A stretch of 64,000 bases of DNA from Duganella zoogloeoides (lineage in GTDB: Bacteria > Pseudomonadota > Gammaproteobacteria > Burkholderiales > Burkholderiaceae_D): assembly GCF_034479515.1 (NCBI RefSeq), contig NZ_CP140152.1, positions 6,138,001 to 6,202,000 of the forward strand. Direction: 5' to 3'. The stretch's first letter is position 1, and each line of letters opens with the position of its first letter. This document shows, one piece after another, positions 1 through 64,000 of this stretch. A program made the translations under genes and the position numbers. The notes under the pieces are model-generated. The model searched no databases and was not told the DNA's origin. It saw only the letters and a program-made list of their open reading frames with translations.

Positions 1-121
1 GGTCACAAGGCTTGCTACATGACATGCACATGACGCGCGGCGCTTGACGTATACTGTTGCTGCAATTTGAAACAACGGATCAATGGATTAACAGGCGCAT
101 GGCGCCGCCAAGGGGAATAAG

Positions 122-346
122 ATGGGTTCGACGAGCTGGATACATTGGGTTATTTTGCTGGTGGTGGTGATTTTGATCTTCGGCACCAAAAAGCTGGGCA
201 ATATGGGTGGTGACATCGGCAAGGCCGTCAAAGGCTTCAAGGATGGCGTCAAGGGCAGCGACGAGGACAAGCCGGTCGCTCCGCCTGCGCCTCCGGCCAC
301 CCCGAGCACCATTGACGTCGACGTCAAAGAGAAAAACAAGCTGTAA
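122..346 (+). CDS. tatA: Sec-independent protein translocase subunit TatA
   Basis: TatA is the small pore-forming subunit of the twin-arginine translocase, which exports folded proteins across the inner membrane. The 74-aa product has the family layout: one N-terminal membrane helix (about residues 6-21), the FGTKKL hinge, an amphipathic helix (about 25-45) and a polar, proline-rich tail. The start is preceded by an AGGGGA ribosome site. It is the first gene of tatABC, 47 nt upstream of tatB. The upstream sequence has a TATACT motif near position 50 but no convincing -35 box, so no promoter is called. The assignment is secure from sequence and gene order. Confidence 0.96.
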
Positions 347-393
347 GCCGCAACGGCCCTTCGCGGGGCCGCGCGAGCTGACGCTTCTGTCCT

Positions 394-903
394 ATGATCG
401 ATCTCGGTATTACCAAAATGATGGTGATCGGCGTGGTTGCGCTGATCGTCATCGGTCCCGAAAAGCTGCCCAAGGTGGCGCGCATGGCCGGGAACCTGTA
501 CGGCCGCGCCCAGCGTTACCTCAACAACGTCAAGTCCGAAGTCACGCGCGAAATCGAGCTCGAAGAACTGCGCAACCTGCAAAAGGAAGTGCAGGAAGCG
601 GCGCACAACATCAAGAGCGACGTCGAAAACTCCATCGCGGAAAACCTCGGCGAGGTGCAGAATGCCTGGCACGATACGCCGGCCATGGAAGATATCTCGT
701 CGGCCTCGACTTCGTTTTCCACGGTGAGCAGCGACGACCTGGCGCGCAAGGCGCGCGAGTTCCGCCGTAAAAAACTGGTGCGTAACTCGGCAGTACCCGG
801 CTGGTACAAGCAACGCCACGGCGGCAAGCTGCACGTCACGTCCGGCGCCGCCCGCGTTGCCCGGTTCCGCCCACGCGGCAACATCCAGAACTCGTTTTAC
901 TGA
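394..903 (+). CDS. tatB: Sec-independent protein translocase subunit TatB
   Basis: TatB forms the twin-arginine signal receptor complex with TatC. The 169-aa protein starts MIDLGITKMMVIGVVALIVIGPEKLP, a TatA/B-type membrane helix followed by the G-P-E-K-L-P motif that marks TatB rather than TatA. A long charged amphipathic and coiled region covers about residues 25-100, and the C-terminal tail is basic. Its stop codon overlaps the tatC start by one base (TGATG at 901-905), so the two are translationally coupled. Length and order match other betaproteobacterial tat operons. Confidence 0.95.
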   Translation: MIDLGITKMMVIGVVALIVIGPEKLPKVARMAGNLYGRAQRYLNNVKSEVTREIELEELRNLQKEVQEAAHNIKSDVENSIAENLGEVQNAWHDTPAMEDISSASTSFSTVSSDDLARKAREFRRKKLVRNSAVPGWYKQRHGGKLHVTSGAARVARFRPRGNIQNSFY

Positions 904-1661
904 TGACTACCCCAAACACAGGCGAAGAGACCTTCATCTCCCATCTGGTCGAACTGCGCAACCGGCTGGTCAAGGCGACCATCGGGGTCGTGCTGGTGGT
1001 TGCCGTACTGATGTTCTGGCCCGGCCCGGCGCAAATCTACGACTTCATCGCCCAACCGATGATCAACTCGCTGCCGGTCGGCTCCAAGATGATCGCTACC
1101 GGCGTGACATCGCCGTTCCTGGTGCCCATGAAGGTCACTTTCGTGCTGGGGCTGATCATGGCCTTGCCGTGGGTGCTATACCAGATGTGGGCGTTTGTCG
1201 CCCCCGGCCTGTACACGCATGAAAAGCGCCTGGTCGCGCCGCTGGTCATTTCGTCGTCGCTGCTGTTCATGGCGGGCGTGGCGTTCTGTTATTTCTTCGT
1301 GTTCGGCCGCGTGTTCCACTTCATTGCCCAGTTCTCGCCCACGTCGATTGCGGTCACGCCCGATATCGAGAACTACCTCGACTTCGTGATGTCGATGTGC
1401 CTCGCTTTCGGCGCCACCTTCGAAGTGCCGGTGGTGGTGGTGATCCTGGTGCGCACCGGGCTGGTGTCGGTGGCCAAGCTCAAGGAAATCCGTCCGTACG
1501 CCATCGTCGGTGCGTTCGCGATTGCCGGCCTGGTCACGCCGCCGGACGCGATGTCGATGTTCTCGCTGGCGATTCCGATGTGCCTGCTGTTCGAACTGGG
1601 TTTGCTGGTGGCGCCGATGTTTGTCAAGATGTCAACCGCCCCCGAAGAAAAACAGTCTTAA
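903..1661 (+). CDS. tatC: Sec-independent protein translocase subunit TatC
   Basis: TatC is the polytopic inner-membrane subunit that binds the twin-arginine motif. The 252-aa product begins with the conserved segment FISHLVELRNRL and has about six membrane helices, with the family's PFLVPMKVTFVLGL region near residues 70-85 and the YQMWAFVAPGLY loop near 100. It is the last gene of tatABC. Its TAA stop (1659-1661) forms the first bases of a long inverted repeat, and a strong terminator follows about 110 nt downstream. Confidence 0.96.
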   Translation: MTTPNTGEETFISHLVELRNRLVKATIGVVLVVAVLMFWPGPAQIYDFIAQPMINSLPVGSKMIATGVTSPFLVPMKVTFVLGLIMALPWVLYQMWAFVAPGLYTHEKRLVAPLVISSSLLFMAGVAFCYFFVFGRVFHFIAQFSPTSIAVTPDIENYLDFVMSMCLAFGATFEVPVVVVILVRTGLVSVAKLKEIRPYAIVGAFAIAGLVTPPDAMSMFSLAIPMCLLFELGLLVAPMFVKMSTAPEEKQS

Positions 1662-1763
1662 CGGCTGTTGAAACGAGCCCATGGCGTCGTTGCGGCGTCT
1701 TGCCGTGCTAGCGCACTGCCTGCGACGCCGCGCCTAGCCACGGACTCGTTGCAACAGCCGTTA
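1659..1763. repeat. Palindromic intergenic repeat, family A copy 1
   Basis: The outer arms TAACGGCTGTTGAAACGAG (1659-1677) and its complement at 1745-1763 match over 19 nt with one mismatch. A second inverted region of GC-rich arms lies inside, around 1685-1735. The left arm includes the tatC stop codon. The core aligns with the reverse complement of the element at 16216-16313 (shared blocks such as CGTTGCrGCGyCTyGCCGT and the central ACTG), so this is a repeated family like REP/BIME elements. No transposase is adjacent. Confidence 0.8.
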
Positions 1764-1772
1764 GGCAGACGT

Positions 1773-1808
1773 AAAAAAGCCCCGCAGTGGTAACACTGCG
1801 GGGCTTTT
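1773..1808. terminator. Bidirectional intrinsic terminator between tatC and the DUF885 gene
   Basis: A perfect 12-bp stem (AGCCCCGCAGTG / CACTGCGGGGCT) with a 4-nt loop is flanked by an A-tract on the left and a T-tract on the right. It can terminate both the rightward tat operon and the leftward DUF885 gene, which converge here. Confidence 0.88.
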
Positions 1809-1817
1809 GCGTGGTGC

Positions 1818-3686
1818 TTATTTATTCGTCATCAATTCCCGGATCACCCGCACCGGCGCGCTGCCGTAGCCGAGGAACTGTTCGTGGAACTGTTTCAAAT
1901 TGAAGTTGCTGCCCAGCGCCTGCTTGCGTTCTTCGCGTAGCGCCATGATCTCGCTGTAGCCGCTGAAGTAGCTGGTCAGCTGCACCGACGATACCTGCAC
2001 CCGGTGCCACTTTTCGGTGGCCTCGGTGCGGGTCTGGAAGGCCTGGCGGGTCAGCAGGTCGATGGCCTGCTCTTCGGTCATGCCCAGCACGTGCACGCTG
2101 TAGTCGAGGATGGTGTTGGTGACGCTGCGCAGGTTCCATTTCGAATACATCAGCCACATTTCCGGCGCGTTGTCGCCATAGCCCGATTCGAGCATCATGC
2201 GCTCGCCGTACACGGCCCAGCCTTCGACCATGGCGCCGTTGCCGAAGATCGACTTGACGATCGATGGCGACTTGTTGGCGTACACCAGCTGGGCGTAGTG
2301 GCCGGGAATGGCTTCGTGGATGTTGAGGATTTGCAGGATCCAGTGGTTGTATTCGCGCAGGCTGCTCTCGGCTGCCTCGGGCGTGGCGCCGTCGAGCGGG
2401 GTGACGTTGTAGTAGGTGCGGTCCTGCGGACGGTACGGGCCCGGCGCGTCGATGCTGGCCCCTGCCACGCCGGCCTGGTAGGCAGGGGTGGCGCGCACTT
2501 CGAGTTGCTTGTTCGGGTCGAGCGTGAGCAGGTCGTGCTTGATCACCCAGGCCTGCAATTCGGGAATCTGGCGGCGGATTTCGGCGACGAAGTTTTCGCG
2601 CGCGACATGGCGCTCGGAGAGCTTGTCGATCATCCTGCCGATCTTGGCATAGCGGTCGGCCGGTTTTGCCACGCCTGGTAAATACTTGTCCCACATCTCG
2701 TCGGACAGGCGGTCCATATTGGTCAGCAGGTCTTCGCGCGCGGCCAGCGCTTTTTGATAGGTCTGCTCGGCGGTGCTGCCCGACTGGATATCGTAGGCGA
2801 ATTTTTTCTCGTACAGTTCCTTGCCGATGCGGAAGCTGCGGCGGCCTTCGGTGGCCATCAGCTTTTCGCGCTCGGTCAGGTACGTAACGTAGTTGTTCAC
2901 AGCAGCCAGCGCGGCATCGACGCGCAAGGTGAACTGCTGCTTCTCGGCCGCGTTCAGGATCGACGCCTGCGCCACCTTGTTGACTTCCACCAGCACGGCC
3001 TGCACGCCAGGGGCCTGCTTGATCGCCAGCAGCGTGTGCTCGCGCGTGGGGTTGACGATGTTGGCGCGCGCCGCGTCGTAGTACGCCGGAATGCTGGTGA
3101 TGCGCTTGAGCAGGGTGCGCAGGCGCTGCGGCCGGGACGCATATTCGGTATTGAGGATCAGGTCCAGCGGGCCGGCCACGTTGTAGCTGGCGGGATTCCA
3201 CTCGTATTCGCGCAGCGTGGTCAGGCGCCAGCGGTCGCCTTCGAGCTTGTTTTGCAGCAGTTGCAGATCGGTGCGCTGCTTGGCGGCCAGCTGCTTGGCG
3301 TTGACCTTGCCGAAGCGCTCGAGCCATTCGTCGATGAAGGCCAGTTCGCTGGCAATACCGGCCTGGTCGGGCACGAACAGGGTGGCGGCGGTATCGTACT
3401 TGCCGGCGTAGATCGCGCTTTCCGAATCGATGCGCCACTGGGCGTTGAGGAACTGGTTGCTCAGCGCATCGAACTGGCGGTCCTGCCAGCGCTCGGCCAG
3501 CACTGCTGCGGGCGCGGCCTTGGCGACGGTCTTGGCCGTGCTTTTCTTGGTAGTTTTGGCCGTATATTTCTTGGTGGTCTTCGTGGTCTTCGTGGTCTTC
3601 GCGGACTTTTTCTGGGTCGCGGCGCTGGCCGGGGCAAAGGCGAGGGCCGCCATTACCACCGCCAGCGCGAGTTTTGTCTTGATCAT
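1818..3686 (-). CDS. DUF885 family secreted protein, putative metallopeptidase
   Basis: The 622-aa protein belongs to the DUF885 family, often described as zinc-peptidase-like; its physiological substrate is not established. An N-terminal signal peptide (MIKTKLALAVVMAALAFAPASA) implies export. It is followed by a low-complexity Lys/Thr linker (repeated KTTK units, residues about 25-55). The HEAIPGH motif near residue 456 is the HExxH-like signature of the family, with a downstream E-G-W-A-V-Y-G-E segment. It is encoded alone on the minus strand, convergent with tatC, with about 100 nt separating its start from the SNF2 gene end. Export and family are visible; function is inferred. Confidence 0.85.
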   Translation of the reverse strand: MIKTKLALAVVMAALAFAPASAATQKKSAKTTKTTKTTKKYTAKTTKKSTAKTVAKAAPAAVLAERWQDRQFDALSNQFLNAQWRIDSESAIYAGKYDTAATLFVPDQAGIASELAFIDEWLERFGKVNAKQLAAKQRTDLQLLQNKLEGDRWRLTTLREYEWNPASYNVAGPLDLILNTEYASRPQRLRTLLKRITSIPAYYDAARANIVNPTREHTLLAIKQAPGVQAVLVEVNKVAQASILNAAEKQQFTLRVDAALAAVNNYVTYLTEREKLMATEGRRSFRIGKELYEKKFAYDIQSGSTAEQTYQKALAAREDLLTNMDRLSDEMWDKYLPGVAKPADRYAKIGRMIDKLSERHVARENFVAEIRRQIPELQAWVIKHDLLTLDPNKQLEVRATPAYQAGVAGASIDAPGPYRPQDRTYYNVTPLDGATPEAAESSLREYNHWILQILNIHEAIPGHYAQLVYANKSPSIVKSIFGNGAMVEGWAVYGERMMLESGYGDNAPEMWLMYSKWNLRSVTNTILDYSVHVLGMTEEQAIDLLTRQAFQTRTEATEKWHRVQVSSVQLTSYFSGYSEIMALREERKQALGSNFNLKQFHEQFLGYGSAPVRVIRELMTNK

Positions 3687-3789
3687 CGTCTATGCAGCCT
3701 TGTGTAAAGATGACAAGGCCCGTCTGCGAGCCGAGTCGAAGCGTGGGAGATTATCATTAATCGGCCCGCTTGAGCGACCCTGTTACAAG

Positions 3790-6700
3790 CTAATACGTGA
3801 GCCCCTCTTGCAACATGTTCAACATCTCGCCCGCCGACATGCGGCCCGAGACATCGCTGCCTTCGAGCAGGCTGTCGGCCAGGTCGCGCTTGTGCTGGTG
3901 CAGATCGACGATGCCTTCTTCGATCGTGTGACGCGCCACCAGCCGGTAAATGGTCACCGGCCGCAGCTGGCCCATACGGTGGGCGCGGTCCGAGGCCTGG
4001 TCTTCCACCGCCGGATTCCACCACGGGTCCATGTGGATCACGTAGTCGGCGGCCGTCAGGTTGATGCCCACGCCGCCCGCTTTCAGGCTGATCAGGAAGA
4101 CGTCGCCGATACCGGCCTGGAACGCATCGACGCGCTTCTTGCGCTCGTTCATCGGCGTGGAACCGTCGAGGTACTGGTAACCGATATCGTTGGCGTCGAG
4201 GTGGGCGCGGATCAGCGCCAGGTGGTCGACGAACTGGCTGAACACCAGCACCTTGTGGCGGTTTTCCAGCAGGCCGGCCAGCAGGTGCGCAAACGCGGCC
4301 AGCTTGCTGCTGGCGATGCCCAGTTCCGGCGACACCAGGTTCGGATTGCAGCAGGCGCGGCGCAGCTTCATGATCTCGGCCAGGATCTGGATCGATTTCT
4401 TTTCCGCCGGCCCTTCCACGGCCGCCAGCGTTTCCAGCGCCGTGCGGCGCAGCGATTCGTACAGTGCCGTCTCCTCGGCCGACAGGTCCACTTCGAGCGT
4501 GATCTCGGTGCGCGGTGGCAGTTCGGTCAGCACCTGCGACTTGGTCCGGCGCAGCATGAACGGCTGGATCAGCCGGCGCAGGCGGTTGCGTGCGCCCACT
4601 TCGGCGCGGTGGTCCTGCGGCTTTTCGATCGGTGCGGCAAAGCGCAGGTTGAACTGCTCGATGCTGCCCAGCAGGCCCGGATTGATGAAGCGGAACAGGT
4701 TCCACAACTCGCCCAGGTGGTTTTCCAGCGGCGTGCCGGTGCACGCCATGCGGAAGTCGCCATTCAAGGCCATCACCGCCTGCGAGCGCTTGGTGGCGCC
4801 GTTCTTGATCGCCTGCGCTTCGTCGAGCACGATGGTGCGCCACTTGACACCGGCAAACAGCGCCGCTTCCAGCTGCAGCAGGCCGTAGCTGGCCACCACC
4901 AGGTCGTACGGCTGCAAGGTGGCCAGGGTGTCGGCACGGTCGCCGGCGCCGAACATCTTGACGTTCAAGGTGGGCGCAAAGCGCGCCGCCTCGCTCACCC
5001 AGTTCAGGCACACGGAGGTCGGGGCGATCACCAGGGTAGGGCCGTCCGGCGCGCGCGACAGGATCAGCGCCAGCGCCTGCAGGGTTTTACCGAGGCCCAT
5101 GTCGTCGGCCAGGCAGGCGCCCACGCCCCAGTGCGCAAGGCGTGCCAGCCAGTTGAAGCCATCGACCTGGTAGTCGCGCAGGTCGGCCTGCAAGGTGGAC
5201 GGCAGCACCGGCTCGAACACGGTCTGCTCGGCCATGCGCGCCAGGTGCTCCTTCCACAGCTTGTCGGCCTTGACGCCACCGACGTCGTCGGCCAGTTCTT
5301 CCAGGGCGAACGACGCCAGCGGATGCAGGCGCACGCCGTCTTCGGTCAGCTCGCCGTAGGCCGAGACTTCGCGCAGGCGCCGATGCAGTTCGTCGGCCAG
5401 CGCCAGGAAGCGGTTTTCGCCCAGTTCCACGAAGCGGCTTTTGCTTTTCTGGACCAGTTCGAGCAGGGTGCGCAAGTCCATCACCTTGTCTTCGTCGATC
5501 TGCACCTGGCCGCTGGCGGCAAACCAGTCCTTGTTGCTCTTGATGGCCAGGCGCACCTGCTTGGTTTCCACCTTGGCCGTGACGCGGAATTTCTCGCCCT
5601 CGGGCCAGGCGATGACGATGCTCTCGGGCGGCAGCTCCTGCAATTCGGTCAGCAGTTGCAGGCACAGCGCCGGCTGGCCCAGCAACCATTCGCCGTGTTC
5701 CTGTTCGGCGGATTCCAGCACCGGGCACTTGGCGACCAGCGCGCGTTCGGCGTCGCGCTCCTCGACCAGCTGGCGCCGGGCCTGCATCGGTTTGCCGCCG
5801 GCGTCGGCGATCACGCTGTCGGCGCCGTCGCCAGGGGCGTAGTAGGCGCCGTTGGGTAGCGGCCGCACCAGGATCTGCATCTTGAGGCCATGCTGGTACG
5901 GTAGCAGGTGCACGTGCAGGCGCATGTCCGCCTCCACCTGCTCCATGTCGGGCGCGGCGCCGCCGATGTCCGATTGCACCGTCACCAGCGACGAAATCGA
6001 GCGGATCGCGTGCAGCACCTGTTCTTCGGCGTGGGCCGGCACGTTGAGGGCGTCGCCGACGATGGCACCGATGCGCCGGTGCTCGTCCTGGATGGTGACC
6101 ACGCGCAGGCGCGTGGGCGTTTCCTTGGTCACGATCACGGTGGCGCTGTCGTCGGGAATCGGCGGGTGCAGGCGGATTTCGAGGTTGCCCGCGCTTTTTC
6201 GGATCAACAGTTCCGGCTCGCCTGCCAGCAGTTCCACTCGCATGTCCGGTGCATCGGCCCAATACAGCAGCGGGTGGCCCACCAGGGCGGCAACCGCGCG
6301 CTGCGGGTTGACTTCATAGGCCATGCCGCTCGACGTGTAGCCGCGATGCGATACCGTGATCGATTCGGTGGCGCGCACGTCCTGCGGCGTGAGGAAGTCG
6401 AATGCCTCGGTCTCGAAACGCAGGCGCTTCAGGCTGGCCGCGCGGCCTTTGCTCCAGATGCCGCGCGCATCGCGCTTTTGCTCGACCGGTGTCACTTCCG
6501 TTACGCCCCAGCGCGGCTGGTACTCGAGCAGCCACACCAGGCGCGACGCCTTGCCGGCGCCAGCGACAGCCGCGCCCTCGGGTTGCTGCAGGTTGATCAG
6601 CGCCGTGAGCTGGCGCTGCCAGCCTTCCTGCCGCTCGAACCAGGTGGACAGGTCGGGCAGCGCCAGGCGCGCGCGCAGGGCGGCGCCGCGCTCGGACATC

Positions 6701-7962
6701 CCGACATTGCCCAGGTGGCCCAGCAAGGTGGCTGCCTGCGCCGCGATGAAGTAAAAACCGGCGCGGTCCGATTGCTCGAACAGTTCCTGCAACTGCAGCT
6801 TGCGCTCGCCCAGGTGCGGCACCGACAGCCAGTAGAACAGCAGGCACTGGAACAACTGGGTTTGCAGGTCGGGGTCCCATGCCAGGTTGCCGATGGCGTC
6901 GGCGGTCATGGTGCCGGCGCGGACCTGGCGCAGCAGGTCGAGCTGCTGGAAGATCGCGCTGCCCCGGTTTTGTGGCATGCGTACCGCGATCTCGAGGTAG
7001 GCTTGCACGCTTTTCTGGTGCTTGGGGTCGGGACTGCGCAGCAGGGCGGCCAGGTACAGGTAGCTGCCGAAGCCGTCGAACAGCTGCTTGCGCTTGCCGG
7101 TCTCGCGGCGCAGCGTCTTCAGTGCCACCTCAAAACCTGCCAGCGCCGCGCTGCCCGCACCCTGCAACAGCACCACGGTGCTGGCGAGGAACTGGCTGTC
7201 CGGGCCGGCCGTGCGGTCCAGGTAACGCCTGGCGTCGTCGATGCGTCCGCCCAGGATGGCGTCGGCGGTCAGCGCCATGCGCAAGGCCGGGGCGACAGTG
7301 TCGTTGGCCGCCTGCCGGCGTTGCAGGTGCTGTTCGCAAAATTCGCGGATGCCCGGTGCGGTTTGTGGTTCGTACTGGGCGTTGTGCAGCAGGGTGGCGA
7401 GGATATCGTCCTGCATCAAAGGGTGTACGCGCGCCAGCATGCCTGCCTCGAACGGGCGCCCGAAGATTTCCACGATCGGATGCAGTTGCGCCGCCTCGTA
7501 GCTGTTCTGGCAAAAAGCCAGGATCGGCGCCAGTTGCTGCGGCGCCTGGCCGCGCAAGAGGCCCATGCGCAAGAGCGCCATGCCGGCGCGGTAGCTGCGC
7601 GGCTCGTAGCCGCCCCAGGTCTGGCGCAGCGGCACCAGTTCCATGTAGGCCGCGCACAGGTCGTCGAGCGCATGGGTGCCGATGGCCGCGCGGATGGCGG
7701 GCCAGCGCAGCTTGGGATTGCATATGTGGCCGCGTCCCACCACCACGCTGATGAAGGCCAGGCGGTCGAGCTTTTGCATGGCGTCGTCGAGCGTGAGCAC
7801 GGTGTAGCGCTTGCCGTCGGCGTTTTCGATGCGGGCGTGCTTGAGCAGGTCGAGGATGGCGGTGCGTCCTACCGGCTCGCCGATCAGCGCCAGCAGCGCC
7901 AGGATCATTTTTTCATTGAATTCCAGCGCATCGAATTCGTGCTGCAAGGTGGTCTCGGTCAT
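3790..7962 (-). CDS. SNF2-family DEAD/DEAH-box ATPase (bacterial Swi2/Snf2 protein)
   Basis: This 1390-aa protein has a C-terminal SNF2 motor from about residue 930: the helicase Q-like region DLRDYQVDGFNWL, Walker A DDMGLGKT (about 952-959), a DEAQ box (LDEAQAIKN), the TGTPLENHLGELW motif and a RecA2 half ending in DPWWNPAVEDQASDRAHRMGQ. About 900 N-terminal residues have no motif I recognise apart from a region resembling the SNF2-associated bacterial domain before the motor. Bacterial members are thought to remodel protein-DNA or RNA polymerase complexes (as RapA does), but the role here is unknown. Its ATG overlaps the S9 peptidase stop (ATGA, 7959-7962), so the two are co-translated, peptidase first. 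Confidence 0.93.
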   Translation of the reverse strand: MTETTLQHEFDALEFNEKMILALLALIGEPVGRTAILDLLKHARIENADGKRYTVLTLDDAMQKLDRLAFISVVVGRGHICNPKLRWPAIRAAIGTHALDDLCAAYMELVPLRQTWGGYEPRSYRAGMALLRMGLLRGQAPQQLAPILAFCQNSYEAAQLHPIVEIFGRPFEAGMLARVHPLMQDDILATLLHNAQYEPQTAPGIREFCEQHLQRRQAANDTVAPALRMALTADAILGGRIDDARRYLDRTAGPDSQFLASTVVLLQGAGSAALAGFEVALKTLRRETGKRKQLFDGFGSYLYLAALLRSPDPKHQKSVQAYLEIAVRMPQNRGSAIFQQLDLLRQVRAGTMTADAIGNLAWDPDLQTQLFQCLLFYWLSVPHLGERKLQLQELFEQSDRAGFYFIAAQAATLLGHLGNVGMSERGAALRARLALPDLSTWFERQEGWQRQLTALINLQQPEGAAVAGAGKASRLVWLLEYQPRWGVTEVTPVEQKRDARGIWSKGRAASLKRLRFETEAFDFLTPQDVRATESITVSHRGYTSSGMAYEVNPQRAVAALVGHPLLYWADAPDMRVELLAGEPELLIRKSAGNLEIRLHPPIPDDSATVIVTKETPTRLRVVTIQDEHRRIGAIVGDALNVPAHAEEQVLHAIRSISSLVTVQSDIGGAAPDMEQVEADMRLHVHLLPYQHGLKMQILVRPLPNGAYYAPGDGADSVIADAGGKPMQARRQLVEERDAERALVAKCPVLESAEQEHGEWLLGQPALCLQLLTELQELPPESIVIAWPEGEKFRVTAKVETKQVRLAIKSNKDWFAASGQVQIDEDKVMDLRTLLELVQKSKSRFVELGENRFLALADELHRRLREVSAYGELTEDGVRLHPLASFALEELADDVGGVKADKLWKEHLARMAEQTVFEPVLPSTLQADLRDYQVDGFNWLARLAHWGVGACLADDMGLGKTLQALALILSRAPDGPTLVIAPTSVCLNWVSEAARFAPTLNVKMFGAGDRADTLATLQPYDLVVASYGLLQLEAALFAGVKWRTIVLDEAQAIKNGATKRSQAVMALNGDFRMACTGTPLENHLGELWNLFRFINPGLLGSIEQFNLRFAAPIEKPQDHRAEVGARNRLRRLIQPFMLRRTKSQVLTELPPRTEITLEVDLSAEETALYESLRRTALETLAAVEGPAEKKSIQILAEIMKLRRACCNPNLVSPELGIASSKLAAFAHLLAGLLENRHKVLVFSQFVDHLALIRAHLDANDIGYQYLDGSTPMNERKKRVDAFQAGIGDVFLISLKAGGVGINLTAADYVIHMDPWWNPAVEDQASDRAHRMGQLRPVTIYRLVARHTIEEGIVDLHQHKRDLADSLLEGSDVSGRMSAGEMLNMLQEGLTY

Positions 7963-9929
7963 TCTCGGTTGGGCAAGTTATCGATGTGAACCGGCGCCGG
8001 CGCGGCTGCATCGTGCAGGCCGAACATGCGCTGGTAAAAATACAGTTCCGCTTCCAGGGTGCGCACGATGTTTTCGCCCTTGCGGAAGCCATGGCCTTCG
8101 CCTTCGAGCGGCACGTACGCCACCGGCACGCCGCGTGCGCGCAGCGCATCGACCATCATCTCGGACTGCTGCGGCGGCACCACCTTGTCATCTAAGCCCT
8201 GGAAGAAAATCATCGGGCGCTTGAGGCGGTCGGTGTGGTTGATCGGCGACCGGGCCTGGTACAGCGCCTCGGCCTGCGGCTGCGGCGCAATCAGGTAGGC
8301 ATTGTAGTGCGATTCGAACTTGTGCGAGTCCTGGTCCAGCCCTTTCAGATCCGAGACGCCGTAGTAGCTGGCGCCCAGCTTGAACACGTCGTGGAACGTC
8401 AGCGCGCACAGCGTGGTCAGGCCACCGGCGCTGCCGCCCCGGATGATCAGGCGGTCGTTGTCGGCCAGTCCCCGTTCGACCAGCGCGCGGGCGCCGGCCA
8501 CGCAGTCTTCCACGTCCACGATGCCCCACTGGCCGCGCAGCAAATCGCGGTAAGCGCGGCCAAAGCCGGTGCTGCCGCCGTAGTTCACGTCCAGCACGCC
8601 GAAGCCCCGGCTGGTCCAGAACTGCGTGGCCAGTTTTAACGTGTTGACGGTCATGCCGGTGGGGCCGCCGTGGCTGATCACGATCACCGGCGGCTTGTCG
8701 CCGTCGGGCGCGGTGACAAGCGCATTGCGCGGCGGGTAGAAGAAGGCGTAGGCGGTACGGCCGTTGCTGGCAAACTCCAGGTTCAGCGGCACCGACAGGT
8801 TGGCTTCGTCGGGCAGGTCCTCGATCGACTGCGCCAGGATTTCCACGCCTTCTTCGGTGAAATCGATGCGCGCCAGTTCCAGCGCAATGGTCGGGCTGCC
8901 GGCCAGCATGGCGACATAGCCGGGCGCCACGCGCAGTTCGCGGATTTCCTCGTACGGGTTGGAGAGCGGTTCGAGCTTGCCGCTGGCCGGCAGCAGGCGC
9001 GCCAGGCGGCTCACGCCCTTGTCGATATAGGTGCAGATGATTTCGCCAGCCGAGCGGAAGCCGTACATGCTGTTGCCGAAGGTCCAGTGCGGGCCGCCGA
9101 ACTCCGCTTCCATCGGGCACAGCGCCTCGATTGCCTGATCGCCGCCCTGGCGGTACAGGTTCCACCAGCCGCTGCGGTCCGAGACGAAATGCAGCAGGCC
9201 GTCCGGCGACCACTCGGGCTGGCAGATCGATTCCTCGGCGCCGCCCGCCACCTGCACCGGGGCTGACAGCGTGCCGTCCGGGTTCACGCCGGCGCGCCAC
9301 AGGGTGGTGCCCTGCCACGGCATGCGCGGGTGGTCCCAGCTGAGCCACGCCAGCGTGCGGCCGTCCGGCGCGAGGCGCGGCGACGAGTAAAAGTCGGCGC
9401 CTTCAACCAGCACTTGTTCAACGCCGTCGAAGTCGAAGCCGAGCGCGCTGATGGTATTGACCGGCTGCGCGTGGTCGTTGCCATCGTCTGCGTGCAGTTC
9501 GCGCACGCCGATCAGGCGCTCATGCGCGCGGTCGAGCACGAAGTCGGCAAAACGGTGTTGGCCACCCTGCGACAGCGCCACCGGCACGGCGTGGTCGGCG
9601 TCGATGGCCAAGCGGTACAGGCGGTTATCGGCAAAATGCGAGAAATACACGGTGGCGCCATCGACCAGGTACGCGCCGCCGCCGTATTCGTGGACGCGGG
9701 TGCGCACGTTGAACGGTGCGGGCGTGAGTTCCTGTGTTTCGGCGCCGTGGTGGCGCAGCAGGGTGTTGCGGCCGGCTTCGGCCGCGCGGCCGGCCAGCCA
9801 GAAGATGTCGTTGCCGTCCGCGCCGCCCACCTGCAAGCCGGACATCGGCGTGGCGCCGGCCGCCACGCGCGCGGCGGTAATCGTCGAGGTCCAGGTGCCG
9901 TAGGGGGCGATGGTGGGCGTGGCGGTCAT
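7959..9929 (-). CDS. S9 family serine peptidase (acylaminoacyl-peptidase / prolyl oligopeptidase type)
   Basis: The 656-aa protein has an N-terminal WD-like beta-propeller region (about 1-380, with TolB-like segments such as SPRLAPDGRTLAWLSWDHP) and a C-terminal alpha/beta-hydrolase domain. The nucleophile elbow RGGSAGGL puts Ser near residue 500. QGLDDKVVPP supplies the acid (about 588) and GEGHGF the histidine (about 620). No signal peptide is seen, so it is probably cytoplasmic. A GGAG ribosome site precedes the ATG. It is divergent from hemE and is the first gene of a two-gene unit with the SNF2 protein, with a 4-nt overlap. The peptidase class is clear; its substrate is not. Confidence 0.92.
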   Translation of the reverse strand: MTATPTIAPYGTWTSTITAARVAAGATPMSGLQVGGADGNDIFWLAGRAAEAGRNTLLRHHGAETQELTPAPFNVRTRVHEYGGGAYLVDGATVYFSHFADNRLYRLAIDADHAVPVALSQGGQHRFADFVLDRAHERLIGVRELHADDGNDHAQPVNTISALGFDFDGVEQVLVEGADFYSSPRLAPDGRTLAWLSWDHPRMPWQGTTLWRAGVNPDGTLSAPVQVAGGAEESICQPEWSPDGLLHFVSDRSGWWNLYRQGGDQAIEALCPMEAEFGGPHWTFGNSMYGFRSAGEIICTYIDKGVSRLARLLPASGKLEPLSNPYEEIRELRVAPGYVAMLAGSPTIALELARIDFTEEGVEILAQSIEDLPDEANLSVPLNLEFASNGRTAYAFFYPPRNALVTAPDGDKPPVIVISHGGPTGMTVNTLKLATQFWTSRGFGVLDVNYGGSTGFGRAYRDLLRGQWGIVDVEDCVAGARALVERGLADNDRLIIRGGSAGGLTTLCALTFHDVFKLGASYYGVSDLKGLDQDSHKFESHYNAYLIAPQPQAEALYQARSPINHTDRLKRPMIFFQGLDDKVVPPQQSEMMVDALRARGVPVAYVPLEGEGHGFRKGENIVRTLEAELYFYQRMFGLHDAAAPAPVHIDNLPNRE

Positions 9930-10026
9930 GGCATCTCCAAAAAAGGGTGATCAAAGAGGCAAGCTTCCAGCGAAAGCGCACCCGGAGTGCGATAATAATC
10001 CTTTCGCCGCCATTTGATGATCACCG

Positions 10027-11109
10027 ATGCCACAATTCGCCCCGCTCCAGAATGATACTTTCCTGCGCGCGCTGCTGCGCCAGCCGACGGACCACACCCC
10101 CGTGTGGCTGATGCGCCAGGCGGGGCGCTACCTGCCGGAATACCGCGCCACGCGCCAGAAGGCCGGCTCGTTCATGGGCCTCGCTACCAATCCCGACTAC
10201 GCCACCGAAGTGACGTTGCAGCCGTTGGCCCGCTTCCCGCTCGATGCGGCGATCCTGTTCTCGGACATTCTGACCGTGCCCGACGCCATGGGCCTGGGCC
10301 TGTACTTCGTGGAGGGCGAGGGCCCGAAGTTCGAGCGTCCGCTCAAGACCGAGGCCGAAGTGCTGGCGCTGCGCGCGCCGGAACTCGATTCGCTCGACTA
10401 CGTGTTCAAGGCCGTCACGCAAATCCGCACTGAACTCAATGGCCGGGTGCCGCTGATCGGTTTCTCGGGCAGCCCGTGGACGCTGGCGTGCTACATGGTC
10501 GAGGGCCAGGGCTCGCGCGAGTTCCACACGATTAAAAAGATGCTGTACAGCCGCCCGGACCTTATGCACCACATCCTGTCCACCAACGCCCAGGCGGTGG
10601 CGGCCTACCTGAATGCCCAGATCGACGCTGGCGCCCAGGCCGTGATGATCTTCGACTCGTGGGGCGGTGCGCTGGCCGATGGCGCCTATCAGACCTTCTC
10701 GCTCGACTACATGCGCCAGGTGGTGTCCTTGCTCAAGCGCGAAAAGGACGGCGTCAAGATTCCGGCCATCGTCTTCACCAAGGGCGGCGGCCAGTGGATC
10801 GAACAGATCGCCGACACCGGCGCCGATGCCGTGGGCCTGGACTGGACCGCTAATCTCACCCGCGCGCGCGCCGCCGTGGGCCACAAGGTGGCGTTGCAGG
10901 GCAACCTGGACCCGGCCATCCTGTTCGCCAACCCGGAACAGATCGTGGCCGAAGTGCACAAGGTGCTCGACGCCTTCGGCAAGCCGCAGGACGGTAACGG
11001 CCACGTGTTCAACCTGGGCCACGGCATTTCACAATTCACGCCGCCGGAAAGCGTCTCGGTGATGGTGGAAGCGGTGCACAGCTACAGCCGGGCGCAACGC
11101 GCCAGCTAA
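10027..11109 (+). CDS. hemE: Uroporphyrinogen decarboxylase HemE
   Basis: HemE decarboxylates the four acetate side chains of uroporphyrinogen III to give coproporphyrinogen III in cytoplasmic heme synthesis. The 360-aa length is typical. Signature blocks visible are [16 protein letters not shown] near the N terminus (substrate-binding Arg), the catalytic-Asp region [14 protein letters not shown], and [16 protein letters not shown]. The gene is followed by a terminator and by an AT-rich gap rich in DnaA boxes before priA. The upstream divergent spacer to the S9 peptidase gene is 97 nt. Confidence 0.98.
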
Positions 11110-11124
11110 GGGCAAGTTCCAGGG

Positions 11125-11159
11125 AAGGGGCACGTTTCCTCCGGGGACGTGCCCTTTTT
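11125..11159 (+). terminator. Intrinsic terminator after hemE
   Basis: GGGCACGT (11128-11135) pairs with ACGTGCCC (11147-11154) across a 12-nt loop, followed directly by five T residues. It lies 19 nt after the hemE stop. Confidence 0.75.
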
Positions 11160-11188
11160 GCTTGGTGCACCCGGGCAAGCAAACCGAC

Positions 11189-11661
11189 TTATGCACAATT
11201 TTTTCTGCTGCAAAAATAACAGGCACTGCCAATCTCCGCCCCGGGCATGCGCTTGCAAGTGATTGATTTTTATAGGTAAAATTTGTGTCATGAAAGGCAT
11301 GGTTGCTCTTCAATACCATGTTGCACACAATCGTGGAGCACGTTATTTTGCCATTCTCCACAAAGTTATCCACATAAACTGTGGATAAAAAATAAAAGGT
11401 CTTAGTAAACCGGGACTTAGCGCATGGTTGGGGATAATGTCGCTGCCCGGGGCTGTTTATAGTCCGCCTGGCATGCTAATTACTTTACTTATGCACAGCG
11501 GCGCATAAATACCCGGTTTAAAAGCCCCTCTATGGTGTATTTTTCAAGTGGTTGATTTTAAAGGAATTTAATTGCGACATTTCCCTGTTTGCCGACGCTA
11601 GCATGGGTGATGTCACCACTTTCTGTAGGTTAAGATTCCTTTGTCCACAAAGTTATCCACA
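11189..11661. other. DnaA-box cluster in the hemE-priA intergenic region (candidate origin or DnaA-binding locus)
   Basis: The 564-nt gap 11110-11673 has no gene and is much more AT-rich than its surroundings. Exact matches to the DnaA consensus TTATnCACA occur at 11189-11197, 11366-11374, 11380-11388 (reverse strand), 11489-11497 and 11653-11661. One-mismatch sites occur at 11354-11362, 11429-11437 and 11641-11649. Two box pairs (11356-11377 and 11643-11664) form a 22-nt direct repeat. An AT-rich stretch follows the boxes at 11385-11405, and another lies at 11505-11575. Adjacent hemE recalls the alphaproteobacterial oriC setting. It could instead be a DnaA titration site or DnaA-controlled promoter for priA. 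dnaA itself is not in the window. Confidence 0.6.
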
Positions 11662-11673
11662 TAAATCTGGCAC

Positions 11674-13710
11674 ATGACTGCACTCTTTCCGCACTGCATC
11701 TTGCGCATCGCGCTCGACACGCCGCTCAATGCTGTTTTCGACTATCGCTGGCATTGCGAAGCCGACGCGCGGCCGCAGGTGGGGCAGCTGGCGCTGGTGC
11801 CATTCGGCTCGCGCGAGGTGACCGGGCTGATCGTGGAGGTGCTTGATGAGACCGACGTGCCCGAAGCCAAGCTCAAGGATGCGCTGGCCGTGCGCAGCCA
11901 GTTGTCGCCGTTGTCGCCGCAATGGCTGGCGCTGGCCGGCTTTGCGGCCGACTACTACCAGCGCCCGCTGGGCGAGGTGGCGCTGCCCGGCCTGCCCAAG
12001 AACCTGCGGGTGAGCACCACGGTGGCGCTGGACCGGGCCATTAAAAAGCTGGCCAAAAACGAGGCGCCGCACGACGCCACGCCCGCCAACCCGCCGCCGC
12101 TCAATGCGCAGCAGCAGGAGGCGGCCGACGCCATCGGCGGCGCCACCGGCTTTACCCCTACGTTGCTGTACGGCGTAACCGGCAGCGGCAAGACCGAAGT
12201 GTATTTGCAGGCCTGCGACCAGGTGCTCACGCGCGAGCCGCACGCGCAAATCCTGATCCTGGTCCCCGAGATCAACCTCACGCCCCAGCTGGAAGGCAAT
12301 ATCCGCGCGCGGTTCCCGGGTGTGATGCTGGCCACCCTGCACAGCAGCCTGTCCGAGGGCGAGCGCATGCTGCACTGGCTGGCCGCCCACCAGGGCCGCG
12401 CGCGCATCGTGCTCGGCACCCGGCTGGCCATCCTTGCGTCGCTGCCGAACTTAAAACTGATCGTCATCGACGAGGAGCACGACCCGTCGTACAAGCAGCA
12501 GGAAGGCTTGCGGTATTCGGCGCGCGATCTGGCCGTGTGGCGCGCCTGGCAGCTGCAGATCCCGATCGTGCTGGGATCGGCCACGCCATCGCTGGAAAGC
12601 TGGCACCACGCGCAGTCGGGCCGCTACCGCAAGCTCGAGCTGCGCGAACGCGCCGTGAAAAACGCCGTGCTGCCGCAGGTGAAACTGCTGGACATGGAAC
12701 GCGACAAGCCGAAAGACGGGCTGACGGCGCAGCTGGTGGCGGCGCTCAAGCTGCGCATGGAGCGCGGCGAACAATCGCTATTATTCCTCAACCGCCGCGG
12801 CTACGCACCGGTGATCTGCTGCGAGTCGTGCGGCTGGATCAGCGAATGCACGCGCTGTACGTCGTTCATGGTGCTGCACCGCCCCGAACACCGGCTGCGC
12901 TGCCACCATTGCAGCCTGGAGCTGCGCATTCCGCGCCACTGCCCCACCTGCGGCAACGTCGATCTGCAGCCGCTGGGGCGCGGCACCCAGCGTGTCGAAG
13001 AAGGATTGCAGGCGCTGTTCCCGGAAGCGCGCGTGCTGCGCATCGACGCCGACTCCACCCGCAAGAAGGGCAGTGCGCAGGAAGCGTTCGACACCGTGCA
13101 CCGGGGCGAGGTCGATATCCTGATCGGCACCCAGATGGTGGCCAAGGGCCACGACTTCAAAAAACTCACCTTGGTCGGCATCCTCAATCCCGATACCGCG
13201 CTGTTCTCGCAGGATTACCGCGCCAGCGAGCGCCTGTTCGCGCAGCTGATGCAGGTGGCGGGACGGGCCGGGCGGGCCGGGCGCACCGAGAACGGCAGCG
13301 AGAGCGAAGTGCTGATCCAGACCCGCTACCCCCAGCATCCGCTGTACGGCGCGGTGGTCAACCACGACTACGACCACTTCGCCACCGCGCTGCTGGAAGA
13401 ACGCGAACAGGCGGCGCTGCCGCCATACCTGTTCCAGGCGCTGCTGCGCGCCGAGGCGCGCGAACTGGCCACGGCGCTGGAATTTTTGACGATTGCCCGC
13501 GATTGCCTGGCCCACCCGAACATCACCATCAACGACCCGATCCCGATGACGATGACGCGCGTGCACAACGTCGACCGCGCCCAGTTGCTGATCGAATCGC
13601 CATCACGCCCGCAGTTGCAGGCGTTCCTGAAGCAATGGATGGACATGCTGCGCTCGATGAAGACCAGCCGGGTGAAGTGGTCGCTGGAAGTGGACCCGCT
13701 CGATATCTAG
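11674..13710 (+). CDS. priA: Primosomal replication restart helicase PriA
   Basis: PriA recognises stalled forks and reloads the replisome. The 678-aa protein has an N-terminal DNA-binding domain (1-110), Walker A GVTGSGKTE (about 166-174), the DEEH box (VIDEEHDPSYKQQ), and the zinc-binding insert with paired cysteines (CCESCGWISECTRC, then CHHC, then CPTCG). These are followed by the RecA2 motifs GTQMVAKGHDF and QVAGRAGRAGR. The start ATG lies 12 nt beyond the last DnaA box, so DnaA bound there could affect its expression (inference). A terminator follows, shared with the convergent argP-type gene. Confidence 0.98.
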   Translation: MTALFPHCILRIALDTPLNAVFDYRWHCEADARPQVGQLALVPFGSREVTGLIVEVLDETDVPEAKLKDALAVRSQLSPLSPQWLALAGFAADYYQRPLGEVALPGLPKNLRVSTTVALDRAIKKLAKNEAPHDATPANPPPLNAQQQEAADAIGGATGFTPTLLYGVTGSGKTEVYLQACDQVLTREPHAQILILVPEINLTPQLEGNIRARFPGVMLATLHSSLSEGERMLHWLAAHQGRARIVLGTRLAILASLPNLKLIVIDEEHDPSYKQQEGLRYSARDLAVWRAWQLQIPIVLGSATPSLESWHHAQSGRYRKLELRERAVKNAVLPQVKLLDMERDKPKDGLTAQLVAALKLRMERGEQSLLFLNRRGYAPVICCESCGWISECTRCTSFMVLHRPEHRLRCHHCSLELRIPRHCPTCGNVDLQPLGRGTQRVEEGLQALFPEARVLRIDADSTRKKGSAQEAFDTVHRGEVDILIGTQMVAKGHDFKKLTLVGILNPDTALFSQDYRASERLFAQLMQVAGRAGRAGRTENGSESEVLIQTRYPQHPLYGAVVNHDYDHFATALLEEREQAALPPYLFQALLRAEARELATALEFLTIARDCLAHPNITINDPIPMTMTRVHNVDRAQLLIESPSRPQLQAFLKQWMDMLRSMKTSRVKWSLEVDPLDI

Positions 13711-13714
13711 CCGC

Positions 13715-13741
13715 AAAAAGGCGCATGGACGCCTTTTTTGT
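13715..13741. terminator. Terminator between priA and the convergent LysR gene
   Basis: AAAAAGGCG and CGCCTTTTT form a 9-bp stem around a short loop, followed by further T residues. The A/T symmetry lets it act for both converging genes. Confidence 0.75.
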
Positions 13742-13751
13742 TTTCAGGCAG

Positions 13752-14660
13752 TTACGTTTGCAGCAATACCCGCCGCGCTGTCGCCACCAACTGTTCGCTC
13801 AGGATGCGCGTAAACGGCGTATCGAGCTTCCATGCATGCCAGTTCAATGCTACGTCCACGTGGTGACCCGGCGCCAGGTCGATTAACCGGTCCTCGGCCA
13901 GCGCGCGCGCCACCTGCGGCAGCGGCATCAGGCCGTAGGCCAGGCTGCCGTAGAGGCATTCGAGGCTGGCGGCCGACGGCGGCATGGTGTGGTGCGGGTA
14001 CGGGCCTTTCAAATCGAGCACGTCGCGCAGGAAGCCGGCCGTCATGTCGGCGTCTGTGGTCATGGCCGGCGCCAGTTGCGCCGCTTCCACGATAAAACCA
14101 TCGCCGAACCAGTGGCCCGCAAACACCGGGGTAGCCACGCACACGTAGCGCATCACCCCCAGCGGCGTAACCGTCGGACCGGCGCCGCTGCCACCATTTG
14201 CCGGCTGGTCGTCCGGGCCTGCCGCTGCAACCGCGCCAAATACGCTACCCTCCCGCACCAGATGCAGGGCCTTGGCACGGTCGGCCTGTTCGATATTGAG
14301 CTGGCAACGGGGCGGCGACAGCAACGGCTGCAAACTGAGCGGCAACCACGTGGCCAGGCTGGCCGCATCAACCGCCAATCCCACCTCGGGCATGCTAATC
14401 TTGTTGCCGAGATCGATATCGAGCGCCGCTTCCATCAATTTGACGTTGCGGTGGTGCGATACCAGCCGCTGTCCGAGGCCGGTGGCCACCGCCGGCTGGC
14501 CGCGCACGACCAGCAGCCGGCCGGCCGCGTCTTCCAGCGCCTTGATACGCTGCGACACGGCCGACTGGCTGATGCCCAGCGCCAGGGCGGCTTTTTCGAA
14601 GCTGCCCTGGCTGACGACGGCATCGAGCACGGCCAGCGAACGATAATCGAGGTGGTCCAT
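13752..14660 (-). CDS. argP: LysR-family transcriptional regulator, ArgP type
   Basis: The 302-aa protein begins with the ArgP-like winged helix-turn-helix LDYRSLAVLDAVVSQGSFEKAA and GISQSAVSQRIKALED (residues about 4-45), followed by a LysR substrate-binding domain. ArgP regulators respond to lysine and arginine and in many bacteria control an amino-acid exporter (argO/lysE). No exporter gene is adjacent here. It is divergent from a dihydrolipoyl dehydrogenase gene across about 105 AT-rich nt, which may hold control sites for both. The family is clear; the ArgP subtype rests on the N-terminal pattern. Confidence 0.85.
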   Translation of the reverse strand: MDHLDYRSLAVLDAVVSQGSFEKAALALGISQSAVSQRIKALEDAAGRLLVVRGQPAVATGLGQRLVSHHRNVKLMEAALDIDLGNKISMPEVGLAVDAASLATWLPLSLQPLLSPPRCQLNIEQADRAKALHLVREGSVFGAVAAAGPDDQPANGGSGAGPTVTPLGVMRYVCVATPVFAGHWFGDGFIVEAAQLAPAMTTDADMTAGFLRDVLDLKGPYPHHTMPPSAASLECLYGSLAYGLMPLPQVARALAEDRLIDLAPGHHVDVALNWHAWKLDTPFTRILSEQLVATARRVLLQT

Positions 14661-14765
14661 AAGCTGTACTTATAAAATTTTAAAACAATAAGCAATACTA
14701 ATTGATTTTGCCGCACAGCAAATATTTTGTGTTTCAATCGGAACCGCCCCAGGGCAATGCATACA

Positions 14766-16205
14766 ATGAAAACTATTAAGACAGAAGTAGCTGTGATCGG
14801 CGGCGGTACCGCCGGCATGACGGCCTACCGTGCCGCCTCCAGCGGCGGCAAGAAAACCGTGCTGATCGAGGGCAACGTGTTTGGCACCACGTGCGCGCGC
14901 GTGGGCTGCATGCCCAGCAAGCTGCTGATCTCGGCTGCCGACGCCGCTCACGCGGTGCGCGAAGCGGCGCCGTTCGGGGTCCAGGCGGGCGAACTGACGA
15001 TCGACGGCCGCGCCGTGATGGCGCGCGTGCGCAGCGAGCGCGACCGCTTCGTCGGTTTCGTTACCGAGGCGGTGGACAACTATCCGGCGGCGGACAAGCT
15101 GCATGGCTACGCGCGCTTCCTCAGTCCCACCCGCTTGCAGGTCGATGAACACACCATCGTCGAGACCGAGCGGGTGGTGATCGCCACCGGTTCCAGCGCC
15201 ATCGTGCCCGACGAGTGGCGCGCCGGCCCGCGCGTGATCACCAGCGATGACGTGTTTTACTGGGATGATCTGCCCAAGTCGATCGCCATTGCCGGCGCCG
15301 GCGTGATCGGCCTGGAACTGGGCCAGGCGCTGCACCGCCTCGGCGTGCGGGTGACGATTTTCGGGCGCGGCGGCAGCGTGGCGCAACTGGGCGATCCCGA
15401 GGTGCTGAGCGTGGCGCGCAAGGTGCTCAAGGACGAGCTGGACCTGCGCTTCGATACCAAGGTGGTCAAGGTGGAACAGCATGGCGAACAGGTCACTGTC
15501 ACCAGCGAGCACAAGGACGGAGAGAGTCGCACCGAACACTTCGACTACCTGCTGTCGGCGATCGGCCGCAAGCCCAACCTGGGCAAACTGGGCCTGGAGC
15601 ACACGGGCCTGGTGCGCGACCACCACGGCGTGCCGGTCTATAACAAGTACACCATGCAGTGCGGCGACAGCGCCATCTTCATCGGCGGCGATGCCGACGA
15701 CGAGCTGCCGCTGCTGCCGGAGGCGGCCGACCAGGGCCGCATTGCCGGCGACAACGCCGCGCGCTACCCGGACGTGCGTCCGGGCCTGCGCCGCACGCCG
15801 CTGGGCATCGTCTTCACCGACCCGCAGATCGCCACGGCCGGCGCCAGCTACAAGCAATTGTGCGACTCGCACCCGGGCCGCTTCGCGGTGGGCCAGGTGT
15901 CGTTCGAGAACCAGGGCCGCAGCCGGGTGATGTTGCAGAACAAGGGGTTATTGCGCGTGTACGCGGAATTCCGCAGCGGCCGCTTTTTGGGCGCCGAGAT
16001 GATCGGTCCCCGCGCCGAGCACATCGGCCACCTGCTGGCCTGGGCCGCGCAGGCGGGCCTGAGCGTATCGGCCATGCTGGACATGCCGTTTTACCACCCG
16101 GTGGTGGAGGAGGGCGTGCGCACGGCGCTGCGCCACCTGGCGCACGAGCTGGCCAACGAGCCGAAGCACGACGATCCGTGCGTCGATTGCACGCCGGCGC
16201 CGTAA
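14766..16205 (+). CDS. Dihydrolipoyl dehydrogenase family flavoprotein (stand-alone)
   Basis: The 479-aa pyridine nucleotide-disulfide oxidoreductase has an N-terminal FAD-binding GGGTAG motif, the redox-active disulfide C43-A-R-V-G-C48, a second GAGVIGLELG dinucleotide-binding motif near 180, and a C-terminal dimerisation domain with the His-Pro pair in FYHPVVEEG. It carries no lipoyl domain and no dehydrogenase-complex partner is nearby, so it may serve another disulfide or soluble partner. The C terminus has an extra CVDC. An ATG 9 nt upstream is an alternative start; MKTIKTEVAVIGG fits the family better. It is divergent from argP. Confidence 0.9.
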   Translation: MKTIKTEVAVIGGGTAGMTAYRAASSGGKKTVLIEGNVFGTTCARVGCMPSKLLISAADAAHAVREAAPFGVQAGELTIDGRAVMARVRSERDRFVGFVTEAVDNYPAADKLHGYARFLSPTRLQVDEHTIVETERVVIATGSSAIVPDEWRAGPRVITSDDVFYWDDLPKSIAIAGAGVIGLELGQALHRLGVRVTIFGRGGSVAQLGDPEVLSVARKVLKDELDLRFDTKVVKVEQHGEQVTVTSEHKDGESRTEHFDYLLSAIGRKPNLGKLGLEHTGLVRDHHGVPVYNKYTMQCGDSAIFIGGDADDELPLLPEAADQGRIAGDNAARYPDVRPGLRRTPLGIVFTDPQIATAGASYKQLCDSHPGRFAVGQVSFENQGRSRVMLQNKGLLRVYAEFRSGRFLGAEMIGPRAEHIGHLLAWAAQAGLSVSAMLDMPFYHPVVEEGVRTALRHLAHELANEPKHDDPCVDCTPAP

Positions 16206-16215
16206 GGTAGAGCAC

Positions 16216-16313
16216 CTGACGAAACCTTCAGAGCAAGGCGCAGCAACGAAGACAGTACGAATGTACGGCGAGGCGCTGCAACGCAGCTATGGAGGTTTCG
16301 TTTGGTCCGTCAG
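16216..16313. repeat. Palindromic intergenic repeat, family A copy 2
   Basis: Nested inverted arms CTGACG/CGTCAG (16216-16221 and 16308-16313) and CGAAACC/GGTTTCG (16220-16226 and 16294-16300) enclose a GC-rich core with central inverted GTACG units. The reverse complement of the core aligns with the 1659-1763 element. The right arm contains the TGA stop (16310-16312) of the downstream minus-strand gene, as the other copy contains the tatC stop. It lies between two converging genes. Confidence 0.8.
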
Positions 16314-16792
16314 TTCAGCGTTGCGCCGAGGCGGCCTTGCGTGGCCAGCTCGCGGATCATGCCCACAGTATCGATATCGGCCTCCTTGTACGCCGAGCGC
16401 TTGAATTCGTCGTACATGGCATTGGCCGCATCGGTTTCGGCGTCGTGGCCGTCGTCGTACTGGAAGCGCACGTACAGCGTTTCCGGCGTCGGCTGCTCGA
16501 TGCTCATGGTGAGCGTGGATGCAGTGATGTCGTTTTGCGCCGGCACGTCGTACACCACGCGCTGCAACGGCTCCAGGCGCACGCGGTCTTCGATCACCAG
16601 TTGGCCGTAGCGCAGGCGGCGGCGGAAACTGTTGTCGGTGCGCTCGTCGATGATGGCTTCGTCGAGTTGCGGCACGAACAGCTTTGGCGATTCAGCGCGC
16701 AGCACCAGGCCGCTCCACAGTTGTTCGACCGTCAAGGCGTCAAGCAGCGGGTTGAGCGGGTCGTTAATTTCAATCAGGTGTTCAAATTTCAT
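16310..16792 (-). CDS. AtaL-like / DUF1857 SRPBCC family protein
   Basis: The 160-aa protein starting MKFEHLIEINDPLNPLLDAL matches the AtaL-like (DUF1857) SRPBCC fold, whose members bind hydrophobic ligands in a helix-grip cavity. Conserved-looking segments are LWSGLVLRAESP (about 25-36) and the strand-rich middle ending in YVRFQYDDGHD. The chosen ATG fits the family N terminus; a longer reading frame continues upstream through a repeat and is not credible. No partner gene suggests a pathway. Its stop lies in a palindromic repeat. Confidence 0.8.
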   Translation of the reverse strand: MKFEHLIEINDPLNPLLDALTVEQLWSGLVLRAESPKLFVPQLDEAIIDERTDNSFRRRLRYGQLVIEDRVRLEPLQRVVYDVPAQNDITASTLTMSIEQPTPETLYVRFQYDDGHDAETDAANAMYDEFKRSAYKEADIDTVGMIRELATQGRLGATLN

Positions 16793-16798
16793 GGCTAA

Positions 16799-16903
16799 GC
16801 CTGTAGCAGTTGGCGCCAGTGCGCGTTCAGCCCCAGATGGTAACGCAATCGGCAATTTCAACTGCTCTACCGGTGGCAAGAAGCCGCCACTGCTACAATA
16901 GGC
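16799..16903. repeat. Imperfect inverted repeat upstream of rep
   Basis: GTAGCAGTTGGCG (16803-16815) pairs with CGCCACTGCTAC (16885-16896) with one bulged base, and the flanking CCT/AGG bases extend the pairing. The right arm carries TACAAT (16894-16899), a good -10 hexamer for rep, although no clear -35 is seen. This is a third palindrome type, different from families A and B. Confidence 0.55.
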
Positions 16904-16932
16904 GGCTCTTCTCACCCCTCCTGTTAGCGTTC

Positions 16933-19002
16933 ATGTCCAAACCCTCATTCGGTCTCAACGTCCCGCAAAGTGCGGCCGTTGCCTATCTGGACGGCCCCTG
17001 CCTGGTGCTGGCCGGCGCCGGGTCGGGCAAGACGCGGGTGATCACCCAGAAAATCGCCCACCTGATCGAAGACCGCGGCTACGACCCGCGCACCATCGCC
17101 GCGCTGACCTTCACCAACAAGGCCGCGCTCGAGATGCAGGAGCGTATCGCCAAGCTGCTCAAACAGCCCAAGCAGGCCAAGCAGTTGACAGTCTCGACTT
17201 TTCACTCGCTGGGCGTAAAAATCCTGCGCCAGGAAGCCAATGGCGTCGGTTTGAAGGACCGCTTTTCCATCATGGACAGCGACGACTGCGGCTCGCTGGT
17301 GCAGGATCTGGCCATTACCACCGACAAGCAGATCGTGCGCCGCATCCAGACCGATATCTCGCTGTGGAAAAACGGCCTGATCGAGCCGATGGTGGCGCTG
17401 CAAAACGCCAAGGATGAGGACGAAGCGCAGTCGGCGCGCATCTATGCCAGCTACGTGGCCACGCTGTCGGCCTACCAGGCCGTCGATTTCGACGACCTGA
17501 TCCGCCTGCCCGTGGAACTGTTCCGTAATAACGAGCCGATCCGCGACAAGTGGCAGCGCCGCCTGCGCTACCTGCTGATGGACGAGTACCAGGACACCAA
17601 CACCTGCCAGTACGAGCTGGTCAAGCTGCTGGTCACCGGTATCAACAAGAAGCCGATGTTTACGGCCGTGGGCGACGACGACCAGGCGATTTACGCCTGG
17701 CGCGGCGCGTCGGTGGAAAACCTTAAAACCCTGCAGACCGATTTCCCGGACCTGGAGGTGATCAAGCTCGAGCAGAATTACCGCTCCACCACGCGCATCC
17801 TGCAAGCGGCCAACTCGGTCATCGGCAACAACCCCAAGCTGTTCGAGAAATCGCTGTGGTCGGAACACGGCCTGGGCGAGCCGATCAACGTGCTGGGCAT
17901 GGCCAACGACGACCAGGAAGCGGATCAGATCACCATGATGATCTCGGCCGACCACTTCCAGCGCAAAAACAAATGGTCCGATTACGCGATCCTGTATCGC
18001 GGCAACCACCAGGCCCGCGTGATCGAGCAGGCGCTGCGCAAGGAACGCATCCCTTACACGATCTCGGGCGGCCAGAGTTTCTTCGACAAGGCCGAGATCA
18101 AGGACATCATCAGCTACCTGCGCCTGCTGGCCAACACCGACGACGACCCGGCCTTCATCCGCGCCGTGACCACGCCGCGCCGGGGCGTGGGGCAAACCAC
18201 GCTGGAAACGCTGGGCACGTTCTCGGGCCAGTGGCAGTGCTCGCTGTTCGAAGCCGTGTTCAAGGGCGGCATCGAGGGCTTGCTGGCCGACAAGCAACTC
18301 AAACCGCTGCGCGACTTCTGCAATTTTATTAATCACCTCGAATCGCGCGCCAGCCGCCCGGGCCCAAGCGGCAGCGGCGACAATGCCGCCCAGGTGCTCG
18401 ACGACATGCTCGAAGCGATCAACTACGAGTCCTTCCTGTACGACATGTTCGACGAGCGCGCCGCGCAGGCGAAGTGGCAGAACGTGATGGAATTCGTCAA
18501 CTGGCTCAAGGAGCGGGGCCGGGGCGGCAAGGACCGCGACGGCGAAGAAAAGAACGTGCTCGAGCTCACGCAAATGGTGGCGCTGATGTCGATGCTCGAG
18601 GGCCAGGACGAAGACCCGGACGCGGTGCGCATGTCCACCCTGCACGCCTCGAAAGGACTTGAATATCCGCACGTGTTCCTGGTTGGCGTGGAAGAGGGCA
18701 TCCTGCCGCACAAGGGCGACCCCGACGCGCCGGCCGAAACCATCGCCGCGCGGGTGCAGGAAGAACGGCGCCTGATGTACGTGGGCATCACCCGTGCCCA
18801 GCGCACCTTGCAAATCACGTGGTGCAAGAAGCGCAAGCGCGCCGGCGAGCAGGTGCATTGCGACCCGTCGCGGTTCATCAAGGAAATGGCGCTCGACGAA
18901 GGCACGGCCGCGCCGCAGGAATCGGAAGTGATCACGCCGAAAGAGCGGCTGGCGCGCATGAAAGAATTGCTGGCAACCCCGAAACCCACGCCACAGCCAT
19001 AA
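16933..19002 (+). CDS. rep: ATP-dependent DNA helicase Rep
   Basis: This is a UvrD-family superfamily 1A 3'-5' helicase that clears proteins ahead of replication forks. The 689-aa length and the N terminus LNVPQSAAVAYLDGPCLVLAGAGSGKT (Walker A about 27-34) resemble Rep more than UvrD. Later motifs include YLLMDEYQDTN, VGDDDQAIYAWRGA, LEQNYRSTTRIL, STLHASKGLEYPHVFL and YVGITRAQRTL. The ATG at 16933 matches the family start; an in-frame extension upstream crosses a palindromic repeat. slyX follows 41 nt downstream and may be co-transcribed. Confidence 0.95.
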   Translation: MSKPSFGLNVPQSAAVAYLDGPCLVLAGAGSGKTRVITQKIAHLIEDRGYDPRTIAALTFTNKAALEMQERIAKLLKQPKQAKQLTVSTFHSLGVKILRQEANGVGLKDRFSIMDSDDCGSLVQDLAITTDKQIVRRIQTDISLWKNGLIEPMVALQNAKDEDEAQSARIYASYVATLSAYQAVDFDDLIRLPVELFRNNEPIRDKWQRRLRYLLMDEYQDTNTCQYELVKLLVTGINKKPMFTAVGDDDQAIYAWRGASVENLKTLQTDFPDLEVIKLEQNYRSTTRILQAANSVIGNNPKLFEKSLWSEHGLGEPINVLGMANDDQEADQITMMISADHFQRKNKWSDYAILYRGNHQARVIEQALRKERIPYTISGGQSFFDKAEIKDIISYLRLLANTDDDPAFIRAVTTPRRGVGQTTLETLGTFSGQWQCSLFEAVFKGGIEGLLADKQLKPLRDFCNFINHLESRASRPGPSGSGDNAAQVLDDMLEAINYESFLYDMFDERAAQAKWQNVMEFVNWLKERGRGGKDRDGEEKNVLELTQMVALMSMLEGQDEDPDAVRMSTLHASKGLEYPHVFLVGVEEGILPHKGDPDAPAETIAARVQEERRLMYVGITRAQRTLQITWCKKRKRAGEQVHCDPSRFIKEMALDEGTAAPQESEVITPKERLARMKELLATPKPTPQP

Positions 19003-19043
19003 CCCCGCTGTAGAATGCCCGCTTTCCCGCCAGGAGTACCGCC

Positions 19044-19253
19044 GTGAGCAATACCGAAGACCGCTTCATCGACCTCGAGATCAAGATCGCCCACCAGGAG
19101 CACCTGGTGGAATCGCTGGGCCAGCGCATCTACGAGCAACAGCAGCAGATCGACAAGCTCGAACAGCTATGCGCCGCCCTGATCCAGCACGTGCGCACCC
19201 AGCCGCAAAACGGCGGCGGCCAACTCCCCCACGAACCCCCACCCCACTACTAA
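19044..19253 (+). CDS. slyX: SlyX family protein
   Basis: A 69-aa protein with a GTG start and a CAGGAG ribosome site 7 nt upstream. It is almost entirely a coiled coil (DRFIDLEIKIAHQEHLVESL to IDKLEQLCAALIQHV), with the proline-rich C terminus ending PPHY that is typical of SlyX. The molecular role of SlyX is not known. It follows rep and is immediately followed by a 29-bp inverted repeat element. Confidence 0.9.
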   Translation: MSNTEDRFIDLEIKIAHQEHLVESLGQRIYEQQQQIDKLEQLCAALIQHVRTQPQNGGGQLPHEPPPHY

Positions 19254-19263
19254 CACTTCGCAC

Positions 19264-19345
19264 TTCGGGGTCAGTGCCGACATTCGGACACGAACTCTGC
19301 GGTAATTGCTTGAGGCCGTGTCCGAATGTCGGCACTGACCCCGAA
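19264..19345. repeat. Inverted-repeat element, family B copy 1
   Basis: Two perfect 29-nt arms (19264-19292 and 19317-19345) beginning TTCGGGGTCAGTGCCGACAT flank a 24-nt spacer. A partial extra copy (ACTGACCCCGAACTTA) runs up to 19364, so the element ends at the stop codon of the minus-strand UPF0303 gene. A near-identical element lies at 63114-63196. It lies between the converging slyX and UPF0303 genes and could also form a terminator-like hairpin. Confidence 0.85.
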
Positions 19346-19361
19346 CTTACTGACCCCGAAC

Positions 19362-19829
19362 TTAGACGAGCACGGCGCGCATGGCTTCGACGGCGATGGC
19401 GTGGTCGTCGGCCTGGCGCAGGCCGGAGACGGTGACTGTACCGACCAGGCCCACGTTCTTGATGAGGATCGGGAACGCGCCACCGTGGGCAGCGTAGTCC
19501 TGCGGCGGCAGGTATTTGATCTCATCGAAGGCCACCCCGCGGTGCTTGTGGTCGATGCCGACGAAGAACGATGAGCGCCCGAAGCGCTCGACCACGTTGT
19601 TCTTGCGCCGGATCCAGTCGGCCTGGTCGGCGGCCGCACCCTGCATCGCGTGGTGAAACAGCACCTTGCCGTTGACCGTGATGTTGACGGTGACGGCCTT
19701 GCCGCGCTGGCGCACGATCTCGATCACTTTCAGGCCCAGCGCCAGCGCGATATCGCTGGTAAAAGCGGTAAATTGCAGCTCCTGCTCCTGGCGTGTCAGG
19801 GTTTCCAGCTGTTCTGCGAAATTTTCCAT
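19362..19829 (-). CDS. UPF0303 family protein (heme-degrading / HbpS-like fold)
   Basis: The 155-aa protein fits the UPF0303/DUF336 group, annotated as heme-degrading domain-containing by similarity to HbpS and GlcG. Visible family features are the central IRRKNNVVERFGRSS segment, FDEIKYLPPQDYAAHGGAFPI and the C-terminal VGTVTVSGLRQADDHAIAVEA. There is no signal peptide. The gene stands alone, convergent with slyX and divergent from the GGDEF gene. A true enzymatic role is unproven in this family. Confidence 0.82.
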   Translation of the reverse strand: MENFAEQLETLTRQEQELQFTAFTSDIALALGLKVIEIVRQRGKAVTVNITVNGKVLFHHAMQGAAADQADWIRRKNNVVERFGRSSFFVGIDHKHRGVAFDEIKYLPPQDYAAHGGAFPILIKNVGLVGTVTVSGLRQADDHAIAVEAMRAVLV

Positions 19830-19974
19830 CGATGTTGCCTCATGTTACAAAAATTGAAGATTCGAGGATAGGGCGAAACGTTGTATTTGTCCACGCGGCG
19901 ACGCTTGGGGCCGCCTGTTGTGCGCTATACTGCTCGCCGTTTCCCGCGCCCAGCCTACCTCTCCTCCCGACTCG

Positions 19975-21141
19975 ATGCAAATAGACGTCTCCTCATTGCT
20001 CGTCGCCATGACACTGAATTTGACAATCATGGCGGTCGCGTTGCCCTATTTTATGGGGCAGGTGAACCGGGCCGCGCGCTATGCCCAGGCCGGCATGGGC
20101 TTGCACACGGCGGGCTGGATCCTGCTCCTGGTCGCTTGCGCGGTCACGCCGTTCAGCCTGCTCGACCGCACACTGTCCACCCTGTCGATGGCCGCCATCG
20201 CCGGCGGCATGGCGTTCAACGCTGCCGCGTTCGATCTGTGGTGCGGCCGTGCAGTCAAGGTACGTGCTTCGGTGATCGTGGCGGTGCTGCTCACGGTCGG
20301 TTATTGCATCGGCTACAACAGTTATCCGTTCCGGGTGGGCTGGGCCAACGGCCTGCTGGCGCTGCAGATCGCCATGGTGGTGGTGTCGCTGTGCCGCCGG
20401 CCGCAGGTGCGCGTGGGCCGCTGGCGCTGGCTGCTGGTGATTTCGCTGCTGGCGCAAATGGTCGTGACCGGCTGGCGCGGCGTACTGGGCGCGTTCTATA
20501 CCGAGCAGTTTCCCCATTTCTTTGCGCCGCACATGGTCAACATGGTGTTTTCGCTGGTCTCGAACATCACGGTGATGCTGTCGCTGGCGGCGCTGCTGCT
20601 GGCCCACCGCGACGAGGCCGCCCGCGAGCTCGAACGCCTGGCCACCGTGGACGGCCTGACCGGCACCCTCAACCGCCGCGCGTGGCTCGAGCAGGCCGGC
20701 AACCACCTGTCCATGAGCGTGCGCTACCGCCAGCCGATGGGCGTGCTGATGCTCGACCTCGACTATTTCAAGCAGATCAACGACACCCGTGGCCACGCCG
20801 TGGGCGACCTGGCATTGCAAAAATTCAGCAAGGCCATGCGCGTTGTCAGCCGTGCCGGCGACCTGTGTTGCCGCTATGGCGGCGAAGAATTCTGCGTGCT
20901 GCTCAACCGCGCCGACATCGCCGCGGTGCAGGCCTACGACCAGCGCCTGCGCGAGTGGCTGCGGCACCATGCGCCGCGCAAGCTCGGGTTCGAGCTATCG
21001 TACAGCGCCGGCATCGCCATGCGCCTGGCCGACGATGACACCATCGAGGCCATGCTGCAACGCGCCGACGCCGCCATGTACCGCGCCAAGCAGCAGGGAC
21101 GCGGCGTGACCCTGACCGGCGACGTGCGCGAAACCGCGTAA
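19975..21141 (+). CDS. Membrane-bound diguanylate cyclase (GGDEF domain)
   Basis: The 388-aa protein has six or seven predicted membrane helices in residues 1-210 and a C-terminal GGDEF domain that makes cyclic di-GMP from two GTP. The active-site signature is GGEEF (302-306), preceded by DGLTGTLNRRAW and LDLDYFKQINDTRGH. No EAL domain and no clear RxxD inhibitory site are seen in front of GGEEF (the sequence is RAGDLCCRYGGEEF). The membrane part is probably a sensor of the MASE type, ligand unknown. The ATG chosen follows a CTCCTCCCGA stretch; an earlier in-frame ATG 57 nt upstream is less likely. Confidence 0.92.
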   Translation: MQIDVSSLLVAMTLNLTIMAVALPYFMGQVNRAARYAQAGMGLHTAGWILLLVACAVTPFSLLDRTLSTLSMAAIAGGMAFNAAAFDLWCGRAVKVRASVIVAVLLTVGYCIGYNSYPFRVGWANGLLALQIAMVVVSLCRRPQVRVGRWRWLLVISLLAQMVVTGWRGVLGAFYTEQFPHFFAPHMVNMVFSLVSNITVMLSLAALLLAHRDEAARELERLATVDGLTGTLNRRAWLEQAGNHLSMSVRYRQPMGVLMLDLDYFKQINDTRGHAVGDLALQKFSKAMRVVSRAGDLCCRYGGEEFCVLLNRADIAAVQAYDQRLREWLRHHAPRKLGFELSYSAGIAMRLADDDTIEAMLQRADAAMYRAKQQGRGVTLTGDVRETA

Positions 21142-21196
21142 CTTTTTCGGCGGAGCGCTGTCCAATCCAGTCTTCAACCACGCAGGGAGCATCGCC

Positions 21197-21643
21197 ATGA
21201 CTGCCAACACCGTTCAACTCCACCGGGTGCTGCGCACCACGCCCGAAAAACTTTATCGCGCTTTTACCGATGCGCATGCCTGGGCCAAGTGGCTGCCGCC
21301 GTTCGGCTTTGTCGCCGCCGTACAGCAGATGGACGCGCAGGTGGGCGGCACCTACCGCATGTCGTTCACCAATTTCGGCACCGGCGCGAGCCACGCCTTC
21401 GGCGGAGAATTCCTCGAACTGACGCCCTACGAGCGCCTGCGCTACACCGCCCGTTTCGACGACGCCAGCCTGCCCGGCCAGATGCAAACCACCGTCACCC
21501 TGCGCGCGGTGTCGTGCGGCGTGGAGCTGACCGTGGTGCAGGAAGGGATACCGGACGTGATACCGCTCGAGGGGTGCTACCTGGGCTGGCAGGAGTCCTT
21601 GGTGCAACTGGCGCAGCTGGTGGAGCCCGATATCCGGGAATGA
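21197..21643 (+). CDS. SRPBCC / AHSA1-type ligand-binding protein
   Basis: The 148-aa protein has an activator of Hsp90 ATPase homologue 1-like (START/SRPBCC) fold: RVLRTTPEKLYRAFTDAHAWAKWLPP at the N terminus, GGTYRMSF strands and a C-terminal helix GCYLGWQESLVQLAQLVEP. An AGGGAG ribosome site precedes the ATG. Members bind small hydrophobic molecules or serve as polyketide-cyclase-like or toxin-resistance proteins; nothing here distinguishes among these. It lies 56 nt after the GGDEF gene on the same strand. Confidence 0.88.
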   Translation: MTANTVQLHRVLRTTPEKLYRAFTDAHAWAKWLPPFGFVAAVQQMDAQVGGTYRMSFTNFGTGASHAFGGEFLELTPYERLRYTARFDDASLPGQMQTTVTLRAVSCGVELTVVQEGIPDVIPLEGCYLGWQESLVQLAQLVEPDIRE

Positions 21644-21717
21644 CGTCGCGATCATTCGCCTGATTGTTTGAACCGGCGGTTGTCGCGCCGGGTGCTATGT
21701 ACGGTAACGTGCGATCC

Positions 21718-24700
21718 ATGATCACACGAACTGCGTTGATGCTGGCGGTGGCCGCGTGCGCGATGCATGGGGCCACCGCGCGTGCGGCCGAGGCCCAGCT
21801 CCAACACTACAGGCCCGAAGCCCAGGCCCGCGTGCCCAATCTGCATGGCGACACCGACCGTCCCTTGCGCTACCGTCCCGACGGCGACGACTTCGTCATC
21901 GACGATGGCATCGAATTCTTCAACCGGCCGCTCTACGGCGGCAACAGCGCCTTTCGCGTTGACGGCGGAGACAAGCCCGAGTTTTCGCTGTACCTGCCCG
22001 GCCGCGGCGGCAACCTGCGCCTCGGGGTGTGCATGCCCGCTGCCGGTGCGCACTGCCTCTGGCTGCACGATGCGGCCAGCATCACCACCCGCTATCGTCC
22101 GGGCGAGCTGCACTACGAGATTCGCGACGCACAACTGGGCGCTGGCGGGCGCATCACGGTCATGGCACTGGCGTACGCCGCCACCGAGGGACTGGGCGTG
22201 CAAGTGCAGGGCACCGGTCTGCCGGCCTCTGCGCAACTGGTGATCGCCTTCGGCGCCGGCGACGGCAAGCGCGGACGGCGCGATGGCGACATCGGTACCG
22301 AGGCCGTGCCGATCAGCGAATACTTCCAGCTCGCGCCAGTCGCGGCGCGCGGTGCGCGCATCGCCGCGCAGGCCGACGGGTTCCGGGTGGTGGCGCCGCA
22401 TGCGACCATTGCGGTAACCACCGCAACCGCGGCGGGCAATGGCACCGACCACGCCAATGGCGTCACCAGCGCCCGCGCCGACGCTGGCCACGGCGCAGCC
22501 AGCACCGACAGCACCAGTCCCACCATCTTGCATCGTCCCGACACTGGCAGCGCCGTCGCCCCGATGGCAGCTGCCAGGACGCCGCTGCTGGTGACCCGTC
22601 ACGATGCGAACCTTTGGCCGCGCCTGGACGCCTTGCTCGCTGCCGTATCGCGTGATGGTGGCAACGCCGACGCCACCGTCACCGCCACCGCCACCGCCAC
22701 CGCCACCGCAGATACCGGTGCCAACGCCAATGCCGATGCCAACGCCAATGCCGATGCCAACGCCAATGCCGCAACCGGCGTGGCAGTCGCCCGGCTACCG
22801 CTGGGCGCAGCACCGGTGCAGATCGCGGTACAGGTCACCACCCGTGCCGGGGCCCAGGAGCAGGAGGCCTACCGCGCAGTCGGCGCCACCACGGACGGCG
22901 ACCGCGCTGCTGGCCGCCTGCTGCCGGCCTTCGGCATCACCGAACTGGCGACGCGGTTCGACCAGGCCCGCCGGCATTTCGACCGCCTGCGCCATCGCGT
23001 GCGCATCGACACGCCCGACCCGTACCTGAACGCCGCCATGGGCGCGCTTAACGTCGCCGCCGACGCCGTGTGGGACGACGGCCAGGGCGCCATCATGCAC
23101 GGCGCGGTGGCGTGGCGCACCAAGCTGCTGGGCTGGCGCGGGCCGTATGCGCTCGATGCACTGGGCTGGCACGACCGCGCCCGCGCCAATATCGACGCCT
23201 GGACCGGGCGCCAGAATACGTCGCCCGTTCCGGCGCAGATACCGGCGCCGGAGGCAGCCACCAACCTGGCGCGCAACGAGGCCGCGCTGCATTCGAACGG
23301 CGACCTCAGTACCTCGCACTACGACATGAACCTGGTGTTCATCGATGCCCTGCTGCGCCACCTGCTGTGGACCGGCGACAAAGCGCTCGCACAAGCGGTA
23401 TGGCCGGTACTGGAGCGGCACCTTGCCTGGGAGCGGCGCTTGTTCAGACGGCCGTTCGGCGCCGACCAATTGCCGCTGTACGACGCCTACGCCGCCATCT
23501 GGGCCAGCGACGACCTGTATTACAACGGCGGCGGCGCCACCCACACCTCGGCCTACAACGCCTGGCACAACGCCATGGCCGCGCGCATCGCCACATGGCT
23601 GGGCAAGGATGCCACCCCGTACACCACCGAAGCGGCAGCCATCCGGCAGGCCATGCGCACGCAGTTATGGATGCCGCAGCAGGGCGCGTTTGCCGAATAC
23701 CGCGATGCGCTGGGCAACCAGCTGCTGCACCCGCACTACGCGCTGTGGAGTTTTTATCACACCATCGACGCCCAGGTGCCGACGCCGTTCGAGGCGGCGC
23801 GCATGGCGGCGGCGCTGGACCGCGACCGCCGTGCCATTCCCGTGCGCGGCCCCGGCGTGCCTAGCGACCGCCCGTACCGCGTGCTGCCCACCACCGACTG
23901 GATGCCCTATTCATGGTCGATCAACAATGTGGTGATGGGCGAGAACCTGCACACGGCGCTGGCCTACTGGCAGGCCGGCCGCAGCGACACCGCGTTCGAG
24001 CTCACCAAGGGCGCGCTGCTGGCCAGCCTGTATATGGGCATCAGCCCCGGCAACATCGGCACCATGAATTATCTCGACGTCTACCGGCGCGAAGCGCAGC
24101 GCGACTTTGCCGACGGCGCCGGCGTGATGGCGCGCACGCTGGTCGAAGGGTTGTTCGGCGTGCAGCCCGATGCGCTGTCAGGGGTGCTCACCGTGCGTCC
24201 CGGCCTGCCGCACGCGTGGGACCACGCCAGCCTGGCGCACCCGGACGTCAATGTCGCTTACCGCCGCCTCGGCCAGCGCGAACGCTGGACCATCGGCCAG
24301 GCCGGCCGGCTTTTCCCGCAGTTGGCGTTTGAGTTGCCGGCCCGCGCGGCGAACGTGGTGGCGGTACGCGTGAATGGCAAACCGGCGCGCTGGCGCAACC
24401 TCGATGACGCGGTAGGTGCACCGCGCCTGCGGATCGACACGCCACTGGGCGCCAGCGCCGCTATCGAAATCGTGTGGGGCGGCCCCGAAATTGATGTGCG
24501 GGTGGCCAGGATCGATGCAGGCGCTGGTGAGCAGGACGGTTTCACGCGCTACCGCCAGGGCGCATTCGCCTGGTGGCAGCAAGTACCTGATGCTGTAGCG
24601 TCTACAGCGTCTGCACCGGCGCAAACGGTAGCGTCATCGGCTACGGTGCCTGCCGCGCAGTGCGTGGCCAGCAGTCCGCAGTGGCTGCACGGCGCGCCGG

Positions 24701-25413
24701 TGCAGGCGCGCACCGTCGATCTCACCCCCTGGTTCAACGACGCGGTAACGCAGCTGTTCAAACCGGGCAAGTACGTGACGCCGCGATCGCCGTACGCCAC
24801 GCTGGCGCTGCCAGCGCAGGGCGCGGGCGCGTGGGCCGGCCACGTTCAGGAACTGCCCGAGATCGACGACGCCGGCTTGCGTGCCCTGGGTGGCACGCTG
24901 ACACTGCCGAACGGACTGCATTTCGCCACGCCGCCGGCCGGCGCCAACATCCTATTCACGTCGCAGTGGGATAACTATCCGCGCCAGGTCACCGTGCCGT
25001 TGCAAGGCCAGGCGCGCCGCGCCTTTTTGCTCATGGCCGGCTCGACCAACCACATGCAAAGCCGTATCGACAACGGTGTGATCGAGGTTACTTACCGTGA
25101 TGGCGCCAGCACCCGCGTGGCATTGCGCAATCCTGACAACTGGTGGCCGATCGAGCAGGATTATTTGATCGACGACTACCAGTTCCCGTTCTGCGGCCAG
25201 CTGCCGCTGCGCGTCGATCTGAAGACCGCGCGCGCCCAGGTCCCTGCCACGGGAAAACACCCGGCCAATGGCCGTCGCATCGCCGGCGGCGCCGCCACCG
25301 TCATCGAACTGCCGCTCGACCCTGCGCGCCAGCTGCAATCGATCACCGTGCGGGCGCTGGCCAATGATGTGGTGTTGGGGGTGATGGGGGTGACGCTGGA
25401 CTCCGCGCCCTAG
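21718..25413 (+). CDS. DUF4450 domain-containing secreted protein, putative glycoside hydrolase
   Basis: A 1231-aa exported protein with signal peptide MITRTALMLAVAACAMHGATARA. The N-terminal beta domain contains FFNRPLYGGNSAFRVDGGDK and LYLPGRGGNLRLG, typical of DUF4450. A central region (about 430-800) looks like an (alpha/alpha)-barrel of the glycoside-hydrolase/debranching type (for example HYDMNLVFIDALLRHLLWTGD and TTDWMPYSWSINNVV). A beta-rich C-terminal part follows. Between them lies a long Ala/Thr/Asn/Asp low-complexity insert (about 235-360). The enzyme activity is not established in the family. Two in-frame ATGs lie further upstream, but the chosen start gives a clean signal peptide. 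Confidence 0.85.
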   Translation: MITRTALMLAVAACAMHGATARAAEAQLQHYRPEAQARVPNLHGDTDRPLRYRPDGDDFVIDDGIEFFNRPLYGGNSAFRVDGGDKPEFSLYLPGRGGNLRLGVCMPAAGAHCLWLHDAASITTRYRPGELHYEIRDAQLGAGGRITVMALAYAATEGLGVQVQGTGLPASAQLVIAFGAGDGKRGRRDGDIGTEAVPISEYFQLAPVAARGARIAAQADGFRVVAPHATIAVTTATAAGNGTDHANGVTSARADAGHGAASTDSTSPTILHRPDTGSAVAPMAAARTPLLVTRHDANLWPRLDALLAAVSRDGGNADATVTATATATATADTGANANADANANADANANAATGVAVARLPLGAAPVQIAVQVTTRAGAQEQEAYRAVGATTDGDRAAGRLLPAFGITELATRFDQARRHFDRLRHRVRIDTPDPYLNAAMGALNVAADAVWDDGQGAIMHGAVAWRTKLLGWRGPYALDALGWHDRARANIDAWTGRQNTSPVPAQIPAPEAATNLARNEAALHSNGDLSTSHYDMNLVFIDALLRHLLWTGDKALAQAVWPVLERHLAWERRLFRRPFGADQLPLYDAYAAIWASDDLYYNGGGATHTSAYNAWHNAMAARIATWLGKDATPYTTEAAAIRQAMRTQLWMPQQGAFAEYRDALGNQLLHPHYALWSFYHTIDAQVPTPFEAARMAAALDRDRRAIPVRGPGVPSDRPYRVLPTTDWMPYSWSINNVVMGENLHTALAYWQAGRSDTAFELTKGALLASLYMGISPGNIGTMNYLDVYRREAQRDFADGAGVMARTLVEGLFGVQPDALSGVLTVRPGLPHAWDHASLAHPDVNVAYRRLGQRERWTIGQAGRLFPQLAFELPARAANVVAVRVNGKPARWRNLDDAVGAPRLRIDTPLGASAAIEIVWGGPEIDVRVARIDAGAGEQDGFTRYRQGAFAWWQQVPDAVASTASAPAQTVASSATVPAAQCVASSPQWLHGAPVQARTVDLTPWFNDAVTQLFKPGKYVTPRSPYATLALPAQGAGAWAGHVQELPEIDDAGLRALGGTLTLPNGLHFATPPAGANILFTSQWDNYPRQVTVPLQGQARRAFLLMAGSTNHMQSRIDNGVIEVTYRDGASTRVALRNPDNWWPIEQDYLIDDYQFPFCGQLPLRVDLKTARAQVPATGKHPANGRRIAGGAATVIELPLDPARQLQSITVRALANDVVLGVMGVTLDSAP
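22672..22777 (+). repeat. In-frame tandem microrepeat inside the DUF4450 gene
   Basis: A run of GCCACC units (encoding alternating Ala-Thr) is followed by repeats of an 18-nt unit GCCAATGCCGATGCCAAC, encoding Ala-Asn-Ala-Asp. The period is a multiple of three, so copy-number change would preserve the frame. It lies in a linker between the N-terminal and barrel domains. Confidence 0.85.
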
Positions 25414-25559
25414 CGTTGCTGGGCGCTGTGGCCCTCATCTCGCGATAGCCAAAATGCGCGGAGCACTCTGCCTTTACGCAGAGGGGCGTGCGCCACTTTC
25501 GGCGCTAAAATGCCGCATCGTGTCCGCCGACCGTCGACGGGCGTCGCAAAGGCAAACAC

Positions 25560-26135
25560 ATGGGCAAGAATCGACTGGAAGCGTTCAGCGATGGCGTGAT
25601 CGCCATCATCATCACCATCATGGTGCTCGAGCTCAAGGTGCCGCATGGCGCCAGCATGGCGGCGTTGGTGGAGCTAACGCCGGTGTTCTTCGGCTATGTG
25701 CTCAGTTTCGTGTACGTGGGCATTTACTGGAACAACCACCACCATATGCTGCATGCCTCGGCGCGCGTGAACGGCAAGGTGTTGTGGGCCAATCTGCATT
25801 TGCTGTTCTGGCTGTCGCTGATTCCGTTTACCACCACATGGGTGGGCGAGAACGTGATGGCGCCGTTGCCGGTCGCGCTGTATGGCGTGGTGCTGTCTTT
25901 TGCAGCGGTGGCTTACTACATCCTGGAAAAATGCCTGATTTCGTGCAACCCCAGCGACCATATCCTTGCCAACGCGGTTGGCAAGGAATACAAGGGCGCG
26001 GTGTCGGTGGTGCTGTACTTGCTGGCCATTCCGCTGGCCTACCTGCACGTGTGCGCGGCGTATGCGTTGTACATCATCTGCGCCATGGTCTGGTTCCTGC
26101 CGGACCGCCGCATCGAGGCGCAGATGCGCTCGTGA
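25560..26135 (+). CDS. TMEM175 family potassium channel-like membrane protein (DUF1211)
   Basis: The 191-aa protein begins MGKNRLEAFSDGVIAIIITI, the RxxxFSD signature in the first helix of bacterial TMEM175 channels, and has about six membrane helices. Characterised bacterial homologues are tetrameric potassium channels. The conserved histidine-rich loop YWNNHHHMLH after helix 2 is also family-typical. It is convergent with the isochorismatase-type gene 24 nt away, with no clear terminator between them. Confidence 0.9.
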   Translation: MGKNRLEAFSDGVIAIIITIMVLELKVPHGASMAALVELTPVFFGYVLSFVYVGIYWNNHHHMLHASARVNGKVLWANLHLLFWLSLIPFTTTWVGENVMAPLPVALYGVVLSFAAVAYYILEKCLISCNPSDHILANAVGKEYKGAVSVVLYLLAIPLAYLHVCAAYALYIICAMVWFLPDRRIEAQMRS

Positions 26136-26159
26136 TGCGGTGGTCCGGCGCCAGCCCGA

Positions 26160-26813
26160 TCAGTGGCCTTCGGAGGCGTTGAACATGGTCTTGGCGTAGA
26201 TCAGGCCCAGGCCGTAGGCGCCGCCGTTGGCGATCGCGGTCTTGACGGTGTCGTCGTAGCTCTCGCCACGGGCCCAGTCGCGTTGCAGTTCCAGCAGGTA
26301 CTGCAGCGACGTCATCGGACGGGCACCCAGTTGCACCATGCGCTCGACAGCGCGCTCATGCGCTTCGTCGGACACGTCGCCCGACGCATCGGTGATCACG
26401 TACACTTCGAAACCCTGGTCCAGTGCCGACAGGGCGGGGCCGACGATGCATACCGAGGTCCACAGACCGGCCAGCACGATTTTCGATTTGCCGATGGCGT
26501 TGACGCGGTCGGCGATGCGCGGGTCTTCCCAGGTATTCATGCTGGTGCGATCGATTGCCACTTCATCCGGGAACACTTCCTTGATCTCGTTGAAGATCGG
26601 ACCGGAGAACGATTTTTCCGCCACCGTGGTCAAAATGGTCGGCACCTTGAATTCCTTGGCGGCCTTGGCCACCAGCGCGACGTTGTTGCGCAGTTGCACC
26701 ATGTCGATCGACTTGGTGGCAAACGCCATTTGCGATTGGTGATCGATCATGATCAGCGCGTGGTTGCTTGGGTTCAGCAGAGTTTGACCTGGTTGGGCGA
26801 TGGCGGTTGGCAT
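26160..26813 (-). CDS. Isochorismatase-like cysteine hydrolase (YcaC-related)
   Basis: The 217-aa protein has the family's N-terminal catalytic Asp (ALIMIDHQSQM), the PTILTT strand and the catalytic Cys in AGLWTSVCIVGPALSAL. The pattern resembles YcaC, a hydrolase of unknown substrate. The start at 26813 is chosen because AGGAG sits 8 nt upstream; an in-frame ATG 24 nt earlier lacks such a site. It is a single gene with its own upstream region (26814-26983), which is AT-rich and holds no gene. Confidence 0.88.
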   Translation of the reverse strand: MPTAIAQPGQTLLNPSNHALIMIDHQSQMAFATKSIDMVQLRNNVALVAKAAKEFKVPTILTTVAEKSFSGPIFNEIKEVFPDEVAIDRTSMNTWEDPRIADRVNAIGKSKIVLAGLWTSVCIVGPALSALDQGFEVYVITDASGDVSDEAHERAVERMVQLGARPMTSLQYLLELQRDWARGESYDDTVKTAIANGGAYGLGLIYAKTMFNASEGH

Positions 26814-26983
26814 AATATATTCTCCTAAGATATTCAATAAATTCGATTGGTTGGTTTGCTTTACTGCGCGGTGTTCTGCGCTGCTGAAACGAAGTATGTT
26901 CGAATCAGGCTCAAATCAAAAGCGGAAAAATTTGCGTCTTATTGTCGAAAATTTCGATAGCTCAGTTGCCGCATAGTTGCTGC

Positions 26984-27505
26984 TTATTTTGTCGCTTTCA
27001 CAGCGCGTGAAATCTCGGCATGGAGGTCGCGGATATTCTGCTGGTGTCGGCGTAACTGTTCGCGCGAACGCTGCAGCGGTTCGTGCGCGAGGCCGCGACT
27101 GTGGGCGATGTTTTCCTGCACGGCGGCCAGCTCCGCATCGAGCTCCTGGCGCAGGATGGCCAGCCGGTCGCGATCGCGCGCCCGCTGCTCGTGCGCAGTG
27201 ACGTGCAGGCGTGCCGGTTCAGCTTGCTGCATCCTCTGCAAGCGTAGCGGCGCGGACCGCGTGACAGGCATGACTGGCGGCGCTACCGTCGCTGGTATCG
27301 CACTGGCGCGCCCGCCGATGATCTCGATACCTTGTCCGTCACGGTAGCGCACCGCTTCGGCGCCATGAGCATCGCTTGCCAGCCATGCTGACCATGCCCC
27401 TAACGCCAAGAAAGCCAAGAACGCCAAGAGCGCCAATCGAGCCCATGAAACCCATGCGGCCAAGTCCGGCAGGCCGGCAGCACGGCAGCGTCGACGCGGT
27501 TGCAC
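26984..27505 (-). CDS. Hypothetical protein with N-terminal membrane anchor and coiled coil
   Basis: The 173-aa product is not recognised. It uses a GTG start with a strong GAGGAGG ribosome site. A basic N terminus and a hydrophobic helix (about 18-42) suggest an anchor or uncleaved signal. Residues 100-170 are charged and helical (ARDRDRLAILRQELDAELAA), likely a coiled coil facing the periplasm. It is the last gene of the minus-strand run that contains the Tad locus, 9 nt after the preceding gene. Function unknown. Confidence 0.7.
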   Translation of the reverse strand: MQPRRRCRAAGLPDLAAWVSWARLALLAFLAFLALGAWSAWLASDAHGAEAVRYRDGQGIEIIGGRASAIPATVAPPVMPVTRSAPLRLQRMQQAEPARLHVTAHEQRARDRDRLAILRQELDAELAAVQENIAHSRGLAHEPLQRSREQLRRHQQNIRDLHAEISRAVKATK

Positions 27506-27514
27506 GGTGCCTCC

Positions 27515-28078
27515 TCACAGGTAGCTGATCCTGGTCCAGGCCCGGCGCCGGTGCTCGGTCAGGCTGCCCATCTTGCCGCGCATGGTGTAGATGTTGAGCA
27601 CGACGGGAAACTTGCCCGGCGCCTGGCCCACGAACATCATCACGTCCAGCGCCTGGCCCTGGCCGGTGCCGTCGAATGCCGCTTCGAAGCCGCGCAGCAC
27701 GCCATATTCGGCCCGCACCGGCTGCAAAGCCCGCGCCTGGCCCAGCGTCAGTCCGAAGTTCTGGCTGGCGCCACGGATCGCCGTGGTGGCCATGGTGGAC
27801 AGCGTACTGTCCGGACTGTTGGCGCCAGGCCAGGACATATACGTCATCACCGTGGGCGGATGGTAGGCGTCAGGGCTTTGCGCGACGAAGGTGGGGCGCC
27901 CGGTTTGCGTGGACAGCGTGGTGTTCCACGGTGGCTGGTTCTCCACCCAGATTTCCAGGCCCAGTTCCCTGACCTTGTGGATCTGCATCTGGCGCAGCGC
28001 GCGCTTCGGTTCGGCCAGAACACCGCGCGCGCCCAAGACCAATGCCGCCAAGGCGGCCAGGTGATGGCGGCGGTTCAT
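27515..28078 (-). CDS. Hypothetical exported protein
   Basis: The 187-aa protein has a signal peptide (MNRRHHLAALAALVLGARGVLA) and a beta-rich mature part with no motif I can name; it includes WVENQPPWNTTLSTQTGR and QALDVMMFVGQAPGKFPVVL. Its ATG overlaps the upstream stop by four bases (ATGA, 28075-28078), so it is co-translated with the small membrane protein before it. A longer frame upstream exists but runs antiphase over that gene and is not credible. Periplasmic location is inferred. Confidence 0.72.
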   Translation of the reverse strand: MNRRHHLAALAALVLGARGVLAEPKRALRQMQIHKVRELGLEIWVENQPPWNTTLSTQTGRPTFVAQSPDAYHPPTVMTYMSWPGANSPDSTLSTMATTAIRGASQNFGLTLGQARALQPVRAEYGVLRGFEAAFDGTGQGQALDVMMFVGQAPGKFPVVLNIYTMRGKMGSLTEHRRRAWTRISYL

Positions 28079-28281
28079 CGCACACCTCCTGCGCTCACGA
28101 TCGCCGAGCCCATGCCCAGCAAGGTCAGCACCGCCACCGACAGCAGGCCGTACCAGCGGCGGCTGCTCGCCAGCGCCGTGCGCCAGTCCAGCCGGCTCGC
28201 CAGCCAGCAGGCCACCCACACCAGCGCAAAGCTGAGCAGTGCGCGACCAAACAGATTTCCCAATACGAAGCTGATCGACAT
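28075..28281 (-). CDS. Small two-helix membrane protein
   Basis: A 68-aa protein made of two hydrophobic helices (about 4-28 and 43-63) separated by a short basic loop (SRLDWRTALASSRRWYG). An AGGAGGCTGCC-type ribosome site precedes it, it starts 9 nt after the DUF1444 gene ends, and it overlaps the next gene by ATGA. Coupling on both sides and clean helices support a real gene. Function unknown. Confidence 0.7.
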   Translation of the reverse strand: MSISFVLGNLFGRALLSFALVWVACWLASRLDWRTALASSRRWYGLLSVAVLTLLGMGSAIVSAGGVR

Positions 28282-28290
28282 GGCAGCCTC

Positions 28291-28896
28291 CTAGTGGGCT
28301 TCGAACAGCGACCACGCATCGTCACGCCGCACCATGATCTGGTTGGACAGGCAATGCTGGTCCTGGAATTCGCGCGAAAATTTCAGCGTCTGCGCGCGCA
28401 GCGCATCGACCGCATGGCCATGGGCGCTGTCGCACATCAGCAGGCGGTTGCGGCGCGGCACCGTGACCAGCAACTCGCCGCTGATGTCCGCTTGCACCGC
28501 TTTCCACAACCCGTCAAGTACCAGCAAAGACGCTTCCAGTTCGCCGCCGGTCACGGCCATTTCACAACCCCCATGGGCCTGGAACGATATGCTGGGCAGG
28601 GTGCCGCCCAGGTTCTCGCGCGCCAGGCGTGGCGCATCTTCGCGGGCAATGCCGGCGCTGTGCAGCAGCTTCGACGTGGCCATGATGAACGTGTCGGGCA
28701 GGTCGAACGCATAGGTGACGAGCAAGTCGCCGCACAGTGGCACATGGTCGGGAATCTGGTCCGGCGGCACGCCCGCCTCGCGCAGTGTCCTGATGTAATC
28801 GACATGCTTGATGCGCGGGCGCAGCTGGGCAGCGGTGAGCGGCGGCAGTGCAGGCGGCGTGGGAAAGGACCTGGCTTTTTTCAGAAATCCAAACAT
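28291..28896 (-). CDS. DUF1444 family protein (YtpQ-like)
   Basis: The 201-aa cytoplasmic protein resembles Bacillus YtpQ (DUF1444). The alignment is visible in LLVTYAFDLPDTFIMATSKLL, then APRLARENL, GELLVTVPRRNRLLMCD and the C-terminal LSNQIMVRRDDAWSLFE. No function is established for the family. AGGAG precedes the start, 65 nt after the end of the immunity gene. Its place in the same run may be chance or may make it an accessory of the toxin-antidote pair. Confidence 0.72.
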   Translation of the reverse strand: MFGFLKKARSFPTPPALPPLTAAQLRPRIKHVDYIRTLREAGVPPDQIPDHVPLCGDLLVTYAFDLPDTFIMATSKLLHSAGIAREDAPRLARENLGGTLPSISFQAHGGCEMAVTGGELEASLLVLDGLWKAVQADISGELLVTVPRRNRLLMCDSAHGHAVDALRAQTLKFSREFQDQHCLSNQIMVRRDDAWSLFEAH

Positions 28897-28961
28897 GTCT
28901 TGCTCCTAGGTGGGGTTGAGATCAGCGCCATGCCGGCGCACGGGGATGCCGAGCTGTTCGC

Positions 28962-30152
28962 TTAGTTGTTGCAGCTCGGGGTGGAACACGGTGTGTAGAC
29001 GATGCGAAGCTGTTCTCTCGGTATACCGGCCCAGTCGTTAATGAGAACTTTCAAGGTGTCCGCATGCCTTGAGATGCCGATGTGCCATTCGATCGGCGTG
29101 TGGGCGCCGACGTAGCGGACGGCAGCGATCTGGTGCCGGGCCAGCACCACGTAGGGCAGCGATTCGAGCCGTTCGACATCGGTGGCATAGATCGGGTGGA
29201 GATCGGGTTCCCAGCCTGGCGGATATTTGAACAGGCGCGCGCTCAGCAGCACCCGGCGCTCGGCGTCGTAACCGTCAAACGCAGCGAAGCCGACGGCGTA
29301 CGCCATGCCTTCCGGCGCGCCCGTGATGTGGCCAGCGTAGTGCGCTTCGTCGGGATCGTAGGGCCAGCCGTAAAAAACAAACGGGTGATTGAAATGGAAT
29401 TCGTCGAACTTTGCCTGGACGGCCAAGGCGAGTTTGACATCGGCGTCGCTGGCAGGATCGGGGCAGTGTTCCGTCAGGGTGAACAGCAGGCCGTCGTCGC
29501 CGATTCGTTCCAGCGTGCAGGGAATATCGGGTTTGATGCAGGCAGCCAGCAACGCGTGCCGGGCATAACACATCCATACCGCACGAAGCTTACCGATCTG
29601 GCGATGATGGTGCGCTTCCAAAGCCGCTACAAAATCAGATGAAAATACTTGCGCAGTACATCCATTCCAATGTTCTAAAGAGGATGACATGAGCATCTTA
29701 AGACTATTTTTACTGACCAAATTGACATCGCGATTTCTTGGCAAAGAGAGAAAAATGTTCACACCAATGCTGCTTGTGTTTACGTGAAGCCTGATCAATT
29801 CAGGCTTGTCGGATTTCTCTTCCTCTGGACCTGGCATCGATGCTGAGAAATTGAGGCTGTAACCGTATAGTGCGATCGAAGTGTCAGTGACATCGAAGTT
29901 GGCGTCGAGCTCAGAATATTCTGAGCGCTCATCCGGTGCCGGTCGGGTCATTTGTCGCAGGCGCGCATCCAGGTCAGGCATGTCCACGTCGATGCGAACA
30001 CGGCCATTAGCAGTGATACCTTCCCAACGTATAAAGTCGGAGTGCATGTCATGGAGCAGTCGTAGGTAGCTCTTTAATTGTTCACATAATGTGCCAAAGG
30101 TGAAATCGCGTGGGGTCCAATTTACCCAGATAATGTGCGTATCATTTTTCAT
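28962..30152 (-). CDS. Probable immunity protein, Imm52-like, cognate to the upstream nuclease toxin
   Basis: The 396-aa protein has no signal peptide. Residues 5-180 (IIWVNWTPRDFTFGTLCEQL onward, with the W-x-G and the NTSSIGVNIFLSLP strand) resemble the Imm52 family, which pairs with Tox-REase-5 toxins. The second half (190-396) is longer than the usual family and I do not recognise it. It starts 10 nt after the toxin stop, and a ribosome site overlaps that stop. A cytoplasmic antidote fits a nuclease target. Its 5' third has lower GC than its neighbours, a sign of transfer as a tip cassette. Neutralisation is inferred from position and family. Confidence 0.68.
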   Translation of the reverse strand: MKNDTHIIWVNWTPRDFTFGTLCEQLKSYLRLLHDMHSDFIRWEGITANGRVRIDVDMPDLDARLRQMTRPAPDERSEYSELDANFDVTDTSIALYGYSLNFSASMPGPEEEKSDKPELIRLHVNTSSIGVNIFLSLPRNRDVNLVSKNSLKMLMSSSLEHWNGCTAQVFSSDFVAALEAHHHRQIGKLRAVWMCYARHALLAACIKPDIPCTLERIGDDGLLFTLTEHCPDPASDADVKLALAVQAKFDEFHFNHPFVFYGWPYDPDEAHYAGHITGAPEGMAYAVGFAAFDGYDAERRVLLSARLFKYPPGWEPDLHPIYATDVERLESLPYVVLARHQIAAVRYVGAHTPIEWHIGISRHADTLKVLINDWAGIPREQLRIVYTPCSTPSCNN

Positions 30153-30162
30153 TACATCATTC

Positions 30163-31710
30163 CTAATTAACGATGTCAGGTGTGAAAATAACTTTGATAT
30201 TAATTTCTTCTTTTTTGAATAGTTCAGTTAAAGCTTCTACCGCTCTTTGATTAGAAACGTGGTACTCGATAGGCGTAGTGCCTGCAGCTTTTAATTGTCT
30301 TCTGGCATCCAAAACAGCGATCTTTTGAAATAACTCCACCCTCTCAGGGTCATTTTCCTTAAGAAGACCATTGAGCTCTGTAAAGTTCTTCGCATCGATC
30401 AAGGTCCCACTCTTGGAGTCAAAACCATCAAAGTTGACTTTGCCGACCCTATATTCAACATTGCGCGGCGCACCTGTCACTTGCTTCTCGTAGTTATAGG
30501 CTGATGGTTTGCTGTTCCCGCGAGGTACTGCAAACCATACGCCCGGTCCCCCATCGCTTGCACCAAGCTTGTAATTGCTCTGACTGGGCGTGGCTCGATA
30601 AGGCTTGGGCAGCGCGCACTTGGCGTTGTGCGCCCACACCCAGTCGGGGCCAACAAAATAACTGGGCGTTCTCGCCACCGAAAAATTGTGGACGCGCAGT
30701 GGCCGATTGACTTTCTTGTTATCGATGACCAGCACGTCACTGCGCTGCCCGGCGATGACGTCATCTTCGACAATCGCATGTGCCTCGGTCCAACCTTTGC
30801 CTTGCACCCACAGCGGATGCTCGTCCGTGACCCTGAGCATGCCCAGGTCCGTGTGCAGCAACCGGTGAGTCGGCGCGATACGGCTGAAGACTTGTTCCAC
30901 TTCGCGGGCTTTTTCCGCAAAGCTGGTTTCGTTGCGAGAATCGACAAGCTGGCCCACCGAGATGCGTTCTATCGGCTCCGGGCCGTTCGGTGTCATCACG
31001 AGTGTGCCCGGCGCGAAGCTGGCGCAACCCAAGTCGGCCTTGATGCTGCGTACCGCATCACTGAGCTTGCCGGCATACTTGGTGAGCCGCGAGGCCAGCT
31101 TGAGCATGACGGCGGGACTGGCGTAGCTACCGACGACCTTGCCCAAATTGTAGGAACCGCATTGCGAGGCCTTGGTGATAGCATCGACAGCTTCCTGGCC
31201 GAGCAGTTCCCCAATTTTTTCGATGGTTCCTTTGGGATCGTTGTAGAAGGCCTTGCCGAGCTCGACCAATCCACTGATGACTTCCTTGGGGTTGCTGATC
31301 AGATCGATCAGATCGCCAATCTGTCCCTTCATACCCTCGAAAAATCCGCGTACAAAGTTGTAGCCATGAACCAAAGTAGATTTGATGCCGTCCCATAACC
31401 CACCCCAAAAGCCCTGGTCGCCGGGTGGAGCACCCTGGTTGTCTACGCCGCCTGCTTCGCAAACATCCTCAAGAAAGCGGCAGTTGTATTGTTTGGCATG
31501 ATCCTCGCGTGCCTTTTTGCTGCCGAAGCAGATGCCATCGACTTTGCAAATTTCCCATTTGATAGCGCTGGGCGCTGGCGAAAGAGGCTGTGTCTGCTGC
31601 GCCGCTAAAGCAGTGTGAACTGGCAGTAAGGCTGTCAGTAACATGACCAAAATCATGCAAATCAGCAGGCAGCGCTGGGCGAAGCCGACGCGAGTTGTGC
31701 TCAGAAACAT
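30163..31710 (-). CDS. Polymorphic toxin: signal peptide, Hint domain and C-terminal Tox-REase-5-like nuclease
   Basis: The 515-aa protein has an N-terminal signal or anchor (about 12-36), a cysteine-containing helical region (50-225), and a Hint autoprotease domain (about 229-362: start CASFAPGTLVMTPNGPEPI, TDEHPLW with the conserved His, end YFVGPDWVWAHN). The C-terminal tip (403-511) has a restriction-endonuclease fold pattern: YEKQVTG with E408, NFDGFD, LIDAK (439-441), Q472, then IKVIFTP, matching Tox-REase-5. Hint domains in polymorphic toxins cut off the tip. Its ATG lies inside the end of the tadE-like gene (10-nt overlap), so its translation is coupled to Tad pilus genes. The last 350 nt are AT-rich compared with the rest. 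Confidence 0.82.
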   Translation of the reverse strand: MFLSTTRVGFAQRCLLICMILVMLLTALLPVHTALAAQQTQPLSPAPSAIKWEICKVDGICFGSKKAREDHAKQYNCRFLEDVCEAGGVDNQGAPPGDQGFWGGLWDGIKSTLVHGYNFVRGFFEGMKGQIGDLIDLISNPKEVISGLVELGKAFYNDPKGTIEKIGELLGQEAVDAITKASQCGSYNLGKVVGSYASPAVMLKLASRLTKYAGKLSDAVRSIKADLGCASFAPGTLVMTPNGPEPIERISVGQLVDSRNETSFAEKAREVEQVFSRIAPTHRLLHTDLGMLRVTDEHPLWVQGKGWTEAHAIVEDDVIAGQRSDVLVIDNKKVNRPLRVHNFSVARTPSYFVGPDWVWAHNAKCALPKPYRATPSQSNYKLGASDGGPGVWFAVPRGNSKPSAYNYEKQVTGAPRNVEYRVGKVNFDGFDSKSGTLIDAKNFTELNGLLKENDPERVELFQKIAVLDARRQLKAAGTTPIEYHVSNQRAVEALTELFKKEEINIKVIFTPDIVN

Positions 31711-32597
31711 GGCGGCGGCTCCCCAGGTGACGGGGCTATCGGCCCACCCGGATCGACCGGCGCTTCCGGATCGTCGGGGTCGTGGGGCGTGGCCGGGTCG
31801 CCTGGTGTGGCCGGTCCCGGTTGGCCGGGCTTCGTGGAACCGGCCAGGTTGGCTTCGAAAAATGGCGATTGCATGCGCAGCAGCGCTTCGCTCTGGATGT
31901 GGATGCGCCTGCCCGGAAACGCCGCGTTGTTACAGTGAGGCGCGGTGGGCTCGGCGCCGATGCCGAACGGGTTGCGCAGGCCGGGCCCTGCGGTCGCTGG
32001 ATCGTTGGCGTTGAAGGCGATGTGCAGCATGCGGTCGATCACCGGCACGAGCAGGCGGAAACAGTAGGTCACGCGCACGTGCAGCAGGTTGGCGTCCTGG
32101 ACCGAGAGGTGGGCGGTGGCGCCGGGGGTGCTGCTGCGGTAGGCCAGGGTGTCGTTGGGCAGCTCCTTGCCGCTGCCGCCATCGAGGCGCGCGCGGCCGA
32201 AGTCGGCAAATGCTGCGCGGGTGGGGTTCAGTATCTCGATGCTGGCCAGTGCCGCTGGGCCGGCGGTTTCGGCCGCCGCCTTGTCCAATGCCCTGGCGTA
32301 GCCGGCGGCGCCCGGCTGGCTGGCAAACAGTGGCGCGAGGCCGCGCGCGAGCGCGTTGCGCATGGCGCCCACGTCGCCGTTGTGCATGGCGCCGGCGCGG
32401 GCGGCCAGCATGGTGGCGTAATTGAGCGTGGCGCGGCCCTGGTACAGCAGCGCCGTTTGCAGGATGCCGAACACCAGCATCACCAGCGCCGGGAAAATGA
32501 CGATGAACTCGGTGGCGGACTGGCCGCGCTGGTGGTACCGGTGGCGCCGGAAGGTTCGGGCGACATGCCCAGGTACGGGCTGGTGAACGATGCTCAT
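31701..32597 (-). CDS. TadE-like pilus assembly protein
   Basis: The 298-aa protein has a class III prepilin-like N terminus: RGQSATEF with a cleavage site after Gly and Glu at +5, followed by a hydrophobic helix (IVIFPALVMLVFGILQTALL). The remainder is a periplasmic domain, with a long Pro/Gly/Asp-rich tail (about 255-298) unusual for TadE. The ATG overlaps the DUF192 stop by ATGA, and its own end overlaps the toxin start by 10 nt. The tail could be a later addition linked to the toxin fusion point (speculation). Confidence 0.85.
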   Translation of the reverse strand: MSIVHQPVPGHVARTFRRHRYHQRGQSATEFIVIFPALVMLVFGILQTALLYQGRATLNYATMLAARAGAMHNGDVGAMRNALARGLAPLFASQPGAAGYARALDKAAAETAGPAALASIEILNPTRAAFADFGRARLDGGSGKELPNDTLAYRSSTPGATAHLSVQDANLLHVRVTYCFRLLVPVIDRMLHIAFNANDPATAGPGLRNPFGIGAEPTAPHCNNAAFPGRRIHIQSEALLRMQSPFFEANLAGSTKPGQPGPATPGDPATPHDPDDPEAPVDPGGPIAPSPGEPPPCF

Positions 32598-32944
32598 CGC
32601 CGCCTCCCTACCGGCAACGCCATGCCCGCCGCGATGCCGCAACGCGCGGCCGTGTCGCTTGCCAGTTCGAGCGTGTACCACGCGCGCCAGCACAGCCGCA
32701 GACGGTTGGGCCGTACGCCGGACACCACCCGCAGCACATGGCCGTCGTGGCGCAGGAACACCAGGTCGAGCGAACAGCGCATGCCTGCCGTGTGCACCAT
32801 ATTGCAGGGAGACAGCAGCAGTCCCTGGTGAGAACCGAGCGGCGCACGTCCCAGCAGCCCGCGCAGCCGCGTGACCACGCTGGCGGCCACTTCGACGTCA
32901 AGCACCTGTTCGCCGGTAGCGGAGTGAAAGCGCAGGGTAGCCAT
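32594..32944 (-). CDS. DUF192 domain protein
   Basis: The 116-aa protein carries the DUF192 signature TRLRGLLGRAPLGSHQGLLL and PCNMVHTAGMRCSLDLVFL. No biochemical role is known for this family; members are often exported, but no signal peptide is evident here. It lies between tadC (8 nt) and a tadE-like gene (4-nt overlap), so it is part of the Tad operon. Its C-terminal third is basic. Confidence 0.85.
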   Translation of the reverse strand: MATLRFHSATGEQVLDVEVAASVVTRLRGLLGRAPLGSHQGLLLSPCNMVHTAGMRCSLDLVFLRHDGHVLRVVSGVRPNRLRLCWRAWYTLELASDTAARCGIAAGMALPVGRRR

Positions 32945-32952
32945 TGCCGCAC

Positions 32953-33840
32953 CTAGAAATCCACGCCCGATTGCAGGAACTTCATCGCAATCGGGAAAAT
33001 CAGCACCAGGAAGGTGACCGGAAAAATAAAGGCCACCAGCGGAAAGATCAGTTTGACCGGTGCTTCCATCGCCAGTTGCTCGGCGCGCTGGAAGCGTTCG
33101 GCGCGGCGCTGCTCGGCCTGCGCGCGGAAGGTGGCGCCCAGGCTCGCACCCATGCGTTCGGCCTGGATCACGGCGCTGACAAAGCTCGAGATTTGCGGCA
33201 GGCGCAGCCGCTCTTCCATGCGTCGCAGCGCTTCGGCGCGCGTAAGGCCGGCGCGCAGGTCGCGCAGCACGAAGGCGAATTCGCTCTTGAGCGGACCAGT
33301 CGGCCCCTTGGCCACCGCCTGGGTAATCGCGCCGGCCATGTTCAGGCCCGCCTCCACCGACATCACCAGGAAATCGAGGTACGTCGGCAGCGCCTTGATG
33401 ATCAGTTTTCGGCGGGTCTTGAGTGCGTCCTTGAGCCACATGCGCGGATACATGAAGCCCACCATGGCCACCAGCAGCACGGCGGTCCAGTTGAACAGGC
33501 CGGCGGCAGCGAGCACGCTGGCGGCCAGCACGCCAAAGCCCAGCATGCTGACCACGCACAGGGCGATGAACTGCGCTGCGCTCATCAGGTACAGCAGGCC
33601 GGACAGGCGCAACTGCTCGCCGGGGCCGGCCAGCAGCGCGCGCGGGAAGCAGTGGCCCAGGTGGTAGTCGAGCAGGCGGATCAGCGGCCACAGCAGGCGT
33701 AGCGGGCGTGGCAGCGGATCGAGCCAGGCGCGGTCCTCAGCGGGCACCTGGCGCTTGAGGCGCACGGCGCTATGGGCCAGCGCCGCCACGCACAGGGCGC
33801 AGGCCAGGCCGATCAGCATTGAAAGAAGGATGAGGGCCAT
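32953..33840 (-). CDS. tadC: Tad pilus inner-membrane platform protein TadC
   Basis: The 295-aa protein is a type II secretion F (GspF/PilC-like) platform subunit with helices near 5-22, 80-130 and 265-290 and the cytoplasmic T2SSF domain (PTYLDFLVMSVEAGLNMAGAI and ERMGASLGATFRAQAEQRR). It pairs with TadB to form the platform that the ATPase turns during pilus assembly. The ATG at 33840 lies 2 nt after the tadB stop. A much longer in-frame extension upstream is antiphase over tadB and is not used. Confidence 0.93.
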   Translation of the reverse strand: MALILLSMLIGLACALCVAALAHSAVRLKRQVPAEDRAWLDPLPRPLRLLWPLIRLLDYHLGHCFPRALLAGPGEQLRLSGLLYLMSAAQFIALCVVSMLGFGVLAASVLAAAGLFNWTAVLLVAMVGFMYPRMWLKDALKTRRKLIIKALPTYLDFLVMSVEAGLNMAGAITQAVAKGPTGPLKSEFAFVLRDLRAGLTRAEALRRMEERLRLPQISSFVSAVIQAERMGASLGATFRAQAEQRRAERFQRAEQLAMEAPVKLIFPLVAFIFPVTFLVLIFPIAMKFLQSGVDF

Positions 33841-33842
33841 GA

Positions 33843-34702
33843 TCACACATCGATCGCGGTGATTTTGCGGATGAAGTGGTAGCCCACGCCCACTGTGCAG
33901 ACGATCACGGCCATGGTGACCCAGCCGTACCAGGCGTGGAACAGCGGCGCCATTGCCTCCGGTTCCATTACGTTGAGGACCGCGATCAGCAGCAGCGGCA
34001 ACGCGCTCATGACCAGCCCCTGCATCTTGCCCTGCGCGGTCAGGCTGCGGATCTTGCCTTCCATTTGCAGCCGGGCGCGCAGGGTCTTGGCCAGCGACTC
34101 CAGCGTTTCGGCCAGGTTGGCGCCCACTTCGCGCGACAGCGCCATGGCGGCGGTGACCAGCGTCAGGTCGGGCAGCGGCACGCGGCGCTCGAGCGCGCCC
34201 AGGGCCACGGCGAAATCGGCGCCCAGGCGCAATTCGCGCTGGAGCAGTTCGAACTCCTGCGATACGGGTGGCGGCGCTTCGGCAGCGACCGCATCGAGCG
34301 CCATGCCCAGGCTGGCGCCGGCGCGTAGCGAGCCGGCCATCATCAGCAGCGCGTCGGGCAGTTGCTGCTCGAAGCGACGCAGCCGACGACGGCCAATGAA
34401 ACGCAGCAGCAGTTGCGGCGCAGCCAGCCCCAGCGCCGCGGCCAGGCCTGCCAGCAGCAGGTTGCCGGTGAGGAGCCAGGCGATGATGGGCGCCACCGCT
34501 GCGAGCGCCAGGTTGAGCACGAAGATGCGCTCGGCATCGGTAAAGATGAACATGCCGGCCAGGTCGTTCTGGGCGGCGCTGGCCAGCCGTTGCTGACGGC
34601 GCGACAACCAGCGCGTGCCGAAGGACAGGAACAGCCACAGCGACAGCAGCACGGTGATGAAGATTGCGCCGACCAGCAGCGGGGTGGGAATCGCGTGGTT
34701 CA

Positions 34703-34703
<1 letters not shown>
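33843..34703 (-). CDS. tadB: Tad pilus inner-membrane platform protein TadB
   Basis: The 286-aa protein has an N-terminal membrane helix (8-30), two further helices near 60-105, the T2SSF domain (LPDALLMMAGSLRAGASLG and LSREVGANLAETLESLA) and two C-terminal helices. It is the first of the two platform proteins. The start codon overlaps the CpaF stop by one base (TGATG), giving strict co-translation with the ATPase. Order tadA-tadB-tadC is canonical. Confidence 0.93.
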
Positions 34704-36358
<1,655 letters not shown>

Positions 36359-36368
36359 GGCGGCTCCT

Positions 36369-37949
36369 TCACGGCTGCGGTGGCAGCGTTGATGGCGGCA
36401 CTGGTGCGGCCGATGCCGGCGGTTTCGAAGGCGCCGACGTTGGTGACGGCACCGCCTGCAGCGACTGCGTTGGAGGAATCGACGGTAGTGTCGGCACCGC
36501 CTGCAGCGACTGCGCCGGAGGAATCGACGGTACCGGCTGCTGTGCAGAAGCCGGCGGCACTGGCTCACCGGATGGTTCGGGCGCCGGGAATGGCGGATGG
36601 CTTTGCCGCAATTGCTCGAGCTTGTCGCCGAATTCGCCGATATGGGCCTCGCCACGCTGGCGTAACTGCTGCGCCAGGCCGTCGCCGGGCGCGATGATTT
36701 CCGGCTCCAGCAGTACCACCAGCTCGGTGCGGTTGGTGCGGAAGTCGTCCGAGCGGAACAGGCGGCCCAGGATTGGAATGCGGCTCAGCGCCGGCACGCG
36801 TTCGATGGCGGTGGACATTTCGCTGTTGACCAGGCCGGACAGGGCAATCATCTCGCCGGCTTTCAGGCTCACCTCGGTGGCGGTGCTGCGCGTGATGAAG
36901 CCGGGAATGCCTGCCACCGACACGGCCGGGTCGATCTGTGACAGTTCGGTGGAAATCTTGGCGGTGATGACGTCGGCCGCATCGATCTGCGGTTCGATGG
37001 CCAGGATGATGCCGTACGGCTTGAACTCGACCGTGGTGGCGCCGAACGCGCCGGCCAGCGGGATCGGCACCTCGCCGCCCACTTGCAGGCGCGCCTTGCC
37101 GCCGCTCTTGGCGGTCAGTTCGGGCGAGGCCAGCAGCCGCACGTCGCCGTTCGAAATGCCCAGGTTCAGGCGCGAGGTAATGGTAGTGGCCAGCCCGAGG
37201 AAGGCGCCGTCGCGCGCGCTGCCGATTTGACGAAACGGCGGTACGGCAGCGAGCAAATCGTCGCCGGCCTCGCGCTGGCGGCCGTCCCGGTACACGCCGG
37301 TGGCGCGCGCCACGCCAGTCAGGCCCAGCACCGGGCCGTTGGCGCTCTTGGCCCAGTTGATGCCGATCTGTTCCAGCAACGAGCGCTTCACTTCCACGAA
37401 ATGCAGGCGGAACAGCACCGAGCGCGTGTGCGACGTGCCCTGGTCTTCGCGCACATTGAAGACGATGTTGGGCGTGCCGGCCAGGCTGGTGGTCAGCCGT
37501 TGCAGCACGTCCTTGTGGGCCACGCCGCCAAGCACCAGTTCCGCGCCCACCTGTTCCACATGGACGCCGGCCACGCCGCGCGTGAGGGCATCGACCTTGG
37601 CGCGCACCTCGAGCAGGTCGCGCGGCACCACCTGCACCCGCCACGCGTGGACGGTGGTGTCGGTCCAGACCAGCAGCGTGGTCGTGCCGACCTGCTCGGC
37701 GATCAGCAGCAGCTTGCCGTCCACGGTGGTGGTGCTGAGCAGGTTGCCGCTGCCCAGCGCCACGCGCACGACCTTGCCGGCGACGGGCAGCAGGCGGATG
37801 TCGCCGGCGGCCAGCGTGAGCGGTTCGGTGGCGCGGTAATCGAGCGCAGGTCGCGGCGGTTTGACGGCGTTGGCGGCAAAGGCCGGTGTCGGCGCCGGGA
37901 TCAGCAGCACGATGCTGGCGACCAGGGACAGGATGCGATGGAGGTTCAT
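36369..37949 (-). CDS. cpaC: Tad outer-membrane secretin CpaC/RcpA
   Basis: The 526-aa protein has a signal peptide (to about A26), a BON/pilus N domain (residues 40-190) and the secretin domain (about 210-440: LGLATTITSRLNLGISNGDVRLLASPELTAKSGG and the family end FRTNRTELVVLLEPEI). It forms the outer-membrane channel for the pilus. The C-terminal 90 residues are Pro-rich and contain a tandem unit PSIPPxQSLQAVP, which is unusual. It lies between cpaB (1 nt) and cpaF (10 nt). No separate rcpB pilotin is seen. Confidence 0.93.
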   Translation of the reverse strand: MNLHRILSLVASIVLLIPAPTPAFAANAVKPPRPALDYRATEPLTLAAGDIRLLPVAGKVVRVALGSGNLLSTTTVDGKLLLIAEQVGTTTLLVWTDTTVHAWRVQVVPRDLLEVRAKVDALTRGVAGVHVEQVGAELVLGGVAHKDVLQRLTTSLAGTPNIVFNVREDQGTSHTRSVLFRLHFVEVKRSLLEQIGINWAKSANGPVLGLTGVARATGVYRDGRQREAGDDLLAAVPPFRQIGSARDGAFLGLATTITSRLNLGISNGDVRLLASPELTAKSGGKARLQVGGEVPIPLAGAFGATTVEFKPYGIILAIEPQIDAADVITAKISTELSQIDPAVSVAGIPGFITRSTATEVSLKAGEMIALSGLVNSEMSTAIERVPALSRIPILGRLFRSDDFRTNRTELVVLLEPEIIAPGDGLAQQLRQRGEAHIGEFGDKLEQLRQSHPPFPAPEPSGEPVPPASAQQPVPSIPPAQSLQAVPTLPSIPPTQSLQAVPSPTSAPSKPPASAAPVPPSTLPPQP

Positions 37950-37950
37950 G

Positions 37951-39135
37951 TTAGGGCCTGCCAGGTTGGGTGTCGCGCAGTGCCGGGATCGGCTGTGGCG
38001 GGGAAGCGGGCGCAGATTGCTGCGGCGCGGGCTGCATTGTCGGAGCAGTAAATGCTGGCTGCGCCTGTGGCAGCGGCGCGGACAACAACGGCGAGGACGG
38101 TAACGACAGCATCTGCGACAGTGAAGGAGAAGCCATCCCGGGCGGCAGCGCTCCGGTCGGCAACGCCGCAGTCGTTAACGACGCCGGCGGCCCCAACGAC
38201 GTTGGCATGGCAACCGGCGCCAGCATGCCGCCGCTGGCTCTGGCGCCGCCGACAATGAATTCGATACTGCTGTCGCGGCCGCGCTCCGCAGGCATCAGGT
38301 GGGCGCCCCGCAGCGGCGCCAGCGCCAGCGCTTCGCGGTCGAGCTTGCCGCGCAGGACCACGCGGAAGCTGCCCAGGCGCTGGCCCACCATCAGCCTGGC
38401 CGCCTGGCGCGGCGATACCAGCAGGGTGATGGAATCGAACTGGCGCTCCTCGGGCGGCGCGCCTTCCACCTCGCCGGGGCGCGCCAACTTGCTGGCCTGC
38501 TGGCCGGGTGTGTTGTCGGGCTCCCGGAATTGGCGGCCGGTAGCCAGCACCACCATGTCCTGCATGAACAGCGTGGCCTGTTCCAGCGATTTTTCGTCCA
38601 CCGGCGCGCGTTCGTGGCGCGGCCTGGCCGCCTTCGAGATCAGGAAGATATCGACCCGGTGTTGCGGCCGCAGCGTGTGGGCGATCGAATTGAGGTTGTC
38701 GATATCGATGGTCATCGCGCGCTGGCCTGCAGGCACCACGGCTGCCACGTCATTGACTTCCGGCTGTTGCAGGTCGCTCAGTTGCACCGGGCGGCCGCGC
38801 AAGACCGGGCGTGCCAGGCGCAACCCTTCCATCGACGGAAAATCATCGGCCAGCAGCGTGTCGGGATAGACCAGGTCGTCCTCGACCGGACGCGCCACGA
38901 AGTGGTTGCTGCTCAACAGCGTGCCGGCCTTGGCATCCTGCTTGGGCACCACCACGCGCACCGTCACCGGCGCCTTTTGCTGCGAGCGCTCGGCCAGCTC
39001 GTTCTTGATGGCCGTCTCGCGCTGCTGCAAGTACAAATAGGCCAGCAGCGCCACGCCGGCGGCCAGCGCCACTGCCAGGCCCAGCAGCAGCGCCGGATGC
39101 GTCAGGCGCGCGATGATCTTGGTGGGAGGGGCCAT
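37951..39135 (-). CDS. cpaB: Flp pilus assembly protein CpaB/RcpC
   Basis: The 394-aa protein has an N-terminal membrane helix (15-36), an SAF domain (about 55-125: VTVRVVVPKQDAKAGTLLSS) and the CpaB periplasmic domain (VPAGQRAMTIDIDNLNSIAHTLRPQHRVDIFL). CpaB helps position the secretin. The last 110 residues are a Pro/Ala/Ser/Gln-rich tail not found in typical members. Start is 3 nt after the small pilin-like gene. Confidence 0.92.
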   Translation of the reverse strand: MAPPTKIIARLTHPALLLGLAVALAAGVALLAYLYLQQRETAIKNELAERSQQKAPVTVRVVVPKQDAKAGTLLSSNHFVARPVEDDLVYPDTLLADDFPSMEGLRLARPVLRGRPVQLSDLQQPEVNDVAAVVPAGQRAMTIDIDNLNSIAHTLRPQHRVDIFLISKAARPRHERAPVDEKSLEQATLFMQDMVVLATGRQFREPDNTPGQQASKLARPGEVEGAPPEERQFDSITLLVSPRQAARLMVGQRLGSFRVVLRGKLDREALALAPLRGAHLMPAERGRDSSIEFIVGGARASGGMLAPVAMPTSLGPPASLTTAALPTGALPPGMASPSLSQMLSLPSSPLLSAPLPQAQPAFTAPTMQPAPQQSAPASPPQPIPALRDTQPGRP

Positions 39136-39138
39136 GGC

Positions 39139-39324
39139 TCATACGCTCAGCGAAATCGCATAGGAATAGGCCGCGTACGCATCCTTCAACGCGGCCACCA
39201 GCGCGTGCACCGGCGACGACGGGTGTGTGGCCGCCACCAGCGCCACCACCACGAACAGCAGCACCACCACGTATTCGGTCATCGCCTGACCGCAATGAGG
39301 ATCGTGACGAACAAGCGATTTCAT
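39139..39324 (-). CDS. Second Flp-type pilin-like protein
   Basis: The 61-aa protein has the Flp processing pattern: HCGQAMTEYVVVLLFVVVAL, with cleavage expected after Gly, Glu at +5 and Tyr at +6, then a hydrophobic stretch. It lacks the conserved Flp tail and differs from the main pilin at 43275-43547, so it may be a minor pilin or tip subunit. It overlaps the preceding gene by ATGA and lies 3 nt before cpaB. Confidence 0.78.
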   Translation of the reverse strand: MKSLVRHDPHCGQAMTEYVVVLLFVVVALVAATHPSSPVHALVAALKDAYAAYSYAISLSV

Positions 39325-40016
39325 AGCGCCTCCACGGCGGTAAGGATGATCTGGCTCGGACCGTCGGGCCAGATGACGATGCTGATCTGGCGCCGGTCGC
39401 GCTGGGCGGTGATGAAGGTCATGCCGGCGCCGCGCTGCCGGTCGTCGATGTCGTGCGCGCGCGTGGCGCGCCAGCCGCCGGCGGCCAGCTGCTGCATGTA
39501 AAACTGGCGCAGCTGCGGCACCGGCATGCGCGAATGCAGCGCCATCGTCACGCCGCGCCGGCCATCGTCGTTGCTGGCCACCGATGACGCCAGCGCCGCC
39601 CCCGGCGGCAGCGGCACGCCCAGCGCGGCCGGGGTCACCGCGCGCAAGGAGGCCGTCGCCTTGCGGCCGCGCGACAGGTAGCCAAAGCTCCCCTTGCTAC
39701 CTTGCGGCACCAGTTGCAAGGTCACCAGGCAGTCACCGCCCAGGGCGGAGAGCACTTGCCAGCCGGCGGTGGCGTCGCGCCGAACGGCGTGGCCGGCCGC
39801 ACGCCATTGCTGTTCGGTACGATCCAGGATGGTGGCGAGATCTTCCTTGCCTTGCACCTGGCGGATGTCGAGCCCCAGGCCGGCGCTGGCGACGTTGCTG
39901 GCAACCGGCACCGCGCTCAGGCCGGGCGGGATGCCGGCCGGGCACGGTTGCGCGCTGCCTGGTGCGGCCAGGCAGCATCCGAGGGCGAGAAGAAGTAATG
40001 AGGAAGGGGATGGCAT
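39321..40016 (-). CDS. Hypothetical exported protein of the Tad operon
   Basis: The 231-aa protein has a signal sequence (MPSPSSLLLLALGCCLAAPGSA; the Cys pair may allow lipidation, although the site is not a classic lipobox). The mature part has two mixed alpha/beta repeats (LDIRQVQGKEDLATILDRTE and MPVPQLRQFYMQQLAAGGWRA), but I cannot name a family. GGAAG precedes the start. It is embedded between two exported proteins and a pilin, so a role in pilus assembly or secretion is plausible but unproven. Confidence 0.72.
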   Translation of the reverse strand: MPSPSSLLLLALGCCLAAPGSAQPCPAGIPPGLSAVPVASNVASAGLGLDIRQVQGKEDLATILDRTEQQWRAAGHAVRRDATAGWQVLSALGGDCLVTLQLVPQGSKGSFGYLSRGRKATASLRAVTPAALGVPLPPGAALASSVASNDDGRRGVTMALHSRMPVPQLRQFYMQQLAAGGWRATRAHDIDDRQRGAGMTFITAQRDRRQISIVIWPDGPSQIILTAVEAL

Positions 40017-40029
40017 GGCAATCTTCCGG

Positions 40030-40839
40030 TCACTGTTGCAAGGCCGGCGCGACGGGGCCGGGTTTGACCGCGCCGCATGCGCGGCTGATAAGGGTCCAGC
40101 GTTCGGTGTGGGTGTGACGAATGGCTGGCTGGCGGGTGTCGATGCCTGCCATGACCTCGATCGCCTTGCGCGCGCTGGCGCGCTCCTTGGCGGTACGGGC
40201 AGTTTGCAAGTCGCGGTTCAATGCTGCGCGTACCCGCGCAATGTCCGCTGCCGCCTGCGCATCGCGTTCGGTTTTGATGCGGCGCACTTGCCTGGCCTGT
40301 TCACGCTGCTCGGGCGTACCGGTAGCTTCCAGCAATTCCGGCACGCCCCACGCGTCGCCCGGCAGGGACACCGGCTGGGCGACGTCAAAGGCGTTTTCCC
40401 AGGTCGTGTCGCTGAGCTTGCGCACGATGCTGGTCATGCGGCCAATGGAACATTGGTCCACCATGGTCAGAGTGTTGCCGTCGAGCGTCAAGGACAGGTT
40501 TTTACAGGCGTGTGGCGCGGCAAAGGTGGCTGATTCGGGCACGACCTGCTGGCCCATCCGTCGGCAGGTCGTGCTGCGCCCGCCAGTGGTGGTGGTGACC
40601 CTGTGGTTCTCGCCGGTGTCGGTGGTCGTCGTGACCGTGCCGGTAGCACCATTCTTGTGATCGGTGATTGTCACGGGTGTATCCAGGTGCCGGGTGATGC
40701 CCTGGCCGGCTTCGAGGCGGTAGAGCCCTGGCGGTGGCAGCATGTTCAGCATCTCGGGCGTGAAGGCCGGCGGCGCAGCGCCGGCGGCACTGCCGGTCAG
40801 CGCAACTGCGGCCGCGAACAAGGGAACGATGGTGAGCAC
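40030..40839 (-). CDS. Hypothetical exported protein of the Tad operon
   Basis: The 269-aa protein starts with GTG (GAGAGG upstream) and has a signal peptide ending near ALTGSAAGA. The middle has a DUF3617-like feel (EMLNMLPPPGLYRLEAGQ, cysteines in TTCRRMG, HACKNL and DQCSIG), which is only a weak resemblance. The C-terminal part has a charged helix (EQREQARQVRRIKTERDAQA). It lies 21 nt after a TadE-like gene and 13 nt before the next exported protein. Confidence 0.7.
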   Translation of the reverse strand: MLTIVPLFAAAVALTGSAAGAAPPAFTPEMLNMLPPPGLYRLEAGQGITRHLDTPVTITDHKNGATGTVTTTTDTGENHRVTTTTGGRSTTCRRMGQQVVPESATFAAPHACKNLSLTLDGNTLTMVDQCSIGRMTSIVRKLSDTTWENAFDVAQPVSLPGDAWGVPELLEATGTPEQREQARQVRRIKTERDAQAAADIARVRAALNRDLQTARTAKERASARKAIEVMAGIDTRQPAIRHTHTERWTLISRACGAVKPGPVAPALQQ

Positions 40840-40860
40840 GATCAGCCTCTCTAGTAGCGG

Positions 40861-41706
40861 TTACTTGAGCCGGTCGTCCGGCACCTGGTCGACACTGACC
40901 TTGCCGACCTCGATGGTGGCGGTGGCGCCGTCCCAGGGCAGCATCGCCAGCCTGGCGGCCGTGATCGGCGCGCCCAGCCCCTGGGCGGTGGGCACCATCT
41001 TTTCCACCATGGCGCGCGTGCCGCTGCGGGCGTTGGCGGCCCAGGTGTTGGACAGGATGGTGCCACTGGCGGTGAAGGCGATGCCTTGCCACGGTGTACC
41101 GGACCACAGCCGCTGGTACGCTGCGCTGTTCTTGGCTACCCGGTCGATCGATACCTCGGCCACAACCAACGATTCGACCGGCAACGGCGGCACGAAATTG
41201 ACCAGTCCCTTGACGCTGACGTTGTGCAGGGTGTCGATGACGGCGCCGGCGATATCGGTGTCCGGCTTGACGGCAGCAATGTCGCCTTCGATCTGCGAGC
41301 GGTTGTCGAGGTAGCGCGTGCCCGCATGGTCTTGCCACAACGGGTCGCTACCGTTATCGAACGCGGTAGCGTTGCGATCGGTGGCGCGGATCACGGCGCC
41401 GGCCTGGCGGTCATGGATCAGCCGCAGCGCGATTTCGTTGTTGATTTCCTCGGACGATTTCTGGTTGGGGTCGTGCAGGGTATTGAAGCCGGTGGCCGAT
41501 GGTTCATACCAGACCGTGCGCTCCCAGGCGGCGTAGCGCGCTGCCATGGTGGTGGTGTGCTGCACATCGGCTAGCTTGGCCAGCGCGGTCACCGCGATGA
41601 ACAGCGGTATCAGCACGAACATGGCCGCCACCAGGAATTCCACCATGGCCTGGCCATGCTGGCGGACAAACCTGCGGCGGGCCGGGCCGATCACTGGGCA
41701 GCCCAT
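40861..41706 (-). CDS. TadE-like pseudopilin
   Basis: The 281-aa protein has the prepilin signature HGQAMVEFLVAAMFVLIPLF (cleavage after Gly, Glu at +5), then a large periplasmic domain with no recognised catalytic motif. TadE-like pseudopilins are needed for Flp pilus formation. It overlaps the TadG-like gene start region by 16 nt and precedes two hypothetical exported proteins. Three proteins in this operon carry the same G-Q-x-x-x-E type N terminus besides the main pilin. Confidence 0.85.
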   Translation of the reverse strand: MGCPVIGPARRRFVRQHGQAMVEFLVAAMFVLIPLFIAVTALAKLADVQHTTTMAARYAAWERTVWYEPSATGFNTLHDPNQKSSEEINNEIALRLIHDRQAGAVIRATDRNATAFDNGSDPLWQDHAGTRYLDNRSQIEGDIAAVKPDTDIAGAVIDTLHNVSVKGLVNFVPPLPVESLVVAEVSIDRVAKNSAAYQRLWSGTPWQGIAFTASGTILSNTWAANARSGTRAMVEKMVPTAQGLGAPITAARLAMLPWDGATATIEVGKVSVDQVPDDRLK

Positions 41707-43226
41707 GATGCGCTCCGGTCTGCCACGCTGCGATCACTCAGGCGCGCCTGCCAGTACGGGCTGAACAGGTTGGCGACTTCGGTCTTGCCGTCGCTGCGGC
41801 CCCAGCCGGCGCGCGTCAAACCGGCGCCATCGGCTTTGCTGCGATAAAAATACGATTGCGCCGCTGCCAGCGTGCGCAGCGTGTCGCCGCGCATGCCGTC
41901 CTGCAGCCGCAAGGCGTCGCTGCCGGGCAGCAGTTTGCCGCTGGTGTGGATGGTGCTGCCCGTGCGCTCGGCTTCGATGGTGACGGCATAGGCGCCGCCG
42001 TTGCGCTCCGGTGTCTGGTCGGCGGGCGTGATGGTGGGATTGCGCGCGTCGCGGTAGTAGTTTTGCAGGCCGCCTGCGGTGTCGAGCGAAGTGCCCGGCC
42101 CCTGCTCATAGCGCATTTTTGCCGGCACAAACGTGAGCGGCGAAATCAGCGCGGCGCCGTAATGGTCGCTGGCAGCAGGGTTGTTGCGGTAACCGGTGTC
42201 ATCGCTGTAGCCGCCGCTCCTGCCGGCCACCGCACCGCCGGAGCCGCCGACGATGTCGTCGTCGATCAGAGGCCAGGACGTGGTGGTGTAGCAGATGCCG
42301 GTCCAGCACGGATACCAGAATGTGCATGTGGCAAAGCCACCGCCCAGCGTGGCGTCCAGCGACAGCCAGCGTTTTTTGTCGCTGCCGAGGAAGCTGCCGC
42401 CCGCGTGGGCAAACGCAAAAAAAGTACTCGAGTAGGCGTGGTTGGGCAGCAGCTTGCATGGTTTGACTTCCGTGAAACGCCAGCGCGCCGTTGGCGTGGA
42501 GGGTCTGTTGCGGGTAAAACCATCGGTCGAATTGCTGCTGACCGTAACGTCGGCAAAGCGGTCGGCAACTGCCGAGGGATCGTTGGCGCGATGCTGGCGG
42601 GTAGCGTTACCCCAGGCTTGCACTTGCAAGGCGGTACGGCCGACCAGGAATGCCCCCGAGGTCAACTGCGCTTGCGGGTCGTTGCGCTTGATGGCCTCGT
42701 CCGCCACCTGCGCCATGTTGATTGCCGTGGCCACGTGGTGCGCTTGCTGCGCCACCTCGAACGCCTTGATCAGCGCGTCGAGACCGGTGACTGCCGGTCC
42801 CGCAAAGGCAGAAAAGGCGGAATGGGTTGTGGCGATCGGCAGGTTCTCGGCAAACTCCCATTCAGGCTTGTTATCCGGAAGCAGGGCCTCGAGACTCAAC
42901 ACCGCCCCATCCATCCGCTTGCGCGTGGCCGCCGCATCTTCCAGATACGATTTAAGGCTGGCAATTTGCACCACGGCCACCTGGTTGGCGACCATGGCGC
43001 GGTTCAGATAGGCGGAAAAATTGTGATCGCGCGCCTGCAGGACGCCGGCGCTGTAAGCGCCGGCGTCGGCGGCGTTTTGCAAACGGGTTTTGGTATTGGC
43101 CAATATGCCGCTATTAAATAAAACCAGGGTCATCAGCGCGGTGGCGATGCCGAGTAACAAGGTAAGTACCATGGCCTGGCCGCGCTGGCGCCATGATGAA
43201 TACGCTTTGGGCCGCTGGCCGCACAT
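41691..43226 (-). CDS. TadG-like pilus assembly protein
   Basis: The 511-aa protein has a short basic leader QRGQAMVLTLLLGIATALMTLVLFN typical of TadG-like proteins, whose Glu at +5 is replaced (Leu here), and a long extracytoplasmic domain beginning NAADAGAYSAGVLQARDHNF, the usual start of the TadE/G-like family. It lies 48 nt after the Flp pilin gene and overlaps the next TadE-like gene. Confidence 0.85.
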   Translation of the reverse strand: MCGQRPKAYSSWRQRGQAMVLTLLLGIATALMTLVLFNSGILANTKTRLQNAADAGAYSAGVLQARDHNFSAYLNRAMVANQVAVVQIASLKSYLEDAAATRKRMDGAVLSLEALLPDNKPEWEFAENLPIATTHSAFSAFAGPAVTGLDALIKAFEVAQQAHHVATAINMAQVADEAIKRNDPQAQLTSGAFLVGRTALQVQAWGNATRQHRANDPSAVADRFADVTVSSNSTDGFTRNRPSTPTARWRFTEVKPCKLLPNHAYSSTFFAFAHAGGSFLGSDKKRWLSLDATLGGGFATCTFWYPCWTGICYTTTSWPLIDDDIVGGSGGAVAGRSGGYSDDTGYRNNPAASDHYGAALISPLTFVPAKMRYEQGPGTSLDTAGGLQNYYRDARNPTITPADQTPERNGGAYAVTIEAERTGSTIHTSGKLLPGSDALRLQDGMRGDTLRTLAAAQSYFYRSKADGAGLTRAGWGRSDGKTEVANLFSPYWQARLSDRSVADRSASWAAQ

Positions 43227-43274
43227 GATGGGCTCGTATTTATACGTAAATATTTAATGTCGGTATTTTCTGAA

Positions 43275-43547
43275 TTAATTTCCGGCATCGTTATCCTTGT
43301 TATATTCGGACATGCCTTTTTTGGTATTGGCGCGGGTGGCGGCGGTTTGCGCCGTGGTGCCGGCGGCCTGGATCTGCGCCTGGGCCGGTTTGCCTGCCAC
43401 TTCGTTGGCCAGGCCCGACGTCTGGTTGCGGATGGTTTGGCCGAAGACCGAGTACACGCCGATGGCGGCCACGGCAATCATGGCGACGATGATCACGTAT
43501 TCCATCATCCCCTGGCCGCGTTGGTGCTGTGAAAATAAATTGTTCAT
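43275..43547 (-). CDS. flp: Flp/Fap major pilin
   Basis: The 90-aa prepilin has a short leader ending QHQRG, cleavage expected before QGMMEYV, Glu at +5 and a hydrophobic helix IIVAMIAVAAIGVYSVFG, the hallmark of Flp pilins that build Tad fibres. Its C-terminal tail is longer and more Ala/Thr-rich than the usual 50-60-aa class. A strong TTAAGGAG ribosome site lies 9 nt upstream. It is the first gene of the 19-gene minus-strand run. A prepilin peptidase (tadV/cpaA) is not in the window. Confidence 0.93.
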   Translation of the reverse strand: MNNLFSQHQRGQGMMEYVIIVAMIAVAAIGVYSVFGQTIRNQTSGLANEVAGKPAQAQIQAAGTTAQTAATRANTKKGMSEYNKDNDAGN

Positions 43548-44100
43548 GATAATGACTCCTTAAATCAAAATGAGCGAAATGCCGATTCATGGTGATTTTT
43601 AAAGCCGGAGCAGTCAATATCAGGCGAATGAGGTGGCTCAACCGTGGCGCAGCACGTATTTCCGCCCTTTTGTGATATGGGCGGATTGCTGGAATTAATT
43701 AGTTGCTGGAATCGAAGCGAATATTATTTATCGCTATTTCTACGCAGCCATCGAGCGCCGTGGCGCACATAACTGCAATGGAAACCAGCAAAATTAAATT
43801 CGATTCTGGAGCCGGCCGGCAAGTTGCCGCAGCGACAGCAGACGCACTGCATGGGAGCGCTACCCGAGCCGACTTTTTCACGTCCGTGTTGCGTTCCCAC
43901 GTCAGCTTTGTTCGTAAAAACTTTTCATGAGCAAATCTTTATTCGGGAATCAGGTTCGCGTTCCGATCAACTGCACTGCAGCAATTTTTGCTGATGACGT
44001 TCACCTTGCCGCCCTGCTATGATCGAACGCTTGTGCGCTGCGCAATGGGAGCTCTCCCGCTGCGGCAGCATTCCCTTGGCGTTTAATGAAAGAGATCGAC
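43548..44100. promoter_or_regulatory. Divergent intergenic region between flp and the first M3 peptidase gene
   Basis: This 553-nt gap has no supported gene. It must hold the leftward promoter for the Tad operon and the rightward promoter for the peptidase. A hairpin with 6-bp arms CCGCCC/GGGCGG (43662-43667 and 43679-43684) lies 115-137 nt upstream of flp and could be an operator or attenuator. TTGACT occurs upstream of flp but no well-spaced -10 is evident, and no sigma-54 type -24/-12 site was found. GC is lower than in the coding flanks. Confidence 0.45.
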
Positions 44101-46236
44101 ATGGCCCGTCCCCACCTGTTGCTTGTTGCCGCCGCGCTTGGCATCGCCTTTGCGCAACCTGTCCTGGCAGCTGCGCCTGCTGCTTCGCCATTGGCCGGCA
44201 ACCCGCTGGCCACTGCCAGCACCTTGCCGTTCCAGTACCCGGCCTTCGACAAGATCAAGGATGAGCATTTCCTGCCTGCGTACGCCGAGGGCATGAAGAT
44301 CCACCTGAAGGAAATCACGGCGATCGCCAACAACAAGGCGCCCGCCAGTTTTGAGAACACCATCGTGGCGATGGAAAAATCGGGCGCGCTGCTCACCCGC
44401 GTGCAAACCACGTTCGGCAACCTGCAAGGCGCCAACACCAACGACAAGCTCGATGCGATCGACAGCGAAATGTCGCCCAAGCTGGCCGCCCACCAGGACG
44501 CCATCTATTTGAATCCGAAACTGTATGCGCGCGTGAAGGCGCTGTACGACAAGCGCGACGCGTTGAAACTCGATGCCGAATCGAAGCACCTGCTCGAGCG
44601 CTACCACACCGACTTCGTGCGCGCCGGCGCCAAGCTGTCCGCTGCCGACAAGGAAAAGCTCAAAGAGCTCAACGGCAAGCTGGCCACGCTGCAAACCAGT
44701 TTCACCCAGAATGTACTGAAAGAAATCAACGCCTCGGCGCTGGTGGTCGATACCCGCGAAGAACTCGATGGCATGAGCGCGGCCGAGATCGACGCAGCCG
44801 CTGCGGCCGCCAAGGCCCAGGGCAAGGACGGCAAGTTCGTCGTCGCCCTGGTCAACACCACCGGCCAGCCGCCGCTGGCCGTGCTCACCAAGCGCAAGGT
44901 GCGCCAGAAGCTGATGGCCGTCTCGCTCGAGCGCGGCAGCCACGGCAGCCAGTTCGACAACCGCCAACTGGTGCTGCAAATCGTTAAGGCCCGCGCCGAA
45001 AAAGCCACCTTGCTCGGCTATGAAAACTACGCCGCCTACTCGCTGGAAGACCAGACCGCGCACGACACCGCTGCCGTCAACAAGCTGCTGACCGAACTGG
45101 CCACGCCAGCGGTCAACAACGCCAAAAAAGAGGCCGCCGACCTGCAAGCCGTGGTCGATGCCGACAAGCAGAATTTCAAGATCAGCGCCGGCGACTGGGC
45201 CTATTACACCGACAAGGTGCGCGCCCAGCGCTTCGCCTTCGACGAGAGCCAGCTCAAACCGTACTTCGAACTCGACAACGTCTTGATCAACGGCGTGTTC
45301 TTTGCCGCGACCAAGCTCTACGGGATCACGTTCAAGGAACGCAAGGACCTGCCGGTGTACAACCCGGACGTGCGCGTGTTCGACGTGTTCGATGCCGACG
45401 GCAAGCAGCTGGCGATCTTCCTGGCCGACATGTACGCGCGCGGCAACAAGCAGGGCGGCGCCTGGATGAACGAATACATCTCGCAATCGTCGCTGCTGGG
45501 CACCAAGTCGGTCGTGGCCAACCACCTCAACATTCCGAAGCCGCCAGCGGGCGAACCGACGCTGCTGACCTACGACGAAGTGACCACCGCCTTCCACGAA
45601 TTCGGCCACGCCCTGCACGGCATGTTCTCGAACGTGAAGTACCCGCGCTTCTCGGGCACCAGCGTGCCGCGCGACTTCGTCGAGTACCCGTCGCAGGTCA
45701 ACGAAATGTGGGCGATCTGGCCCGAAGTGCTGGCCAACTACGCCAAGCACTACAAGACCGGTGCGCCGATGCCGAAAGAGCTGCTCGACAAGGTCATCGC
45801 GTCGAAGAAATTTAACCAGGGCTTCAAGACCACCGAGTACCTGTCGGCGTCGCTGCTGGACCAGCGCTGGCACCAGCTGACGCCGGCGCAAATCCCGACC
45901 GACGTGCTGGCCTTCGAAGCGAAGTCGCTCAAGGACATGGGTGTCGATTTTGCGCCGGTGCCGCCGCGCTACCGCACCACGTACTTCTCGCACAGCTTCT
46001 CGGGCGGCTATTCGGCCGGCTACTACGCCTACCTGTGGTCGGAAAAGCTCGATGCCGACACCGTCGAATGGTTCAAGGAAAAGGGCGGCTTAAAGCGCGA
46101 AAACGGCGACTGGTTCCGCAGCAAGCTGCTCTCGCGCGGCGGCACCGACGACGCCATGAATTTGTTCCGCAACTTCCGTGGCCGCGATCCGGTCATCGAG
46201 CCGTTGCTTGAGCGCCGCGGTTTGACCGGCAAGTAA
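44101..46236 (+). CDS. M3 family metallopeptidase, peptidyl-dipeptidase Dcp type (copy 1)
   Basis: The 711-aa zinc oligopeptidase has a signal peptide (MARPHLLLVAAALGIAFAQPVLA), indicating periplasmic location. The catalytic HEFGH motif is at 499-503, followed by the third ligand in VEYPSQVNEMW. The surrounding FHEFGHALHGMFSNVKYPRFSGT resembles Dcp rather than oligopeptidase A. It probably recycles small peptides. The start at 44101 gives a clean signal sequence; a 5-residue longer form is possible. The next gene is an equally long paralogue, so the pair is a tandem duplication. Confidence 0.9.
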   Translation: MARPHLLLVAAALGIAFAQPVLAAAPAASPLAGNPLATASTLPFQYPAFDKIKDEHFLPAYAEGMKIHLKEITAIANNKAPASFENTIVAMEKSGALLTRVQTTFGNLQGANTNDKLDAIDSEMSPKLAAHQDAIYLNPKLYARVKALYDKRDALKLDAESKHLLERYHTDFVRAGAKLSAADKEKLKELNGKLATLQTSFTQNVLKEINASALVVDTREELDGMSAAEIDAAAAAAKAQGKDGKFVVALVNTTGQPPLAVLTKRKVRQKLMAVSLERGSHGSQFDNRQLVLQIVKARAEKATLLGYENYAAYSLEDQTAHDTAAVNKLLTELATPAVNNAKKEAADLQAVVDADKQNFKISAGDWAYYTDKVRAQRFAFDESQLKPYFELDNVLINGVFFAATKLYGITFKERKDLPVYNPDVRVFDVFDADGKQLAIFLADMYARGNKQGGAWMNEYISQSSLLGTKSVVANHLNIPKPPAGEPTLLTYDEVTTAFHEFGHALHGMFSNVKYPRFSGTSVPRDFVEYPSQVNEMWAIWPEVLANYAKHYKTGAPMPKELLDKVIASKKFNQGFKTTEYLSASLLDQRWHQLTPAQIPTDVLAFEAKSLKDMGVDFAPVPPRYRTTYFSHSFSGGYSAGYYAYLWSEKLDADTVEWFKEKGGLKRENGDWFRSKLLSRGGTDDAMNLFRNFRGRDPVIEPLLERRGLTGK

Positions 46237-46243
46237 TTTGACC

Positions 46244-46331
46244 ATTACCCCACCAATCGATGGGGTCGGACCCCGCAATCGATGGGGTCGGACCCCGTAC
46301 GGGGTCCGACCCCGGCGCGGTGCGGGGTAAT
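46244..46331. repeat. GGGGTCGGACCCC-type inverted repeat between the two M3 genes
   Basis: The outer arms ATTACCCC and GGGGTAAT bound three copies of the self-complementary-like unit GGGGTCGGACCCC or its variant GGGGTCCGACCCC, separated by short spacers including two copies of CAATCGAT. A shorter version occurs at 53596-53625. The element has no coding capacity of its own, although an open frame crosses it into the second M3 gene. Confidence 0.75.
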
Positions 46332-46355
46332 ATTTTTTTGTATCGAAGGGACACC

Positions 46356-48491
46356 ATGATTCGACATAACCTGATCATCGCCGCCAGCATCGCTGCCATC
46401 TGCAGCGTTGCCCATGCCGCCACCGCGGAACCTGCGACGATGCTTGCGGCGAGCAATCCGTTCGCCAAGGTCAGCCCGCTGCAATACGGCTATCCGCAAT
46501 TCGACAAGATCAAGGACGAGGACTACGCGCCCGCCTTTGAAGAAGGCATGCGCCAGCAAGCGGCCGAGATCGAGAAAATCGCCAACAACAAGGCGCCCGC
46601 CACGTTCGACAACACCATCGTGGCGATGGAAAAATCGGGCCGCCTGCTGGCGCGCGTCTCGAGCGTGTTCGGCAACCTGTCCGGCGCCAACACCAACGAC
46701 ACCTTCAAGGCCCTGGAACGCGACCTCTCGCCCAAGCGCTCCGCGCACGGCGACGCCATCCGCCTGAACGCCAAGCTGTACGCCCGCATCAAGTCGCTGT
46801 ACGACAAGCGCGACACCCTGAAACTGGACGCCGAATCGAAGTACCTGCTCGAGCGCTACCACACCGACTTCGTCCGCGCCGGCGCCAAGCTCTCGGCCGC
46901 CGACAAGGACAAACTGAAGGCCATGAATGCGCAACTGGCCAAGCTGCAAACCACGTTCGCGCAAAACGTGCTCGAAGAAGCCAACGCCTCGGCGCTGATC
47001 GTCGATACCCGCGCCGAGCTGGCCGGCATGACCGACAAGGCCATCGACGCTGCCGCCAAGGTCGCTGCCGCGCGCGGCCTGGAAGGCAAGTTCGCCATTC
47101 CGGTCGTCAACACCACCGGCCAGGCCAACCTGGCCGTGCTGACCAACCGCGCCGTGCGCGAGCGCCTGATGGCCGCATCGCTGGCACGCGGCAGCCACGG
47201 CGGCAAGTTCGACAACACCGCCGTGGTGCTGGAACTGGCCAAGCTGCGCGCCGAAAAAGCGGCACTGCTCGGCTACGCCAGCTTTGCCGCCTATTCGCTC
47301 GAAGACCAGACCGCGCGCACGCCGGAAGCGGTCAACGAACTGCTGTCCGCGTTTGCCCGCCCGGCTGTTGCCAATGCGAAAAAAGAAGGCGCCGAAATCC
47401 AGCAAGTGATCGACAAGGAGAATGGCGGCTTCCAGCTAGCCGCCCACGACTGGTCGTTCTACAGCGACAAGGTCCGCGCCGAGCGCTTCAATTTCGACCA
47501 GAACCAGCTCAAACCGTACTTTGAACTCAACAGCGTGCTGGTCAACGGCGTATTCTTTGCCGCCAACCAGGTCTATGGTCTGACCTTCAAGGAACGCAAG
47601 GATCTGCCGGTGTATAACCCGGATGTGCGCACCTTCGACGTGTTCGATGCCGACGGCAAGCATCTGGCCATCTTCATCGCCGACTTTTACGCGCGCGGCA
47701 ACAAGCGCGGCGGCGCCTGGATGAATGCCTACGTCTCGCAATCGTCGCTGATGGGCACCCACCCGGTAGTTGCCAATCATCTCAACATTCCGAAGCCGGC
47801 CGACGGCGAACCGACGCTGCTGACCTACGACGAACTGCGCACGCTATTCCACGAGTTCGGCCACGCGCTGCACGGCATGTTCTCGAACGTGAAATACCCG
47901 CGCTTCTCGGGCACCAGCGTACCGCGCGACTTCGTCGAATTCCCGTCGCAGGTCAACGAGATGTGGGCGACCGAGCCGAAGGTGCTGGCCAACTACGCCA
48001 AGCACTACCAGACCGGCGCGGCGATGCCGCAGGAATTGCTCGATAAAGTGATCGCGTCGAAGAAATTCAACGAAGGCTTCCGCACCACCGAGTACCTGGG
48101 CGCGGCCATCCTGGACCAGAAATGGCACCAGCTGGGCGTTTCGCAGATCCCGGCCGACGTGCTGGGCTTCGAGGCCGCGTCGCTCAAGGCCGCCGGCGTC
48201 GACTACGCGCCGGTGCCGCCACGGTACCGCACCACGTACTTCTCGCACGTGTTCTCGGGCGGCTACTCGGCCGGCTACTATGGCTACCTGTGGGCCGAGC
48301 GCCTCGACGCCGAAACGGTGTTGTGGTTCAACGAAAACGGCGGCATGCTGCGCAAGAACGGCGACTACTTCCGCAAGATGCTGCTGTCCAAGGGCGGCAC
48401 CATGGATGCGATGCAGATGTTCCGCGAGTTCCGTGGCCATGATCCGAAGGTGGAGCCGTTGCTCGAGCGCCGTGGATTGACCGAGAAGTAA
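46356..48491 (+). CDS. M3 family metallopeptidase, peptidyl-dipeptidase Dcp type (copy 2)
   Basis: A 711-aa protein, the same length as copy 1, with signal peptide MIRHNLIIAASIAAICSVAHA and HEFGH again at 499-503. The two are similar along their whole length (for example LKLDAESKYLLERYHTDFVR and YNPDVRTFDVFDADGKHLA). The start at 46356 has AAGGGA upstream; the open frame before it reads through the intergenic repeat and is excluded. The copies diverge mostly in the N-terminal third. Ends 23 nt from the convergent immunity gene. Confidence 0.9.
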   Translation: MIRHNLIIAASIAAICSVAHAATAEPATMLAASNPFAKVSPLQYGYPQFDKIKDEDYAPAFEEGMRQQAAEIEKIANNKAPATFDNTIVAMEKSGRLLARVSSVFGNLSGANTNDTFKALERDLSPKRSAHGDAIRLNAKLYARIKSLYDKRDTLKLDAESKYLLERYHTDFVRAGAKLSAADKDKLKAMNAQLAKLQTTFAQNVLEEANASALIVDTRAELAGMTDKAIDAAAKVAAARGLEGKFAIPVVNTTGQANLAVLTNRAVRERLMAASLARGSHGGKFDNTAVVLELAKLRAEKAALLGYASFAAYSLEDQTARTPEAVNELLSAFARPAVANAKKEGAEIQQVIDKENGGFQLAAHDWSFYSDKVRAERFNFDQNQLKPYFELNSVLVNGVFFAANQVYGLTFKERKDLPVYNPDVRTFDVFDADGKHLAIFIADFYARGNKRGGAWMNAYVSQSSLMGTHPVVANHLNIPKPADGEPTLLTYDELRTLFHEFGHALHGMFSNVKYPRFSGTSVPRDFVEFPSQVNEMWATEPKVLANYAKHYQTGAAMPQELLDKVIASKKFNEGFRTTEYLGAAILDQKWHQLGVSQIPADVLGFEAASLKAAGVDYAPVPPRYRTTYFSHVFSGGYSAGYYGYLWAERLDAETVLWFNENGGMLRKNGDYFRKMLLSKGGTMDAMQMFREFRGHDPKVEPLLERRGLTEK

Positions 48492-48514
48492 ATGAGGCCA
48501 CCTCAACGGGTTCG

Positions 48515-49384
48515 TCAGTCGAGCCAGAACTCGTTGAGGTCGTCTTCGTAGTCTTTATTCGGGTATCGCGGCTGTTTGCTTGGCCGGACCGGCATCGGGA
48601 ATCCATGCTTGCGGGTCCAGGCCTGCATGTCGGGAATCACGCCCGGCTGTTCCCCGCCCGGGCACTCGTGCAGGCATAACCACTGCTTGCCTTGCATGCC
48701 GATGATCGGCGTGGGGCCATCCTCAAAGCGCGCCCAGCCCACCACCTCGCCGATAAAGTTTCCTTTTTTTGAATACGTGGTGACGTCGATATAGGGTTCT
48801 TTCTGGTAGAGCTGGGCGGTCCATTCGCGGCAGCCGACGTTTCCCCGGCGATTCGATTTGTTCCAATCGTCTTGGTAGCGAAGAATGTCGGTGAATGTGC
48901 ATAAAGCTGGCGAAAAGCTGACGTCGCCGGGTATGCCTTGGTTCCATTCGGCAAATGATATAGGCTTGAATTCGGTTTCTGCTTGCGTTATTAAAACAAA
49001 TGATAAGATGCTAGAAATTTTTACGACCAGCCCCTTGAAGGGTGCTTCCTGATTCTGGACATTTCCTTTTTGATCAAAAAATATTATAGCAGTCGCAATA
49101 TCCGATTTTTTGGTCGGAATGATTTTTTGAATGCCGGGCAGGAACTCGTAGATATCATGGTAAACGTCGTCCCCTCCCGTTTTTCTGTCATTCTCATTAT
49201 ATTTGGTCGATTCTTTGATATACATATCCATGTATTTCTTTGAGTCGATAAACAATACGTACCGCAATTCCCATTTTTTCTCAATCCAATCTCTTGACGG
49301 ACGCCGTTCGCCAGATGGGGTGGCATAAGCTGCATTTGCGCACATAAGAACTAATGCTATATGGTGGATTAGAATTTTTTTCAT
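48515..49384 (-). CDS. Probable periplasmic immunity protein (orphan copy)
   Basis: The 289-aa protein has a signal peptide (MKKILIHHIALVLMCANAAYA). It is a paralogue of the protein at 50163-51086: the last 120 residues are almost identical (GNFIGEVVGWARFEDGPTPI and GMQGKQWLCLHECPGGEQPG), while the first half has diverged. Its ATG overlaps the stop remnant of the broken effector by ATGA. Periplasmic location fits protection from a peptidoglycan-cutting T6SS effector. The gene is AT-rich relative to the chromosome. Immunity function is inferred from context; no named family is recognised. Confidence 0.72.
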   Translation of the reverse strand: MKKILIHHIALVLMCANAAYATPSGERRPSRDWIEKKWELRYVLFIDSKKYMDMYIKESTKYNENDRKTGGDDVYHDIYEFLPGIQKIIPTKKSDIATAIIFFDQKGNVQNQEAPFKGLVVKISSILSFVLITQAETEFKPISFAEWNQGIPGDVSFSPALCTFTDILRYQDDWNKSNRRGNVGCREWTAQLYQKEPYIDVTTYSKKGNFIGEVVGWARFEDGPTPIIGMQGKQWLCLHECPGGEQPGVIPDMQAWTRKHGFPMPVRPSKQPRYPNKDYEDDLNEFWLD

Positions 49385-50090
49385 AAAATATTTGGGTCCA
49401 TGATAGTAATGTGAAGATCATCTTCATGGCGGCGGCGGCGCCCCGCGCCGGAATGTGCAGTTGCAACTGGACCGACTTCAGACCTGCATAGATGCGCAAC
49501 ACTGCATCCCGGATTTCCAGCGGTATGTCCTTCGCTAGCATCGCATCGGCCTCCGCCTCCGTGTACCGGTAAGAGATTTCATCCAGATATCGCCGGTCAG
49601 CGACGCCTCATAGGTGTCCAACCTGCGCGGGCCGGGCGTTGGCGATTTATGCTGTGATGGAACGATCACGGGGTCGTCACGCAGCAGCCCTTTTTTTCTC
49701 TGTAATCTTGATATGCACATCCTTGGCGCCAACCACCACCTCGTAGACTGGACTTTGTCGGAATTTGGGATGGACATCGCTGTTGAGAAACAGGGCAACG
49801 CGGCTGCCTGGCTCGGCTTGCAGGGTGATCTTGCGGCTGGCGCCGAGTTTGCGCACGGTACTGGCGCCTTCCAGCACCTTGCCGTTGAGCGATACGCAGT
49901 AGGGAAGGGCCAGGTCGCGTTTGGTAGCGCTGGTATCGAACTCGTAGCAGACATTGCAGCGGGTGCAGACCTGGACGTTGCAGGTGTCCCGTTCGACAGT
50001 CTTGGTGACCGTGGCGGCTGGTGATGGCTGCGTCACGGTGCCTCGCCATCTTGCGGGCCATCGCACACCTCTGTCTTGCGATGCAATTTA
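49381..50090 (-). pseudogene. Decayed duplicate of the T6SS effector (internal deletion plus two frameshifts)
   Basis: This region aligns with the 3' end of the PAAR gene and with the effector at 51083-52318. The first break is an extra base in a 7-A run (plus-strand T7 at 49691-49697), which shifts the frame after ITEKK. A second one-base loss follows the DIWMK stretch. At 49421-49428 the sequence jumps from the codons for AAAAMKM straight to DLHITIMDPNIL and a stop, deleting about 190 codons including the catalytic Ser/His/Asp motifs. The retained last 12 codons differ from the intact gene, so this was a distinct allele paired with the 48515-49384 immunity gene. Confidence 0.88.
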
Positions 50091-50162
50091 ACTGTGGCTT
50101 TCTCCAGACTGTTGGCGTTTAGTATGGACAGATTGTTGGGTATCAATGGACTCTTCATTGGC

Positions 50163-51086
50163 TCATGGCTCCAGAATTCGTTGAGGTTGTCCTTGTAGTT
50201 TTCGTCTGGTTATCGCATTCGCCACGCTCAATTGACAGAATTCCTCGTCATAGTCTTTATTGGGGTACAGTGGCTGTTTAGCTGGCGGAACGGGCATTGG
50301 GAAACCGTGCTTGCGGGTCCAGACCTGAATGTCCGGTATTATCCCGGGTTGCTCCCCGGCAGGGCATTCATGCAAGCACAGCCACTGCTTACCCTGCATG
50401 CCGATGATCGGAGTGGGACCATCCTCGAAACGCGCCCAGCCCACTACTTCGCCAATGAAGTTTCCCTTGCTGGAGTAGGTTGTGACATTGATATAAGGCG
50501 TCTTCTGATAGAGTTGGGCAGCCCATTCGCGACAACCGACGTGGCCTCTGCGGTCGGTAGGTTGCCAATTGTCGCGGTACCGGTCAGTGTCTGTTGTTAC
50601 GCATACACCGGGCAAAAATTTAACGTCGCCGTACAAGCCTTGATCCCAGTCTGCAAACCAATAGGGCTTAGCAGTATTTTTTCCTCCGATAAGTATGAGT
50701 GCGGCGTTACGCGATAGTTTGGCCTTATATTCGGAAAGTGGCCGTTCCATATTCAATATTTTTCCGCTCGAATCAAAATAAATAGCAGCAGTCGCGATTG
50801 TTGAACCCTTTGACGGCTGAGTTTTAATGATATTTCCAAGTAGCTCTTTTGCATCTCTATAGATGTAGTCCTTACCGTCCCTTTCATCCTGCGCATTGAA
50901 AAGCCTGGATGTTTCCACTTCAACTCTCATTTTTTTTTCGGAATCTATAAAGATCACATATCGTAATCTCCAATCAATATCTAACCAGTCTCGTGACGAT
51001 TTTTGGATTGACCCTGTGGGCAAGGGCGAGGCATAGCTCATATAGAAAGTGCCAAGGAAAAGTAGGATTGAAATCACGACTTTCAT
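50163..51086 (-). CDS. Probable periplasmic immunity protein cognate to the T6SS M15-type effector
   Basis: The 307-aa protein has signal peptide MKVVISILLFLGTFYMSYA and overlaps the effector stop by ATGA (51083-51086), the standard layout of an effector-immunity pair. The mature part starts PLPTGSIQKSSRDWLDIDWR and carries VGCREWAAQLYQKTPYINV and the conserved C-terminal block shared with the orphan copy at 48515-49384. The final 25 residues differ from the paralogue. It is AT-rich. No named immunity family is recognised. Confidence 0.75.
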   Translation of the reverse strand: MKVVISILLFLGTFYMSYASPLPTGSIQKSSRDWLDIDWRLRYVIFIDSEKKMRVEVETSRLFNAQDERDGKDYIYRDAKELLGNIIKTQPSKGSTIATAAIYFDSSGKILNMERPLSEYKAKLSRNAALILIGGKNTAKPYWFADWDQGLYGDVKFLPGVCVTTDTDRYRDNWQPTDRRGHVGCREWAAQLYQKTPYINVTTYSSKGNFIGEVVGWARFEDGPTPIIGMQGKQWLCLHECPAGEQPGIIPDIQVWTRKHGFPMPVPPAKQPLYPNKDYDEEFCQLSVANAITRRKLQGQPQRILEP

Positions 51087-52318
51087 AAAATATGTGAGTC
51101 CTTAATGGTGATGTGGAGATGATTTGCGTGAAGGGATTCGTTTGCTGATAACTGGGTATTGGGAGTCTTCAGGCTGAGATCCTTTGTATTTGCGTCCATA
51201 TACCAAGGATCGAAAATTTGGCTAACATGAATATGTTTTTCAAGACGCTGCCGTAAGATGCTTACGAGCGCAGGTTCACCCGTTTCCAGTGCCTGTTCCC
51301 ATTCGCGTTTGGCTTCTTTTTTAATTAAGTTCGTGGTTGGTTGCACAGGACTTTTGCTCGACAATTTATCTGATTCGATAAATTTTTTATAATGGAACTG
51401 TTCCGTTTGAGTGATATTCGGATTGGCCACACCTGTTACTAAACCGATCCGGTTCAGTTTGATTGTCTGGTGATCATTGGCGATGGCCACCACATCCAAT
51501 CCCAATCCCGCCCGATGCACGATCGATCCAAGCATCGGACGCCAGCACGACGTCACCGAAATATCATTCACCCCTGCGGCATATGCCTCCGTCATGAGCG
51601 CGGCAAAAGCGTGGGGATGGGTACGCGGTAATACGTCTCGCAACAAAGAGCACGACGTGATGTTCTTTGTCGCGTTGTCCGCCTCCTGAAAGCGCAAATT
51701 CATCTTCATGGCGGCGGCGGCGCCCCGCGCCGGAATGTGCAGTTGCAACTGGACCGACTTCAGACCTGCATAGATGCGCAACACTGCATCCCGGATTTCC
51801 AGCGGTATGTCCTTCGCTAGCATCTCATCGGCCTCTGCCTCCGTGTACCGGTGAGAAATTTTCATCCAGATATCGCCGGTCAGCGACGCCTCATAAGTGT
51901 CCAACCTGCGCGGGCCGGGCGTTGGCGATTTATGCTGTGATGGAACGATCACGGGGCCGTCACGTAGCTGCCCCTTTTTCTCTGTAATCTTGATATGCAC
52001 ATCATTGGCGCCAACCACCACCTCGTAGACTGGACTTTGTCGGAATTTGGGATGGACATCGCTGTTGAGAAACAGGGCAATGCGGCTGCCTGGCTCGGCT
52101 TGCAGAGTGATCTTGCGGCTGGCGCCGAGTTTGCGCACGGTACCAGCGCCTTCCAGCACCTTGCCGTTGAGCGATACCCGGTAGGGCAGGGCCAGGTCGC
52201 GGTTGGTTAGCCGGGTGTCGAATTCATAGCAGACGTTGCAGCGGATGCAGACCGGGACGGTGCAGGTGTCCCGGTCGACGGTCTTGGTGACCGTGGCGGC
52301 AGGGGATGGCCAGGTCAT
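51083..52318 (-). CDS. T6SS effector with M15-type peptidoglycan peptidase domain
   Basis: The 411-aa protein has an N-terminal beta-rich region with four cysteines (C19, C24, C27, C30), probably a PAAR-adaptor or structural part, then a linker (about 115-215) and a catalytic domain. Motifs S257CWRP, H268RAGLGLD275 and H397ANHLH402 match the zinc ligands and catalytic layout of M15-type D-Ala-D-Ala or L,D-endopeptidases. Its ATG overlaps the PAAR stop by ATGA, and its end overlaps the immunity gene. No signal peptide: delivery by T6SS to the target periplasm is expected (inference). No T6SS structural genes are in the window. Confidence 0.8.
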   Translation of the reverse strand: MTWPSPAATVTKTVDRDTCTVPVCIRCNVCYEFDTRLTNRDLALPYRVSLNGKVLEGAGTVRKLGASRKITLQAEPGSRIALFLNSDVHPKFRQSPVYEVVVGANDVHIKITEKKGQLRDGPVIVPSQHKSPTPGPRRLDTYEASLTGDIWMKISHRYTEAEADEMLAKDIPLEIRDAVLRIYAGLKSVQLQLHIPARGAAAAMKMNLRFQEADNATKNITSCSLLRDVLPRTHPHAFAALMTEAYAAGVNDISVTSCWRPMLGSIVHRAGLGLDVVAIANDHQTIKLNRIGLVTGVANPNITQTEQFHYKKFIESDKLSSKSPVQPTTNLIKKEAKREWEQALETGEPALVSILRQRLEKHIHVSQIFDPWYMDANTKDLSLKTPNTQLSANESLHANHLHITIKDSHIL

Positions 52319-52854
52319 GACGGCTCACCATCGCGCTGATCGTCGGGCACTTCGGTTTCCCAGTGGAGCTCGACCGTGTCCGCTTCCTGGCTGGTAGCGC
52401 ACTGGGTCTTGCCGTCTGCATCGGTCACGCCGCGCAGGATGGTGCCGTCGGCCAGCACCATGCGGTAAGCCAGGCCTGCGACCGGTTCCCCGGTGTACTG
52501 GTCCACTGCCCTGAACGAGGCGCCGTAACTGGTCTCCGCCTTGGCAGCTTTGGGCGCTTCGGTAGCGCCGGACTCGGCACCTCCGCCCCCGCCATCGGCA
52601 ACGAACACCAGCTGCTGGGTGGCGATCAGCTTGGCGCCGCACGCGGTTTTCATGCCGTCTACCGCGGTGCCTTTGCCGGTGTAGTGATGAAAATCGAGTC
52701 CCTCGCTGATGGGGAAGTTGCCCTTGCACTTGGGGCAGAAGGTCATGTGGCCCTTGTATGCCACCAGCTTTCCATTGATTTTCATCGCCGGATTGCCTTC
52801 CAGGACCTTGCCGCCGTGGCTGGTGGGGTCGCCCTGGCAAATGACTGCGCGCAT
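52315..52854 (-). CDS. PAAR domain protein (T6SS spike tip)
   Basis: The 179-aa protein begins with a PAAR-type motif (QGDPTSHGGKVLEGNPAMKI, then GHMTFCPKCKG), which caps the VgrG spike. Residues 110-179 form an Ig/transthyretin-like extension (SFRAVDQYTGEPVAGLAYRM to TVELHWE). It is the first gene of the PAAR-effector-immunity cassette, co-translated with the effector. The region upstream (52855-52988) holds the divergent promoters with the VF530 gene and nothing else visible. Confidence 0.9.
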   Translation of the reverse strand: MRAVICQGDPTSHGGKVLEGNPAMKINGKLVAYKGHMTFCPKCKGNFPISEGLDFHHYTGKGTAVDGMKTACGAKLIATQQLVFVADGGGGGAESGATEAPKAAKAETSYGASFRAVDQYTGEPVAGLAYRMVLADGTILRGVTDADGKTQCATSQEADTVELHWETEVPDDQRDGEPS

Positions 52855-52988
52855 GGCTTGCTCCGCTCGGTAAAAGTTTCACTGTAGACACTCGGACCGG
52901 CAGCGAATTGACAAGGGGCAAGATTGCTGCAGGCGCTCGCGGTGCGGGAAGATCGGGCGATTTATGTCAGAATGGGGCCTGATAGCCT

Positions 52989-53216
52989 ATGACGAGTATG
53001 AACAACATGAGTAACGATTTACACGGCGTCACGCTCGAAGCGATGGTGACGCGCTTGCAGGCGCATTACGGTTGGGACCAGCTGGGTCGCAAGATCGACA
53101 TCAACTGCTTTATCAGCGATCCGAGCATCAAGTCCAGCCTGAAGTTCCTGCGCCGCACGCCGTGGGCAAGAACCCAGGTGGAAGAACTGTATCAAGCCAC
53201 CAAGTTTGCCGATTGA
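52989..53216 (+). CDS. VF530 family (DUF2132) small DNA-binding protein
   Basis: The 75-aa protein contains the VF530 pattern LHGVTLEAMVTRLQAHYGWDQLGRKI then FISDPSIKSSLKFLRRTPWARTQVEELY, a compact helical fold described as DNA-binding in the Vibrio structure. Three in-frame ATGs (52989, 52998, 53007) are possible; none has a decisive ribosome site. It lies 17 nt upstream of a DUF4404 gene on the same strand. Confidence 0.85.
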   Translation: MTSMNNMSNDLHGVTLEAMVTRLQAHYGWDQLGRKIDINCFISDPSIKSSLKFLRRTPWARTQVEELYQATKFAD

Positions 53217-53233
53217 ATAACAAGGACATAGAC

Positions 53234-53578
53234 ATGGACAACCATCTCAAAGCATCACTGCAAGACCTGCAAGGCAAGCTGGCCACGGCCGGCCCCGTGG
53301 ACGAAGAACTGAAAAGCCTGCTGCTGCGCCTCGATGGCGACATCCAGTCGCTGCTGGCGCGCCGCCAGGGCCTGGGCATGGCGGCGGCCTCGCCAGCGGT
53401 GGCCGGCGTGGCCACCGTGCCGGCCGCCATCAACCCGGTGCCGGACGTCGAAGAGAGCACCACGTTCGGCCTGGCCGAGCGTACCCAGGAGATCTCGGCC
53501 AGGTTCGCAGCCCAGCATCCGACGCTGGAGCCGGCTTTGCGCGAGCTCGGGCGTATTTTGTCCAATATGGGCATTTGA
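53234..53578 (+). CDS. DUF4404 family protein
   Basis: The 114-aa cytoplasmic protein is mostly helical: LQDLQGKLATAGPVDEELKSLLLRLDGDIQSLL, an Ala/Val/Pro-rich linker, then ERTQEISARFAAQHPTLEPALRELGRILSNMGI. This two-helix layout fits DUF4404. Function unknown. AAGGACA precedes the start. It likely forms an operon with the VF530 gene. Confidence 0.78.
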   Translation: MDNHLKASLQDLQGKLATAGPVDEELKSLLLRLDGDIQSLLARRQGLGMAAASPAVAGVATVPAAINPVPDVEESTTFGLAERTQEISARFAAQHPTLEPALRELGRILSNMGI

Positions 53579-53595
53579 AACCCGCACGGCCAGGC

Positions 53596-53625
53596 CGGGG
53601 TCGGACCCGTAAGGGGGCCGACCCC
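53596..53625. repeat. Short GGGGTCGGACCC / GGGCCGACCCC inverted repeat
   Basis: GGGGTCGGACCC and GGGCCGACCCC flank a TAAGG spacer just after the DUF4404 stop. The motif matches the units in the 46244-46331 element. It could act as a hairpin between DUF4404 and ygiQ. Confidence 0.6.
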
Positions 53626-53752
53626 ACGTGGCGCGGCATGTGTATCGCTGCACGTGGTTAACGGGTTTTTCGTTCAAGTGATTGAAAAGTAAAGATTTTT
53701 TCTCGCGCACGATGAGCGGGAGACAGGCATTTCCGGTACAATGCCGTCCGAT

Positions 53753-56206
<2,454 letters not shown>

Positions 56207-56229
56207 CTAGCCAAACCGAAGTAAATTGA

Positions 56230-56261
56230 AAGCAGGCACCGTCACCGGTGCCTGCTTTTTT
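56230..56261 (+). terminator. Intrinsic terminator after ygiQ
   Basis: A perfect 12-bp stem (AAGCAGGCACCG and its complement, 56230-56241 and 56246-56257) with a 4-nt loop, ending in a T-tract (56256-56262). Confidence 0.9.
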
Positions 56262-56375
56262 TATGTGTTGCGTAATTGCGCCAACAGCGTAATTACCCTG
56301 TGAAAAGCAGCCTGCTCGGTTGATACCACCCCCCTTATACGGGCTACACTGGTGCAAACCTTTCCCAGGACTAAC

Positions 56376-57869
56376 ATGAAAAACTTCGCTTCCCCCTCCC
56401 TGTGGCTGGCGCCGCTGTTTGCCTTGTTCGCCGTGCTGCTGTCCGCCTGCGGTGGCGGCGGGGGCGGCGGTGACAGCGGCGGCACCACCACGCCAGCCGT
56501 GGTCACCTTGCGCAGCATTGCCATCACCGCGCCCTCGACCACGCTGATCGTGGGCGGCGCCACCCAGACCTACACCGCTACCGGCACTTATACCGACGGC
56601 ACCACCAAGGCGCTCACGGGCCTGACCTGGTCCACCAAGTCCGGCGGCTCCACCGTGGTGCAGGTGACCAGCGCCGGCATCGTCAGCGGCCGGTCGATCG
56701 GTACCGACAGCGTCATCGCCACCCAGCCAGCGACCGGTACCGTGGCGGCCGTGTCCGGTTCCGTCGATGTGACCTCGATCGCACCGTGGACCCAGGTAGC
56801 GGCCGGCGGCAACCAGACCATCGCCCTCAAGACCGACGGCAGGCTCTACAGCTGGGGCCTGAACATCCAGGGCCAGCTTGGCGACGGCACCAATACGCTG
56901 CGCAACACCCCGGTCACCGTGGCCGGCAACAGCACCATCTGGAAACAGGTGGCCGTGGGCGACAGCTTTGCCGTGGCCATCCGCACCGACGGTACTTTGT
57001 GGGCGTGGGGTAACAACCTGTTTGGCCAGCTGGGCCAGGGCGACCAGGTACCGCGTACCGTTCCCACCCAGGTCGGCACTGCCAAGAACTGGACTTACGT
57101 GGCAGTGGGCAAGTCGCACGTGGTGGCGCTGAGCACGGCGACCGCCACTACCGGCACGCCGGTCGTCTCGCTGTGGGTGTGGGGTAACAACTATGCCAGC
57201 CAGCTCGGTGATGGCAAGACCGTCGATCTGCTGGTGCCCACGCGTCTCGGCACCGACAGCTGGCTGGCGGTGGCGGCGGGCGACGCCCACACCATTGCCA
57301 TCAAGCGCAGCGACCAGAGCCTGTGGACCTGGGGCGACAACACCTACGGCCAGCTGGGCAACGGCACGACCGGCACCAAGGTGGGCGTGCCCACCCAGGT
57401 CGGCACTGCCAACTGGTCGGCGGTGGCGGCCGGCAGCCGGCACTCGCTGGCGATACGCAATGACGACGGCGTGCTGTTCGCCTGGGGCGCCGGCGAGAGC
57501 GGCCAGGTGGGCAACAACAGTACCAGCCTGCAATCGTCGCCCACCCAGGTCAGCGACGCCAGCGCGCGCTGGACCCAGGTAGCGGGCGGCGTCAGCCATT
57601 CGATCGGCGTGCGCAACGATGGCACGCTGTGGACCTGGGGCCGTGGCGTCGAGGGACAACTGGGCCAGACCGTGGCCAGCAGCCTGATGCCATTGCAGGT
57701 TGGCAGCCTGAGAACGTGGAAGGCCGTCGCAGCCGGCGCCAACCACAGCGCCGCCTTGCAAACCGATGGCAACAACCTGAGCCTGTGGACCTGGGGCCTG
57801 AACACCGACGGCCAACTGGGTAACGGCACCAATGCCACTGCCACTGCGCCGGTGCAGATTGCCTACTAG
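56376..57869 (+). CDS. RCC1-repeat lipoprotein with Ig-like (BIG2) domain
   Basis: The 497-aa protein has a lipoprotein signal with lipobox LSAC (C about 25), a poly-Gly linker, a bacterial Ig-like domain (about 40-130: TLRSIAITAPSTTLIVGGATQTYTA) and six or seven RCC1-type beta-propeller repeats (WAWGNNLFGQLGQG, WTWGDNTYGQLGNG and similar). It is expected to be anchored in the outer or inner membrane, facing outward; the partner is unknown. The ATG at 56376 gives the signal peptide. The next gene starts 21 nt after the stop. Confidence 0.9.
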   Translation: MKNFASPSLWLAPLFALFAVLLSACGGGGGGGDSGGTTTPAVVTLRSIAITAPSTTLIVGGATQTYTATGTYTDGTTKALTGLTWSTKSGGSTVVQVTSAGIVSGRSIGTDSVIATQPATGTVAAVSGSVDVTSIAPWTQVAAGGNQTIALKTDGRLYSWGLNIQGQLGDGTNTLRNTPVTVAGNSTIWKQVAVGDSFAVAIRTDGTLWAWGNNLFGQLGQGDQVPRTVPTQVGTAKNWTYVAVGKSHVVALSTATATTGTPVVSLWVWGNNYASQLGDGKTVDLLVPTRLGTDSWLAVAAGDAHTIAIKRSDQSLWTWGDNTYGQLGNGTTGTKVGVPTQVGTANWSAVAAGSRHSLAIRNDDGVLFAWGAGESGQVGNNSTSLQSSPTQVSDASARWTQVAGGVSHSIGVRNDGTLWTWGRGVEGQLGQTVASSLMPLQVGSLRTWKAVAAGANHSAALQTDGNNLSLWTWGLNTDGQLGNGTNATATAPVQIAY

Positions 57870-57890
57870 GGACCGCCGGCCGGGCTGCGC

Positions 57891-60671
57891 TTGTTGAACT
57901 ATCTTCCTTACCGGCTGGCCGCGCTGTTATTACTGGCGCTGGCCTGCACGCCGGCAACGGCGCTGGAGCGCGTCACGCTCCAGCTCAAGCACACCCATCA
58001 ATTCCAGTTTGCCGGCTATTACGCCGCGCTCGAGCAGGGCTTTTACCGCGAAGCCGGGCTCGACGTGCGCATCCTCGATGCCTCCGACAGCAGCCAGGCC
58101 GAGCGCGACGTGGTGTCCGGCAAGGCCGAGTATGGCGTCGGCAGCAGCAGCCTGTTGCTGGCGCGCTTGTCGGGGCGGCCAGTGGTGGTGCTGGGCGTGA
58201 TCTTGCAGCATTCCGCGTTTGCGCTGGCCACGCCGCAAGTGCCGGGCCAGCCGCCCGACCTGCAACGGCTGCGCGGCCAGCGCGTGATGCTCGGCACCCA
58301 GGCCAGCGGCATGGGCAACGCCGACGAACTGCTGGCCTACCTGGTCAAGCAGGGCGTGCCGGCCGACAGTTACGAGCGGCTCGAACCCAGCTACGATCCG
58401 CGCGACCTGATCGACGGCAGGATCGCCGCCATGGGCGTGTACACCACCAACGAGCCCGATGTCTTCGACCGCGCCGGCTTTGCCTACGACTTGCACACGC
58501 CGCGCTCGGTCGGTATCGATTTCTACGGCGACAACCTGTTTACCAGCGAGCGTGAACTGGCCGCCAATCCGGCCCGGGTGCGGGCGTTCCGCGCGGCCAG
58601 CCTGCGCGGCTGGCAATGGGCGATGAGCCACCACGAGGAAACGGTGGACCTGATCCTCAACAAGTACTCGCGCCGCAACGACCGCGAACACCTGCTGTAC
58701 GAGGCGCGCCAGATGGTGGCGCTGGTGCAGCCGGTGCTGGTCGAGATCGGCTACATGAATCCCGAACGCTGGCGCCATATCGCCGACGTCTACGCCAGCC
58801 TGGGCATGCTGCCGGCCGGGGTCCGGTTCGACGGCTTTCTGTACGATCCGGACAACCGCAAGACCGCACTGTGGCTGTACCGCGTGCTCGGTGCGGTGCT
58901 GGTGCTGGTGGTGGTGGCAGGCGCGGTGCATTTCAGTCTGCTGGCGCGCGAGCGGCGCCGTTCGAGGGCTGCAATCCGCCAGGGCGAGCAGCGCTTCCGC
59001 ACCATGTTCGAAGCCTCGCCGCTGGGCATGGCGCTGGTCGACTCAAACACCTATGCCTACCGCGACGTCAATGCCCGCTACCTCGAGATCCTGGGCCGGC
59101 CGCTGGCCGAACTGCACAGCCAGAAGTGGCTCGACCTGGCCCACCCCGACGACATCGCCCAGTGCAAGGCGCAGATGGGCCAGCTCACGGCCGGTCGCAT
59201 CGGCGCTTTCAAATCGACCATCCGGGTGTTCCGGCCCGACGGTGTGCTGGCCTGGATCGACATGTCGGTCACCGCCATCGATACCGTGGCCGAGGCCGGC
59301 GGCCACCCGCACCACCTGTGCATGATCGAGGATGTCACGGCCGACAAGCAGCGCGAGGCGCTGATCTGGCAGCAGGCCAACTTCGACCCGCTCACGCAAC
59401 TGCCCAACCGCCGCATGCTGCTCGACCGCCTGAAGACCGACGTCATCCGCGCCCAGCGCGACCGCACGCGGCTGGCCATCCTGTTCATCGACCTCGACCA
59501 TTTCAAGGAAGTCAACGACACGCTGGGCCACCAGCACGGCGACATCCTGCTGGTGGACGCTGCGCGCCGTATCGGTGCCTGCGTGCGCAAGTCGGACACG
59601 GTGGCGCGCCTGGGCGGCGACGAATTCACGGTGGTGCTCTCCGAGCTCGACAGTACCGACCGGGTGGCGCACATCGCCCAGCAAATCATCGACAGCCTGC
59701 GCGCGCCGTTCGCGCTGGGGCAGGAACAGGCGTTCGTGTCGGCCAGTATCGGCATCACCCTGTACCCGGACGACGCGCTCGACATCGACGACCTGCTCAA
59801 GCACGCCGACCAGGCCATGTACGCGGCCAAGAACGCCGGCCGCAACCGCTACGCCTATTTCACGCCGGCGCTGCAGGTGGCCGCGCTCAACCGCATGCGC
59901 CTGACCAACGACCTGCGCGGTGCGGTCAAGGGCCAGCAGCTGGCGCTGTACTTCCAGCCCATTGTCCACCTGGCCACCGGGCGCATCCACAAGGCCGAGG
60001 CGCTGGTACGCTGGCAGCACCCGCTGCGCGGCATGGTCAGTCCGTGCGAGTTCATCCCGCTGGCCGAGGCCAGCGGCTTGATCCTCGAGATCGGCCAGTG
60101 GGTGTTCCACGAGGCGGCCGGCTGGGCGCAGCGCTGGCGCGCCGAGGTCGATCAGGCATTCCAGATCAGCATCAACCAGTCGCCGCTGGAGTTCCAGCGC
60201 GAGGGCGTCGGGTATGACGACTGGTTGCGCCACCTGCGCACGCTGGGCCTGCCCGGGCAGGCGCTGGTGGTGGAAATCACCGAGGGCCTGCTGCTCGACG
60301 CCAACACAACCGTCAGCGACAAGCTGCTGCAATTGCGCGACGCCGGCATCCAGGTGGCGCTCGACGATTTCGGCACCGGTTATTCATCGCTGTCGTATCT
60401 GAAAAAATTCGATATCGATTATCTGAAAATCGATAAATCGTTTACGCGCAACCTGGCGCCAAGCTCGAGCGACATGGCGCTGTCCGAGGCGATCATCGTC
60501 ATGGCCCACAAACTGGGCCTGAAGGTGATTGCCGAGGGCGTGGAAACGCCGGAGCAGCGCGACCTGCTGGCGCATGCCGGCTGCGACTATGGCCAGGGCT
60601 ACCTGTTTGCCAAGCCGATGCCGGCTACCGATTTCGACGCCTTGCTGCGCGCCCAAGCCGACCAGTCATAG
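57891..60671 (+). CDS. Sensor protein: NMT1/THI5 binding domain, PAS, GGDEF, EAL
   Basis: The 926-aa protein has a signal peptide, a periplasmic NMT1/THI5-like substrate-binding domain (about 25-310), one membrane helix (about 330-350), a PAS domain (365-485), a GGDEF domain ([12 protein letters not shown] near 575) and an EAL domain ([11 protein letters not shown] near 700, with [16 protein letters not shown] and AEGVET). Both catalytic signatures are intact, so it may make or break c-di-GMP. THI5-type domains bind pyrimidine or thiamine precursors, a plausible ligand class (inference). It must start with TTG (57891) since no ATG or GTG precedes the signal peptide. It is 21 nt after the RCC1 lipoprotein. 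Confidence 0.88.
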
Positions 60672-60705
60672 TCAAAACAAATCGATTCTATTGCAACAAT
60701 CAATT

Positions 60706-60733
60706 TTGCAAATGGCGGAAAAGGCGATACACT
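60706..60733 (+). promoter_or_regulatory. Candidate sigma-70 promoter of ahpC
   Basis: TTGCAA (60706-60711) and TACACT (60728-60733) are spaced by 16 nt, 38 nt before the ahpC start. The upstream stretch has a partly palindromic GATTctattgcaacAATC that could hold an OxyR site, but the match to the OxyR consensus is weak and I do not call it. Confidence 0.4.
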
Positions 60734-60771
60734 GGCGTCTCAATGATTCACAACCCAACGAGGAAATCACA

Positions 60772-61335
60772 ATGTCCCTGATCAATACCCAAATCAAGCC
60801 ATTCAATGCCACCGCTTATGTTGACGGTAAATTCATCGAAGTCAGCGACGAATCCCTGAAAGGCAAGTGGGCCGTCCTGATGTTCTACCCAGCCGACTTC
60901 ACCTTCGTGTGCCCAACCGAACTGGAAGATCTGGCCGAGCAACAACCTGAATTCGCCAAGCTGGGCGTGGACGTGTACGGCGTATCGACCGACACCCACT
61001 TCGCTCACAAGGCATGGCACGACACCTCGGACGCCATCAAGAAAGTGAACTACCCACTGATCGGCGACCCAACCGGCAAACTGTCGCGTAACTTCGAAGT
61101 GATGATCGAAGAAGAAGGCCTGGCACTGCGCGGCACCTTCGTGATCAATCCGGAAGGCCAGATCAAGGTCATGGAAGTGCACGACAACGGCATCGGCCGC
61201 GACGCATCGGAACTGCTGCGCAAAGTCAAGGCAGCGAAATACGTTGCCGAGCACCCAGGCCAGGTTTGCCCAGCCAAATGGACCGAAGGCGCAGCAACCC
61301 TGACCCCATCGCTGGACCTGGTCGGCAAGATCTAA
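60772..61335 (+). CDS. ahpC: Alkyl hydroperoxide reductase subunit C (2-Cys peroxiredoxin)
   Basis: The 187-aa peroxiredoxin reduces hydrogen peroxide and organic hydroperoxides. Peroxidatic C47 lies in DFTFVCPTE and resolving C166 in GQVCPAKW, the typical two-cysteine arrangement. The ATG at 60772 with an ACGAGGAAA ribosome site is chosen over a longer frame that runs upstream into the preceding gene. Codon choice is markedly biased, as expected for a highly expressed protein. It is followed by a hairpin and ahpF. Confidence 0.98.
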
Positions 61336-61374
61336 GTCTTGAACGACAAAGCAATAAACAAGTAGTTACCGCGA

Positions 61375-61400
61375 TGCCGGACCGGGCGTCCGGCCCGGCA
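61375..61400 (+). other. Hairpin between ahpC and ahpF
   Basis: TGCCGGACCGG and CCGGCCCGGCA form an 11-bp stem with one A-C mismatch and a GCGT loop, without a T-tract. It may partially terminate transcription or protect ahpC mRNA, favouring AhpC over AhpF (inference). Confidence 0.6.
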
Positions 61401-61433
61401 TACGCCTAAATATTTGTAAAGGAAGAAAAAATC

Positions 61434-63029
61434 ATGTTAGACGCAACCCTCAAATCGCAACTGAAATCCTACTTGGAAAAAGTGGTGTATCCGCTTGAGC
61501 TGGTCGCTTCTCTCGATGACAGCGCCAAAGCCCGCGAGATGAAAGAACTGCTCCTCGACATCGCCGAGTTGAGCGACAAGATCACGCTGGTGGAACGCGT
61601 CGATGCAGGCGTGCGCCTGCCATCCTTCAGTATCAACCGTACCGGCACCGAGATCGGCGTGCGTTTTGCCGCGATCCCGATGGGCCACGAATTCACCTCG
61701 CTGGTGCTGGCGCTGCTGCAAGTGGGCGGCCACACCATCAAGTTCGACGACGCCACGATCGAGCAGATCCGCAATCTCGACGGCGATTACGAATTTGAAA
61801 CGTTCATGTCGCTGACCTGCCATAACTGCCCGGATGTGGTGCAGGCACTGAACGCCATGTCGGTGATTAACCCGCGCATCAAGGTCACCACCATCGACGG
61901 CGGCGTGTTCCCGAAAGAAGTGGAAGAGCGCCAAATCATGGCCGTGCCGATGATGTTCCTGAACGGCCAGCACTTCGGCCAGGGCCGCACCAATGTCGAG
62001 GAAATCCTCGCCAAGCTCGATACCAATGCCGGCGTGCGCCAGGCGGCCGAGCTGAGCAAAAAAGACGTGTTCGACGTGCTGATCGTCGGCGGCGGTCCTG
62101 CCGGCGCGGCAGCAGCGATTTACGCTGCCCGCAAAGGCATCAACACCGGCGTATTGGCCGAGCGTTTCGGCGGCCAGGTGCTCGACACCATGGCGATTGA
62201 AAACTTCATTTCTATCAAGGAAACCGACGGCCCGAAATTTGCCGTGGCGCTGGAACAGCACGTCAAGTCGTATGACGTCGACATCATGAACACCCAGCGC
62301 GCCGCCAAACTGGTGCCAGGCGCCAAGCTGGTGGAAGTGCAGACCGCCAGCGGCGCGGTACTGAAAGCCAAAACCGTGATCCTGGCCACCGGCGCCCGCT
62401 GGAGGGAGATCAACGTGCCGGGCGAAAAGGAATACCGCAACAAGGGTGTTGCCTACTGCCCGCACTGCGACGGTCCTTTGTTCAAGGGCAAGCGCGTAGC
62501 GGTGATCGGCGGCGGCAACTCGGGCGTGGAAGCGGCGATCGACCTGGCCGGCCTGGTCAAGCACGTCACGCTGATCGAATACGGCGCAGAACTGCGCGCC
62601 GACGCGGTGCTGCAACGCAAGCTGCGCAGCCTGCCGAACGTGACGGTGATCGTCTCGGCGCAAACGACCGAAGTGCACGGCGACGGCAAGATCGTCAACG
62701 GCCTGTCGTACAACGACCGCGTGTCGGGCGAAGCGAAGAAGATCGAGCTGGAAGGCGTATTCGTGCAGATCGGCCTGGTGCCGAACACCGAGTGGCTCAA
62801 GGGCACGGTGTCCTTGTCGCGCCACGGCGAGATCGAAGTGGACGCTCGCGGCCAGACCTCGATCCCCGGCGTGTTCGCTGCCGGCGACGTCACCACGGTA
62901 CCGTACAAGCAGATCATCATCGCCACCGGCGAAGGCGCCAAAGCCGCGCTGTCGGCCTTCGATCACCTTATCCGTTCGGATATCGAGGTGGTGGAAGAGT
63001 CGGCCGAGAAGCACGCGCTGACCGCTTAA
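61434..63029 (+). CDS. ahpF: Alkyl hydroperoxide reductase subunit F
   Basis: The 531-aa flavoprotein reduces AhpC using NAD(P)H. It has an N-terminal thioredoxin-like double domain with C129-H-N-C132, an FAD-binding motif [18 protein letters not shown] (about 215) and a redox disulfide C342-P-H-C345 in the pyridine nucleotide domain. GGAAGAAA precedes the start. It is in the ahpC operon, 98 nt downstream, and is followed by a strong terminator. Confidence 0.98.
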
Positions 63030-63047
63030 TTCTCACCCGCACCACGG

Positions 63048-63081
63048 AAAGCCCGGTCAGTTCGCTGACCGGGCTTTTTTT
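63048..63081 (+). terminator. Intrinsic terminator after ahpF
   Basis: A perfect 13-bp stem (AAAGCCCGGTCAG and its complement) with a TTCG loop (63048-63077), followed by a T-tract. Confidence 0.92.
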
Positions 63082-63113
63082 GTGGCTTCTTCAAGCTTCA
63101 CTTCGGGGTCCAC

Positions 63114-63196
63114 TTCGGGGTCAGTGCCGACATTCGGACACGAACTAAGCCATACGGCTGTTGGGCCCGTGTCCAAATGTCGGCACTGACCCCGAA
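63114..63196. repeat. Inverted-repeat element, family B copy 2
   Basis: Arms at 63114-63142 and 63168-63196 (29 nt, one mismatch) are the same sequence as the copy at 19264-19345, starting TTCGGGGTCAGTGCCGACAT. The spacer differs. A partial extra CTTCGGGGTC precedes it. The element ends one base before the stop codon of the minus-strand transporter gene (TAA at 63198-63200). Confidence 0.85.
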
Positions 63197-63197
63197 G

Positions 63198-64000
63198 TTA
63201 AACGAGGTCGATGCTGGCCTGCCGCGTGCGCAGGTGGATGGCGTTGCTGTGGCGGGCGCGCAGGCGCGGGTCGGTGATCAGGCGGCCCAGGGTTTCGCCG
63301 ATGACCATGACCACGCCCAGCAGCGGCAGCACCAGCATCAGGCCGGCAATGCCGGCCACCGAGCCGCCGATGAAGATCATCAGGACCGTGATCAGCGGAT
63401 GCATGTGCAGGCTGCGGCCCAGCGTGAGCGGCATGAACACGAAGTCGTCGAGCAGGCGCACGAAGATGAACACGCCGATCGCCAGGTAAGCCACCATCGG
63501 GTTGTTGGGGGCGTCGGTGGACGCCACCATTACCACCAGCATGCAGCCGACGATGGAGCCCACGTACGGCACCCACGCCAGCACCGCCGCCATAAAGCCC
63601 AGCAGCAGCGGCGACGAGACCCCGATCGCCCACAGGCCCAGCGCCAGCACGGCCGTGTCGAGAATGGTGAGCTTGAGCAGGCCCTGGAAGTAGCGGTACG
63701 CGGTCTGGTGCACCTCGTGCAGCAGGAACAGGGTGCGCTCGAAAAATGCGTTCGGCACCGCGCGCGCCAGAAATTTCTTGAAACGCGTGCCATCGCGCAG
63801 GAAGAAGAACGTCAGGAACGGTGCCAGCAGCAGCGACGGCAGCCATGCCGCCACCGAGACCAGGATGTCGGTCAGGTGCTTCTGCACGAAGCCGCCGGTA
63901 AACGACGTCAGGCGGTTGTTGATGTTGCGTGCGAACTTGACCTGCTTGAGAAACGGGAACTGCTGCTCCAGTGCCTGCGTGGTGTGGCGCACGAAATCGA
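63198..64000 (-). CDS. AI-2E family transporter (partial, 5' end outside the window)
   Basis: At least 267 residues of a multi-pass membrane protein with the AI-2E family core: the FFFLRDG motif, then several helices including LGFMAAVLAWVPYVGSIVGC and FIGGSVAGIAGLMLVLPLLGVVMVIGE. Family members are around 350 aa, so the first 80 or so residues lie beyond position 64000. Some members export autoinducer 2 and others act as Na+/H+ antiporters; the substrate cannot be told here. The stop codon abuts a family B repeat. Confidence 0.85.
   Translation of the reverse strand, partial: DFVRHTTQALEQQFPFLKQVKFARNINNRLTSFTGGFVQKHLTDILVSVAAWLPSLLLAPFLTFFFLRDGTRFKKFLARAVPNAFFERTLFLLHEVHQTAYRYFQGLLKLTILDTAVLALGLWAIGVSSPLLLGFMAAVLAWVPYVGSIVGCMLVVMVASTDAPNNPMVAYLAIGVFIFVRLLDDFVFMPLTLGRSLHMHPLITVLMIFIGGSVAGIAGLMLVLPLLGVVMVIGETLGRLITDPRLRARHSNAIHLRTRQASIDLV

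What the first reader, a model, noticed from the sequence alone, without database searches (positions are those of the whole stretch)
28962..43547. A Tad pilus operon that encodes a Hint/nuclease polymorphic toxin and its antidote
Seen: a one-strand run from flp (43547) through the Tad genes to a toxin whose ATG overlaps the last tadE-like gene by 10 nt, followed after 10 nt by a probable immunity gene. Almost all gaps are under 25 nt or are overlaps. Known: Hint plus Tox-REase-5 modules are polymorphic toxins, Imm52 is a partner of that nuclease family, and the Tad-like Kil apparatus of Myxococcus is needed for contact-dependent killing. Inference: this Tad system delivers, or is co-expressed with, a DNA-targeting effector. 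I know of no described case of such translational coupling.
Basis: partly seen in the sequence, partly recalled or inferred. Interest (0 to 1): 0.88.

Follow-up and report, generated by a model that had tools for sequence, protein, structure and literature searches.

The report
Toxin slot in Tad pilus operons
A bacterial pilus operon carries, directly after a pilin-like gene, a secreted self-processing nuclease toxin with its likely antidote, and some related bacteria keep different toxins in the same spot, which suggests that this kind of pilus may deliver toxins.

Summary
In detail: on the minus strand a Tad operon (flp, 43547) runs into a signal-peptide/Hint/Tox-REase-5 protein (31710-30163, overlapping tadE by 10 nt) and an Imm52-like gene 10 nt later; the run continues to 26984. 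Comparison adds more. In Noviherbaspirillum aridicola the related toxin has the same 10-nt overlap but an RNase-A tip and other immunity genes. Of 60 TadE-like places in a 245-genome family sample, 22 are followed directly by a Hint toxin (2) or an Rhs gene (20, 14 of them long intact frames); tips include Tle1-like lipase, TreTu and DUF6765. In another family three slots hold pesticin-, GH19-like or unclassified proteins with a similar four-cysteine N-terminus. One genome has three tadE-rhs pairs away from Tad machinery; six of eight tested genomes lack a T6SS marker. The antidote is an Imm52-like domain fused to a second nuclease-like domain whose catalytic motif is not conserved. Best reading: the tadE-like pilin is a carrier that loads polymorphic toxins on a Tad pilus. 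Delivery is inferred, not shown; 34 of the 60 places have no such toxin. Seven literature searches listed no described Tad-linked polymorphic toxin.

The parts
43275..43547 (-). flp major pilin, first gene of the run
   Evidence: Pfam Flp_Fap E 8.8e-6, below the curated cut-off
41691..43226 (-). TadG-like minor pilin
   Evidence: Pfam Tad E 3.7e-5
40861..41706 (-). pilin-like protein (GQAMVEF near the N-terminus), no Pfam hit
   Evidence: sequence; gap -16 nt
39139..40839 (-). two unclassified genes (269 and 231 aa) and a 61-aa pilin-like gene (GQAMTEY)
   Evidence: sequences; gaps 21, 13, -4 nt
37951..39135 (-). CpaB/RcpC
   Evidence: Pfam RcpC E 2.3e-19
36369..37949 (-). secretin (RcpA/CpaC)
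   Evidence: Pfam Secretin E 5.6e-38
34703..36358 (-). TadA ATPase
   Evidence: Pfam T2SSE E 2.7e-63; start
32953..34706 (-). TadB and TadC
   Evidence: Pfam T2SSF E 1.1e-18 and 1.3e-17
32594..32944 (-). DUF192 gene; common neighbour of tadE in related loci, fused to it in N. aridicola
   Evidence: Pfam DUF192 E 3.5e-14
31701..32597 (-). TadE-like minor pilin with a proline-rich tail ending PPPCF; proposed toxin carrier
   Evidence: Pfam TadE E 4.1e-9
30163..31710 (-). polymorphic toxin, 515 aa: signal peptide ~1-37 (by inspection), four-Cys segment 55-84, N-domain to ~228, PT-HINT 237-363 (C229, H361-N362), Tox-REase-5 405-487 (FDG and DAK present)
   Evidence: (Hint matches PDB 2lwy, E 3.5e-14)
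29391..30152 (-). antidote residues 1-254, Imm52-like
   Evidence: hhalign probability 93.8%; alignment
28962..29390 (-). antidote residues 255-396: second Tox-REase-5-like domain, fused in frame; FDG and PIEWH kept, catalytic motif not conserved
   Evidence: 28% id, E 5e-12; shuffle z 22.5
28291..28896 (-). DUF1444-like gene, role unknown
   Evidence: Pfam E 0.002, below cut-off; NCBIfam PRK13668 E 3.1e-5, far below cut-off
28075..28281 (-). 68-aa membrane protein that follows the immunity genes also in N. aridicola and lies behind the G064 remnant
   Evidence: 63% and 61% id
27515..28078 (-). 187-aa exported protein (by inspection), same distribution
   Evidence: 52% id in N. aridicola; 50-54% in pieces in G064
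26984..27505 (-). 173-aa gene; a relative follows tadE directly in L060 (slot empty) and follows the Rhs gene in L059 (slot filled): likely right edge of the slot

Best explanation
This is a Tad-linked polymorphic toxin locus. The position after the DUF192-linked tadE gene is a toxin slot that holds different toxins in different strains. The tadE-like minor pilin is made just before its toxin, by coupled translation, and is proposed to be the toxin's carrier at the pilus tip. The toxin goes to the periplasm by its Sec signal peptide, meets its pilin there through Cys-bearing segments on both partners (inferred), leaves with the pilus through the secretin, and the Hint domain cuts off the nuclease tip in or at a target cell. 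The Imm52-like domain keeps the producer alive. Shown from sequence: gene order, domains, tip exchange, recurrence, tadE-rhs pairs apart from machinery. Inferred: carrier role, delivery, target, cleavage, immunity.
For: Same N-domain and Hint with a different tip (Tox-REase-5 against RNAse_A_bac E 2.9e-28), different immunity genes (CdiI_2, Imm45) and the same 10-nt tadE overlap. Of 60 TadE-like places in a 245-genome family sample: 20 with Rhs directly after, 1 with Rhs as second gene, 2 Hint toxins, 3 empty with the right-edge gene directly after (two of these three tadE copies are themselves broken); mechanical start-codon gaps of -25 to +37 nt for the 14 long intact Rhs frames. Tips: of 10 scanned, Tle1-like lipase 3, DUF6765 3, TreTu_C 1, 3 unassigned; of 3 more scanned whole, DUF6883 1; Pesticin E 3e-31, Glyco_hydro_19 below cut-off, 1 unclassified in the other family. 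All 20 slot proteins examined have 2 to 6 Cys between residue 26 and the first conserved domain or within 85 residues. G033 has a core Tad locus without Rhs and three tadE-rhs pairs with no Tad machinery within about 12-14 kb on either side. T6SS_VasE absent in 6 of 8 genomes.
Against: No experiment links any Tad system here to toxin export. The window's own genome has a T6SS marker, so another exporter is possible; T2SS was not tested. 34 of the 60 places hold neither a recognised toxin in the stretch read nor the empty form (7 DUF805-like, 5 DUF192, 9 ordinary Tad order, 11 other, 2 contig ends). Of 40 order-level places read, 4 have a toxin-like gene; 0 of 5 in the rest of the class. Six of the 20 directly adjacent Rhs genes are broken or cut by contig ends, and for 9 of the 20 no TadB/TadC hit lies in the short upstream stretch held. 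The four-Cys segments were cut out by hand after the pattern was seen; shuffle z-scores are 2.3 to 6.5 across the two families and 1.0 for L129 with L130. Prepilin peptidase is not in the locus; three exist elsewhere in the genome.
Confidence: 0.5

Rival explanations
1. Hitchhiker: a Sec/T2SS-exported polymorphic toxin cassette inserted in the Tad operon and uses its promoter, with no physical role for Tad.
For: Signal peptide; low GC in the tip and in antidote residues 1-180 (GC 0.41-0.50, GC3 down to 0.27) suggests recent exchange; many related Tad loci lack a toxin.
Against: The same slot holds unrelated scaffolds (Hint, Rhs, pesticin-type) in two families, and in G033 the pilin gene stays with the toxin away from the Tad machinery.
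Confidence: 0.28
2. The slot proteins are PilY1-like tip adhesins or surface proteins; the toxin-like tips are processed but serve adhesion or cell-wall passage, not killing.
For: Tad tips are proposed to carry variable domains (PMC12075869, passages); Rhs shells can be cell-surface proteins (recalled).
Against: Intact nuclease motif in the window toxin, known toxin families at several tips, and immunity families right behind the N. aridicola toxin.
Confidence: 0.12
3. The toxin is carried by the T6SS of the window genome and is only co-located with Tad.
For: One T6SS_VasE gene in G000; Tox-REase-5 is listed with T2SS, T5SS and T6SS (PMC3482391, passages).
Against: Signal peptide; the Pfam scan of the toxin shows no PAAR, VgrG or Hcp domain; six of eight genomes with slot toxins lack the marker.
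Confidence: 0.05

Closest known systems
Polymorphic toxin systems (Zhang et al. 2012, PMC3482391; passages seen)
   Same: Modular order: export signal, variable middle, Hint processing domain, exchangeable C-terminal toxin, adjacent immunity gene; the Tox-REase-5 with Imm52 pairing is listed there.
   Different: The held text (first 300,000 of 357,715 characters) has no occurrence of pilus, TadE or Flp; here the proposed trafficking partner is a tadE-like pilin in a Tad operon.
Kil system of Myxococcus xanthus (PMC8460266, PMC12075869; passages seen)
   Same: Tad-like machine; exchangeable minor-pilin tips (TadE/F/G-like) with separate tip gene clusters, needed for contact killing.
   Different: The passages name no toxin (2021: 'remains to be discovered'; 2025: tip 4 associates with a toxin or is itself toxic); here a toxin and antidote are genetically tied to the pilin. 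Homology to Kil proteins was not tested.
Tad genes beside type VII secretion loci of Gram-positive bacteria (PMC11217815; passages seen)
   Same: Tad pilus genes next to a toxin-exporting system; the authors leave open whether the two are linked.
   Different: There the toxins (LXG, Rhs) are assigned to the T7SS; no tadE-toxin coupling in the passages.
T6SS vgrG-effector islands (from recall)
   Same: Carrier-plus-effector gene pairs away from the main machine, as for the three tadE-rhs pairs of G033.
   Different: The carrier here is a pilin.
CdiA-CT / CdiI modules
   Same: The N. aridicola slot toxin has the CdiA-CT RNase A domain and CdiI_2 immunity.
   Different: 498-aa protein with Hint; Pfam shows no CdiA scaffold in it.

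Membership tests
Polymorphic toxin | N-terminal export signal | tested here: inconclusive
   signal peptide 1-37 by inspection only; no predictor run
Polymorphic toxin | Processing domain before the tip (Hint) | tested here: met
   PF07591 E 4.2e-10, 2lwy E 3.5e-14
Polymorphic toxin | C-terminal toxin domain with catalytic motif | tested here: met
   PF15648 E 1.7e-7; FDG and DAK present
Polymorphic toxin | Tip exchange on a constant N-terminus | tested here: met
   49% identity up to the end of Hint, different tips; one intact relative
Polymorphic toxin | Toxicity and specific immunity | not testable with these tools
   needs bench work
Imm52 | Pfam PF15579 match | tested here: not met
   no hit on P0002 or on residues 1-254
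Imm52 | Profile similarity to Imm52 proteins beside Tox-REase-5 genes | tested here: met
   hhalign 93.8%, E 1.7e-7 against 5 proteins of G001; the 4 of these 5 that were scanned pass PF15579
Tad (type IVc) pilus | Flp, TadA, TadB, TadC, secretin, RcpC, TadE | tested here: met
   (Flp below its cut-off)
Tad (type IVc) pilus | Prepilin peptidase | tested here: inconclusive
   none in the window; 3 Peptidase_A24 genes elsewhere in the genome
T6SS effector | T6SS present in the genomes that carry the class | tested here: not met
   T6SS_VasE (TssK by recall) in 2 of 8 genomes
Kil-type killing Tad | Tad-dependent killing | not testable with these tools
   no experiment

The most novel reading that the evidence does not exclude
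Tad pili of Burkholderiales form a general toxin-delivery class: each such tadE-like pilin is a dedicated carrier ('tip') for a Cys-tagged polymorphic toxin, in the operon or as an orphan pilin-toxin cassette that plugs into a Tad machine encoded elsewhere, with docking through Cys-bearing segments on both partners.
Probability: 0.38. Interest if true: 0.9.

Novelty: new variant of a known kind. Interest (0 to 1): 0.74.

Why it matters
How Tad-like machines such as Kil kill on contact is open; the passages read here name no toxin for them. A class of loci in which toxin, antidote and tip pilin sit in one tight gene run gives direct candidates and makes the question testable in ordinary, non-predatory bacteria. 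It would add the Tad pilus to the export routes of polymorphic toxins and suggest an exporter for signal-peptide Rhs proteins in genomes without a T6SS.

Tried and rejected
Structure models of antidote and toxin were of low confidence (mean pLDDT 56.1 and 48.9). A fold search with the antidote model gave no match at E 0.001 or better; the weak first hits are not used.

The antidote fusion was looked for elsewhere: 1 of 240 family genomes, the window's own, and no plasmid record. So it is not shown to be a family.

The toxin N-domain: 1 of 399 order genomes, the window's own, and no plasmid record; genome contigs gave only N. aridicola, by a scan with two exact short patterns that misses distant relatives.

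Promoter and terminator scans show no minus-strand promoter-like site between tadE and the antidote, but the counts are near the shuffled ones, so this says little.

I considered that the second nuclease-like domain of the antidote is a separate gene: the frame is open, and between residues 240 and 299 only TTG 243 and ATG 283 could start it.

Denominators: one search covers 60 of the 63 rows; three second fragments were left out. The 40 order-level places are those of the 48 rows that remain after leaving out five rows of genomes already read and three weak or fragment rows. The genomes were chosen because they have such loci, so '15 of 32 DUF6531 genes beside or one gene from a TadE hit' (my reading) is biased upward; G033 has a fourth DUF6531 gene not beside a TadE hit, and N. 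aridicola has three. The next genes in the five class-level loci were judged by inspection, two of them by Pfam (TIG domain; OmpA below cut-off).
Full report
What is in the window. The minus-strand run from flp (43547) holds the core of a Tad pilus system: Flp, TadG-like, RcpC/CpaB, secretin, TadA, TadB, TadC, a DUF192 gene and a TadE-like gene. The tadE stop and the toxin start overlap by 10 nt, and the antidote starts 10 nt after the toxin. The run continues with four more genes to 26984, none more than 65 nt apart. The toxin (515 aa) has a signal peptide (by inspection), an N-domain modelled mostly as helices at moderate confidence, a PT-HINT domain with its first Cys and terminal His-Asn in place (roles recalled), and a Tox-REase-5 tip with FDG and DAK.

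The antidote is a fusion. The toxin searched against its own genome also hit the antidote. Residues 257-388 of the antidote align with the toxin tip at 28% identity, E 5e-12, z 22.5 against 2000 shuffles. Pfam sees Tox-REase-5 there only below cut-off (E 0.054). The catalytic DAK motif is not conserved in this copy, while FDG and the WH region are, so it is probably not a nuclease. Residues 1-254 match Imm52 proteins that follow Tox-REase-5 genes in genome G001 (hhalign 93.8%; alignment). Base composition splits the protein: GC3 is low in the toxin tip and in antidote residues 1 to about 180 and host-like from about 210 on. A likely history is that an incoming tip-plus-immunity cassette recombined into a resident immunity gene whose end was already joined to a disused toxin domain. 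In G001 the last 50 or so residues of five Imm52 paralogues are nearly identical, which fits recombination at that end. Whether the fused domain has a role (for example as a decoy) is unknown. It was found in 1 of 240 family genomes.

Tip exchange at the same place. G081 is Noviherbaspirillum aridicola NCCP-691: its contig has the length and sequence of the named record (Oxalobacteraceae). There a DUF192-TadE gene ends PPPCM and overlaps the next toxin by the same 10 nt. This toxin is 49% identical up to the end of Hint and then carries RNAse_A_bac; behind it stand CdiI_2, Imm45, CdiI_2, CdiI_2 and Imm45 genes, then homologues of the window's 68-aa and 187-aa genes. G064 keeps a decayed tadE-toxin remnant followed by homologues of the same two genes. 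The toxin matched 20 places outside the window. The two in G081 (19-368) and G064 (109-194) lie beside TadE; none of the 18 others has TadE in the stretch held. Among the 18, G101 matches 141-363 and has no TadE in 3.7 kb; 9 have frames of 1240 aa or more, so their upstream neighbours were not seen; for the 5 of G001, 18-19 kb were searched and hold no Tad hit.

The slot in the family. TadE-like places were found in 46 of 245 genomes. For 60 places the downstream DNA was read. 20 have an Rhs gene directly after (14 long intact frames of 1477-1864 aa, the rest broken or cut by contig ends); 1 has it as second gene; 2 have Hint toxins; 3 have a relative of the 173-aa gene that ends the window's run directly after tadE (two of these tadE copies are broken); 7 a DUF805-like gene (Pfam E 9e-16 for the one scanned), 5 DUF192, 9 an ordinary Tad order, 11 other, 2 stop at contig ends. 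Three of the Rhs proteins scanned whole have DUF6531 and RHS repeats. G018 shows both states: tadE-rhs-173aa (L059) and tadE-173aa (L060). The window genome's second Tad locus carries a 1725-aa Rhs protein 4 nt after tadE. Of ten further Rhs tips scanned: Tle1-like lipase 3, DUF6765 3, TreTu_C 1, none assigned 3; of the three scanned whole, L085 has DUF6883 and two have no assigned tip; L086 was not scanned. Two Rhs-linked TadE proteins scanned have an OmpA domain at the end (E 7.5e-18 and 1.1e-13); by motif 11 of 20 slot TadE proteins have one.

Outside the family. In an order sample 44 of 399 genomes had a match. Of 40 places read, 3 have an exported protein with a similar N-terminus and a different end: Pesticin (E 3e-31), Glyco_hydro_19 (below cut-off), and none recognised; 1 has an Rhs gene, broken (L134); 1 is empty with a 173-aa relative (L133). 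The three are from two genomes of one small family, in which 4 of 10 genomes have a match. Behind two of them (L129, L131) are a lipoprotein-like gene and a gene with a CPAC motif (by inspection; one has a sub-threshold thioredoxin hit). In the phylum sample 10 of 398 genomes matched; none of the 5 outside the order has a recognised toxin next to tadE.

Cysteines. The five non-Rhs toxins share C-x(3-5)-C-[FL]-x(14)-C-x-[FL]-x(2-5)-C near the N-terminus, with the spacing of 14 the same in all five. The segments were cut by hand after the pattern was seen; shuffle z-scores are 2.3 to 6.5 across the two families and 1.0 for L129 with L130, both of one genome. The 20 slot proteins examined have 2 to 6 Cys in the stretch from residue 26 to the first Rhs motif, or in 85 residues where there is none; 19 TadE tails have 3 to 7 Cys, and the window's TadE has Cys 222 and 297 there. 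I propose a disulphide-based contact between tail and toxin. This is inference.

Orphan pairs. G033 has a core Tad locus without Rhs next to its tadE (L183) and three tadE-rhs pairs with no Tad machinery within about 12-14 kb on either side by tblastn (one 52-residue TadA-like hit, E 8e-5, in L178). So there the pilin stays with the toxin, not with the machine. This is the strongest hint for a carrier role. It was checked in this one genome; for 9 of the 20 adjacent Rhs places no TadB or TadC hit lies in the short upstream stretch held, which for the others may mean orphan pairs or missing sequence.

Other exporters. T6SS_VasE (TssK by recall) is present in 2 of 8 genomes with slot toxins (G000, G018) and absent in 6. 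T2SS was not tested.

Literature. Seven searches aimed at the link listed no paper that describes a polymorphic toxin in a Tad operon; two searches showed only the first 20 of 200 and 12 of 869, and the library lacks most subscription journals and all bioRxiv preprints. The three papers were looked into by passages: PMC11217815 reports Tad genes beside type VII secretion loci and leaves the link open; PMC3250509 and PMC6963963 mention Tad and Rhs separately. PMC3482391 (passages) lists Tox-REase-5 with Imm52 and has no 'pilus', 'TadE' or 'Flp' in the held text. PMC8460266 and PMC12075869 (passages) say the Kil toxin is unknown and propose exchangeable TadE/F/G tips. PMC10433427 (passages) says the effectors are unknown. 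One search on fused immunity proteins (8 of 135 shown) listed no such fusion in its titles and abstract starts.

Verdict. The carrier and delivery model is the best-supported single reading but remains unproven; the hitchhiker reading is the main rival.

Noticed in passing
window 28962-29390: Second Tox-REase-5-like domain, catalytic motif not conserved, fused in frame to the end of the Imm52-like antidote; host-like GC3 against a low-GC3 first half.
   Followed up: partly
L079:8612-9790, L085:1988-3199: TadE-like minor pilins with a C-terminal OmpA domain, next to Rhs genes.
   Followed up: partly
L177, L179, L181 with L084, L085, L099 (G033): Three tadE(OmpA)-rhs pairs far from Tad machinery in a genome with one core Tad locus.
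   Followed up: partly
L129:4516-5133, L131:3093-3728: Exported proteins with a CPAC motif (one thioredoxin-like below cut-off) downstream of Cys-rich slot toxins.
   Followed up: no
L025, L026 (G001): Repeated Tox-REase-5 toxin genes (the one scanned also has DUF6861) and Imm52 genes whose last 50 or so residues are nearly identical between paralogues, as if homogenised by recombination.
   Followed up: no
window 48000-52000: Low-GC stretch (0.50-0.55); four minus-strand ORFs of 198-411 aa in 48515-52921 have no Pfam match at E 0.01.
   Followed up: no
window 44086-46236 and 46260-48491: Two adjacent Peptidase_M3 genes on the plus strand, divergent from flp.
   Followed up: no
G000:C1:2206935 and G223:C41:209315-230474: Further DUF6531/Rhs genes near the same Tad loci, as if Rhs arrays accumulate there.
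   Followed up: no
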